Below, piece by piece: positions 1 through 41,400 of a stretch of DNA of 41,400 bases (the stretch's first letter is position 1; each line of letters starts with the position of its first letter). The position numbers were made by a program, and so were the translations under genes. The DNA is taken from contig DBFD01000025.1 in NCBI GenBank assembly GCA_002294185.1, forward strand, positions 1-41,400. Direction: 5' to 3'. The stretch is from Paracoccus sp. UBA889 (lineage in GTDB: Bacteria; Pseudomonadota; Alphaproteobacteria; Rhodobacterales; Rhodobacteraceae). The notes below the pieces were generated by a model, which was given only the letters and a program-made list of their open reading frames with translations, did not search any database and was not told the DNA's origin.

Positions 1-68
1 ACGAAGATTGCGCCAAGATCGGTGCGGACGGCGGTCGGTTCGGCGGGGCGGTCGGCGATTTTTTCCAT
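1..68 (-). CDS. Partial CDS, possible IS110-family transposase N-terminus
   Basis: A reading frame begins at an ATG at 68 on the minus strand, preceded by GGAG six bases upstream, and runs off the left edge after 22 residues (MEKIADRPAEPTAVRTDLGA, then IF). From memory, a short polar lead followed by an LGAIF/V-type first beta strand resembles the start of IS110-family transposases of alphaproteobacteria, where this strand carries the first catalytic Asp of a RuvC-like DEDD fold. The catalytic region is outside the window, so this is a guess from a very short stretch. Positions 69-302 between this start and the nirK stop hold no convincing gene and could include the element's end. It could equally be an unrelated small protein. 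Confidence 0.3.
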   Translation of the reverse strand, partial: MEKIADRPAEPTAVRTDLGAIF

Positions 69-302
69 GAGCGTCTCCAGAGTGGTCGGTCCGATGAACA
101 ACCCCACTCTGTCAGCGAGCCGGACGCCGTCCACCTGCCCATGGGATCTTGTTGCGGCGAAAGGCGCGCCGATGGCCGGAACCTGCGCCCCACCCTTTTC
201 CGCCGCGCGCGCGGAGCCAAACGCGCACGGCAATGCTGTCCATGCTCAAGTCGTCGGGCAGTTCCGGCCATGCCATTTCAATCGGCTGATCGGGTCTTGA
301 CG

Positions 303-1475
303 CTAGCCTTCATCCAGCGACGCGAACAGATCCGGGTTTTCCTCGCCCTCGACCATCAGATATCCCGCCAGACCCTTTTCCGCCCGCGACAACGCATGAT
401 CGACCAACACGAACCGTCCGGGAACATCGCATGTGAACTCGACCATCGCCGAGCCGCCGGCCGGCACCGTGACGGTCTGGACATCCTTCAGCGGCGGTGT
501 CTCCAGCGATCCGTGCACATAGACCCGATCGAAGATTTCGCCGATGACGTGGAAGGACGACGTATAATTGGGCCCGCCGACACCGAAGAAGATGCGCACC
601 GTCTCGCCGACCTTGGCCTTGAGAGGATAGTGATCGGTCAGCGCGCCGGTATGGCCGTTGAAGACGAAATATTCGGGACGCTCGTCGACGAGCTTGTCGT
701 AGCTTTCGGTCAGCAGGCCCGGGGTGCCGATGCGTTCCTCGGTATAAAGTTCGCCCTGCATGACATAATATTCCCGATCGACCGGCGGCAGCCCGCCTTC
801 CGGCTCGACCAGGATCAGGCCATACATGCCGTTCGAGATGTGCTGAGCCACGGGCGCGACCGCGCAGTGATAGACGTAGAGCCCGGCATTGAGCGCCTTG
901 AACCTGAAGCTGTAGCTTTCGCCCGGCCCCGGCGAGCCGAGCGCCGCGCCGCCGCCCGGTCCGGTTACGGCGTGCAGGTCGATATTGTGGGCAAACCAGC
1001 TATCCTCGTTGTTCTTGAGATAGACCTCGACGGTATCGCCGACCCGGACGCGCGCGAAGGGACCGGGCACCTTGCCGTTGAAGGTCCAGAACCGGTAGCT
1101 GGTATTGCCGTCAAGATGCGCCTCGATCTCGATGGTCTCGTATTCCAGACGGATCGTCGCGGGCTCGGTGCGGGTGATCGGCGGCGGGACATTGGCCGGG
1201 TTCTCGCTGATATCGGCCATGCTGGGATGGGTCGGGTTCGCGGTATAGAGCCGGTTGCCCAGCATCCCCGGAGCCAGCCCATGCCCGGCCGTCTGGGCCT
1301 GTCCGGACCGGACGGACTGCGCGGCGGCGGGCGAATATGCCAGAACGCTTCCCGCAGCCAGGCCGGCCGAGCCGACCAGAAGGCTTCGACGACCGACGCG
1401 CAGAGCCTCGTCCCCCGCCGATGCGGCATGGGCTTTCGGGCCCGCGGCCCCTGCCTTGTCGCTGGATATTGTCAT
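303..1475 (-). CDS. nirK: Copper-containing nitrite reductase NirK, class II (AniA-like)
   Basis: Reduces nitrite to nitric oxide in the periplasm during denitrification. The protein has 390 residues from the ATG at 1475, chosen because AAGGAG lies just upstream; an in-frame start at 1526 has no such site. A twin-arginine signal (GRRSLLVG, residues 28-35, then a hydrophobic stretch ending near AAAQ at 50-53) indicates Tat export. Two cupredoxin domains follow. Type 1 copper ligands are His163, Cys204, His212 and Met217; type 2 ligands are His168, His203 and His309; the catalytic pair is Asp166 (in AHNIDLH) and His275 (in VFNGHTGAL). The spacing and the VFNGHTGAL and SSFHVIGEIF blocks match class II enzymes such as AniA rather than the Alcaligenes type. 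All key residues are present. It is the last gene of a minus-strand run with an ECF sigma gene; the 130-base gap upstream could hold its own promoter, but I recognise none. Confidence 0.95.
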   Translation of the reverse strand: MTISSDKAGAAGPKAHAASAGDEALRVGRRSLLVGSAGLAAGSVLAYSPAAAQSVRSGQAQTAGHGLAPGMLGNRLYTANPTHPSMADISENPANVPPPITRTEPATIRLEYETIEIEAHLDGNTSYRFWTFNGKVPGPFARVRVGDTVEVYLKNNEDSWFAHNIDLHAVTGPGGGAALGSPGPGESYSFRFKALNAGLYVYHCAVAPVAQHISNGMYGLILVEPEGGLPPVDREYYVMQGELYTEERIGTPGLLTESYDKLVDERPEYFVFNGHTGALTDHYPLKAKVGETVRIFFGVGGPNYTSSFHVIGEIFDRVYVHGSLETPPLKDVQTVTVPAGGSAMVEFTCDVPGRFVLVDHALSRAEKGLAGYLMVEGEENPDLFASLDEG

Positions 1476-1605
1476 GGCGATTTCTCCTTTCCGTGTTGAA
1501 ATCGGGATGGCCCCGAAGGGCCGCATTGATCAGAAACGGTCCGCCTGGCCGGCCACGAAGACGCGGCCTGCAGGTCTTGATCCATCACAGCCGACCGGCG
1601 GCGGA

Positions 1606-1950
1606 TCATCCGTCCGGGGGCGCGGCCTGAAGGCCGTCGCGGTCGCGAGGGGTCCGGATCGGCGGCGCGGACATGCTGTGGACAAGGGCATCCGCGATGT
1701 TTCGGCGCACCAGATCCAGGATCGCCGCCGCATCGCGGGGATCAAGGCCCAGGGCCTGGGCTGCCTTCCGGGTCGGCTGGCCTGCAAGATCGACCCGGCG
1801 AAACAGCTCGCATGCCATCGTCCCGATCCGGAACCCGACCTCTTCCCCGCAATCGCAGAAGACGTTTGTCAGCAGTTCCGCGACCACCGCGCGGTCGGCC
1901 GGTGTCTTTCCGATGGCCTGATTCGATCCGCACAAGCGCGACGGCGTCAT
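1606..1950 (-). CDS. Small cysteine-containing protein of unknown function
   Basis: A 114-residue protein, not recognised. The start at 1950 is favoured because GGAGG lies five bases before the ATG (GGGAGGAAGGAATG), one of the best ribosome binding sites in the window; an in-frame ATG seven codons upstream lacks one. It has four cysteines (7, 32, 34, 47), two forming FCDCGEE at 31-37, and a predicted helical, soluble character with no signal peptide or membrane segment; the last 20 residues look disordered. It lies 65 bases after the sigma factor gene and 130 before nirK on the same strand, so co-transcription is likely. Its position directly behind an ECF sigma gene suggests a partner or modulator (anti-sigma-like or metal/redox sensing), but nothing in the sequence proves this. 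Confidence 0.65.
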   Translation of the reverse strand: MTPSRLCGSNQAIGKTPADRAVVAELLTNVFCDCGEEVGFRIGTMACELFRRVDLAGQPTRKAAQALGLDPRDAAAILDLVRRNIADALVHSMSAPPIRTPRDRDGLQAAPPDG

Positions 1951-2015
1951 TCCTTCCTCCCGCATCAGCATCGAAATGATGACGCCGCGAAAGGCGCTTG
2001 GTTACAGGCCGGCCG

Positions 2016-2657
2016 TCACAGGGCCAGCAATTCATCTTCGCAATCCGTGTCTTCCACGGGATGCGCGCAGCCCGAAGGCGGGCAGGAACAATCGTCGAAG
2101 CCGTGGCGACAGCAGGGTCCGCAATGCGCCAGCAACGCCTCGCCTAGCGCGACACGGGCGCGGTGCAGCCGGACGTTCAGGGTTCCGGGCCGCAGCCCCA
2201 GATCCGCGGCAACCTCGGCCCGCTGGGTCTCGTCGATGTCGATGCGCCGGATCAGATCGGCGTCGGCCGGGCGCAGTTCGCCCAGCAGCCCCTTGATGCA
2301 TTGGCAGAGGACATCCATCCCCTCGACGCCATCCTCGACCACCACGGCCGATTTGGCCTCCAGCGCCATCGCGCTGTCGAGGCGCCTTGCCCGGCCCGCC
2401 TTCCGGAAGTGATCATTGAGGGTCGAGCGCAGCACCGCATAGAGCCAGGCGTCCATCCGCTCGGCCTCGCGCAATTGATCCCGACGCGCAAGAACCCGGA
2501 TGCAGAATTCCTGCAGGACATCCTCGGCATCCGGGCGGTTGCCCAATCGCTTCATCAGGAAGCCCAGAAACGTCTTTCGGCTGGTGATCAGCGTCCGCTC
2601 CAGCCGCGCGTGGTCACGGCTGGCATGGTCGCGAACGAGGTTTCCGGATTGGTCCAT
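2016..2657 (-). CDS. ECF RNA polymerase sigma factor with cysteine-rich C-terminal tail
   Basis: An extracytoplasmic-function sigma factor of 213 residues. The start at 2657 is chosen for AAGGAG seven bases upstream. Sigma region 2 spans about residues 25-90 (RPDAEDVLQEFCIRV, then the WLYAVLRSTLNDHFRK helix) and region 4 about 125-176 (QRAEVAADLGLRPGTLNVRL helix-turn-helix). The protein continues past region 4 into a tail with seven cysteines (179, 182, 183, 190, 192, 197, 206) and His178, His185 and His199, ending in an acidic stretch. Such tails are known in CorE-type ECF factors, where they bind copper, cadmium or zinc and control activity without an anti-sigma factor; assignment to that group here is inference. 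The gene lies 35 bases after a DUF6629-type gene and upstream of a small cysteine protein and nirK, all on the same strand. Confidence 0.88.
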   Translation of the reverse strand: MDQSGNLVRDHASRDHARLERTLITSRKTFLGFLMKRLGNRPDAEDVLQEFCIRVLARRDQLREAERMDAWLYAVLRSTLNDHFRKAGRARRLDSAMALEAKSAVVVEDGVEGMDVLCQCIKGLLGELRPADADLIRRIDIDETQRAEVAADLGLRPGTLNVRLHRARVALGEALLAHCGPCCRHGFDDCSCPPSGCAHPVEDTDCEDELLAL

Positions 2658-2692
2658 GATCGCTCTCCTTTCTCGCGCGGCTGGAAAACCGG

Positions 2693-3379
2693 CTATGCGA
2701 ACAGGACAGGACATTCGCGCGCGCATTTGTTTCGCGCTATGATGTAGATCAAATGCAGGGTGCCAAGACCGGCCAAAAGGCAGAAAAACGAGATATAGGC
2801 ATAGCGCAGGAACAGGATGTCCACCACGACCACCGCGACGATGGTCAGCGCGAACCAGCGCATGTGCAGATAGGTCGAGATCGCCGGCGGCACGATGATC
2901 AGGAAAAGGTAGATCGCATAGGTCATCCAGCGCGGCATCAGGTAGTCAAGCAGCATGGTGCCGTCGTAGGCCAGCGAATCCTGATTGACCGTCACCTCGA
3001 TCCAGCCGGGATTGACCAGATGCGGCACATAGAGCGCCAGTCCGAAGGCAAGCCCCGCGACCGACATGGCAGCCATCCAGGGCCGGCGCCGGCTGCCGGG
3101 CGGCTCCAGCACCCAGGAGGCCAGCGGGATCCAGAACGGCCACATGAACCAGGTGAAGAAGATGAACCCCAGTGCCCCCAGCAGGGTCGCGCCCGGATCG
3201 CCGGTATTCACCCCCCACCAGACGTTGCCCTCCATGAATTGCTGAAGTCCGGCAAAGACCGGCATCAGCGCCACCGGCAGATACCGCGGATTGATCGCCC
3301 AGGCGCGCGTGACGGCATGACCGCCACCCACCACGAGAAAGGCGCTGGCAGTAAAGCTGACGGTCTGGGAAAGGCACAT
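2693..3379 (-). CDS. DUF6629-type integral membrane protein
   Basis: A 228-residue membrane protein with about seven hydrophobic segments. The N-terminus MCLSQTVSFTASAFLVVGGG and the following LMPVFAGLQQFMEGNVWW block resemble the MCFSxxASF start and QQFxEG motif that I associate with the DUF6629 family; its function is unknown to me. The start at 3379 is chosen because homology begins there and GGAGAG lies upstream; the open frame extends 65 codons further but that extension looks non-coding. It is probably the first gene of the minus-strand operon leading to the ECF sigma factor, the small cysteine protein and nirK. Conserved Glu and Gln in the second helix and a cysteine pair near the C-terminus (ARNKCARECP) are visible. 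Family assignment is from memory of the motif. Confidence 0.75.
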   Translation of the reverse strand: MCLSQTVSFTASAFLVVGGGHAVTRAWAINPRYLPVALMPVFAGLQQFMEGNVWWGVNTGDPGATLLGALGFIFFTWFMWPFWIPLASWVLEPPGSRRRPWMAAMSVAGLAFGLALYVPHLVNPGWIEVTVNQDSLAYDGTMLLDYLMPRWMTYAIYLFLIIVPPAISTYLHMRWFALTIVAVVVVDILFLRYAYISFFCLLAGLGTLHLIYIIARNKCARECPVLFA

Positions 3380-3625
3380 GGCGAAAATCTCTCCGTGACG
3401 GGTCGCGCAACGCCCGTTCACGGTAGCAGGCCTTGCGGCGATTGCCACTGCGCCTGCCGTGCCTTCGGGCGGCGGTCCGGCGCGATGACGTGCAAACGGC
3501 GGATCGCCCTCGGGCCGGCCGCACCCTTGATCCCCAGCCGCGTCTTCAAGATTGGCTCGTGCGGATCCGGCCACCGATCAAGTCCGCCAATCCGGCATTG
3601 CCCGGTCAAGGATGCCGGCAAAGCT

Positions 3626-3656
3626 GTCACTTTTGTAAGAACCGGGTAAAAGTGAC
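3626..3656. promoter_or_regulatory. Perfect inverted repeat, probable operator of the patatin operon
   Basis: GTCACTTTT at 3626-3634 and AAAAGTGAC at 3648-3656 form a perfect 9-bp inverted repeat with a 13-base spacer; the half-site centres are 22 bp apart, about two helical turns, as expected for a dimeric regulator. A -10-like TATCAT (five of six matches to TATAAT) follows at 3667-3672 with no good -35 at 16-18 bases. If transcription starts near 3679, the repeat is centred near -38, where class II activators or repressors overlapping the -35 bind. The regulator is not encoded nearby. Confidence 0.55.
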
Positions 3657-3666
3657 GGTCGGTGGA

Positions 3667-3672
3667 TATCAT
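3667..3672 (+). promoter_or_regulatory. Putative -10 element of the patatin operon promoter
   Basis: TATCAT matches the sigma-70 -10 consensus in five of six positions and lies 39 bases before the patatin ATG. No convincing -35 hexamer is found at the right distance, so the promoter probably depends on whatever binds the inverted repeat immediately upstream. Confidence 0.35.
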
Positions 3673-3711
3673 ATCCTTCCCCTGGACGATGTGCCGACGA
3701 GGAAGAAGCAG

Positions 3712-4815
3712 ATGCCGACAGCAGAGCGGAACGTCCTGGTGCTGCAAGGCGGCGGTGCCCTTGGGGCCTATCAGGCCGGCGCCTATGAAAAACTGGCCCA
3801 AAGCAGGCTGGAAATCGACTGGGTCGCGGGAATTTCCATCGGCGCCATCAACGCGGCGATCATCTGCGGCAACCCGGTCGAGACGCGGGTCGAGCGGCTT
3901 CGCAGCTTCTGGGAACAGATCACCTCGGATCTGACCTACGCCCCCTGGATGTGGGGCCCGAAGCCGCGCCGCATCTATTCGGAAATTGCCGCCGCCGAAG
4001 TGGCGCTGGCAGGCGCGCCCGGCTTTTTCCGGCCGCGCCCGCTGCTGGCGCTCTGGCCGTTCGCGGCCCATCCGGCGCTCAGCTTCTATGACACCGCGCC
4101 GCTTGCGGCGACGCTGAATGAGACGGTCGATTTCGACTATCTCAACGAAAAGGGTCCGCGCCTCAGCGTTGGCACGACCGATATCGAGACCGGCAACTTC
4201 GCCTATTTCGACAGCACCGAGATGCGCCTCGACATGCGGCACATCATGGCCAGCGGCGCCTTGCCGCCGGGTTTTCCGCCGGTCGAGATCGACGGCCATT
4301 TCTATTGGGACGGCGGCCTCGTCTCCAACACACCGCTGCAATACGTGATGGAGAACGCCGGCACCGAGGCGCTGTGCATCTTTCAGATCGACCTGTTCAG
4401 CGCCCGCGGTGATCTGCCGGTCGACATCGCCGATGTCCAGCAACGCGAGAAGGACATCCGCTATTCCAGCCGGACCCGCCTGACCACCGATCGCTACCGC
4501 CACCTGCATGACATCCGGGCTGCGGCCGAACGGCTGGCGGCGAAGCTGCCGAAGGAGATGCAATCCGATCCCGATCTGGCCCTGCTGCGCGACGCCGGTC
4601 CCGATTGCCCGGTCACGCTGGTCCATTTCATTCACCGCAAGGAGGGGTTCGAGCGCAATTCCAAGGACTACGAATTCTCGCGGCTGTCGATGACCGAACA
4701 CTGGACGGCGGGGATCGCCGATGTCGGCCGCACGCTGGCGCACAGGAAATGGAAGAGCCGCGAGATCGGCAAGGACGGCCTGCAGGTCTTCGATCTGGGC
4801 TCACGGAACACGTGA
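3712..4815 (+). CDS. Patatin-like phospholipase family protein (with DUF3734-type C-terminus)
   Basis: A serine lipid acyl hydrolase of 367 residues. The start at 3712 follows GAGGAAG; a longer open frame from 3433 crosses the promoter region and is rejected. The oxyanion-hole motif GGGALG is at 13-18, the nucleophile elbow GISIG at 40-44 with Ser42, and the catalytic Asp200 in [10 protein letters not shown], giving a complete Ser-Asp dyad. The C-terminal 90 residues ([20 protein letters not shown]) resemble DUF3734, commonly fused to bacterial patatins of this type. It is the first gene of an operon with acetoacetate decarboxylase, an esterase and 3-hydroxybutyrate dehydrogenase. This combination is common in alphaproteobacteria, which suggests a role in polyhydroxybutyrate or lipid turnover; the natural substrate is not evident. 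No signal peptide is present, so it acts in the cytosol. Confidence 0.9.
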
Positions 4816-4826
4816 AGGGAAACGAA

Positions 4827-5564
4827 ATGAAACCGAGCGATGTCGCCAAACAGGCTTTCGCCATGCCGCTGACAAGTCCCTCCTACCCAAAGGGCCCCTA
4901 CCGGTTCATCGACCGCGAGTTCCTGACGATCACCTACCGCACGGACATCGATGCATTGCGGGCGGTCGTGCCCGAGCCGCTGGAAATCACCGACCCGCTG
5001 GTCAAATACGAATTCATCCGGATGCCGGATTCGACGGGGTTTGGCGATTATACCGAAAGCGGACAGGTCATCCCGGTGACGCTGGACGGCGTTGCGGGCG
5101 GCTACGTCCATGCGATGTTTCTGAACGACGAGGCGCCGATTGCGGGCGGTCGCGAAATTTGGGGCTTTCCGAAAAAGCTGGCCGACCCCGCGCTGCGGAT
5201 CGAGAAGGACACGCTGATCGGCACGCTTGATGTCGGCTCGGTCCGGGTGGCGACCGGCACGATGGGCTACAAGCATCGCGAGTTGGACAAGAACAAGGTG
5301 ATCAAGGCGCTCGAGGCGCCGAATTTTCTTCTCAAGATCATTCCCCATGTCGATTGCAGCCCGCGGATCTGCGAACTCGTCCGCTACTACACGACCGACA
5401 TCGCGCTGAAAGGCGCATGGGAAGGCCCCGCCGGGCTGGAACTGCACCATCATGCGCTGGCGCCCGTGGCCGCCCTGCCGGTTCTCGAGGTGATCTCGGC
5501 CGTTCATCTCTTGACCGATCTGACCCTCGGATTGGGTGAGGTCATGCATGACTATCTGGAATGA
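4827..5564 (+). CDS. adc: Acetoacetate decarboxylase
   Basis: Converts acetoacetate to acetone and CO2. The protein has 245 residues from the ATG at 4827, eleven bases after the patatin stop, with a GAAGGGAAA purine tract upstream. The active-site block [11 protein letters not shown] places the Schiff-base pair at Lys116-Lys117, one residue off from Lys115-Lys116 of the clostridial enzyme; Glu77 in YTESGQVIP matches the conserved catalytic Glu76. Length is normal for the family. Together with the downstream 3-hydroxybutyrate dehydrogenase it would draw on the acetoacetate pool, so the operon probably manages ketone-body or polyhydroxybutyrate degradation products. Some family members catalyse aldol or cyclisation chemistry instead, but the intact lysine pair and glutamate favour true decarboxylase activity. 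Confidence 0.92.
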
Positions 5565-5652
5565 TCAGGATGCCGTTCCTGCATTCGCGTCCGGTCTTTC
5601 GCAACCTCGACGCCCCCGCAAGGCAGAGGTTTCTCGGAGAAGGGTTCCGTCC

Positions 5653-6633
5653 ATGAGACGCCGCTTGAAATGGTCCGGCCTGATATTTGCCGCCACGACG
5701 CTGGGCGCGATCCAGGCGTTTGCAGAACCTTGCCAGCCCAAGGACCGTCCGCTGGCGGCGGGATACAGGATCGGCACCTATTCGGTGCCGTCCATCGACA
5801 TGAACCCGGCCTCATCCGTCGTCGTGCTCGAGCCAGAGACCGATGAACCTGTATCGGGCCGGCCCCTGCTGGTTCTTCTCCACGGGCTTGGCGGCACAGG
5901 CTGCGACTGGGTCCGTCTGGGCCAGGTGGATGCGACACTCGCCGCGATGCCCGATACGGGCGCCCGGCCGATTGTCGTCATGCCGAGCCTGGGAAACAAC
6001 TGGTATGTCGATGCCGGCCCCGGCCGCGACGCGGAAGCGGCATTTGACGCCATAATCGATTGGGTGGATGCGAAATGGCGGATCGATGAACGCCCCCGGG
6101 CCAACTCGATCCTGGGCCTTTCCATGGGTGGATATGGTGCGCTTCGCCTGGCGATGGCGAGGCCCCGTTTCGGCTCGATCGCGGCTTTGTCACCCGCGAT
6201 CTGGCAGAACGTTCCGCAGGAAGATCTGAATCTGCCGGCCGAAAAGCTCAATCTGATCCGCGATGCGGTCTATTTCGATGTCGAACCCGACGGGATGTTC
6301 GAGACCGGTATCGATCTGCCAAATCCGGGACCGCACTTTTCCGGCGCTTTCGGCGATCCCTTCGACGGCCGCCGCTTCAATGCGTTGAACGTGTTCACCC
6401 TGCTGAATGACAAGACAAGGCCCGAAACGATGCCCCGTCTCCTTCTTGCCATTGGCGACCACGATTCGCTTGGCCTCTGGCGGGGAACATTTGCGCTGTA
6501 TCAGACGCTGAAGGCAAGAAACGTCGCTGTTCACCTGCGGGTCGCAGAGGGCGATCACAACTGGAAATTCTGGCGCTCGGCGCTTCCCGACGCGCTGGCC
6601 TTCCTTGCTGTGGGCGATCCTCCGCTGCGCTAG
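5653..6633 (+). CDS. Secreted alpha/beta-hydrolase esterase (esterase D/PF00756-like)
   Basis: A 326-residue exported serine hydrolase. The start at 5653 is supported by GGAGAAGG upstream and by the signal peptide that begins there (MRRRLKWSG, a hydrophobic core, then AIQAFA with cleavage before Glu25); the longer frame from 5536 overlaps acetoacetate decarboxylase. The oxyanion strand [12 protein letters not shown] is at 72-83, the nucleophile Ser157 in [11 protein letters not shown], and a late DHNWKFW motif carries the likely catalytic His302, as in the esterase D/antigen 85 family. It sits between acetoacetate decarboxylase and 3-hydroxybutyrate dehydrogenase on the same strand. Context suggests it could release hydroxybutyrate from extracellular oligomers or esters; this is inference, and the family also contains feruloyl esterases and S-formylglutathione hydrolases. 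Confidence 0.85.
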
Positions 6634-6733
6634 GCATGTGGGAGCCGGGGGCGGGGGCGGGCGTTATGGACATATCTGGAAACGATCGCGGCGCATCCTT
6701 GTCGCCGCGCCATTGGAAAAAGGAAGACGTGAA

Positions 6734-7516
6734 ATGAACCTCAAGGACAAGGTCTGCATCATCACCGGCGCGGCCAGCGGCATCGGCCACGGCATCGCCG
6801 AACGCTTCATCGCCGATGGCGCGAAGGTCGTCATCGCCGATCTCAAGCTGGACGCCGCGCAGAAGACGGCCGACGCGCTGACGGCGCAAGGTCCCGGTAC
6901 GGCGATGGCGGTCGAAATGGACGTGACCGACGAGGCGCAGGTCAATGCCGGCATCGAGGCGGTCGTCACGAAATGGGGCAAGATCGACGTCCTGGTGTCC
7001 AATGCGGGAATCCAGATCGTCCACCCGTTGCAGGACTTTCCGTTCGCCGACTGGAAGAAATTGCTGTCGATCCATCTTGACGGCGCATTCCTGACATCCA
7101 GGGCCTGTCTGCCGCATATGTACAAGGCCGGATCGGGTTCGATCATCTTCATGGGCTCGGTCCATTCCAAGGAAGCCTCGCCGTTGAAATCGGCCTATGT
7201 CACCGCCAAGCACGGGCTTCTGGGCCTTGCGCGCGTGATCTCGAAGGAAGGCGGCGAACGTGGCGTGCGCGCCAATGTGATCTGCCCCGGCTTCGTCAAG
7301 ACGCCGCTGGTGGAAAAGCAGATCCCCGAACAGGCGCGCGATCTGGGCATCTCCGAGGACGAGGTCGTCAACCGCGTGATGCTGGGCGAGACCGTCGATC
7401 AGGAATTCACCACGATCGCCGACGTCGCCGAGGTCGCCCACATCTTCGCCGCCTTTCCCACCAACGCGCTGACCGGCCAGTCGCTTGTCGTCAGCCACGG
7501 CTGGTACATGAACTAG
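6734..7516 (+). CDS. bdhA: 3-hydroxybutyrate dehydrogenase (SDR family)
   Basis: Interconverts (R)-3-hydroxybutyrate and acetoacetate with NAD(H). The protein has 260 residues, the usual length. Start at 6734 with AAGGAAGACG upstream. Classical short-chain dehydrogenase motifs are complete: TGAASGIG at 11-18, NAG at 90-92, Ser142, Tyr155 and Lys159 (in SAYVTAKH), and [17 protein letters not shown], a block characteristic of bacterial 3-hydroxybutyrate dehydrogenases. It is the last gene of the patatin operon, feeding acetoacetate to the upstream decarboxylase or to CoA activation elsewhere. A strong hairpin at 7543-7585 follows the stop codon and may end the transcript. Confidence 0.93.
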
Positions 7517-7542
7517 CCCCCGAAAGGACAGGAGAACCGGAC

Positions 7543-7585
7543 GGGCGGCGCTTTTCCGGCCGGGCCTCGTGGTCCGGCGCCGCCC
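7543..7585 (+). terminator. Hairpin downstream of bdhA, possible terminator
   Basis: GGGCGGCGC at 7543-7551 pairs perfectly with GCGCCGCCC at 7577-7585 around a 25-base loop that can itself pair partly. It starts 27 bases after the bdhA stop. There is no T-run after it, so it may be an RNA end-protecting hairpin or a Rho-assisted stop rather than a classical intrinsic terminator. The rest of the 263-base gap to the next gene shows nothing else I recognise. Confidence 0.5.
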
Positions 7586-7779
7586 GAACCGACACCTCGG
7601 GCGATCCTGACGGGCCACAATCGCCATCGCGAAAAGGACGCCTTCCGGCTGGCCGGACACGCCGCCGCTGCGAGGATGCCGATTGGCCGCGATCGGACAG
7701 ACCCCTCCGGGGTTGAATTTCCCGGCAAACGATAGTCCGCTCGTCATGTCGGCCCGGGCGGCGAAGGATGAGGTATGGC

Positions 7780-8499
7780 ATGATCGACCCGGTTTCCACC
7801 CGGACTGCCGGAAAGTCCGTCTGCCACGTCTGCGGACGATCCTTTCCGGCGCCCAGGCTGCGCCCATGGATTTCGGTTCGTCCGGGCGTGTCCGAACTGA
7901 TCGCCGCCACGGCGCCCGGCTGGGGCGAGGGCAAGCAGATCTGCCAGCCGGACCTTGCACGGTTCCGACGGGATTATGTCGAACGGCTGCTGGCCGACGA
8001 ACGCGGTGAACTGGCCGATCTTGACCGGCAGGTGATCGCCAGCCTCGAAGCGGGCGAACCGGTATCGCGCAACCCCGAGAACGAGGCAGAGGACACCTAC
8101 ACGTTCGGCGAGAGGCTTGCCGACGGCGTGGCCGAATTCGGCGGCAGCTGGACCTTCATCCTGTCCTTTCTGGCGGTGCTGATCTTCTGGATGCTGCTGA
8201 ACGTTCTGTTCCTCGGCGCCAGGCCGTTCGATCCCTATCCCTTCATCCTGCTGAACCTCGTCCTGTCCTGTCTGGCCGCCCTTCAGGCGCCGGTGATCAT
8301 GATGAGCCAGCGCCGGCAGGAGAAAAAGGACCGTCTGCGGGCCGAAAACGATTATCGCGTCAACCTCAAATCCGAACTGGAAATCCGGCAATTGCACGAA
8401 AAGATCGACCATCAGCTTGCCCAGCAATGGGAAAAGCTGGTCGAATTGCAGCAGATCCAGATCGAACTGCTGGAGGAAAACGCCGATGGCCGCCGATGA
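7780..8499 (+). CDS. DUF1003 family membrane protein
   Basis: A 239-residue inner-membrane protein of the DUF1003 family, function unknown. The start at 7780 is preferred because GAGG lies seven bases upstream; an in-frame ATG at 7768 is possible. The N-terminus carries a CHVCGR pair (Cys15, Cys18) and a further Cys55 in QICQPDL, which could bind a metal. Two membrane helices lie at about 124-145 and 155-176, joined by a short FLGARPFDPYPF loop; the second ends in the family block LSCLAALQAPVIMMSQ. The C-terminal 60 residues are a charged coiled coil (KSELEIRQLHEKIDHQL). It stands between two unrelated operons with a DUF1232 gene downstream; co-transcription with that gene is plausible. Confidence 0.85.
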   Translation: MIDPVSTRTAGKSVCHVCGRSFPAPRLRPWISVRPGVSELIAATAPGWGEGKQICQPDLARFRRDYVERLLADERGELADLDRQVIASLEAGEPVSRNPENEAEDTYTFGERLADGVAEFGGSWTFILSFLAVLIFWMLLNVLFLGARPFDPYPFILLNLVLSCLAALQAPVIMMSQRRQEKKDRLRAENDYRVNLKSELEIRQLHEKIDHQLAQQWEKLVELQQIQIELLEENADGRR

Positions 8500-8628
8500 T
8501 AAAGGATGCTCAACGCTGTATCCCGGTGAACCGCTGCCGCTCAAATCATCCGGAGGGATTGACCTTGAACTGCGCGGGCATGTTCTTCGTCTTTCAAGGC
8601 CGGTACCGAACCGGGCCGCAGGAATTGC

Positions 8629-9015
8629 ATGGAAAAACCCGAGATCCTGAGGCGGTTGCGGGACTGGGCTGGTCTGGTAAAGCGCGATGTCGTGGCGCTC
8701 TACCTGGCGGCCCGCGATCCCCGTGTTCCGTGGCTTGCGAAGGTTGTCGCCGTCGGCGTCGTCACCTATGCACTCAGTCCGATAGACCTGATCCCGGATT
8801 TTATTCCGGTGCTGGGCTATCTCGACGATGCCATTCTCGTTCCGCTTGGGATTTTGCTGGCTGTCCGCCTGGTGCCGGGTGACGTGATGGACGATCTCAG
8901 GGCCAAGGCGGACAGACTGGCAGCCCTGCCCAGAAGTCGCGCGGGTGCAATCGCGGTCGTTGGGATCTGGGCTGCCGCCCTTGCTGCCATCGCCTGGTGG
9001 TTCGGCCCCTTCTAG
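8629..9015 (+). CDS. YkvA/DUF1232 family small membrane protein
   Basis: A 128-residue protein with the DUF1232 signature YALSPIDLIPDFIPVLGYLDD at about 47-67 (split here as YALSPIDLIPDF and IPVLGYLDD). Hydrophobic stretches lie at about 37-55, 70-82 and a C-terminal one at 105-125 ending in AWWFGPF. The start at 8629 follows AGGA nine bases upstream. Function is unknown; members of this family have been linked loosely to membrane stress. It lies 130 bases after the DUF1003 gene on the same strand; the gap contains no gene I can support. An imperfect 7-bp inverted repeat (GGGCGAT at 9028-9034, ATCGCCC at 9054-9060) follows the stop. Confidence 0.85.
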   Translation: MEKPEILRRLRDWAGLVKRDVVALYLAARDPRVPWLAKVVAVGVVTYALSPIDLIPDFIPVLGYLDDAILVPLGILLAVRLVPGDVMDDLRAKADRLAALPRSRAGAIAVVGIWAAALAAIAWWFGPF

Positions 9016-9282
9016 AACCGTCGCCAAGGGCGATTTCCTCCGTTCTGGGGCCGATCGCCCCCGGCCCGCAGCGCCCTGAAAGCAGGCGGCGAGCAGAAGC
9101 CCGGCCTTACAAATTTGCAATATGGCGGACAGATCCCGCGCAGATCCGCGATCTATAAACATCGGTGAAAGGGCAATCGGCCGCTACAGTTTCCGGTCAT
9201 CGTTGCGGTTTCAACCTGTCCTAGATGGTTGCGCAGAGAAACCGGGACGCAGCCAGGCAAGCCCCGGCAGAAAGGAAACAGA

Positions 9283-9888
9283 ATGACGAACCGTCGAAAA
9301 AACCTTGTGACGACCGTTCTTGCGGCAAGCACCATCATGGCGTCGCTGGCGATCCCGATCAGCAGCGTCGCGCAGGGTGCGCCGCTGGCACCGCGCGAGA
9401 CCGCCGTCGCCCCCGAGACCAATCCGCCGGGCGACATTCCCGACAATCAGGTCTTCATCGATTATACCGCGCCCGCAGGTTTCTCGATGCAGGTGCCCGA
9501 GGGCTGGTCGCGCAGCGACACCGCCACGGGGGTCAGCTTCGCCGACAAATACGGCACGATCGACATCGCCACGGCCAAGGCCGACAAGGCGCCCACGCCG
9601 CAGTCCATCCAGCAGCGCGAAGTCCCCGATCTGGTCGCCGGCGGGCACGCGGTCGAGGTGACCGATGTCCGGGCCATGACGCTGCCCGCCGGGGAAGCGG
9701 TCGCGCTGGACTATCTGTCGAACTCTGCGATCAACCCGGTCACCAACCGCCGGATCCGGCTGGAAAACCGCCGCATCTATCTGTTCCATGCCGGGCAGGA
9801 GGCAATCGTCACCTTTTCGGCCCCCGCCGGCGCCGACAACGTCGATGCGTGGAAGATGATGGCGGAATCGCTGCGGTGGCCGTCGTGA
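9283..9888 (+). CDS. Exported PsbP/LpqN-like protein linked to an ABC exporter
   Basis: A 201-residue protein with an N-terminal signal sequence (MTNRRKNLV, hydrophobic core to about residue 30, cleavage near SSVAQG). The start at 9283 follows AAAGGAAACAG. The mature part contains YTAPAGFSMQVPEGWSRSD, typical of small beta-sheet domains of the PsbP/LpqN type, and then a single domain of about 140 residues. No lipobox cysteine is seen, so it is probably periplasmic rather than a lipoprotein. Its stop codon overlaps the GTG start of the ABC ATPase (GTGA), and a large permease follows, so it is probably an accessory or substrate-binding partner of that transporter. A nested inverted repeat (CGGTTTC at 9206-9212, GAAACCG at 9238-9244) lies in its leader; no clear promoter was found. 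Confidence 0.72.
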   Translation: MTNRRKNLVTTVLAASTIMASLAIPISSVAQGAPLAPRETAVAPETNPPGDIPDNQVFIDYTAPAGFSMQVPEGWSRSDTATGVSFADKYGTIDIATAKADKAPTPQSIQQREVPDLVAGGHAVEVTDVRAMTLPAGEAVALDYLSNSAINPVTNRRIRLENRRIYLFHAGQEAIVTFSAPAGADNVDAWKMMAESLRWPS

Positions 9889-11297
9889 CCCTGCTTGTCG
9901 CCGAAGACCTGTTCCGGTTCTACCATGTCGGCGACGCCGAGATCCGTGCGCTCAAGGGCGTCAGTCTGCAAGTTCGCGCGGGCGAGATCGTGGCCCTCAC
10001 CGGTCCTTCGGGCAGTGGCAAATCGACGCTGCTGTCCTGCCTGTGCGGGCTGGACGACCCCGATGGCGGCACGGTCGAGATCGACGGCCGCCGAATGACC
10101 CGGCGGCCCGAGGCGGAAAAGGCGGCGATCCGGTCGTCGTTGCTGGGCATCATGGCGCAGCGCGACAACCTGTTCGCGCATCTGACGGTCGCCGAAAACG
10201 TCGCCTTCGCCCTGTCTCGCAGACAGGGCGCGGAGCTGCCCGAAATCGGGGCCATCCTGCAATCCGTCGGCATGAACGCCCGCGCGGCCGCCTATCCCGC
10301 CACCCTGTCGGGGGGCGAGATTGCGCGCGCGGGGCTGGCGGTCGCGCTGGCGCTTGATGCGGCCCTGCTGGTGGCGGACGAGCCGACCGCAGAGGTCGAT
10401 GCACAGACCGAACGGCTGATCCTGGACATGCTGGTCGCACGCAGCCGCGCCGGTCGCGGGGCGTTGATCGCAACGCATAGCCGCGCGGTCGAAGCCATCG
10501 CCACGCGCGTCCTGCACCTGCGCGACGGACGGCTGTCCGCGCGCCCCGCGCCCGATGGCGGTCAGGCGGTCTCGCCCGATGCAGAGCGGGCGGCCAGCCC
10601 GACCTTGCGCGCGCCCCTGCGATCCTCCGCCGGGGACAATGCCGCGCTGATCGAGGCGCGGCATGTAAGCCGGATCTACCATCCGGGCGGCGATCCGGTC
10701 CATGCCGTCGAGGATGCCAGCATGGACCTGCACCGGGGCGCCCGGATCGCCGTCACCGGCCCGTCGGGCAGCGGCAAATCCACTCTGCTGAAGATGCTGG
10801 CGGGGATCGAACGGCCAAGCTCGGGCGGGTTGTCGTGGTTCGGCGCGGCCAAACCCGACATGCTGCGCCCCCGCCGGATCGGCGTCGTGTTCCAGGAACC
10901 CAGCCTGATCGCGTCGCTTACCGTGCGCGAGAATGTCGAACTGCCGCTGCAATTGGCGTCGTTCCTTCCCGCCCGCCCGCATCCGGGCGCCGATGATGCG
11001 CTGCGCCTGCTGGATCTGTCCGATCTGGCCGACAAGCTGCCCGACGAATTGTCGGGAGGGCAGATGCAGCGGGTCGCCTTTGCCCGCGCCCTCGTCACCA
11101 ATCCCGAAATCATTCTGGCCGACGAGCCGACCGGACAGCTTGACCAGCCGACAGGGCGCGCGGTGATGCAGGCCGTCCTGAAGGCCCTGGACCAGGCTGA
11201 TGCCGCGCTGCTGATGACGACCCACGACGCGGCTCTTGCCGCCACCATGCCGACCCGGTTCCACATGGATCACGGCCGCCTGGTGAATGCCGCCTGA
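9885..11297 (+). CDS. ABC transporter, two ATP-binding domains fused in one chain (LolD/MacB type)
   Basis: A 470-residue protein with two complete nucleotide-binding domains in tandem. Start chosen at GTG 9885, which overlaps the upstream stop as GTGA; GTG 9876 is an alternative. Domain 1 (about 5-220): Walker A GPSGSGKS, Q-loop MAQRDNLF, signature LSGGEIARA, Walker B LLVADEPTAEVD, H-loop ATHS. Domain 2 (about 250-470): GPSGSGKS, VFQEPSLI, LSGGQMQRVAFA, IILADEPTGQLD, TTHD. Both sites look active, though domain 1 has Glu in place of the usual Gln in its signature. This kind of ATPase works with FtsX-like permeases to extrude lipoproteins, peptides or toxic compounds rather than import. Fusion of two domains fits the single-chain, apparently duplicated permease encoded next. 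No cargo gene is visible apart from the exported protein upstream. Confidence 0.9.
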   Translation: MTLLVAEDLFRFYHVGDAEIRALKGVSLQVRAGEIVALTGPSGSGKSTLLSCLCGLDDPDGGTVEIDGRRMTRRPEAEKAAIRSSLLGIMAQRDNLFAHLTVAENVAFALSRRQGAELPEIGAILQSVGMNARAAAYPATLSGGEIARAGLAVALALDAALLVADEPTAEVDAQTERLILDMLVARSRAGRGALIATHSRAVEAIATRVLHLRDGRLSARPAPDGGQAVSPDAERAASPTLRAPLRSSAGDNAALIEARHVSRIYHPGGDPVHAVEDASMDLHRGARIAVTGPSGSGKSTLLKMLAGIERPSSGGLSWFGAAKPDMLRPRRIGVVFQEPSLIASLTVRENVELPLQLASFLPARPHPGADDALRLLDLSDLADKLPDELSGGQMQRVAFARALVTNPEIILADEPTGQLDQPTGRAVMQAVLKALDQADAALLMTTHDAALAATMPTRFHMDHGRLVNAA

Positions 11298-11310
11298 AAG
11301 GAGGCCCGAT

Positions 11311-13941
11311 ATGTTCCCGCTATGGATCAAAGGCGTGCTCAAGCACCGCCTCGTGCAGATCGCCCTGGCCTATTCGGGCGTCGCGATCGCCATCACCCTG
11401 GTCGCGCTGATCGGCGTCTTCTCGGTCATCAGCGCCTCGACGATGACCGATCGGGCGGTGTCGCAGGTCGTCGTGGACTGGCAGGTCCAGCCCAGGCCCG
11501 GAACGGACAATGCCGGGATCGGGGCGGCGCTGGCCGCCCTGCCCGACCTTCGCAGGGTGCAGAAGGTCGGCTATGGCGATGTCTCGGCGCTCAGCGCGAA
11601 TACGGGCGGCACGGTCCAGACCACCGGGGCGGCCAAGGTGCTGGGGCTGGATCCCGGCTACCGGACGGATTTCCCGGAACAGATGCGCCTGCTTCTGGGC
11701 CGCTATGACGGCCCGCTTCTGGCCCAGCAGACGGCCGCGAACCTGCATGCCGGGATCGGCGACACCATCATTGTCAAGGCCGCCGGCGGCGACGTTCCGG
11801 TGACGATCGCCGGGATCGTCGAACTTCCCAATGCCGACGCGCTGTTCCAGACCGTCGGCGCCCCCGCCGGGGCCGGGCCGACCGCCCCGCCCGACAACGT
11901 CGTCATCCTGCCGATGGCTCAGTGGACCAGCCTGTTCGCGGCCGATCCGGCCCGGACGACCACGCAGTTCCATGCCGGGTTCACCCATGCCGCGCTGCCC
12001 CGCCAGCCCGATCAGGCCTATATCCAGGAGGCCCGCAGCGCCCGCAATTTCGAGGCCGGGATCGCGGGCGCCGCGCTGGTCGGCGACAATCTGGGCGCGC
12101 GGCTGGATGCGGTGCGGGGCGACGCGATCTATGCCCGCGTCATCTTCCTGTTCCTCGGCCTGCCGGCGGCGATGCTGGCGATCCTGCTGACCGTGTCGCT
12201 GTTGTCGGCGGACCGTGAAAGCAAGGGCCGCAGCGAGGCGCTGCTGCGGATGCGCGGACTGGACCGGGGGTCGATCCTGCGGCTCGTCGCGTCTGAAGAA
12301 ACGCTCGGCGCGGTCGGGGCCGCTGTCTTCGGCGCGCTGGCCGCCCTGGCGCTGGCGGTCGTCCAGTTCGGCGGCGCGGCGCTGGCGCCTGCCGCCCTGG
12401 CCTGGATCGGTCTGGCCGGGCTCGGCGGTTTCGCGATCGCCCTTCTCTGCGGTCTGCTGCCCGCCCTGTCCCGCTTGCGCGACCAGACCATCGTCGGCGG
12501 CCGGAGCTATTTCACCAGGGGCAAGGTGCCGCTGTGGCAGCGGCTGTGGCTGGACGTGATCTGCCTGGCCGCCGCCGCCGTCATCTTCCTGCGATCGGCA
12601 AGCTCCAACTACCAGGTCGTGTTGGCTCCGGAAGGGGTCACGGCCACCGCCGTCGATTACACCGCCTTCCTGTCGCCGCTGCTGTTCTGGACCGGGGCGG
12701 TGCTGCTGACGATCCGGCTGACCTCGTGGCTGATCGGCCGGTCTTCGGGCGGCCTGGCGACGATGATCGGCCGCAGCGGTCTGGCCTCGGGCACGGCGCC
12801 CAGCATCGCCGCCAGCCTGTCGCGGCAGAACCGGCGGCTTGCGGGCGGGATCGCGCTGGTATCGCTTGCCTTTTCCTTCGCCTTCGCCATCGCGATCTTC
12901 AACCTCACCTATAACGGCCAGACCCGGGTCGATGCCCTGCTGACCAACGGGGCGGATGTGACGGTGACCGGGTCGACCTCGACGCCGGTCGAGCCGGTGG
13001 TGACAAAGGTCGCGGCCCTTCCCGGCGTCGCGGCGACCGTGCCGATGCAGCATCGCTTCGCCTATGTCGGCAACGACCTGCAGGACATCTACGGCATCGA
13101 CCCCGCCACGATCACAGATGCCACGTCGATCGTCGACGCCTATTTCGCCAATCGCGATGCGGCGGCCACGCTGAAGGCGCTGGCCGCGACACCGGACGGC
13201 GTTCTGGTGTCGCAGGAAACCGTGAACGATTTTCAGCTCGCGCTTGGCGATACCGTGAACCTGCGGCTTCAGGATGCCACCACCCACCAATACAAGGCGA
13301 TTCCGTTCACCTTCGTGGGCGTCGCGCTGGAATTTCCGACCGCACCCAAGGATTCCTTTCTGGTCGCCAACGCGGCCTACATCGCCGCGCAGACCGGCAC
13401 CCCCGGCCACGAGGTTCTGCTGATCCGGGGCAAGACCGATCCCGGAACGCTGGCCGCCGATATCCGCAACACCCTGGGGCCGGCCTCGGGCTACAAGGTC
13501 TCGGATCTTCAATCCGCGTTCCACATCATCGCCTCCAGCCTGACCGCCGTCGATCTTGGCCGGCTGACCAATGTCGAGATCGCCTTCGCGGTCCTGCTGC
13601 TGGCGGCGGCGACGGGAATGCTGCTGTATCTGGGCTTTGCCGAGCGTCGCCGGGCGGCGGCCATTCTCTTGGCGCTCGGCGCGTCGGGATCCGAGGTCGC
13701 GGGATTTCTGTGGAGCGAGGCGCTGATCATCCTCGTTCCCGGCGCCGTCATCGGCGCGGCGATCGGCGTCGCCGCGGCCGACATGCTGGTCAAGCTTCTG
13801 TCGGGCATCTTCGATCCGCCGCCCGATGCCCTGTCCTATCCCGTGACGGCCCTGGCCGGGTTCGTCATCGTCAGCATCCTTGCCACATTCGCCGCCGTCC
13901 GCATCGCGCGGCACCGGCTGTCGCGGACCCGTGTCGGGTAG
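11311..13941 (+). CDS. FtsX-like ABC transporter permease, duplicated (about ten membrane helices)
   Basis: An 876-residue permease partnering the double ATPase. The start at 11311 is set by AAAGGAGG six bases upstream. One helix near residues 14-40 is followed by a periplasmic domain of about 240 residues, then three helices (about 280-400), a central group of three (about 415-540), a second periplasmic domain (about 545-750) and three C-terminal helices (VEIAFAVLLLAAATGMLLYL, SEALIILVPGAVIGAAIGVA, YPVTALAGFVIVSILA). This is the two-copy FtsX/MacB_PCD arrangement seen in LolC/E-like and antimicrobial-peptide exporters. Gene order exported protein, ATPase, permease indicates one operon. It converges on the osmoprotectant importer operon with only 33 bases between the stop codons. 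Confidence 0.9.
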   Translation: MFPLWIKGVLKHRLVQIALAYSGVAIAITLVALIGVFSVISASTMTDRAVSQVVVDWQVQPRPGTDNAGIGAALAALPDLRRVQKVGYGDVSALSANTGGTVQTTGAAKVLGLDPGYRTDFPEQMRLLLGRYDGPLLAQQTAANLHAGIGDTIIVKAAGGDVPVTIAGIVELPNADALFQTVGAPAGAGPTAPPDNVVILPMAQWTSLFAADPARTTTQFHAGFTHAALPRQPDQAYIQEARSARNFEAGIAGAALVGDNLGARLDAVRGDAIYARVIFLFLGLPAAMLAILLTVSLLSADRESKGRSEALLRMRGLDRGSILRLVASEETLGAVGAAVFGALAALALAVVQFGGAALAPAALAWIGLAGLGGFAIALLCGLLPALSRLRDQTIVGGRSYFTRGKVPLWQRLWLDVICLAAAAVIFLRSASSNYQVVLAPEGVTATAVDYTAFLSPLLFWTGAVLLTIRLTSWLIGRSSGGLATMIGRSGLASGTAPSIAASLSRQNRRLAGGIALVSLAFSFAFAIAIFNLTYNGQTRVDALLTNGADVTVTGSTSTPVEPVVTKVAALPGVAATVPMQHRFAYVGNDLQDIYGIDPATITDATSIVDAYFANRDAAATLKALAATPDGVLVSQETVNDFQLALGDTVNLRLQDATTHQYKAIPFTFVGVALEFPTAPKDSFLVANAAYIAAQTGTPGHEVLLIRGKTDPGTLAADIRNTLGPASGYKVSDLQSAFHIIASSLTAVDLGRLTNVEIAFAVLLLAAATGMLLYLGFAERRRAAAILLALGASGSEVAGFLWSEALIILVPGAVIGAAIGVAAADMLVKLLSGIFDPPPDALSYPVTALAGFVIVSILATFAAVRIARHRLSRTRVG

Positions 13942-13974
13942 ACCCGGCGCTGGCGATGCGGATGGTGGTCCCGC

Positions 13975-14709
13975 CTATCGCGCCCTTCGCCGCGACAGGC
14001 GGGTTTCCAGTTGAACCATCGCGTCATAGATCAGCACCGCGAACAACCCCACGATCAGCCCGCCCTGCAACACATAGGCGGTGTTGTTCGTCAGCAGCCC
14101 CGAGATGATCACCTCGCCCAGGGTCCTGGCCGCGACGGTCGAGCCGATCGTGGCCGTGCCAAGAGAGATGACCACCGACAGCCGGATGCCCGTCAGGATG
14201 ACCGGCAGCGCCAGCGGCAATTCCACCCGGACCAGCCGTTGCCGGCGGTTGAGGCCGATCCCGCGCGCGGCCTCCATCGTGGCGGGCGGCAGGGTCAGAA
14301 GCCCGGTCATGGCGTTCTCGAAGATCGGCAGCAGGCCATAAAGGAACAGCGCCACGACCGTCGGCCCGGCGCCGAAGCCAAGCGAGGGCACCGCCAGCGC
14401 CAGAACCGCGACGGGCGGGAATGTCTGGCCCATGTTGGTGATGGTGCGCGACAGGGGACGGAAGGCCGCCCCCGCCGGCCGCGTGACCAGGATCGCCAGC
14501 ATCACCGAAACCAGCGTCGCCGCCGTGGATGCCAGCGCCACGAGACCCAGATGGCTCAGCGACAGCGACAGCAGCGACGAGCGATCGTAGATGACCGGCC
14601 CGCCCTCGGGCGCGAAGGGCGCGAAGACCGGCGTGAACCAGACCGGACGCAGGACCAGGGCCAGAAGCAGCGCGATCAGCGCCCCCCGCAAGAGGTTCTG
14701 CCACCTCAT
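13975..14709 (-). CDS. yehW: Osmoprotectant ABC importer, permease subunit (YehW-like)
   Basis: A 244-residue inner-membrane permease of the glycine betaine/choline type; E. coli YehW has about the same length. Five to six helices are visible, with the binding-protein-dependent transport motif EAARGIGLNRRQRLVRVELP at about 162-181 that docks the ATPase. The start ATG at 14709 overlaps the ATPase stop codon as ATGA, so translation is coupled. It is the last gene of a four-gene operon in the order binding protein, large permease, ATPase, small permease, the same order as the E. coli osmF (yehZ)-yehYXW operon. In E. coli the system is a low-affinity betaine importer under RpoS; the substrate here is inferred from that. 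Confidence 0.87.
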   Translation of the reverse strand: MRWQNLLRGALIALLLALVLRPVWFTPVFAPFAPEGGPVIYDRSSLLSLSLSHLGLVALASTAATLVSVMLAILVTRPAGAAFRPLSRTITNMGQTFPPVAVLALAVPSLGFGAGPTVVALFLYGLLPIFENAMTGLLTLPPATMEAARGIGLNRRQRLVRVELPLALPVILTGIRLSVVISLGTATIGSTVAARTLGEVIISGLLTNNTAYVLQGGLIVGLFAVLIYDAMVQLETRLSRRRAR

Positions 14710-15641
14710 GTCCGGCCTTCGGCCCGCGCACGGATCGCGTCCAGTGTGACCCTCTGCTGGCCGGCCCCGTCGCGGGTCACCGGCAGCGCCTCGCGGCCGG
14801 TCCACAGGCAGATCGCCAGCGCGTCGCGCAGGCTGGTCTCCGCCGCCACGGCCTCGCCCTCGGCGGATCCGTTCTCGACCACATCGGAGACCGGGATCAG
14901 CGACAGCAGGCGCAGCGGACGTTCGACGCCGCCGACCATTTCCGCCACGAAATCCGTCGCCGGCTGCCGGATGATCTGCGCCGGCGTGCCGTGCTGGACA
15001 AGGCGGCCCTTGTCCATCACCGCGATCCTGTCGCCCAGATGGATCGCCTCTTCCATGTCATGCGTGACCAGCATGATGGTCGATCCCAGGGCCTGCTGGA
15101 TGCGGCGCAGATCCTGCTGCGCGCGCGCCCGGATGATCGGATCCAGCGCCCCGAAGGGTTCGTCCATCAGCATCAGATCGGGACGCGAGGCCAGGGCCCG
15201 CGCAACGCCCACCCGCTGCTGCTGCCCGCCGGACAATTCATAGGGAAAGCGGTCGCGGAACCGGGCCGGCTCCATCGAGAACAGGTTCAGCAATTCGTCC
15301 ACGCGGGCGCTGATCTTCTGGCGGGGCCAGCCCAGCAATTCGGGCACCGCGCCGATATTGCGCGCGACGGTGTGATGCGGGAACAATCCGTGACCCTGAA
15401 TGGCATAGCCGATGCGCCGCCGCAGCACGTGTTTGTGCAGGCTGGACGTAGGCTCGCCATTGATCCGGACCTCGCCCGAGCTGGGCTCGACCAGCCGGTT
15501 GATCATGCGCAGCAGCGTGGTCTTGCCGGATCCCGACGTGCCCACGATGACGGTGATCGTGGCTTCCTCGACCGTCATCGAGACGGAATCCACCGCCGGG
15601 CGCCCGTCATAGAGTTTGGTGATCCGGTCGATTTCGATCAT
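14706..15641 (-). CDS. yehX: Osmoprotectant ABC importer, ATP-binding subunit (YehX-like)
   Basis: A 311-residue ATPase of the OpuCA/ProV/YehX group. Walker A is GTSGSGKT at 34-41, Q-loop YAIQGHGLFP, signature LSGGQQQRVGVARAL, Walker B LMLMDEPFGALDP, H-loop VTHDMEEAI. The C-terminal 70 residues form the short regulatory tail of betaine ATPases; it looks like a degenerate CBS-like domain. The ATG at 15641 overlaps the upstream permease stop (ATGA at 15638-15641), and its own stop overlaps the next start in the same manner. It energises the two permease subunits on either side of it in the operon. Confidence 0.9.
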   Translation of the reverse strand: MIEIDRITKLYDGRPAVDSVSMTVEEATITVIVGTSGSGKTTLLRMINRLVEPSSGEVRINGEPTSSLHKHVLRRRIGYAIQGHGLFPHHTVARNIGAVPELLGWPRQKISARVDELLNLFSMEPARFRDRFPYELSGGQQQRVGVARALASRPDLMLMDEPFGALDPIIRARAQQDLRRIQQALGSTIMLVTHDMEEAIHLGDRIAVMDKGRLVQHGTPAQIIRQPATDFVAEMVGGVERPLRLLSLIPVSDVVENGSAEGEAVAAETSLRDALAICLWTGREALPVTRDGAGQQRVTLDAIRARAEGRT

Positions 15642-16759
15642 GATCTGCCCTCCGGTATCGGTCGGGCCAGTTCGACCAGGATGTCCATCACGATCGCCGC
15701 CACGAGCGCCAGGGCGACGGTGGGCAGCGCGCCCAGCAGAATCAGGTCGGTTGCGGTCTGGTTCAGGCCCTGGAAGACAAAGGTGCCAAAGCCGCCGCCG
15801 CCGATCAGCCCGGCGATCACCGCAAGGCCGATATTCTGCAACAGCACGATCCGCATCCCGGCAAGGATGACCGGCAGGCCAAGCGGCAGGTCGATCCGAA
15901 GAAGGCGCTGCCGTTCCGTCATGCCCATGCCGCGCGCCGCCTCTTGCGCGGCTGGCGGAGTGCTTTGCAGGCCCGCGACGGTATTGGCGACGACGGGCAG
16001 CAGCGAATACAGCACAAGCGCCAGAAACGCGGGGGCAAAGCCGATGCCGGCAATGCCCATCGCGCGCGCACCCGGCACGCTGTCGCCGACCCAGCCCAGC
16101 AGCGGGATCATGATCCCGAACATCGCCAGCGAAGGGATGGTCTGCAAGAAGCTCAGCACCGGCAGCAGGGCGGCGCGCAGCCTGGCGCGACGGTAACATG
16201 CCAGGCCCAGCGGCAGGCCGATCACCGCCGCCGCCGCCAGCGAACCGAACGCAAGGCCAAGATGGCGCAGCGCCGCATCGCGGAACGCGCCCTGCCGGCT
16301 GGCATATTCCTGCATCACCGACAGGTCCGACAATGCCCCCGATCCAAGCAGCAGCGCCAGCAAAGCCAGAACCGCGGCAAGCAGGCCCGCCCGTGCCAGC
16401 GGGCCCGGTGAAAGGCCGTTCAGCGCGTCCGCCGCCAGAAGCGCCAGGATGACCAGCAGCGACCAGAATCCGGCACCGGGCGAGACGCGCGCGTATTGGC
16501 CCGCGCCCGCCAGCAGCGTGGCGGCGCCCTGCGACAAAAGCCAGGGCAGCGCCGCAAGCCCCAACGCGGCGCCCAGCAGGCGAAGGACCGGGCGGATCTG
16601 CAGCACGCCAAGCGCCAGCCCCGCCGACAGCGCGGCCAGGCCCGGCAGCGTCACGCCCGGCCCGGCCGATTGCCAGATCGGAACCCCCTCGCCGGCCACG
16701 ATACGGTTGGCCGCCAGCGTCATGAAAGGCGCCAGGAACGCGCCCAGTCCAAGCACCAT
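15638..16759 (-). CDS. yehY: Osmoprotectant ABC importer, large permease subunit (YehY-like)
   Basis: A permease of 373 residues from the ATG at 16759. The N-terminal third has several helices of low complexity (about 1-135), followed by a canonical permease domain with the ATPase-docking motif EAARGMGMTERQRLLRIDLP. E. coli YehY is about 385 residues, slightly longer than this. The frame remains open 22 codons further up to a CTG at 16825, with no ATG, GTG or TTG between. That CTG overlaps the binding-protein stop as CTGA, mirroring the ATGA overlaps at the next two junctions, and has GGAG seven bases upstream. It would complete a first membrane helix (GWPALSAPGLLFMVLGLGAF). The true start may therefore be CTG 16825 (395 residues). 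Confidence 0.88.
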   Translation of the reverse strand: MVLGLGAFLAPFMTLAANRIVAGEGVPIWQSAGPGVTLPGLAALSAGLALGVLQIRPVLRLLGAALGLAALPWLLSQGAATLLAGAGQYARVSPGAGFWSLLVILALLAADALNGLSPGPLARAGLLAAVLALLALLLGSGALSDLSVMQEYASRQGAFRDAALRHLGLAFGSLAAAAVIGLPLGLACYRRARLRAALLPVLSFLQTIPSLAMFGIMIPLLGWVGDSVPGARAMGIAGIGFAPAFLALVLYSLLPVVANTVAGLQSTPPAAQEAARGMGMTERQRLLRIDLPLGLPVILAGMRIVLLQNIGLAVIAGLIGGGGFGTFVFQGLNQTATDLILLGALPTVALALVAAIVMDILVELARPIPEGRS

Positions 16760-16821
16760 GAACAGAAGCCCCGGCGCCGACAGCGCCGGCCAGCCGACGC
16801 GCGTCTGTGTCGCGGCGCGGA

Positions 16822-17730
16822 TCAGTCCAGCACTCCGGTCCGGGTCAGGTAATCGCGCGCCACGGCCTCGGCAGGCTCTCCGCCGACCTGGATGCGGCCG
16901 TTCAGCTCCTGCAGCGTCTTCAGATCAAGGCCGCTGAAGATCGGGTTCAGGACATCCGCGATGGCCGGGTATTCGCCCAGCACCTCTTCGCGGACGATGG
17001 GCGTGGGCTGATAGACGGGCTGCACGCCCTTGTCGTCCTCCATCACCACAAGCCCGGTCGCCCCGACGCCGCCATCGGTGCCATAGACCATCGCCGCGTT
17101 CACGCCCGACGTGCCCCGTGCCGCGGCCTGAATCGTCGCAGCAGTATCGCCGCCCGACAGGATCACCGTCTGATCGGGCGACAATTCGAAACCATAGGTC
17201 TTCTGCATCGCGGGCAGCACCGCGGGCGATGACACGAACTCGGTCGAGGCGGCCAGCTTGACGTCACCGCCGCCGGCGACCCAGGCGCCGAAATCGGTCA
17301 TCGTGGCCAGGCCGTTCTGCTCGGCCACCGGGCCCGTCACCGCGATGGCCCAGGTGTTGTTGGCGGGCGCCGCGTCCAGCCAGATCACCTGGTTTTCAGC
17401 CGCGTCCAGTTCTGCCGCGCGGGCATGGGCGGCCTCGGGGCTTTTCCAGACATCGCTGTCGGCCTCGTTGAAGAAGAAGGCGGCGTTGCCGGTATATTCG
17501 GGATAGATGTCGATCTGACCCGCCAGCAAAGCCTCGCGCACGACCTGCGTGCCGCCCAGTTGCAGCCGCCGTTCGACCGGCAGTCCCGCATCCTCCAGCG
17601 CCAGCGCGATGATATTGCCAAGAAGTCCGCCCTCGGTGTCGATCTTCGACGAGACGGTGATATTGGCCAAGGCGGGGCTGGCCAGCGCGCCCGCCAGTCC
17701 GACAGCCGCAAGAACGAGATTGGTTTTCAT
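16822..17730 (-). CDS. osmF: Osmoprotectant ABC importer, periplasmic substrate-binding protein (OsmF/YehZ-like)
   Basis: A 302-residue binding protein; E. coli OsmF is about 305. A Sec signal peptide (MKTNLVLAAVG, then ALASPALA, cleavage before Asn23) sends it to the periplasm. The mature protein begins ITVSSKIDTEGGLLGNIIAL, and GQIDIYPEYTGNAAFFF is the typical OpuAC/OsmF-type block. It binds glycine betaine, choline or a related compatible solute and delivers it to the membrane subunits encoded downstream. It is the first gene of the operon; two direct repeats (CACGGTTTC) and a strong hairpin lie in the divergent region upstream. The substrate is assigned by family and operon order only. 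Confidence 0.9.
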   Translation of the reverse strand: MKTNLVLAAVGLAGALASPALANITVSSKIDTEGGLLGNIIALALEDAGLPVERRLQLGGTQVVREALLAGQIDIYPEYTGNAAFFFNEADSDVWKSPEAAHARAAELDAAENQVIWLDAAPANNTWAIAVTGPVAEQNGLATMTDFGAWVAGGGDVKLAASTEFVSSPAVLPAMQKTYGFELSPDQTVILSGGDTAATIQAAARGTSGVNAAMVYGTDGGVGATGLVVMEDDKGVQPVYQPTPIVREEVLGEYPAIADVLNPIFSGLDLKTLQELNGRIQVGGEPAEAVARDYLTRTGVLD

Positions 17731-17772
17731 GGTGAGGTAGGCTCCCTAAAATTGCCTGCGCTTGGGTTGGCC

Positions 17773-17795
17773 GAAACCGTGGACGTGAAACCGTG
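17773..17795. repeat. Two direct repeats upstream of osmF
   Basis: GAAACCGTG occurs at 17773-17781 and again at 17787-17795 (CACGGTTTC on the osmF strand), 14 bases start to start. They lie 43-65 bases upstream of the osmF start codon, where an activator or repressor could bind. Whether they are a regulatory site or chance is not known. Confidence 0.4.
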
Positions 17796-17840
17796 ACGGA
17801 TTCAAGGCCGCTGCGGGGTCGGCGGGTCTGCTCCTGCGGG

Positions 17841-17869
17841 GCCCTTGGCCGGCATGACCGGCCGAGGGC
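17841..17869. other. Strong GC-rich hairpin in the osmF/metY intergenic region
   Basis: GCCCTTGGCCGG at 17841-17852 pairs with CCGGCCGAGGGC at 17858-17869 around the five-base loop CATGA. The 12-bp stem has a single T-G (wobble) position in the plus-strand transcript. No T-run follows on either side, so it may act as an insulator between diverging transcripts, a Rho-independent-like stop, or a protein-binding dyad. Confidence 0.55.
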
Positions 17870-17974
17870 GACGAATCGTGTCGTATTGAACGCCCGGACA
17901 GGGGCCCGGTTCCCTTGCCGCGCAGGGCTGGCGCCAGCGACGACGCCAATTCCCGCGGCCGGCCGCCAAACCGT

Positions 17975-18003
17975 TTGCCTCCCCCGGTTGCTTTTGCTTT
18001 AAT
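17975..18003 (+). promoter_or_regulatory. Putative sigma-70 promoter of the sulfhydrylase gene
   Basis: TTGCCT at 17975-17980 (four of six) and TTTAAT at 17998-18003 (five of six) are separated by exactly 17 bases. Transcription would start near 18010, giving a leader of about 92 bases before the ATG at 18102. Confidence 0.4.
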
Positions 18004-18101
18004 CAAGGGAAATCAGGCCCCGCCGCTGCCATTCTCCGGCACAAGGTTCCGGAAATGCCAGCGCGCCCTGCCCCGTTCCGCGACCGACAGGAAACCCCTT
18101 C

Positions 18102-19391
18102 ATGACCGATACATCCCCTGGCTTTGACACATTGGCCGTTCACGCGGGGGCCGAACCGGATCCGGCCACGGGTGCAAGGCAGGTTCCCATCTATCAGACC
18201 ACCTCCTACGTGTTCAAAAACGCCGATCACGCGGCGCGCCTGTTCAATCTCGAGGAACAGGGCTACATCTATTCGCGCCTGACCAACCCGACCGTGGCCG
18301 CCCTGGTCGCGCGCGTGGCCGCGCTGGAGGGCGCGGTCGGCGGCGTCGGCTGTTCGTCGGGACATGCCGCCCAGATCATGGCGCTGTTTCCGCTGATGGG
18401 GCCGGGCTGCAATATCGTGGCCTCCTCGCGGCTCTATGGTGGCACCATCACCCAGTTCGGCCAGTCCATCCGCCGGTTCGGGTGGACCGCCAGCTTCGTC
18501 GATACCGACGATCTGGACGCGATCAAGGCCGCCATCGACGACAAGACCCGCGCGCTGTTCTGCGAAACCATCGCCAATCCCGGCGGCTATGTCACCGATC
18601 TGGACGCGATGGCCCGGATCGCCGAGGAGGCGGGCATTCCGCTGATCGTCGACAACACCACGGCCACGCCCTGGCTGTGCCGGCCGATCGACCACGGGGC
18701 CACGCTGGTCGTGCATTCCGCGACGAAATATCTGACCGGAAACGGGACCGTGACGGGCGGAATCCTTGTCGATTCCGGCAATTTCGACTGGTCCGCGTCC
18801 GACAGGTTCCCGTCGCTGTCGCAGCCGGAAAGTGCCTATCACGGCCTGACATTCCACAAGGCCCTGGGGCCGATGGCCTTCACCTTTCACTCGATCGCCG
18901 TCGGCCTGCGCGACCTGGGCATGACGATGAACCCGCAAGGCGCCCATTACACGCTGATGGGAATCGAGACGCTGGGCCTGCGCATGGAACGGCACGTGAG
19001 GAACGCCATGGCGGTGGCCGAATGGCTGGACAGGGATCCCCGGATCGAAAGCGTCAATTATGCGGGACTTCCGTCATCCCCGTCGCATGAACGGGCGCAG
19101 CGGATCGTGCCCAGGGGCGCGGGGGCGCTGTTTACCATGTCGGTCAGGGGCGGCTATGATGCCTGCGTCCGACTGGTCGACAGCCTCAGGCTGTTCAGCC
19201 ATGTGGCCAATCTGGGCGACACGCGCAGCCTGATCATCCACCCCGCCTCGACCACGCACCGCCAACTGAGCGAGGATCAGCAGATCAGCGCAGGCGCGGA
19301 CCCGGATGTGGTGCGGTTATCCATCGGCATCGAGGATCTGAAAGACATCATCGCCGACCTGGATCAGGGGCTGACCGCCGCCACGGCGTAG
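18102..19391 (+). CDS. metY: O-acetylhomoserine sulfhydrylase (Cys/Met metabolism PLP enzyme)
   Basis: Makes homocysteine (or methionine) from O-acetylhomoserine and sulfide (or methanethiol). The protein has 429 residues, typical of MetY and longer than MetB/MetC/MetZ at about 390-400. The N-terminal GFDTLAVHAGAEPDPATGAR and YIYSRLTNPT blocks are family hallmarks; the PLP-binding Lys209 lies in HSATKYLTGNG, and SLGDTRSLI-type and HPASTTHRQLSEDQ motifs appear near the C-terminus (here NLGDTRSLIIHPASTTH). The start at 18102 follows AGGAAA ten bases upstream. It is a single gene between diverging osmF and the converging glucan synthase gene, with its own candidate promoter. Confidence 0.93.
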   Translation: MTDTSPGFDTLAVHAGAEPDPATGARQVPIYQTTSYVFKNADHAARLFNLEEQGYIYSRLTNPTVAALVARVAALEGAVGGVGCSSGHAAQIMALFPLMGPGCNIVASSRLYGGTITQFGQSIRRFGWTASFVDTDDLDAIKAAIDDKTRALFCETIANPGGYVTDLDAMARIAEEAGIPLIVDNTTATPWLCRPIDHGATLVVHSATKYLTGNGTVTGGILVDSGNFDWSASDRFPSLSQPESAYHGLTFHKALGPMAFTFHSIAVGLRDLGMTMNPQGAHYTLMGIETLGLRMERHVRNAMAVAEWLDRDPRIESVNYAGLPSSPSHERAQRIVPRGAGALFTMSVRGGYDACVRLVDSLRLFSHVANLGDTRSLIIHPASTTHRQLSEDQQISAGADPDVVRLSIGIEDLKDIIADLDQGLTAATA

Positions 19392-19529
19392 ACCGGGCCA
19401 CCGCGACGCGCAGGATGGGGCGATCGTCGCACTCGATGCAGGTGGCACGCAAGGCGGCGGTTCCGGCGGCCGGACATGCCCCCGACCGCGCCGCCCGGCT
19501 GGCTGGCCGGCCGCGACGGCCTTGCGCGC

Positions 19530-19547
19530 GCGCCGGATTGCCGGCGC
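19530..19547. terminator. Hairpin between the converging metY and glucan synthase genes
   Basis: GCGCCGG at 19530-19536 and CCGGCGC at 19541-19547 form a perfect 7-bp stem with the tetraloop ATTG. It lies in the 174-base gap between two converging genes and could serve both directions as a bidirectional stop. No T-run is present. Confidence 0.45.
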
Positions 19548-19565
19548 TGATCGGGCCTCGCCGGC

Positions 19566-22500
19566 TCAGCCGATTGTTGCGCCGGCCGCGACACCGGTGC
19601 CATCGACACGGATCCGCAGCTCGCCATCCTCGCCGTCGCGATCGACGGCGATGCGGCGGGTCTTGCCGTCAAGGCACAGGGTCGCCTCATAGCCCGGCCA
19701 TTCGTCGGGCAGGCGCGGATCGACCGCGAAACCGCCGGGCCTGCGGGCAATGCCCAGAATTCCCTCGACCGCCGCGCGATACATCCAGCCAGCCGATCCG
19801 GTATACCAGGTCCAGCCCCCGCGACCCAGCTTGTCGCGCGCGCCGTAGACATCGGCGGCGACGACATAGGGTTCGACGCGATAGACCTCGGCGGCGCTCG
19901 GGTCGTGCGAATGCGTGATCGGGTTCAGCGCGTCGAACAGCCCATGGGCGCGGTTGCCGTCGCCCGACAGCGCCAGCGCATAGACCATCCAGGCCGCCGC
20001 ATGGGTATATTGCCCGCCATTCTCGCGGACGCCGGGCGGATAGGACTTGATATAGCCCGGCTCGCGCGGCGTGTCGCGGAAGGCCGGCGTGAACAGCCGC
20101 ATGATCCGCGCCTCGCGGTCGAACAGATGCGACAACGCCTGGGCGACACCCTGCTGCGCGCGATCCTCGCGCCCCGCGCCCGAGATCAGCGCCCAGCTTT
20201 GGGCAATGCTGTCGATGCGGCATTCGTCGCTGTCGGCGGATCCCAGCGGCGTGCCATCGTCGAAATAGCCGCGCCGATACCAGGCGCCATCCCAGCCGGC
20301 CTTGTCCAGCGCCGCCGCGACCGATTGGCGATGCGCCGACCATGCCGCCGCACGCGCCGCGTCGCCGCGCGCCTCGGCCAGCGGCGCGAAGGCATCGATG
20401 GTGGCGCACAGGAACCAGCCCAGCCAGACGCTTTCGCCCTGGCCGGCCTCGCCGACGCGGTTCATGCCGTCATTCCAGTCGCCGCCCAGGATCAGCGGCA
20501 ATCCGTTGCGGCCGGTGCGCGCGACCGCCAGATCCAGCGCCCTGGCACAATGGTCATAGAGCGGGGACCGCAGGCCGGAGGAATCGGGCACGAAGAAGCG
20601 GTCATGTTCGCCCTGCTCCAGTTCGGGGCCCGAAAGGTACTCCACCGGCTCGTCCAGGATCGCGCGGTCCCCTGTCGCGGCAATATAAAGCGCGGTCACA
20701 TGGCCCAGCCAGACCACATCGTCCGAGATCGTCGTGCGCACACCGGCGCCCGTTCGGGGCAGCCACCAATGCTGCACATCGCCGCTGGTGAACTGGCGCC
20801 CGGCCGCTTTCAGGATCTGCCTGCGACACAGGGACGGATCCTGCAGGATCAGCGCGCTGGTATCCTGCAACTGGTCGCGGAACCCGAACGCCCCCGATGC
20901 CTGGTAAAAGGCGGTCCGCGCCCGGATCCGGCAGGCCAGCGCCTGATAGGGAAGCCAGGTGTTGACCAGCAGGTTCAGCTTGTCGTCCGGCGTGTCGATC
21001 TGCAGCGTTCCCAGAACGCTGTCCCATTCGTCCCGCGCGGCGTTCATCGCCGCATCGAACGCGCCGGGGCTGCGCGCGGCGGCAAGCACCCGGGGCAGCG
21101 TTTCGGCGTCGCCATTGGCCAGGATCAGCGTGGTCTCGGCGGTCTCGCCCGGCGCCACGGACAGCGGCCAGCGGATGGCGGCGCAGGGATCGCCCGCCGC
21201 CTCGACGTCTTGCGCGCCGCCGCCGCCCTGCGCGGCAGGACGGGGCCATGATTCCAGCGCCGCCGGATAGGAAATCGCGCCCTCGCGGCCCAGAAAGGCA
21301 GTCCGGGAACCGCAATGGGCGTCCACCTCGCGATCGCAGGCCAGCGCGGTGATCCGATCGGCGAAATCCGCCGAATAGGGATTGCGCCCGATGGCGGCCG
21401 CAAGCCCGGTATCAAAGCCGGTCCGGACCATCGGGCCCGCAACCGCCGCGTCGGTGCCAAGGACAAGCTGGGCATAGGCGACGCCGCGCAGCCGCAGGTG
21501 TCGCCTGGTCCGGTTGGTGACCCGCAGCCGGGTCAGCCGCGCCGGAACGTCGCGGGCCAGCGTCATCACCGCCTCGACCACGACCCAGCCATAATCGGCG
21601 GTAAAGCGCGAATATCCCAGACCATGCGCCGCCTCGAAGACCGCGTCGCCCGGCTCGGACGTGGCCAGGAAGGGGCTGGCGACGCAGCCGGTCTCGGGGT
21701 CGTGGACAAGGATCGTCTCGCCCGGCGCATTGATGACCGGATCGTTCGTCCAGGGCGTGATCCGGTAATCGCGAGAATTGACCGCCCATGTGTAGGACGC
21801 CCCTTCGGCCGAGACGTGGAAGCCGAAATCGTCACGCGCGATCACGTTGATCCAGGGATGGGGGGTCTGCCGGTCATGGGTGATGCGCAGCACATATTCG
21901 CGACCGTCGGATGCGAACCCGCCAAATCCGTTCCAGAATTCCAGCTGCGATCGGGACGCAGGCCTTGGCCGGGGATCGTCGCGCCGGCGTTCGCCACAGC
22001 CCCGAAGGCGCGCCGGAGCCGGCGGCGTCTCGCGCAGCCGCGCCAATTGTTCGAAAAGCTTGCCGTTGCGGGTGTGCAGCATGATCCGCGCCGCCGATAT
22101 CAGCGTGTCGAAGCTGCCCTGGCTTATCTGATCGCGACGCACGGCATGGGCATGATGGGGGCCGGACTGGCCGGCCGCGTGGACGGCGGCATCGACCAGG
22201 GTCTGAATTCCGTGCTGCAGATCCTGGGCATAGCTGGTCGGGCGTTCGTTGAGGATCACCAGATCATGCAAGACGCCCCGGCTTTGCAGGAAGGTATGCA
22301 TGCGCATGGCATTTCGGATGATCGGAAGATCGGCCTCGTTGTCGATCCGCAGCAGCAGGATCGGAACATCGCCTGAAATTCCCATCGGCCACAATTCGTT
22401 CTGCCGGCCGATGTCCCGGCGCCGCTGCGGCGTCGCGGCAAGACGCAGATCGGGCCAGATCAGCAGGCTTGCGAATTGCCGGTACAGCTTCGCCTCATCC

Positions 22501-25500
22501 AGCGAAACCCCGAGATGGCGCAGCTGGACCTGCGAATAGGTCCATGCCAGCCGCAACTCGTGTTCGAAACAGCCGGGGCGGGTAAAATGGGTGGCCAGCC
22601 GGGCGCAGTCCTCGGCGCTGTCGGCGATCAGCGTCCAGAAGGTGATCGAGGCGGATTTTCCGGCCGGCACGCGGATATGCCTGCGAATGGCGAAGATCGG
22701 ATCCAGCGTATGGCCCTGGCGCCCCGACAGGGTTGCGCCGCTCTTCATCGCGGCGGCGTCGGCCAGGCTGCGACCGCGGCCAAGAAAGGCGCGCCGGTCG
22801 GTTTCGGCCTCGGCGGCCGGGGTCAGCGCACCATCCGGCCCGGTCACCAGATGGGCCATATACAGCGACTGGCCGCGCGGATCGCGGGGCCGGCGCCGCG
22901 CCATGATCAGCGCGCCCTCGTCGCGGATCTCGGTTTCGACGAACATCTTGGAAAAGGCGGGATGGGCCCGGTCCGAGGCCGGATCGTCCAGCACGATCTC
23001 GCCATACGAGGTCACCTCGATGGTCCGGTCGCGCCCCGACAGGTTGCGCAGGGTCAGGCGGCGTCCGTCGGCATTGCCTTCGGTCGCCGCGATGATTTCC
23101 AGCCGGCTTTCGATCGCGTTGGCGGTCTTGAAGAATTCGGCCTTGTGATCGGAAAAGATCACCGTGCTGCGTTCGTCGGCCCCGCTGCACGGGGCGTGGG
23201 TCGCCGACCACCATTCCCCCGACTGGATGTCGCGCATGAGCAGATGGATACCGCCATCGTCCCGGGTCGGATCGGCGGACCACCGGTTCAGGGCGATATT
23301 GCCCAGCATGGCGCGCCCGGCGCCGGTCGAGGACACGAACATGGTGAAGGCGCCGGTCGACATCAGGGCCACCTCGCGTTCGGCCCGGCCCGGATCGCTG
23401 ACCACGGTCAGGGTATCGCCGCTGCTCAGCAGCGTATCCCGCCCCGGTCCGAAAGCCGTGGTCGCGCGCGTCACCGGCGTGATGTCGCGCGGCGACTTTT
23501 CCTGCAGCAGCAATTCTGATGCGCGCACGACCGGATCGGCGTGGAACCTTTCGCGATGAATGCCGTCGAGAACGGCGTTTCCGATCGCCAGCATCGACAT
23601 GCCGTGATGATGGGCCATGACGTTCTTCACGACGCTGTGATTGGCGCCCTCGCGCTGGCGGCGTGGCGAGAAATCGACCGCGTCATAGAACCCGAAGCGG
23701 CCCTCGGCGCCCAGTTCGCGCAGCGCGGCCAGGTTCCTGATCGCCGCCTGCGGGTCGATCTGTGCCGCCAGGATCGAGGCATAGGGCGCCACCACGTAAT
23801 CGCCGCCCGAACGCTTCAGCGCCAGGTTGGGAACGCCGAAGGCGTAATATTGATAGTTCATGTCCCGGTCGCGGGCGTTGAACGCGCTTTCCGAGATGCC
23901 CCAGGGCAGGCCGTGCGACCGCCCCCATTCCATCTGGATCGCGACCGCCATCTTGTCGGCGAGGTTGAGGATGCCGCCCTGACGTTCCTTCAGCAGCAGC
24001 GGCGGCATCAGGTATTCGAACATGCTGCCCGACCAGGACAGAAGCGCGCCGCGATGGCCGACCATCGCGAAGGGCCGGCCCAGACGCGACCAATGTTCCT
24101 TGCCCAGATCGCCCTTGGCGATGGCCAGGAAACTGGTCAGCCGCGCCTCCGAGGCCAGCAGGTCATAGCGGCTGCCGTCAAGCGCCTGCGCATCGGTGCG
24201 ATAGCCGATCGACATCAGCGACTTTTCGCGATCGACGAACAGGCTGAAATCCATCCCGAAGGCAAGGTTGCGCGCCCGCTCGGCCAGAAGCCGGGTCTGC
24301 AGGACGAACTTGTCCAGCGCCTCGGGCCGGGTTGTGACCGGGTTCAGGACATCGGCGGTGTCGCGCACCAATGCCGTGGACCAGGCCAGGATCTCGGCCG
24401 CGTCGCCGCGCGGGGTCGCCGCGTGCAGATCGCCCGCCAGTCGCCGGATGGTCGCGGCGCGGCTGATCAACTGCCCGGCCGCGACCGGATCGGCCAGCGA
24501 TCCGGGCAGGCTGTGCGCCACCGACCGGGCATAGCCGTCGATCGCCTCGCTCATCGCGCCGTGCAGGTCGCGCAGCGCACGGCGATCGTCGCGCAGCAGC
24601 TCCAGCTCGGCGCGCAGGATGTCCAGCGTGTCGCGCAGCCCCGCCGTGGCGGGCACGCGCACCGAAGGCGCGTGCGCCGCCCAGCCCCGCAGACCGGAGG
24701 ACAGCGCGATCAGCATCCCGGCAAGATTGCCGCTGTCGACCGAAGACAGATAGGGCGCGGGCAGCACCGACAGCGTTCTGGTGTCATACCAGTTGAAGAA
24801 ATGCCCGCGAAACCGCTGCATCCGTTCAAGCGTGGCGATGGTGGCCTCGATCCGTTTCAGCGCCGTGTCCAGGCCGATCCAGCCGAAATCATGCGCCGAC
24901 ATGACCGACATGAGATACAGCCCGATATTGGTCGGCGAGGTGCGTTCGGCCAGTTTCGGGGCTGGCAGTTCCTGATAATTGTCGGGCGGCAGATGGTTGG
25001 TCGTCTGGTCGACGAATTCGTCGAAATAGCGCCAGATGCGGCGGGCGATGCGCCGCAACTCGGCCTTGTCCTCGGCCGAGATCTGCAACTGGTCGACCGT
25101 TTCCAGCGACCGCGAGGCGCGAAAGGTGATCCAGGGCGCGGCGATCCACAGCGCGGCGAAAATCACCGCGACCGGAAGGGCGGATGGATTGACCGCCACA
25201 GAGGCCAGGATCGCGCCGCCGCCGATCAGGGGAGACGCGATCATCCGGCGATATTCGGCCGCAAGCCGGGGGTCGTCCCTGTCGCCGATCAGCTGCGATG
25301 GCGTCCATTCCAGCAGGTTGCGCCTGCTGACGGCCAGCCGCCACAAGGTCCGGAAGATGGCGTCCGCCGTCGACCAGGCCCGATCCGCGACCGTGGTCAG
25401 CCGCAGCCCGAACTGGGTGAACGAGATGCGGGCGTCGCGCAGCACCTGGTGGATGTGATACCCCCATGACACGCCATACTGGCGCCGAAGGACGTTGGTA

Positions 25501-28049
25501 TCGATCTGAAGGATCGGCACCAGCACCATCAGCAGGATCAGCGCCAATTGCCACAGCGCCGCCGCCGATCCCGGCAGCAGCAGCCAGCCCGCGACCGAAG
25601 TCGCAAGCCAGCCCGGCGCGACCAGGGACCGGCGAAGATTGTCCAGCATCTTGAACCGCGCCAGCCCGTTCAGTCCGTTTCCCGGCGTGACGATCAGCGG
25701 CAGCAACTGCCAGTCGCCGCGCATCCAGCGATGCTGGCGGCTTGCCTCGTTCGCGTAGCGGGTGGGGAAATTCTCGACCACCTCGATATCCGATACCAGC
25801 GCCGCGCGGGCCAGGCTGCCTTCCAGCAGGTCGTGGCTGAGAATGGCGTTTTCGGGCACGCGGGCGGTCATCGCCGCCTGAAACGCATCGACGTCGTAGA
25901 TGCCCTTGCCGGTGAAGCTGCCCTGACCGAACAGATCCTGGTAAAGATCCGAGACGGCGAACACATAGGGATCAAGCCCCCGGTTCGCGGAAAATGCGCG
26001 CTGGAAGACCGAGGCTTCGGCCCCGGTCGTCAGGGAGGGCGTGACCCGCGGCTGCATGATCGCATGGCCCCGGATCACCAGACCCTTCTCGTCGCTGACC
26101 GGAAGGTTGACCGGATGGGCCATCTTGCCGGCCAGGGCCGCGACGGTGTCGCGTGGCAATCGGGTGTCACTGTCCAGCGTCACCACATAGCGCACCCCCT
26201 CGGGCGGGGTCGGGCCGGTCGCCAGAAAGCTGGTCCCGGTCTGACCGCGCAGCAGCATGTTCAGCTCGGTCAGCTTTCCGCGCTTGCGTTCCCAGCCCAT
26301 CCAGACGCGGTCCGTCGCACTCCACTGACGGCGCCGATGCAGCAGGAAAAAGCGCCGGACCCCGCCGTGGTTGTAATGTTCGGCCAGCGCGTCGATGCGC
26401 TGGCGGGCGTGATCCAGCAGCGCCTGATCACGCGGAAGCGTTTCGGCATCGGCGTCGGCCCAGTCGCTGAGAAGCGCGAAGAATATCTCGGTCTGCGGAT
26501 TGGCAAGGTAATGCGATTCCAGCGTGTCCGCCAGTTCGTCGATGGCGTCCATGCTGGTGATCATGCAGGGGATGACGACCAGCGTCCTCGCCTCGGCGGG
26601 AAGGCCGGTCCGGAAATCATAGCCCGCAAGGCAACGCGGCGCCAGCCATCGCGCCGCCAGAAATGCCAGGGCCTGCATCGCGGTCTCGCTGGCCGGGACC
26701 AGCGCCAGCGCCAGCAGCAAGCCGACCTGCCACCGGGGCAGGCCGGCGGGGATCGTCCAGGTCATCACCGCCAACAGCAGGACGGTCAGGACCAGCAAGG
26801 GCAGTTGCAGCGACAACCATCCAAGCCGGCGTATCAAGATGCCCAGCATTTCGTAGGCTGTCCTGCGGCACCCTGCCAGCCGCTGCAGCCGGAACCGGTC
26901 CTCGCCGACCAGCAGGTGCCCGACCTCGACGCGCCCGTCCAGCCGCGGCTCCCGGAGGATGCCCCGATCGGCGGCACCTTCGGAATCGCCGGCAGCGGTC
27001 TCCAGCGCCAGCCGGGCGACCTCTGTCTCGCTCAGCCTGGATCGGCGCGCCGTCCGCTCGACCGCGGATCGATAGGCCGCGCGGGTTGCCTGGTCCAGGC
27101 GGACGAATTCGGAATCCCCGACCAGCATCCTGTCGACATGGCTGACGCCCTCGAACCATGTCAGCCAGTCGATATCCCCCATCCGGCGCAGGCTGCTGAT
27201 GACGTTGCCGACGGTGACGTTGCCGGCCGATTGCTGGGCGTATTCCCGCTGCACCGCGCGTTCCAGCGCCGGCTGTCCGCCCCATCGCCGTTCCAGCGCC
27301 GCCAGCGCCGCCTGCGCGTCCGCGGTGCCCTCGCGAAGGCGATACAGCAACTGGACCGCGACGGTATCCCGGAAGATCAATTCGCCCCGGCCCTCGACGA
27401 TGGCCGAGATGTTGTCGGGATCGCTTGCGACCAGATCGGCGATGGCGTTGGCGGTATTGCGGTACCGGCGCGCTGTCACCACCCGGTCGGACATCCGGCG
27501 AAGATTTTCGACCAGAACATAGCGCAGAAAGGTCGGGACGGCCCATAGCTCGGCGATATCCAGCGTCGAGACCGACTGGAAACCGCGAAGAAAGTCGGAC
27601 AGGTCGTCGGCCTTGACCTCGGAATTGGTCAGCGCGACGAAATACCACGCGATCAGCAGACTGCGCGGCGCCTGTCCGCCCCCGGACAGCGCCACTTTCC
27701 GCTGATGGCGCAGGAACGAGCGTCCGAAACCCTGGCGCAGCTGGCGCAGGTTCTCTTCGACCATGTGGTAATTGTCGATCAGCCATTCCGCCGCCGGCGT
27801 GATCAGTTCGTCGCGTTCTGCCGCCATGACGGTATCAAGATAGTTCGTCCGGATCGCATCCTGATTGTCGGTCAGCCGCCGGATCGGGGCGGCCGGCGCA
27901 TCGTTGAATTCCGGAAACCGCGTCGCCGCCAGTTCCCTGCCGGCTTCGAACAGCGATTTCGCGGTCCATAATTCGACCCGGATCGGCGCCGAACCATCGG
28001 GCGACCGCTGGTCCGCGGTCCACGAACTGGGCTTGATCCGGCTGAACAA
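19566..28049 (-). CDS. ndvB: Cyclic beta-1,2-glucan synthase (NdvB/ChvB/Cgs-like)
   Basis: A giant inner-membrane enzyme of 2827 residues, the size of rhizobial NdvB and Brucella Cgs, that makes periplasmic cyclic beta-1,2-glucans from UDP-glucose. The start is taken as TTG 28049, with AAGGGAG eight bases upstream; an ATG at 28157 is in frame but has no ribosome site. Membrane segments lie near 405-470, 810-845 and 940-975. A GT84 glycosyltransferase domain between the first groups has DSD at about 626-628 and QHRWMRGDW near 771. A glycoamylase-like domain with HHGMSMLAIGNAV lies near 1475, and the C-terminal GH94-type phosphorylase domain carries GDWNDGMNRVG near 2521, the motif with the general acid Asp. 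No frameshift or internal stop was seen. It initiates, elongates, cyclises and trims the glucan within one chain. It lies behind the TRAP genes on the same strand, 108 bases away. Confidence 0.95.
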   Translation of the reverse strand: MFSRIKPSSWTADQRSPDGSAPIRVELWTAKSLFEAGRELAATRFPEFNDAPAAPIRRLTDNQDAIRTNYLDTVMAAERDELITPAAEWLIDNYHMVEENLRQLRQGFGRSFLRHQRKVALSGGGQAPRSLLIAWYFVALTNSEVKADDLSDFLRGFQSVSTLDIAELWAVPTFLRYVLVENLRRMSDRVVTARRYRNTANAIADLVASDPDNISAIVEGRGELIFRDTVAVQLLYRLREGTADAQAALAALERRWGGQPALERAVQREYAQQSAGNVTVGNVISSLRRMGDIDWLTWFEGVSHVDRMLVGDSEFVRLDQATRAAYRSAVERTARRSRLSETEVARLALETAAGDSEGAADRGILREPRLDGRVEVGHLLVGEDRFRLQRLAGCRRTAYEMLGILIRRLGWLSLQLPLLVLTVLLLAVMTWTIPAGLPRWQVGLLLALALVPASETAMQALAFLAARWLAPRCLAGYDFRTGLPAEARTLVVIPCMITSMDAIDELADTLESHYLANPQTEIFFALLSDWADADAETLPRDQALLDHARQRIDALAEHYNHGGVRRFFLLHRRRQWSATDRVWMGWERKRGKLTELNMLLRGQTGTSFLATGPTPPEGVRYVVTLDSDTRLPRDTVAALAGKMAHPVNLPVSDEKGLVIRGHAIMQPRVTPSLTTGAEASVFQRAFSANRGLDPYVFAVSDLYQDLFGQGSFTGKGIYDVDAFQAAMTARVPENAILSHDLLEGSLARAALVSDIEVVENFPTRYANEASRQHRWMRGDWQLLPLIVTPGNGLNGLARFKMLDNLRRSLVAPGWLATSVAGWLLLPGSAAALWQLALILLMVLVPILQIDTNVLRRQYGVSWGYHIHQVLRDARISFTQFGLRLTTVADRAWSTADAIFRTLWRLAVSRRNLLEWTPSQLIGDRDDPRLAAEYRRMIASPLIGGGAILASVAVNPSALPVAVIFAALWIAAPWITFRASRSLETVDQLQISAEDKAELRRIARRIWRYFDEFVDQTTNHLPPDNYQELPAPKLAERTSPTNIGLYLMSVMSAHDFGWIGLDTALKRIEATIATLERMQRFRGHFFNWYDTRTLSVLPAPYLSSVDSGNLAGMLIALSSGLRGWAAHAPSVRVPATAGLRDTLDILRAELELLRDDRRALRDLHGAMSEAIDGYARSVAHSLPGSLADPVAAGQLISRAATIRRLAGDLHAATPRGDAAEILAWSTALVRDTADVLNPVTTRPEALDKFVLQTRLLAERARNLAFGMDFSLFVDREKSLMSIGYRTDAQALDGSRYDLLASEARLTSFLAIAKGDLGKEHWSRLGRPFAMVGHRGALLSWSGSMFEYLMPPLLLKERQGGILNLADKMAVAIQMEWGRSHGLPWGISESAFNARDRDMNYQYYAFGVPNLALKRSGGDYVVAPYASILAAQIDPQAAIRNLAALRELGAEGRFGFYDAVDFSPRRQREGANHSVVKNVMAHHHGMSMLAIGNAVLDGIHRERFHADPVVRASELLLQEKSPRDITPVTRATTAFGPGRDTLLSSGDTLTVVSDPGRAEREVALMSTGAFTMFVSSTGAGRAMLGNIALNRWSADPTRDDGGIHLLMRDIQSGEWWSATHAPCSGADERSTVIFSDHKAEFFKTANAIESRLEIIAATEGNADGRRLTLRNLSGRDRTIEVTSYGEIVLDDPASDRAHPAFSKMFVETEIRDEGALIMARRRPRDPRGQSLYMAHLVTGPDGALTPAAEAETDRRAFLGRGRSLADAAAMKSGATLSGRQGHTLDPIFAIRRHIRVPAGKSASITFWTLIADSAEDCARLATHFTRPGCFEHELRLAWTYSQVQLRHLGVSLDEAKLYRQFASLLIWPDLRLAATPQRRRDIGRQNELWPMGISGDVPILLLRIDNEADLPIIRNAMRMHTFLQSRGVLHDLVILNERPTSYAQDLQHGIQTLVDAAVHAAGQSGPHHAHAVRRDQISQGSFDTLISAARIMLHTRNGKLFEQLARLRETPPAPARLRGCGERRRDDPRPRPASRSQLEFWNGFGGFASDGREYVLRITHDRQTPHPWINVIARDDFGFHVSAEGASYTWAVNSRDYRITPWTNDPVINAPGETILVHDPETGCVASPFLATSEPGDAVFEAAHGLGYSRFTADYGWVVVEAVMTLARDVPARLTRLRVTNRTRRHLRLRGVAYAQLVLGTDAAVAGPMVRTGFDTGLAAAIGRNPYSADFADRITALACDREVDAHCGSRTAFLGREGAISYPAALESWPRPAAQGGGGAQDVEAAGDPCAAIRWPLSVAPGETAETTLILANGDAETLPRVLAAARSPGAFDAAMNAARDEWDSVLGTLQIDTPDDKLNLLVNTWLPYQALACRIRARTAFYQASGAFGFRDQLQDTSALILQDPSLCRRQILKAAGRQFTSGDVQHWWLPRTGAGVRTTISDDVVWLGHVTALYIAATGDRAILDEPVEYLSGPELEQGEHDRFFVPDSSGLRSPLYDHCARALDLAVARTGRNGLPLILGGDWNDGMNRVGEAGQGESVWLGWFLCATIDAFAPLAEARGDAARAAAWSAHRQSVAAALDKAGWDGAWYRRGYFDDGTPLGSADSDECRIDSIAQSWALISGAGREDRAQQGVAQALSHLFDREARIMRLFTPAFRDTPREPGYIKSYPPGVRENGGQYTHAAAWMVYALALSGDGNRAHGLFDALNPITHSHDPSAAEVYRVEPYVVAADVYGARDKLGRGGWTWYTGSAGWMYRAAVEGILGIARRPGGFAVDPRLPDEWPGYEATLCLDGKTRRIAVDRDGEDGELRIRVDGTGVAAGATIG

Positions 28050-28157
28050 CGACGAGTCTCCCTTCAAGGCCGGCAACACCAGAGGAACGGTATCACAAGA
28101 CGCGGCCGAAACAGCGCCGGAATCGCGGTTGCGCGGCAGACGGGCCGCATCCGGCAT

Positions 28158-29471
28158 TCACCCGCGTGGAGCCGATCGGATATTGTCGGGCAGCCAGGTG
28201 GCGAGGTCGGGAAAGAGGATCAGGACGAAGACCATCAGAACCATCAGCAGGAACATCGGGAACGCCGCCTTGGAAATGAAGCTCATCTCGTGGCCCGTCA
28301 TGCCTTGCAGCACGAACAGGTTGAACCCGATCGGCGGCGTGATCTGCGCCATCTCGACGACCACGACGATGAAGATGCCGAACCAGATCATGTCGATCCC
28401 GGCATCCCTGACCATGGGCTCGACCACGGCCATGGTCAGCACCACCGAGGAGATCCCGTCCAGGAACATGCCCAGGATGATATAGAACACCAGCAGCACC
28501 ATGAGAAGTTCGAAGCGCGACAGGTTCCAGCCCGCGATCAGGTTGGCCAGCCCGCGCGGCAGCCCGGTAAAGCCCATGGCAAGCGACAGGAACGCGGCAC
28601 CCGCAAGGATCAGCGCGATCATCGCCGATGTGCGCGTGGCCCCCAGAAGGCTTTCGGTAAAGCTTTTCCACGTCAGCGATCGCTGAAGCGCGGCAAGGGT
28701 CAGGCCGCCAAGAACGCCGAAGGCGGCGGCCTCGGTCGCGGTGGCGAAACCCAGATACATCGAGCCGATGACCACCAGGATCAGACAGATGACCGGCAGC
28801 AGGAAGCGTGAATTCACCACGCGGTCGCGAAACGACATCGGCGCGTCCTCGCGCGGGGTCCAGTGGCGCGAGGTTTGCGAACGGATCGCCACATAGGCCA
28901 TGAACAGCAGGGCCAGCACCAGCCCTGGCAGGACACCCGCGAAGAACAGCTTCGATATACTTTCGTTGATCGTGACGCCATAGACGATCAGCGTCAGCGA
29001 GGGCGGGATCATCAGGCCCAGCGTCGCCGCCCCGGCCAGCGTGCCGATCACCATCGATTCCGGATAATTGCGGCTGCGCAGTTCGGGGATGGACATCTTG
29101 CCGACGGTGGTCAGTGTCGCGGCCGATGAGCCGGACACCGCGGCGAAGACCGCGCAGCCGACGATGTTGGTATGGACAAGCCCGCCCGGCAGCCCCGCCA
29201 TCCAGGGCGAGAGCCCGCGGAACATGTCTTCCGACAATCGGGTCCGGTAGAGGATCTCTCCCATCCAGATGAACAGCGGCAGCGCGGTGAGGGTCCAGGA
29301 TGACGAGGCCGTCCAGATCGTGGTCAGCATCACATCGCCGACCGGACGCGAGGTGAACAGCTCCATGCCCACCCAGGCGACCCCCATGAGCGCGAGCCCG
29401 ACCCAGACGCCGCTGCCCAGAAGCGTGAACAGGACAAAGAGAAACAGGATGATGATGTAGAGGTTTTCCAT
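28158..29471 (-). CDS. dctM: TRAP transporter large permease (DctM)
   Basis: The 437-residue large membrane subunit of a tripartite ATP-independent periplasmic transporter, driving sodium- or proton-coupled uptake. About 12 helices are visible, with family blocks such as LPLFIWMGEIL, AAVSGSSAATLTTVG and LMIPPSLTLIVYGV. GGAG lies nine bases before the ATG at 29471, which follows the DctQ stop by four bases. It is the last gene of the long minus-strand catabolic run; the P and Q subunits directly precede it. The substrate is unknown; the family mostly takes up organic acids, and members such as TeaABC and UehABC take up ectoines. Confidence 0.93.
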   Translation of the reverse strand: MENLYIIILFLFVLFTLLGSGVWVGLALMGVAWVGMELFTSRPVGDVMLTTIWTASSSWTLTALPLFIWMGEILYRTRLSEDMFRGLSPWMAGLPGGLVHTNIVGCAVFAAVSGSSAATLTTVGKMSIPELRSRNYPESMVIGTLAGAATLGLMIPPSLTLIVYGVTINESISKLFFAGVLPGLVLALLFMAYVAIRSQTSRHWTPREDAPMSFRDRVVNSRFLLPVICLILVVIGSMYLGFATATEAAAFGVLGGLTLAALQRSLTWKSFTESLLGATRTSAMIALILAGAAFLSLAMGFTGLPRGLANLIAGWNLSRFELLMVLLVFYIILGMFLDGISSVVLTMAVVEPMVRDAGIDMIWFGIFIVVVVEMAQITPPIGFNLFVLQGMTGHEMSFISKAAFPMFLLMVLMVFVLILFPDLATWLPDNIRSAPRG

Positions 29472-29475
29472 CGCG

Positions 29476-30015
29476 CTACTCTCCGAAGCTCTGGTCGGAA
29501 AGATTCTGCCTGATCCGGTGCTTGCCGGTGGCGATGACGTGGATCAGGTGATCGGTCAGGGCGATGGCCAGGATGACGGCACCAAGCAGCATCGCGCTCT
29601 GGGGAATCCAGAGGGGGGTGGCATCCTGTCCCTGGCTGACATCCCCGAACTTCCAGGACCAGTAGACGAAGCGCCATCCATACCAGACGAAATACCACAT
29701 GACCGCCGCGCCGATCGCAAAGCACCAGACGTCAAGCCATCTGCGAACCTTCCGGGGAACGGCGTTCAGCACGATGGAGACGCGGATATGCGCGCCGTGA
29801 TTCAGGGCATAGGCAAAGGCCAGAAAGCTTGCCGCGGCCATCATGTATCCGGCATAGGCGGTCGCGCCGATCAGGACGCCGCCGGTCCAGCGGGCGGCCA
29901 TCTGGGCCACGATCAAGGCGAGAATGCCGATCAGGCACAATGCGGCAACGCCCCCCGCCAGATTGTAGATTGCATCGCAAACCGTTCTGACGCCGCGCAA
30001 CTTTCCCACGATCAT
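29476..30015 (-). CDS. dctQ: TRAP transporter small permease (DctQ)
   Basis: The small membrane subunit, 179 residues from ATG 30015, with four helices at about 18-40, 50-70, 95-115 and 140-160. The start is uncertain: TTG 30033 lacks a ribosome site, ATG 30015 has GGAC seven bases upstream, and GTG 30009 has GGGGGA six bases upstream, which is the best spacing. It lies between the P and M genes of the same transporter, as usual for the family. It is thought to bridge the binding protein and the large permease. Confidence 0.88.
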   Translation of the reverse strand: MIVGKLRGVRTVCDAIYNLAGGVAALCLIGILALIVAQMAARWTGGVLIGATAYAGYMMAAASFLAFAYALNHGAHIRVSIVLNAVPRKVRRWLDVWCFAIGAAVMWYFVWYGWRFVYWSWKFGDVSQGQDATPLWIPQSAMLLGAVILAIALTDHLIHVIATGKHRIRQNLSDQSFGE

Positions 30016-30081
30016 TCCCCCGTCCAGGTGCAAGAGGCCACGGAAGCGCCGGACGACGGCGAAGGCCGTCCGGCGAAAGGA

Positions 30082-31059
30082 TCACTTTTGCATGGCCCGG
30101 AACTTGTCCACGATGGCCTGACCGGGTTCGCCCGCCGTCTCGAGCCATTCCGAGGTCATGGTTGCCCCGATGTCCTTCAGTTCCGCCTTCATCTGATCGC
30201 TTGCCGGCTCTACCGTCATGCCGCCCTCGCGCAGCCCGTTCAGCGTGAACTGGGTGTATTCCTTCGCGCGCCAGGTTCCCGCATATTCCGCCAGCGCGCC
30301 ACAGGCGTTGATCACGTTCCTGTTCGCCTCGGAGGTCTTGGCCCAGACGTCCGAGTTGATCAGGACGTAGTTGCGCGGCAGCCAGGCGTCCACCTCGTAG
30401 AAATAGTTCAGGCTTTCCCAGACCTTGCGGTCGTAGCCGGTCGCGCCGGAGGAAATCATCGCATCCGCCACGCCGGTGGCGAAGGCCTGACTGATCTCGG
30501 CGGCCTCGATCTGGACCGGAAGCATGCCCGTCAGTTCGGCCAGCCGCGCGGTCGCGTTGCTGTAGGACCGGAACTTGACCCCCTTCATGTCGGCGATCGA
30601 TTTCGTCTCGTTCTTGAAATAGAGACCCTGCGGCGGCCACGGCACCGAATAGACCAGGGTCATGTTCTGCTTGGCCAGCAACTCGGTCAGCGCCGGTTTC
30701 GCGGCTGTCCACAGATCGGCGGCCTGATCGAAGGAGGTGGCGAGAAACGGAATGGAATCGACGCCGAACAGCGGATTTTCATTCTCGTGCGCCGACAACA
30801 GGCGCTCTCCGATCGGAACCTGGCCGGTCTGGACGGCGCGCTTGATGTCGTTGCCCGCAAAGAGCGAGCCCGAGGGATGCGTCTTGATCTCGATTTCGCC
30901 ACCCGTCCCGGTCGTCACGCAATTGCCGAATTGTTCGGCCGTCACCGAGTGGTAGTTGGTCGCGGAATAGGCCAGTGGCATGTCCCAGACTTCCGCGAAA
31001 CCGGGGGCCGCGACGCCGGCAAGTGCGGTCGCGGCAAGAAGCGTGGTCAGTTTAGTCAT
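30082..31059 (-). CDS. dctP: TRAP transporter substrate-binding protein (DctP)
   Basis: A 325-residue periplasmic solute receptor. A Sec signal peptide (MTKLTTLLAATALAG, cleavage after GFA at residue 22) is followed by the mature domain. The conserved arginine that salt-bridges the substrate carboxylate is in GVKFRSYSNA, and TGMLPVQIEAAEISQAFATG is the typical DctP block. GGGAG lies upstream of the ATG at 31059, 27 bases after the oxidase gene. Two extra cysteines (in FGNCVTT and NACGA) could form a disulfide. The retained arginine predicts a carboxylate-bearing ligand, consistent with the amino-acid-like substrates suggested by the upstream enzymes. Confidence 0.92.
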   Translation of the reverse strand: MTKLTTLLAATALAGVAAPGFAEVWDMPLAYSATNYHSVTAEQFGNCVTTGTGGEIEIKTHPSGSLFAGNDIKRAVQTGQVPIGERLLSAHENENPLFGVDSIPFLATSFDQAADLWTAAKPALTELLAKQNMTLVYSVPWPPQGLYFKNETKSIADMKGVKFRSYSNATARLAELTGMLPVQIEAAEISQAFATGVADAMISSGATGYDRKVWESLNYFYEVDAWLPRNYVLINSDVWAKTSEANRNVINACGALAEYAGTWRAKEYTQFTLNGLREGGMTVEPASDQMKAELKDIGATMTSEWLETAGEPGQAIVDKFRAMQK

Positions 31060-31086
31060 GTCGATCTCCCTGCTTTTTCTATAGTT

Positions 31087-32361
31087 TCAGTCCTGTCGTG
31101 CGTTTCCGGCCATCGCGAAACGTGCCGGAGAGTAAGGGCCCATGTCGATATCGGGCCGCCTGCCCGAGATAAGCTGGGCCAGCAGACGGCCGGTTTTTGG
31201 CCCACCGGTCAGTCCGACATGGTGGTGACCAAAGCCGAGATAGGCGCCGCTGACGGTCGGCGACGCGCCGATGATCGGAATGGAATCGGCCGGTGCCGGA
31301 CGGTGCCCCATCCATTCGCGCGTTTCCTGCGCGGCAAGGCCGGGAAAGGCCGCGACGGCCTGCCGCCTCAGCAGGGCAAGGGGCGCCCGGGACGCAGGCG
31401 GCTCCAGTCCGCCGAATTCCACCGTGCCCGCGACCCGCAGCCGCCCCTCCATCGGCGTCGCCACGAATTTTCCCGAGGCTACCATGACCGGTGCCTTCGG
31501 CGCCATGTTCGGCGCGACGAACTCGACGTGATAGCCGCGTTCGCTTTCCAGCGGAACGTCGATGCCCAGCTTGCGGGCCAGCGGGCGCGACCATGCGCCG
31601 GTGCAGAAGACCGCCGTATCGCAGGGCAGGATTTCGCCTGTGGCGCGCAGACCGGTCACGCGCCCGTTCTCTTGCACGATGTCGCTGACATCAGCCCTCA
31701 GGACGCGCCCGCCGAGGGATTGGAAATGGGCCGCCAGGTCCTTCACGTAGCGGCCCGGGTCGGTTATGCGGCCGTGACCCGGCAGACGCACGGCAAAGCC
31801 CAGATCCTCGGACAGAGCCGGGTCGAAATCCCGCAGCGCGCGGCCTTCCAGCTCGTCCCAGGCAAAGCCGTTCGCCGCACGGATGCCCCAGCCGAATGCG
31901 TCGGCCTCGAAATGCCTGCGATCCCTGTAGGCATAGAGATAGTCACATGGGGTGATCCGGTGCCGGGCCGGGGTTCCCGCGGCCAGTTCCTGATGGTCCG
32001 ACAGGCTGGCGCCGAGGATCGGTGTCAGCGCGCGGGCGATGCGGCGCACGTCCGGATCGTTGGCATGGCCCATATATCGGCGAAGCCAGGGCAGAAGCCT
32101 GGGCACATGGCGCCATTTCAGAAACAGGGGTTGTTCGGGATGGAACAGCATGTGCGGGGCCTTGCGCAGCAGGCCCGGAACGGTCACCGGAACGACGGCA
32201 CAGGCCGCAAGCACACCGCCATTGCCGAAGCTGGTGCCTTCTCCGGGTCCGGCACGATCCACGAGCGTGACCTCATGCCCGTCGCGACGAAGCCAGATCG
32301 CGGCCGAGACGCCGACGATGCCTGCGCCGACAACGATGATATGACGCGTGCCCTGCGTCAT
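31087..32361 (-). CDS. FAD-dependent D-amino-acid dehydrogenase-like oxidoreductase (DadA family)
   Basis: A 424-residue DAO/DadA-family flavoenzyme that would oxidise the amine of a D-amino acid, an N-alkyl amino acid or a cyclic imino acid. The FAD-binding [10 protein letters not shown] motif is at 12-21, with the acidic end of the second strand at [14 protein letters not shown]. Typical DadA blocks follow: [30 protein letters not shown] and, near the C-terminus, [18 protein letters not shown]. The ATG at 32361 overlaps the stop of the muconate cycloisomerase-family gene (ATGA), so the two are coupled. The electron acceptor is probably the quinone pool, as for DadA. Substrate is not determinable from sequence alone; the epimerase-type enzyme upstream could supply the right stereoisomer. 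Confidence 0.87.
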
Positions 32362-33587
32362 GCGGCGCGGCCGATGCTGGATCGCAGGGCGAATCGTTCC
32401 AGGATTTCGGCCGAAGGCGACATGCCCAGCCCGGGCGCATCCGGCACCACGACGGCACCGTCCCGCAGGGGAAAGGGTCCGTCGAGAATGTCCTGCCTCA
32501 GGTAGTAATGCGCCTGATAGAATTCGCAGCCCAGCGTGATGGCGGGGGTGGCGGCGATCATGTGCGCCCCGGCCAGATGGGCCAGTCCGGTCTCGAACAT
32601 GTCGCCGCCATAGGCCGTCAAACCCGATGCTGCCGCCATCTCGGCCTTCTGCCGGGCGCGCGAAAGGCCGCCGGCCTTCATGATCTTGACGGAAACCCCG
32701 TCGCAGATGCCTTCGCGGACGGCCCGCAGCATGTCCTCGGGGCCAAAGACGCTTTCATCGGCCAGCAGCGGCACGTCGATCGCATCGCGGATCCGCGCCA
32801 TCAGGGTGAACTGGCCGGCGCGCACCGGTTGCTCGATGAAGCCCGGCGCCATTTTCGCGACATCGCGGACCCGCGCCACGGCGTCTTCCGGGCCCAGCCC
32901 CTGGTTGAAGTCCACCCGGATCTCGATGTCGGGATGATCGGCGCGGATCCGCTCCAGCCGCATCATGTCAAAGCGATGCCCGCGCACGCCGGCCTTCAGC
33001 TTCACGATGCCCACGCCGTCCGCGGCCAGCCGGTCCACGAGCGCCAGATCGGCCTCGAAATCCGGGTCCGCAAGCGAGCAGGACAAGGGGATCGTATCGC
33101 GGCACTTTCCGCCCAGCAGCGCCCAGACCGGCACGCCGGCGATCCGCGCGCAAAGATCGAGCAGCGCGGTTTCAAGCGCGGCCTTGGCTTCCGTGGCATG
33201 GGCGACCGCGCCCGCGGCATCGGCCATGATCGCGCCCACATGACCCACCGGCCGATCCAGGACATGCGGGCGGATATAGCGGTCCAGCGCGGCAAAGCCT
33301 GCCTCGGCAGAGCCGGTGAACGGCGCCCAGGTGGCGGCTTCGCCGTAGCCTCGTTCGCCGCCCTCGGCCGTCAGGCGCAGGATGACGCTTTCGCACGACC
33401 CCGACACCGCGCCAAGACCGTGATCGCGCCGCGAGACGACGGGCAGCCGCAGATGCCACAGATCGAAGCCGGTGACGCGCTGAAGAAGATCGGGGCCGGC
33501 CCGGACGATGACCTCCGGGCGGTCCGGATTGTCTTCGTCTGCGTCGTCCTTCGGGCCGGTGCTGGGTCGCATGGGTTCGTCCGACAT
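32358..33587 (-). CDS. Mandelate racemase/muconate lactonizing enzyme family protein
   Basis: An enolase-superfamily enzyme of 409 residues from ATG 33587 (GAGG nine bases upstream). After an unusual acidic extension of about 35 residues, the N-terminal capping domain precedes a TIM barrel. The MLE-subgroup residues are present: the KxK pair Lys196/Lys198 (VKLKAG), metal ligands Asp226 (VDFNQG), Glu252 (FIEQP) and Asp277 (LLADES), and the opposing Lys301 (SVKIMKAGG). This set supports racemisation, epimerisation or cycloisomerisation through an enolate. Known subgroup members include muconate cycloisomerase, dipeptide epimerase and hydroxyproline-betaine epimerase; which one applies is not clear. 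Next to a DadA-like oxidase, an amino-acid-derivative epimerase is the more natural reading than muconate chemistry. Confidence 0.88.
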
Positions 33588-33618
33588 CACCAAGAACCTC
33601 GCGTTGCCGTGCCGGCCC

Positions 33619-33650
33619 GTGCCCCGTCCCGCTGCACTTTCGCGGGGCAC
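33619..33650 (-). other. Hairpin in the leader of the muconate cycloisomerase-family gene
   Basis: GTGCCCCG at 33619-33626 pairs perfectly with CGGGGCAC at 33643-33650 around a 16-base loop. It lies in the 202-base gap between the M24-type hydrolase stop and the next gene of the same run, and could be an intra-operon attenuator or RNA processing site. No T-run follows. The rest of the gap has no gene I can support. Confidence 0.4.
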
Positions 33651-33789
33651 CATTCCCGTTGCGCGAATGCTGCGGGACATTTGAAGACCGCGCGCCCGGA
33701 TGCGTCAACCTGAAATCCGCAGCCATCCCGGCCCGCCAGCGCCGGTTCCCGGCTTGGCGCGGCCCCTGGGGGTATCATCGGGGGCGGCA

Positions 33790-34962
33790 TCATTGCTTCA
33801 CCAGCAATCGGCGGGGCGATTGCGCGAAACACTCGGCGCCTGTCCCGGTGACCGCGAAGGTTTCGGAAATGGTCATGCCATAGCTCTCGCGCCAGATCGA
33901 GGGGATGCAGTGAAAGGTCATCCCGGCCTCGAGAACGGTCATGTCCCCGATGCGCAGACTGGCCGTCAGCTCGCCCCAGGTGGGCGGATAGCCCAGTCCG
34001 ACGGGATAGCCGATCCGGCTGTCCTTCTCGACGCCGTGCCTGGTGATCACGCGCTGCCAGGCCTCGGCCAGTTCGCCGCATGTGGCGCCGGGACGGACGG
34101 CGGCCAGGACAGCCTCCAGCCCCTCGGCGATGACGTCCGACAGGCGCCCGAGCTCGTCGGGCGGCGTGCCAAGATAGATGCAGCGCGACAGGGGGCTGTG
34201 ATATCGGTGCCGAACGCCGCCAAGCTCGATGTAGAAGATGTCGCCCTCGGCCAGCGGATCGTCCGTCCAGGAAAGATGCGGGGCCGAACACATCTCGTTT
34301 GCCATCGCGTTTGGCGGCTTGCAGGGAAAGGTGCCGCCGAATTCCGGCAGCCCCGAAGTCGTCACGCGATAGACCTCGGCCATGACGTCGCATTGGCGCA
34401 CGCCCGGTTCCGCGGCCTCGAAGGCGGCCCGTTGCGCCGCGGTCGCGATCTGCCCGGCCTGGCGCATGTAGGTCAGCTCCCGCTCCGACTTTACCATGCG
34501 GCAGCGGTTCACCAGGAGAAAGGCGTCCTCGAAGCGGGCCTTGTCCAGACGCGCGCGCAGGATGTGGTCCCAACGCGCGGTGTAGTAGTAATCATCGGTT
34601 TCAACCCCGATGCGGCCCTTCTCCAGCCCCATCGCGATCAGCGTGTCGGCCACGAAGTCCATCGGGTGAAGACTGTCCGATCCGACGAACCGGTCGGGAT
34701 AGGGGACGACATTCTCGGCGGCAAGATAGGCGGTGAATTTCGCGCCGACCGCATCCATCTTGCGGCCGATCCAGACCGGTTCATCCAGATCCGCGGCGAC
34801 AATGACCATCTGCGGCGTGTAGAACGACCATCCGTCATATCCGGTCAGCCAGTTCTGGTTGGCCGGTGACGCGACCAGCAACAGGTCGATGTCCCGGTCG
34901 GCCATCGCGCGCTTGACCAGCCGAAGGCGCGACAGAAACTCGGATCTCTCGAAAAGCGGCAT
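33790..34962 (-). CDS. M24-family pita-bread hydrolase, ectoine hydrolase/creatinase-like
   Basis: A 390-residue enzyme with a creatinase N-terminal domain (about 8-150) and a pita-bread domain (about 160-385). AGGAG lies seven bases before the ATG at 34962. Blocks such as NWLTGYDGWSFYTPQ (37-51) and RYHSPLSRCIYLG (253-265) are those I recall from ectoine hydrolases DoeA/EutD. The metal-ligand positions of metallo-aminopeptidases are lost: YIELGGV replaces the usual IDLG and SPLSR replaces SDxTR, as in metal-free creatinase. His229 (SAPHLSW) matches the catalytic His of creatinase (GPHNP). It should therefore open a C-N bond of a cyclic amidine, guanidino or N-substituted amino acid. The deacetylase that completes ectoine breakdown (DoeB/EutE) is absent here, so the substrate may differ from ectoine. 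Confidence 0.85.
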   Translation of the reverse strand: MPLFERSEFLSRLRLVKRAMADRDIDLLLVASPANQNWLTGYDGWSFYTPQMVIVAADLDEPVWIGRKMDAVGAKFTAYLAAENVVPYPDRFVGSDSLHPMDFVADTLIAMGLEKGRIGVETDDYYYTARWDHILRARLDKARFEDAFLLVNRCRMVKSERELTYMRQAGQIATAAQRAAFEAAEPGVRQCDVMAEVYRVTTSGLPEFGGTFPCKPPNAMANEMCSAPHLSWTDDPLAEGDIFYIELGGVRHRYHSPLSRCIYLGTPPDELGRLSDVIAEGLEAVLAAVRPGATCGELAEAWQRVITRHGVEKDSRIGYPVGLGYPPTWGELTASLRIGDMTVLEAGMTFHCIPSIWRESYGMTISETFAVTGTGAECFAQSPRRLLVKQ

Positions 34963-35009
34963 GATCTGACTCCTGTTGCGACATTCGGGTTTCGGGCGGC
35001 CGGTCGGTG

Positions 35010-36545
35010 TCATCTGTCTCCAAGATCGAAAGCGCGCGTGATGTCGCGATCCAGCAGACCCTTGCGGATGCGTTGGCTGGGCGTGCGTTCGAACCGCTCG
35101 ACCCGTTTCCAGTATCGCGGCACATGCGGCCGGGGCAGGTTCTCGCGGCTCCACGCGGCCAGTGCCGCCGGATCGTAGTCGACCCCCTCGCGCAGCAGCA
35201 CATGGCACAGGATATCATGGTCCCCGATCCGCGATGGCACGCCGGTGACGGCAATCTCGGCGATGTCGGGATGGGCGGCCAGCGCCGTCTCGACCTCCCA
35301 GGCCGAGATATTCTCGCCCCGGCGGCGCAGCGAATCCGTCGTCCGCCCCAGAAAGTAGAGATGTCCGTCACGATCCCGCCGGGCCAGATCGCCGGTAAAC
35401 AACCGGCCATCCTTCAGCAGTTTCGCGCTCGCCTGCGGATCTCCGAGATATCCGGGCGTCAGCAGCCCGGCCTGACGTTCGCGCACCACGATCTGGCCGG
35501 TGGCCGCGCCGTCGAGGACATGGCCCGAGGCATCGTGCAATTCGACATCGAACCAGGGAACGGGCGCGCCGATGGCCCCTTCGGTGCCGTCCAGGTTGAT
35601 GGTGGCAAAGCTGGATGCCTCGGTCATGCCATAGACTTCGCGCAGGGGAACCCCGAAACGGGACTGGAATGCGCGCCGGATATCGGCCCGGCAGCCGCCC
35701 CCGAAGCCAAGTGTCACGGCGTGGTTCCGGTCCCCGGCCGATGGCGGCGCCCGCAGCAGGATCTCGGGGATGCCGCCCAGATAATGGATCCGGGTCACGT
35801 CGTGGCGGCGCACCTGATCCCAGAACCGGCTGGCGCTGAACCGGGGCACCAGCACCAGCCGCGCCTGACAGGCAAGCGCGGCGATCAGCAGTTGCGGCCC
35901 GCCGATATGGTGCATCGGCTCCCACATCAGATAGCCGGCGCCGACCGAGCAGTCGCTGGCGATCGCGCAGCCCGCAGCCGAGGCCAGAAGCATCCTCTCG
36001 GTCACGATGACGCCCTTGGGCGGTCCGGTCGTGCCCGAGGTGAACAGGATTGCCCGATGCGCATCGGGATCGTCCGGCGGTTCCAGGGCCGGTGGATCGG
36101 TGGGAACGCCGCCCCAGCCGCTTGCCTCGAATTCCACGATCCTGCCTGTCTGCCCCGTGTCGGCGGCGCGCAGATTGGCCACGGCCCCGGCGCCGGCCAG
36201 GATCAGCTTCGGCGTCGCCACCGCCAGCGCATGGACCAGCGACGGTCCGCGGGCCTCGGGCGACAGCGGGATCCAGACGGCGCCGGCCAGGGCCAGCGCC
36301 AGGACCAGCGCGACATGGTCCGGACCGGGGTCGAGCATCGTGACCACGCGGTCGCCGGCGGCGATGCCCTGCGCGCCCAGATCGGCCGCTTGCTGCAAGG
36401 CGGCCGCGGCGAGGGCGCCGACGCTGATCGCCGCGCCCCGATGGATCAGCAGCGTGCTGTCGGGTGCCGCAAGGGCGCGATCGCGCAGCAGGGTGCCAAG
36501 GGTGCCTGCGAAAGGGGGCTGCAACGGGGCGGGGGGTGCGGACAT
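35010..36545 (-). CDS. AMP-dependent acyl-CoA synthetase/ligase
   Basis: A 511-residue ANL-family enzyme that activates a carboxylic acid to its CoA thioester via an acyl-adenylate. The start at 36545, four bases after the hydratase stop, is taken with AAGG upstream. Motifs in order: P-loop LFTSGTTGPPKGV (about 190), acyl-pocket MHHIGG (about 235), FGGGCR and the adenine motif YGMTEASS (about 330), TGD (about 395), hinge GRTTDSLRRRGENIS (about 412), and the C-terminal catalytic lysine in QRIRKGLL (about residue 497). The set is complete. The RRRGENIS version is typical of crotonobetaine/carnitine-CoA ligase (CaiC)-like and medium-chain enzymes. The next gene encodes an enoyl-CoA hydratase, giving a CoA-dependent degradation branch similar in layout to carnitine metabolism. 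Confidence 0.9.
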   Translation of the reverse strand: MSAPPAPLQPPFAGTLGTLLRDRALAAPDSTLLIHRGAAISVGALAAAALQQAADLGAQGIAAGDRVVTMLDPGPDHVALVLALALAGAVWIPLSPEARGPSLVHALAVATPKLILAGAGAVANLRAADTGQTGRIVEFEASGWGGVPTDPPALEPPDDPDAHRAILFTSGTTGPPKGVIVTERMLLASAAGCAIASDCSVGAGYLMWEPMHHIGGPQLLIAALACQARLVLVPRFSASRFWDQVRRHDVTRIHYLGGIPEILLRAPPSAGDRNHAVTLGFGGGCRADIRRAFQSRFGVPLREVYGMTEASSFATINLDGTEGAIGAPVPWFDVELHDASGHVLDGAATGQIVVRERQAGLLTPGYLGDPQASAKLLKDGRLFTGDLARRDRDGHLYFLGRTTDSLRRRGENISAWEVETALAAHPDIAEIAVTGVPSRIGDHDILCHVLLREGVDYDPAALAAWSRENLPRPHVPRYWKRVERFERTPSQRIRKGLLDRDITRAFDLGDR

Positions 36546-36549
36546 CTGT

Positions 36550-37317
36550 TCAGCCCTTGCCGCGTTTGCCCAGAAACTTTCGCGTCCCGGCATGCATCTC
36601 GCCGGATTCGAAGGACAGCCGGTGATACCGCTTTGCCGCGGCGATCGCTTCATCCAGTCCGGGCTCGAGGACTTCGAAAAGCCGTTGCTTGATCAGGCTC
36701 ATCGCTGTCGGGGGCTTCGCGCCAAGCTCTTGCGCCACGGCGATGGACCGTTCCAGCACCTGGTCCTGTTCGACGATCTCATGGATCGCGCCCAGGCCAA
36801 GCGCCTCGTCGGCCTTCATCAGTCGCCCGCTCAGCGTCAGTTCGACCGTCCGGGACAGGCCCAGCATCTCGCGCATGATCCAGGGCCCGGTGATGCTGGC
36901 GATGCCAGAGTTGATTTCGGGCTGCCCCATGCGGACACCCGAATGGCCGATCCGGATATCCGTCAGAAGCACGAACTGAAAGGCCGACCCGGCGGCGACA
37001 CCGTTCAGCGCCGCGACCACCGGCACCCGCAGCGATCCAAGCGCGCGGTAAAGTCGGGCGAAGCCGTCGATCCATTCCTCGGCCCTGCCGGTATCGAATG
37101 TGCCCAGCTCGTCCAGATCCTGCCCGGCGCAGAAGGCCCGGTCGCCGGCGCCGGTCAGCACCACCGAGCGCACGCCGCGATCCGAAGCCGCCGCCGTCAG
37201 CCGTTCCACCAGCCGGGCGCGCATCGCTTCGGTCCAGGCGTTCAGGCGTGCCGGGCGGTTCAGCGTCAGCACCAGACACCCCTCCCTGCGGGTTTCCATG
37301 ATGTCGTCGTCAGCCAT
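36550..37317 (-). CDS. Enoyl-CoA hydratase/isomerase family protein
   Basis: A 255-residue crotonase-fold enzyme acting on an acyl-CoA. AAGGAG lies upstream of the ATG at 37317. The first oxyanion-hole segment is AFCAGQDLDEL (about 61-71) and the second GVAAGSAFQFVLLTDIRIG (about 106-124). At the usual catalytic glutamate positions, FQFVLLTD has no Glu where hydratases have one, while GQPEINSGI retains the second Glu (about 135). This suggests a reaction other than simple hydration (for example isomerisation, decarboxylation or dechlorination), or altered chemistry. The gene is packed four bases before the CoA ligase start and 33 bases after the racemase-family gene, so the two CoA enzymes probably act in sequence. 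Confidence 0.88.
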   Translation of the reverse strand: MADDDIMETRREGCLVLTLNRPARLNAWTEAMRARLVERLTAAASDRGVRSVVLTGAGDRAFCAGQDLDELGTFDTGRAEEWIDGFARLYRALGSLRVPVVAALNGVAAGSAFQFVLLTDIRIGHSGVRMGQPEINSGIASITGPWIMREMLGLSRTVELTLSGRLMKADEALGLGAIHEIVEQDQVLERSIAVAQELGAKPPTAMSLIKQRLFEVLEPGLDEAIAAAKRYHRLSFESGEMHAGTRKFLGKRGKG

Positions 37318-37350
37318 CGGGCTCGGGCTCCTTCCTGCGGGTCGTCGCGC

Positions 37351-38127
37351 TCATGCGGGCGCTTTCGGCGCGGTGCTGAAATCGCGTGGCCGCAGCCCCG
37401 CGTGAAACCATGTGACCAGGGAATAGATGTCGTAGACCGGCAGTCCGGTGGCCGCCCGGACCGCGGTGCTGTAGGGCGACATGTTCGTGCATTCCAGGAC
37501 GATGGCGCCGACTTCGCGATGTCGCGCGACAAGGTCTTGCGCAGCCGCGACGACATCCGCGCAGGCCAGCGCCAGATCGAGATCCTGCTTTTCGGCCCTG
37601 ATGATGGTGCGAAAGAACTCGGTGCCGTTCTCGGTGCCGCGGATCGGAGTATCGGCCGGCACCCCTATGCCCTCCAGATGCGCGATCGTCAGGCCCGGCG
37701 CATTGATGGTCACAATCCCTGCGCGCCTGCCCGGTGGCAAAGCCGCGTCGATCCACGGCACCTGCATCATCGCCGAGGTTGCGACGGGCACCCGGACCGC
37801 CTCGACCAGTTCCTTCTGAAAGATCGAAAGGAAGCCGCAATTCGTCGTGATGCCCTCGGCGCCAAGATCGACAAGATCGCGGGCGGCAGCGATGAAGTCG
37901 TCCAGAAGACCACGGGCTGCGTCGCAGACCACGCGGTCCGGGGTGGCGCCCCGCACGATCCGGTACATCACCGGGAACGGCCAGGTCAGGGCGTTGCCCA
38001 TCTCTCCGTAGACGCGCGGAAAACGCGCCTCCAGCATCAGGATGCCAAGGGGCGCGCCATAGATGGCCTTGCCGCCCGTCGCGAGATGGGTTCCGGGCGC
38101 GCCGAACGGTCGGATCGGGTCGGACAT
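37351..38127 (-). CDS. Aspartate/glutamate/hydantoin racemase-family protein
   Basis: A 258-residue member of the Asp/Glu racemase superfamily. The two catalytic cysteines are Cys97 (in EGITTNCGFLS) and Cys213 (in LECTNMSPY), in the expected symmetric positions, so a two-base racemase, isomerase or decarboxylase mechanism is possible. The family includes glutamate and hydantoin racemases, maleate isomerase, arylmalonate decarboxylase and EutA of ectoine utilisation. Its ATG at 38127 overlaps the stop of a possible 40-codon leader ORF (TGATG). It lies between the ThDP enzyme and the enoyl-CoA hydratase. Given the EutD/DoeA-like hydrolase in the same run, EutA is the closest functional parallel, but the operon lacks the rest of that pathway. 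Confidence 0.85.
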   Translation of the reverse strand: MSDPIRPFGAPGTHLATGGKAIYGAPLGILMLEARFPRVYGEMGNALTWPFPVMYRIVRGATPDRVVCDAARGLLDDFIAAARDLVDLGAEGITTNCGFLSIFQKELVEAVRVPVATSAMMQVPWIDAALPPGRRAGIVTINAPGLTIAHLEGIGVPADTPIRGTENGTEFFRTIIRAEKQDLDLALACADVVAAAQDLVARHREVGAIVLECTNMSPYSTAVRAATGLPVYDIYSLVTWFHAGLRPRDFSTAPKAPA

Positions 38128-38249
38128 CAGCGAAATCCCTTTGCGCCGAAGAATGCAGGATCGTCGCCCGCAACCAGCCGGGTCGCAAGCCCTCGCCCGC
38201 GCGCCCGGCCCAGAGGCCGGTCAGCGGCCGCCGTGACATCAGCCCTCAT
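38127..38249 (-). CDS. Candidate 40-residue ORF with perfect ribosome site, coupled to the racemase gene
   Basis: In the gap between the ThDP enzyme and the racemase-family gene, an ATG at 38249 has AAAGGAGG five bases upstream and opens a frame of 40 codons whose TGA overlaps the next gene's ATG (TGATG). The peptide begins MRADVTAADRPLGRARGRG and ends in DDPAFFGAKGFR. It has no recognisable domain; the arginine-rich first half and the aromatic tail are the only visible traits. It could be a leader peptide that couples translation, a remnant of a lost gene, or a small protein. The very strong ribosome site, which the racemase gene itself lacks at its own ATG, is the main support. Confidence 0.45.
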   Translation of the reverse strand: MRADVTAAADRPLGRARGRGLATRLVAGDDPAFFGAKGFR

Positions 38250-38318
38250 CCCGTCCTCCTTTCGCTCAGCCCCCGCCGATCGCGCGATGTTGCCGTCTCG
38301 GCCCGGTCGGCCAGACCC

Positions 38319-40064
38319 TCATCCCATCCACCGGCGCACCGGCGCGTTCGATTCCTCCAGCGGCTGCACGACCACATCGACAAGCGTCGGACCGTCATGC
38401 GCCACCGCTTTGGCCAGCACGGATTCCAGATCGGCGGGGTCTTCCACCCGCCAGGATTTCACCCCATAGGCGGCGGCCACCGCGGCCTGATCCACGCCGC
38501 TGAAATCGACGTTGTAGTAGCGGCCGCCCTTGTCATCCTTCTGGCTTGCCTTGATCCAGCCGTAGCTTGCGTTGGAAAAGACGACGAAGGTGATGGGCGC
38601 GCGCGACCGGCAGACCGTCTCCAGTTCGCCGCAGGTGAATCCGAACGACCCGTCCCCCATCAGCGCGACCGTCTTGCCCGATGGCCGGCCGAACCACGCG
38701 CCCAGCGATGCCGACAGCGCATAGCCAAGCGCGCCATGCGCGCGGTTGGTGATGAAACGGCGACCCGCCAGCGATTGTCGGTAATAGGCCGATGCATAGG
38801 GACACGACGTTCCGGGATCCGAGACGACCGTCGCATCCGGGGCAAGCACCTTCATCAGGGCGGCGATCACGCGCTCGGGGCGGATCGGTCGGGCGTCCTC
38901 GGCGGCGATCCTGTCAAAGATCGCGAATTTGCGGCGCTTGATGTCGGCCACGGCCGCCGCACCGCCAAAGGTCGCGCCGCCCTGCCCGCGGCGGTCAAGC
39001 TGGGCATTGGCCATGGCCAGCGCCACCCGCAGATCCCCCACGACGCCGACCTCGGTCGGAAGGTTGGCCCCGATCGCCATCGGATCGACATCGAAATGGA
39101 CGATCCGCGTGCCCGGCGACGGGGCCTCCCAGCGGGCGGTGGTCGTCGAACCCGCGCGGCACCCCATGAAAACGACGAGATCGGCCGATTGCATCATTTC
39201 CCAGGTCTCGTCGGTGCCTCCGTTCGAGCCCACGACGCCAAGCGCGCAATCATGCGTGTCGGCCAGCGAGCCCTGACCCGAAATCGACGTGGCCACGGCG
39301 ATGTCCAGACGCCCCGCAAGACGGTCCAGTTCGTCCATCGCGCCGGAAACGACAATGCCACCGCCGCAGACGATCAGCGGTTTGCGGGCCGAAAGGATTG
39401 CATCCACCGCCGCTTCGACGGCCTCGGCCTCGGGACCCGTGCGATAGGCGGGATAGGTCGCAAGCCCGCGATCCGCCCAGATGTCCGACGAATCCACCGG
39501 ATCGTATTGAATATCATAGGGCAAACCCAGATGCGCCGCACCCGGCCGGCCCGTCGTCATCGCACGAAACGCCGCCCGGACCATGCGGGGGATGTGTTCG
39601 GCCTTCCGGATGACGGTATTCCACTTGGTCAGGGGGCGCATCAGGGCCTCCTGATCCACTTCGGTCAGCGGGTATCTGCCGTAGGTCGAGACCGAAATAT
39701 CGCTGGTGATGGCCAGCGTCGCGATGGAGCTTTCGGAAGATTCGATCAGTCCCGGCAGGATATAGGTGGCGCCGCCGCCCGATGGACCTTCGCAGATGCC
39801 GGGGCGGCCCGTCACCCGGGAATAGCCATCGGCCATGTACCCCGCGCTGCGTTCGTCGCGGGTCAGGACATGTTCGATATCGTGGTCAAGCAGATGCATC
39901 GCGTCATAGAACGGCAGGCTGGTATCGCCGCATAATCCGAAGATGTGCCTGACATCGTGGGCCTGAAGCATCCGGACCATCGCCTCGGCACCATTCAGCT
40001 TGTTGTCCAGGACCGTCCCTCCGCTTCCACCCGCCGCGCCGCTTGAAGCCTTCGTTGTATACAT
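38319..40064 (-). CDS. Thiamine pyrophosphate-dependent enzyme (acetolactate synthase-like)
   Basis: A ThDP enzyme of 581 residues from ATG 40064. The N-terminal PYR domain has the activating glutamate in TRDERSAGYMADGYSR (Glu71), a central domain (about 190-330) follows, and the C-terminal PP domain has GDGSFGFTCGELET with the downstream Asn in FSNASYGWIK (about 466-500), the Mg-ThDP motif. It would decarboxylate a 2-oxo acid, perhaps with carboligation or transfer. The first 18 residues are Gly/Ser/Ala-rich and have no counterpart in the family; the ATG lies inside a palindromic operator and has no ribosome site. A CTG at 40010, preceded by GGAGG seven bases upstream, would begin at the first conserved residues (DNKLNGAEAM) and put the glutamate at 53, the usual position. 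The real start may be there. It is the first enzyme gene downstream of the GntR regulator. Confidence 0.9.
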   Translation of the reverse strand: MYTTKASSGAAGGSGGTVLDNKLNGAEAMVRMLQAHDVRHIFGLCGDTSLPFYDAMHLLDHDIEHVLTRDERSAGYMADGYSRVTGRPGICEGPSGGGATYILPGLIESSESSIATLAITSDISVSTYGRYPLTEVDQEALMRPLTKWNTVIRKAEHIPRMVRAAFRAMTTGRPGAAHLGLPYDIQYDPVDSSDIWADRGLATYPAYRTGPEAEAVEAAVDAILSARKPLIVCGGGIVVSGAMDELDRLAGRLDIAVATSISGQGSLADTHDCALGVVGSNGGTDETWEMMQSADLVVFMGCRAGSTTTARWEAPSPGTRIVHFDVDPMAIGANLPTEVGVVGDLRVALAMANAQLDRRGQGGATFGGAAAVADIKRRKFAIFDRIAAEDARPIRPERVIAALMKVLAPDATVVSDPGTSCPYASAYYRQSLAGRRFITNRAHGALGYALSASLGAWFGRPSGKTVALMGDGSFGFTCGELETVCRSRAPITFVVFSNASYGWIKASQKDDKGGRYYNVDFSGVDQAAVAAAYGVKSWRVEDPADLESVLAKAVAHDGPTLVDVVVQPLEESNAPVRRWMG

Positions 40065-40076
40065 CGATGTCTACAA
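40055..40076. promoter_or_regulatory. GntR-type palindromic operator at the start of the catabolic operon
   Basis: TTGTATACAT at 40055-40064 and ATGTCTACAA at 40067-40076, separated by CG, form a 22-bp palindrome with one mismatch per arm. TGTATACA is itself a perfect palindrome and matches the TTGTATACAA-type sites bound by GntR regulators of the FCD group. A GntR/FCD regulator gene ends 126 bases upstream. The site overlaps the inferred transcription start, consistent with repression. Confidence 0.65.
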
Positions 40077-40079
40077 GAC

Positions 40080-40108
40080 ACCATGCACAGCCGGTTTCAT
40101 CGGGTCAA
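40080..40108 (-). promoter_or_regulatory. Putative promoter of the catabolic operon
   Basis: On the minus strand TTGACC (40108 to 40103, five of six matches to the -35 consensus) is followed after 17 bases by CATGGT (40085 to 40080, three of six to the -10). Transcription would begin near 40072, inside the palindromic operator. The weak -10 makes this a tentative call. Confidence 0.35.
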
Positions 40109-40202
40109 GCCGCCATCTGCGGGCATGGCGCCCGGGGATGCTCTGATGCCATGCGTATCGTCCCCCTCGGGCGGCGGATCCCATCTTGCCGGGCCGGCTG
40201 CG

Positions 40203-40898
40203 CTAGCCGGTCGAAAGCGTGTAGACATGCCCGTAGGCCGCCTTGATCGCGGCAAGGATGTCTTCGTTGCGATGCAGAATGTGTTCTCTCATTCCTGCCA
40301 TCGCCGCCCGGTCATCGCGGGCCTGCATATGGTCGAGGATCCGGCGGTGTTCGGCCTGTGTGCCCTGACGCCGGCCTTCCATGGCGATCCAGCGGATAAG
40401 GTGAATACGGTCGTTGAGGTTGCAGAGGGTCTGTCGCAGCACCTTGTTGCCCGCCAGCTTGGCGATGGTGTCGTGAAAATGCAGATCCAGCTCGATCAGC
40501 CTGTCAACCGACGCATCGGGCGATTCCGCCATGCTCAATTCGAGAAAATCGGACATGCGGGCAAGGTCCGCGTCCGTGGCGCGTTCGCAGGCCATTCGGA
40601 CCGTGGCGCATTCGATTTCCAGCCGCGCCTCGAACAGGTCGAAAACGACCTCCGGCTCCAGGCCGGGAATGGAAAGACCGCGGCCGCTGCTGACCAACAG
40701 CCCCTCGGCCGCGAGGCGGTTCAGGGCTTCGCGCAACGGCGTCCGGCTGATCCTCAGCTCGTCGGCCAGCAGATTTTCGTTTATCTTCTGGTTCGGCATG
40801 AACTTGAAACGCAAAAGCCGGTCGCGCAGCATGTCATAGGCGCGATGCGATGCCGAGGCCGTGACCTTGCCTTTCGACGGCTTGCTGGGTGTGGTCAT
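40203..40898 (-). CDS. GntR-family transcriptional regulator, FCD subgroup
   Basis: A 231-residue regulator. The winged helix-turn-helix lies at about 15-80 (ELRISRTPLREALNRLAAEG is the recognition segment), and the C-terminal all-helical FCD domain spans about 90-220, with candidate metal/ligand-binding Asp and His residues in ELDLHFHDTIAKLAGN and later in AEHRRILDHM and MREHILHR. GAGGGG lies upstream of the ATG at 40898. FCD regulators usually sense a substrate or intermediate of the adjacent catabolic pathway. The TGTATACA-type palindrome 126 bases downstream, at the first enzyme gene, is the likely operator. It is transcribed in the same direction as the operon, so readthrough could also feed it. 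Confidence 0.92.
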   Translation of the reverse strand: MTTPSKPSKGKVTASASHRAYDMLRDRLLRFKFMPNQKINENLLADELRISRTPLREALNRLAAEGLLVSSGRGLSIPGLEPEVVFDLFEARLEIECATVRMACERATDADLARMSDFLELSMAESPDASVDRLIELDLHFHDTIAKLAGNKVLRQTLCNLNDRIHLIRWIAMEGRRQGTQAEHRRILDHMQARDDRAAMAGMREHILHRNEDILAAIKAAYGHVYTLSTG

Positions 40899-41112
40899 GG
40901 CGGCGCCCCTCGCATCTGGCGGTCATCTGATGTCTTCTGCCGATCGCGGAACAGGCAGGATGATCCATCGCGGCGTCTCTGTGTCGGTCCGAAGCGCGGA
41001 CCTGGCCGGCCCCCGGTCATCGCCCGTGGCGAACCGGTCCCCCGACGATCCCTAAAAGCCGAGACCTAAATTGACCCGCCCTGCTTGTCGATAGGCTGCC
41101 GCGCCGGTGCCC

Positions 41113-41400
41113 CTACCCGGCCAGCACCCGCACCTGTGCGACCGAGGCATCGGCGCGGCGCACCGCCATCTGCAACCGGCCCAGCAGATGCGTGCGCACA
41201 TAGGTCGCGTGAAAGCGGCTGGGCGCGGTCAGGATCAGGCATCCGGCCTCGACCCCGCCATCGGCCAGCCCCGCCAGCCAGGCCTGGAACAGGGCCGGAT
41301 CCTCGGCCGCCAGGATTTGCCGCGCCCTGCCCCACAGATCACCCGCCGGCGCCGTCCGGCCGCGCCGGAACGGCACCACCGTCTCGTCATGCGGATCGCC
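41113..41400 (-). CDS. Partial CDS, C-terminus of a protein with a DnaA N-terminal-type domain
   Basis: The last 95 residues of a protein whose start lies beyond the right edge; the frame is open to 41400. The visible part, from about LWGRARQILAAEDPALFQAW through LILTAPSRFHATYVRTHLLG to VAQVRVLAG, follows the pattern of the DnaA N-terminal domain: a tryptophan start, an amphipathic helix with FxxW, then LxLxAPSRFxxxYVxxHLxxxL. In DnaA itself this domain is N-terminal and is followed by the ATPase; here it ends the protein, so this is not chromosomal DnaA. Rhodobacteraceae plasmids carry DnaA-like replicases with this domain, and this could be one, but without the rest of the protein or nearby iterons that is inference. 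The 214 bases between it and gntR show no gene or clear replication repeats. Confidence 0.6.
   Translation of the reverse strand, partial: GDPHDETVVPFRRGRTAPAGDLWGRARQILAAEDPALFQAWLAGLADGGVEAGCLILTAPSRFHATYVRTHLLGRLQMAVRRADASVAQVRVLAG

Follow-up and report, generated by a model that had tools for sequence, protein, structure and literature searches.

A GntR/FCD-led gene set in Paracoccus whose products may import and degrade pyroglutamate or one of its close analogues

Which compound is taken up and degraded by the products of the GntR-led gene set in this stretch of Paracoccus DNA? On the minus strand, from position 40898 to 28158 of the window (the whole stretch of 41,400 nucleotides that was analysed), the ORF list shows eleven open reading frames, of which one encodes a GntR/FCD regulator and the other ten are structural genes (Table 1). 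This confirms the one-strand gene set of an earlier sequence-only reading and its count of ten, taken as ten structural genes plus the regulator. A family scan covering ten of the eleven proteins, all but DctQ, returned the families named there and, again as that reading had it, no described pathway matching the gene set was found in the literature searched. We tentatively favour an undescribed, GntR/FCD-controlled operon through which pyroglutamate (5-oxoproline) or one of its close analogues would be imported and degraded; in broader terms, the gene products probably take up and break down a small cyclic acid akin to pyroglutamate.

Table 1 Features of the gene set, with window coordinates and the evidence for each assignment
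Feature	Position	Strand	Evidence and remarks
GntR/FCD regulator	40203..40898	-	PF07729 98.1 bits, PF00392 55.4 bits
Imperfect palindrome TTGTATACATCGATGTCTACAA, putative GntR operator	40055..40076		Overlaps first ATG of the ThDP ORF (40064)
ThDP-dependent enzyme, acetolactate-synthase-like	38319..40064	-	PF02775/PF00205/PF02776; TIGR00118 365.7 bits (cut-off 538.35)
racE, Asp/Glu/hydantoin-racemase superfamily	37351..38127	-	NF005679 305 bits (cut-off 231)
Crotonase-family enzyme	36550..37317	-	PF00378 (ECH_1) 148.6 bits
AMP-forming acyl-CoA ligase	35010..36545	-	PF00501 178.9 bits; start set at 36545 from the likeliest start and the L003 homologue, ORF open to 36653
M24 creatinase/EutD-like hydrolase	33790..34962	-	Creatinase_N and Peptidase_M24; TIGR02993 424.7 bits (cut-off 613)
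Enolase-superfamily (MLE subgroup) enzyme	32358..33587	-	MR_MLE N/C; PF13378 164.6 bits; start uncertain (33680, 33587 or 33572)
DadA-like FAD amino-acid dehydrogenase	31087..32361	-	DAO, PF01266 191.2 bits; NF001933 199.6 bits (below cut-off 383)
TRAP receptor DctP, pyroglutamate-binding subfamily by sequence	30082..31059	-	Matches to 6wgm, 2pfz, 2pfy
TRAP small permease DctQ	29476..30033	-	ORF, position, tblastn conservation
TRAP large permease DctM	28158..29471	-	PF06808 271.9 bits

With the likeliest starts, the MLE and DadA genes overlap by 4 nt, the crotonase/CoA ligase and dctQ/dctM junctions measure 4 nt each, and short gaps separate DadA from dctP (27 nt), racE from the crotonase (33 nt) and the CoA ligase from M24 (47 nt). 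The tight or overlapping junctions described earlier thus hold at several places, of 4–47 nt, but not at gntR/ThDP (138 nt), ThDP/racE (191 nt) or M24/MLE (109–202 nt, depending on the start). Because these three wider gaps interrupt the tight junctions, a single transcript of all eleven genes is likely and no more than that. Scans for sigma-70 and terminator signals gave nothing above chance.

The first of the wider gaps contains the only copy in the window of a palindrome core, TGTATACA, at position 40056. The same core is present in 52 of 54 GntR-ThDP gaps of relatives (50 of 52 when L010/L150 and L016/L186, which appear to be the same genomes, are counted once), and elsewhere at 0.003 per kb. 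An operator motif guessed beforehand had given no match. Two SAR11-like loci, L159 and L174, have neither GntR nor the palindrome. The FCD domain and the conserved adjacent palindrome together point to a GntR/FCD regulator with its putative operator; GntR would bind between gntR and the ThDP gene and repress until an intermediate accumulates.

The receptor gives the best indication of the substrate. Among solved structures, DctP matches 6wgm (E 6e-100), 2pfz (3e-77) and 2pfy (6e-76), the next relative being far weaker (E 3e-16). Identity without gaps is 52.7%, 41.6% and 41.3%, respectively, and 64 positions are identical in all four receptors, counted over the whole alignment and not at ligand contacts specifically. 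We take 2pfz and 2pfy to be the Bordetella receptors BP1887 and BP1891, reportedly described as a pyroglutamate-binding DctP subfamily by Rucktooa et al. in 2007, and 6wgm presumably holds pyroglutamate. By its kinship with 2pfz and 2pfy, DctP is a member of the pyroglutamate-receptor subfamily, a likeness (41–53% with 6wgm included) of receptor sequence alone, and membership by itself does not fix the ligand. Excerpts of published work describe BP1887/BP1891 (DctP6/DctP7) structures solved with pyroglutamate, and a Kd of 0.3 uM of DctP7 for this ligand (PMC13274462, PMC11668362, PMC12344293).

Additionally, genes of the PxpABC 5-oxoprolinase route follow the same TRAP genes, as pxpB, pxpC, pxpA, in 16 of the 69 related loci whose downstream stretch exceeds 8.8 kb. 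They are absent from the operon itself; in the same genome, a PxpA over its subfamily cut-off lies on another contig (C41), adjoined by PxpB- and PxpC-like genes at 39 and 47%. The PxpABC route differs from the present gene set in having no role for racE, DadA, the ThDP enzyme, M24, the CoA ligase or the crotonase. Within a locus, moreover, ThDP and pxp genes tend to exclude one another (3/41 vs 13/28, p 3e-4).

The sequence-only reading had leaned towards ectoine, whose degradation (EutABCDE/DoeAB with an ectoine TRAP importer) likewise involves an M24 hydrolase, a racemase-superfamily protein and a TRAP importer. The M24 protein does resemble DoeA (6twk, E 1e-104), and eut clusters too have TRAP genes and a racemase-superfamily gene. 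However, its score misses the EutD cut-off by a wide margin, and it groups in a clade apart from EutD (support 100/99, in a tree that holds three genomes twice, L126/L092, L127/L093 and L003/L128), while the true EutD of the same genome is found on another contig (C60, 702 bits). The separate eut cluster of this genome (L131) encodes EhuR, EutB and EutD that pass their cut-offs, an EutC that passes one of its two, and a weak EutA match. EutB, EutC and EutE were not found among the ten operon proteins scanned, as had been noted earlier, and the regulator is of another family. The supposed EutA likeness did not survive either: RacE gave no match to the EutA model (TIGR02990) at 1e-3, matching NF005679 and, weakly, CuyB instead. 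Nor did the likeness to a UehABC-type importer, the receptor reaching 30.5 bits with 3fxb, presumably UehA, against 337.9 with 6wgm. We therefore reject an ectoine variant on the M24 cut-off and clade, the receptor type and the eut cluster elsewhere, and regard an ectoine or hydroxyectoine operon as very improbable.

In RacE, Cys 97 and Cys 213 are invariant in 32 of 32 aligned sequences, and the AF2 model (pLDDT 87.9) resembles arylmalonate decarboxylase and hydantoin racemase 2eq5 (TM 0.51–0.60, identity at most 18% among the matches listed). Arylmalonate decarboxylase keeps only one Cys; both cysteines and the predicted fold argue for a two-base Cys racemase, with NF005679 above its cut-off but Asp_Glu_race below (28.8 bits, cut-off 31). 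The MLE protein is close to PDB 3i6e (E 6e-164) and retains K167/K169, D197, E223, D248 and K272; muconate cycloisomerase was rejected (TIGR02534, 210 bits vs 334.95). The 4-hydroxyproline betaine route also combines an MLE-subgroup epimerase, HpbD, with D-amino-acid oxidation. That reading was set aside as well, the match to 2pmq, which we take to be HpbD, being distant (E 1e-18) and no demethylase family appearing among the proteins scanned here. Nor did the ThDP enzyme score as a true acetolactate synthase, no cut-off being reached among the 25 matches listed (of 55). GGT lies near the M24 gene in seven relatives (L001, L002, L084, L126, L127, L159, L174); no ortholog was found in this genome, and GGT was dropped as a required partner since this genome and that of L003 hold only paralogs at 34–39%.

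The neighbourhood comparison, set beforehand as a possible refutation, used the best 80 of 179 relatives from a genome scan with the MLE protein. Among these, dadA and dctPQM were present in all 72 loci with more than 6 kb downstream of MLE, so the gene set is more than a chance assembly. It consists of a core (racE, GntR, ThDP enzyme, DadA-like oxidase, TRAP and often the enolase-family enzyme), to which M24, CoA ligase and crotonase are added less often as an extension. Among the loci examined, the full ten-gene set is complete only in L002 and L001, the latter with crotonase, CoA ligase, M24, GGT, racE, GntR, ThDP, MLE, DadA, DctPQM and pxpBCA; L003 is without ThDP and GntR genes. Of 295 family genomes, 5, this one included, have a crotonase match at E<=1e-70, and only one of the others exceeds 55% identity. 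Most of the gene set recurs from roseobacters to a streamlined SAR11-like genome of 1.32 Mb (L159), where M24, GGT, racE, ThDP, DadA, DctPQM, crotonase and CoA ligase lie within 12 kb; in L174 the same gene order can be followed up to the crotonase, where the read stretch ends, and both are without MLE. The comparison did not refute the earlier reading: the expected co-occurrence of the enzyme families was borne out for the core, which is widely kept together, but the full set is rare and its modules are found separately as well.

A sulfonate pathway with sulfite release as its last step was considered because TauE/SafE-family genes lie close to the cluster, by Pfam in L001 and L159 and by tblastn in L003, L051 and L174, and because racE has pta and a putative sulfate exporter as neighbours in L085 and L032. 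These neighbours are too sporadic, TauE occurring in 3 of 69 loci and not in the window operon, and pta with the exporter in only those two among the loci then examined, and the pathway is hardly credible.

The scattering of modules would suit a joining of GntR-racE-ThDP, MLE-DadA-TRAP and crotonase-CoA ligase-M24, each serving a different substrate. Ruegeria pomeroyi DSS-3 has racE-GntR-ThDP with no annotated MLE, DadA or TRAP within 10 kb, and R. pomeroyi SZCCDBG043 an MLE-DadA-TRAP-pxp locus whose ThDP gene sits on another contig. Among 20 hand-chosen ThDP loci, dctP was nearby in only 8, leaving 12 without, and a dadA match in 8, and pairs of crotonase and CoA ligase genes (52/42%) turn up in different surroundings. 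Two further counts bear against the pyroglutamate reading: dctP was nearby in only 4 of 18 more distant MLE places (from 20 outside this genome, G538 and G666 left out), and 20 loci around related DctP genes had ThDP in 5 and a dadA match in 8. These 20 are a non-random choice from the 29 best places in other genomes (four others already in another set; G726, G601, G775, G680 and G507 skipped). Against separate modules stand the compact SAR11-like loci and the co-occurrence of ThDP and MLE genes across genomes. With this genome left out, 16 of the 20 family genomes that have MLE also carry a ThDP gene, against 19 of the 177 that lack it (p 1e-10, a statistic that ignores kinship), and 20 of 27 genomes without a close ThDP gene in the MLE stretch carry one elsewhere. 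The 27 comprise 27 of 30 ThDP-less loci (L003, L006 and L025 removed), minus L077 and plus L036 with its 35% ThDP match, and some of their stretches end close upstream of MLE. We consider separate modules unlikely.

Another explanation dispenses with the lactam: the receptor would have drifted to another amino acid, RacE would produce its D-form, DadA oxidise it and the ThDP enzyme decarboxylate the resulting 2-oxo acid. Such a D-amino-acid operon would account for the nine loci with racE, ThDP, DadA and TRAP and no M24 or pxp match in the stretch (L153, L160, L162, L177, L179, L183, L184, L187, L191), for Bosea and Agrobacterium racE homologues adjoining multi-component FAD dehydrogenase genes, and for the amino-acid ABC importer that accompanies MLE-DadA in Thioclava and Shinella. 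It fits poorly with a receptor closest to pyroglutamate receptors and with pxp genes beside the same TRAP genes, and we hold it to be rather doubtful.

For the pyroglutamate-type acid that we favour, the data moderately support the substrate class, and we infer the following order of steps. The TRAP system would import the acid, RacE, with the MLE-family enzyme where present, would interconvert alpha-carbon stereoisomers, and the M24 EutD-like hydrolase would open the ring or amide C-N bond here (PxpABC-type genes lying beside the TRAP genes in some relatives and on another contig in this genome). The DadA-like flavoprotein would oxidise the D-form to a 2-oxo acid and feed the electrons into the respiratory chain. 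This product would be decarboxylated or cleaved by the ThDP enzyme, and the CoA ligase and crotonase would process the resulting carboxylic acid. A 2-oxo-acid product would lead one to expect what follows MLE-DadA in Shinella, a ThDP enzyme, and in Thioclava, a D-2-hydroxyacid dehydrogenase. A substituted analogue may be the substrate, since plain glutamate from the ring would make a dedicated racemase, D-oxidase and ThDP enzyme seem superfluous. Of the scheme first proposed, the cyclic amino-acid-like substrate and the epimerise-oxidise-ThDP logic stand and the ectoine leaning falls. Absent from it were the receptor's place in the pyroglutamate subfamily, the connection with 5-oxoprolinase genes, the division into core and accessory genes, and the putative operator.

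Several points tell against the pyroglutamate reading. DadA-type enzymes are not known to act on a lactam, it is hard to see what the CoA ligase and crotonase would do, and few genomes have the extension. ThDP and pxp genes seldom share a locus, ThDP, MLE and DctP loci often lie apart, the SAR11-like loci are without GntR and the palindrome, and this genome has no GGT ortholog. Lactam hydrolysis without ATP is also unfavourable, with a Keq of about 0.035 in an excerpted source (PMC13274462). An extended proposal is that marine alphaproteobacteria, SAR11-like cells among them, have a second route for pyroglutamate-type lactams that spares ATP and replaces the ATP-driven 5-oxoprolinase; we judge it quite improbable. 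Racemases would yield the D-lactam, the creatinase-fold hydrolase would open its ring, and irreversible D-specific oxidation and ThDP decarboxylation would pull the hydrolysis forward. Our confidence in both proposals is lowered because ThDP and distant MLE genes often occur without TRAP genes and the SAR11-like loci without GntR.

Such a conserved gene set with its own regulator, in roseobacters and in a SAR11-like genome, would put names to genes for the marine turnover of such compounds, and would give a role to solved but generically named proteins such as 3i6e and 3i6t. The tight putative operator would, moreover, allow the regulon to be traced.

The window holds a real, conserved catabolic gene set made of known families, probably under GntR control, and no described pathway matching it was found in the literature searched. 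Ten of its eleven proteins were scanned, all falling into the families that the sequence-only reading had named, with DctQ assigned by position and tblastn conservation. The gene for the enolase-superfamily enzyme (MLE) shares 4 nt with that for DadA, a 4-nt spacing separates crotonase from CoA ligase and dctQ from dctM, and three junction gaps in the operon exceed 100 nt. The large ORF next to dctM resembles, by eye, a cyclic beta-1,2-glucan synthase and was not counted among the operon genes. Elsewhere in the window, an ABC transporter ATPase and an OpuAC-type protein possibly form an osmolyte importer.

Coordinates of the features discussed (window positions unless a locus of a relative, L, is named)
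Feature	Position	Strand	Basis or remark
GntR/FCD regulator and ten structural genes	28158-40898	-	ORFs in window
Imperfect palindrome, putative operator	40055-40076		gntR-ThDP gap
2863-aa ORF with GH94 supersandwich, GH94 catalytic and glucoamylase-like domains	19566-28157	-	Domain matches; abuts dctM
ABC transporter ATPase	14706-16199	-	
OpuAC-type glycine-betaine substrate-binding protein	16822-17730	-	
racE/ThDP/DadA/TRAP loci in genomes lacking a close MLE match	L153, L160, L162, L177, L179, L183, L184, L187, L191		
DmdA-like protein	L159:14646-15800	-	
~310-aa protein after dctM (example)	L001:16103-17038		
M24 relative with neighbours (Bradyrhizobium)	L084:9989-16107		

Scanning genomes with the MLE protein, we kept the best 80 of 179 relatives. 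Among these 80, dadA, dctP, dctQ and dctM were present in all 72 loci with >6 kb downstream, and the 63 loci with >6.5 kb upstream contained racE (Asp/Glu/hydantoin-racemase superfamily; 51), gntR (47) and the ThDP gene (42). A protein of ~310 aa, which looks like a membrane transporter, follows dctM in 49/69 loci; the single copy scanned had no Pfam match at 1e-5. The association loosens farther from close MLE relatives: 18 more distant MLE places gave racE-family matches in 9, ThDP matches in 8, dadA in 6 and dctP in 4. Loci around related DctP genes (n=20) showed racE-family matches in 13 (two weak), dadA in 8, ThDP in 5 and pxpA in 1, and 20 ThDP loci showed racE in 15, gntR in 12 and dctP and dadA in 8 each. 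Nine loci, all in genomes that lack a close MLE match, combine racE, ThDP, DadA and TRAP genes; six of the nine have GntR as well. Across 198 genomes of the family, the ThDP gene was found in 36, MLE in 21 and both in 17; excluding the own genome, 16/20 MLE-positive genomes carried the ThDP gene vs 19/177 others (Fisher p 1e-10, kinship ignored). Where the MLE stretch shows no close ThDP copy, the gene lies elsewhere in 20 of 27 searched genomes.

The palindrome core TGTATACA, found once in the window, recurs in 52 of 54 gntR-ThDP gaps of relatives (missing in L051 and L182). Eight further occurrences were seen across 2.59 Mb of loci that overlap in part, and ThDP, gntR or racE lies next to five of these too; because the genomes are related, the counts are not fully independent. 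Sites with up to two mismatches to TTGTATACAA occur in 54/67 regions, window included, vs 5.6 expected from 20 mononucleotide shuffles per region.

Crotonase, CoA ligase and M24 genes together extend the core gene set (racE, GntR, ThDP, DadA, TRAP, often MLE) in only 3/62 loci with 9 kb or more upstream (L001, L002 and L003, among the best 80 of 179), and neither a ThDP nor a GntR gene was seen at L003. At L051, crotonase and CoA ligase genes lie downstream of the TRAP genes without M24. The extension also occurs in a 1.32-Mb alphaproteobacterial genome (99% complete; stretch GC 29.4%), whose size and composition suggest a SAR11-like organism. Its 12-kb locus, L159, reads M24 (57%), gamma-glutamyltransferase, TauE-, racE-, ThDP, DadA, DctP, DctQ, DctM, crotonase (45%) and CoA ligase (35%). 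A second genome of that family (91% complete, 8% contaminated) repeats this order at L174 up to crotonase, where the stretch ends; GntR, MLE and the palindrome are absent from both loci. The set is rare in this family, because the L159 M24 protein has matches at E<=1e-110 in 4/117 genomes, itself included, two of the four at only 43-44%. Retention of the set in so small a genome speaks for grouping the extension with the core. Beside the SAR11-like cluster lies a DmdA-like protein scoring 384 bits vs a 410-bit DMSP demethylase cut-off.

The sequence-only reading describes the operon correctly; ectoine utilisation, which it saw in parts of the gene set, is not the key to it. Against the EutD model, whose cut-off is 613 bits, the operon M24 protein reaches 424.7 bits, far under the 702 bits of a second M24 protein, the true EutD, in the same genome. 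An ectoine cluster there (contig C60) comprises an EhuR-type MocR regulator and EutB, both over cut-off, distant TRAP genes, EutC (above the NF006141 cut-off, slightly below the other), EutD and a weak EutA match (213 bits vs 318). A maximum-likelihood tree with 44 rows groups the operon M24 and its relatives (12 rows, 9 genomes) on one side of a branch with 100/99 support, apart from a 29-row set containing the own EutD, its one member scored on the EutD model; long branches outside the group, some joining next to it, and the unlike composition of L159 and L174 qualify this split. M24 relatives also line up with a gamma-glutamyltransferase-family gene: in Bradyrhizobium a racemase-family gene and an ABC importer accompany the two, and at L126 and L127 a protein judged by eye to be RidA-like.

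The receptor suggests a different substrate class. The best solved relatives of DctP are 6wgm, 2pfz and 2pfy (E 6e-100 to 6e-76; next 3e-16), with ungapped identities of 158/300, 124/298 and 123/298. We take 6wgm to be a marine receptor with pyroglutamate bound, and 2pfz/2pfy are presumably Bordetella DctP6/DctP7 (BP1887/BP1891). Published accounts state that DctP6 and DctP7 bind pyroglutamate, DctP7 with a Kd of 0.3 uM, and credit the pyroglutamate-binding subfamily to Rucktooa et al. 2007 (PMC13274462, PMC11668362, PMC12344293). The 5-oxoprolinase genes pxpB, pxpC and pxpA adjoin the TRAP genes in 16/69 loci with >8.8 kb downstream (among the best 80 of 179), named via Pfam CT_C_D, CT_A_B and LamB_YcsF, and PxpA also via NCBIfam; as gene-neighbourhood evidence, this is independent support for a putative pyroglutamate-type substrate. 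The own genome encodes, on contig C41, PxpA above its subfamily cut-off, a PxpC-like protein under its cut-offs and, from tblastn, a PxpB-like one. Pyroglutamate or an analogue is a tentative candidate, to which we give slightly less than even weight: the separate occurrence of operon modules, the rarity of the extension and the tendency of ThDP and pxp genes not to share a locus (3/41 vs 13/28 loci) count against it, and plain pyroglutamate would not need the operon's enzymes.

A five-membered lactam whose alpha proton is acidic is common to hydantoins and pyroglutamate. RacE keeps both cysteines in 32/32 aligned sequences, and its predicted model (pLDDT 87.9) resembles hydantoin, aspartate and glutamate racemases as well as arylmalonate decarboxylase, all at TM about 0.5-0.6 and <20% identity, so that the fold singles out no substrate. 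Conservation of K167, K169 and K272 across the MLE family (>=97% of 104 sequences) is compatible with 1,1-proton transfer. DadA would yield a 2-oxo acid, consistent with the gene orders MLE-DadA-ThDP-SDR in Shinella and MLE-DadA-D-2-hydroxyacid dehydrogenase in Thioclava. We infer the points of action of M24, CoA ligase and crotonase, and any particular order of steps is less probable than the substrate assignment itself. Mammalian D-glutamate cyclase, reported to form 5-oxo-D-proline and to contain a region homologous to an Asp/Glu/hydantoin racemase (PMC5339696), offers only a chemical precedent. Together, the receptor and the 5-oxoprolinase link give the operon a testable substrate class.
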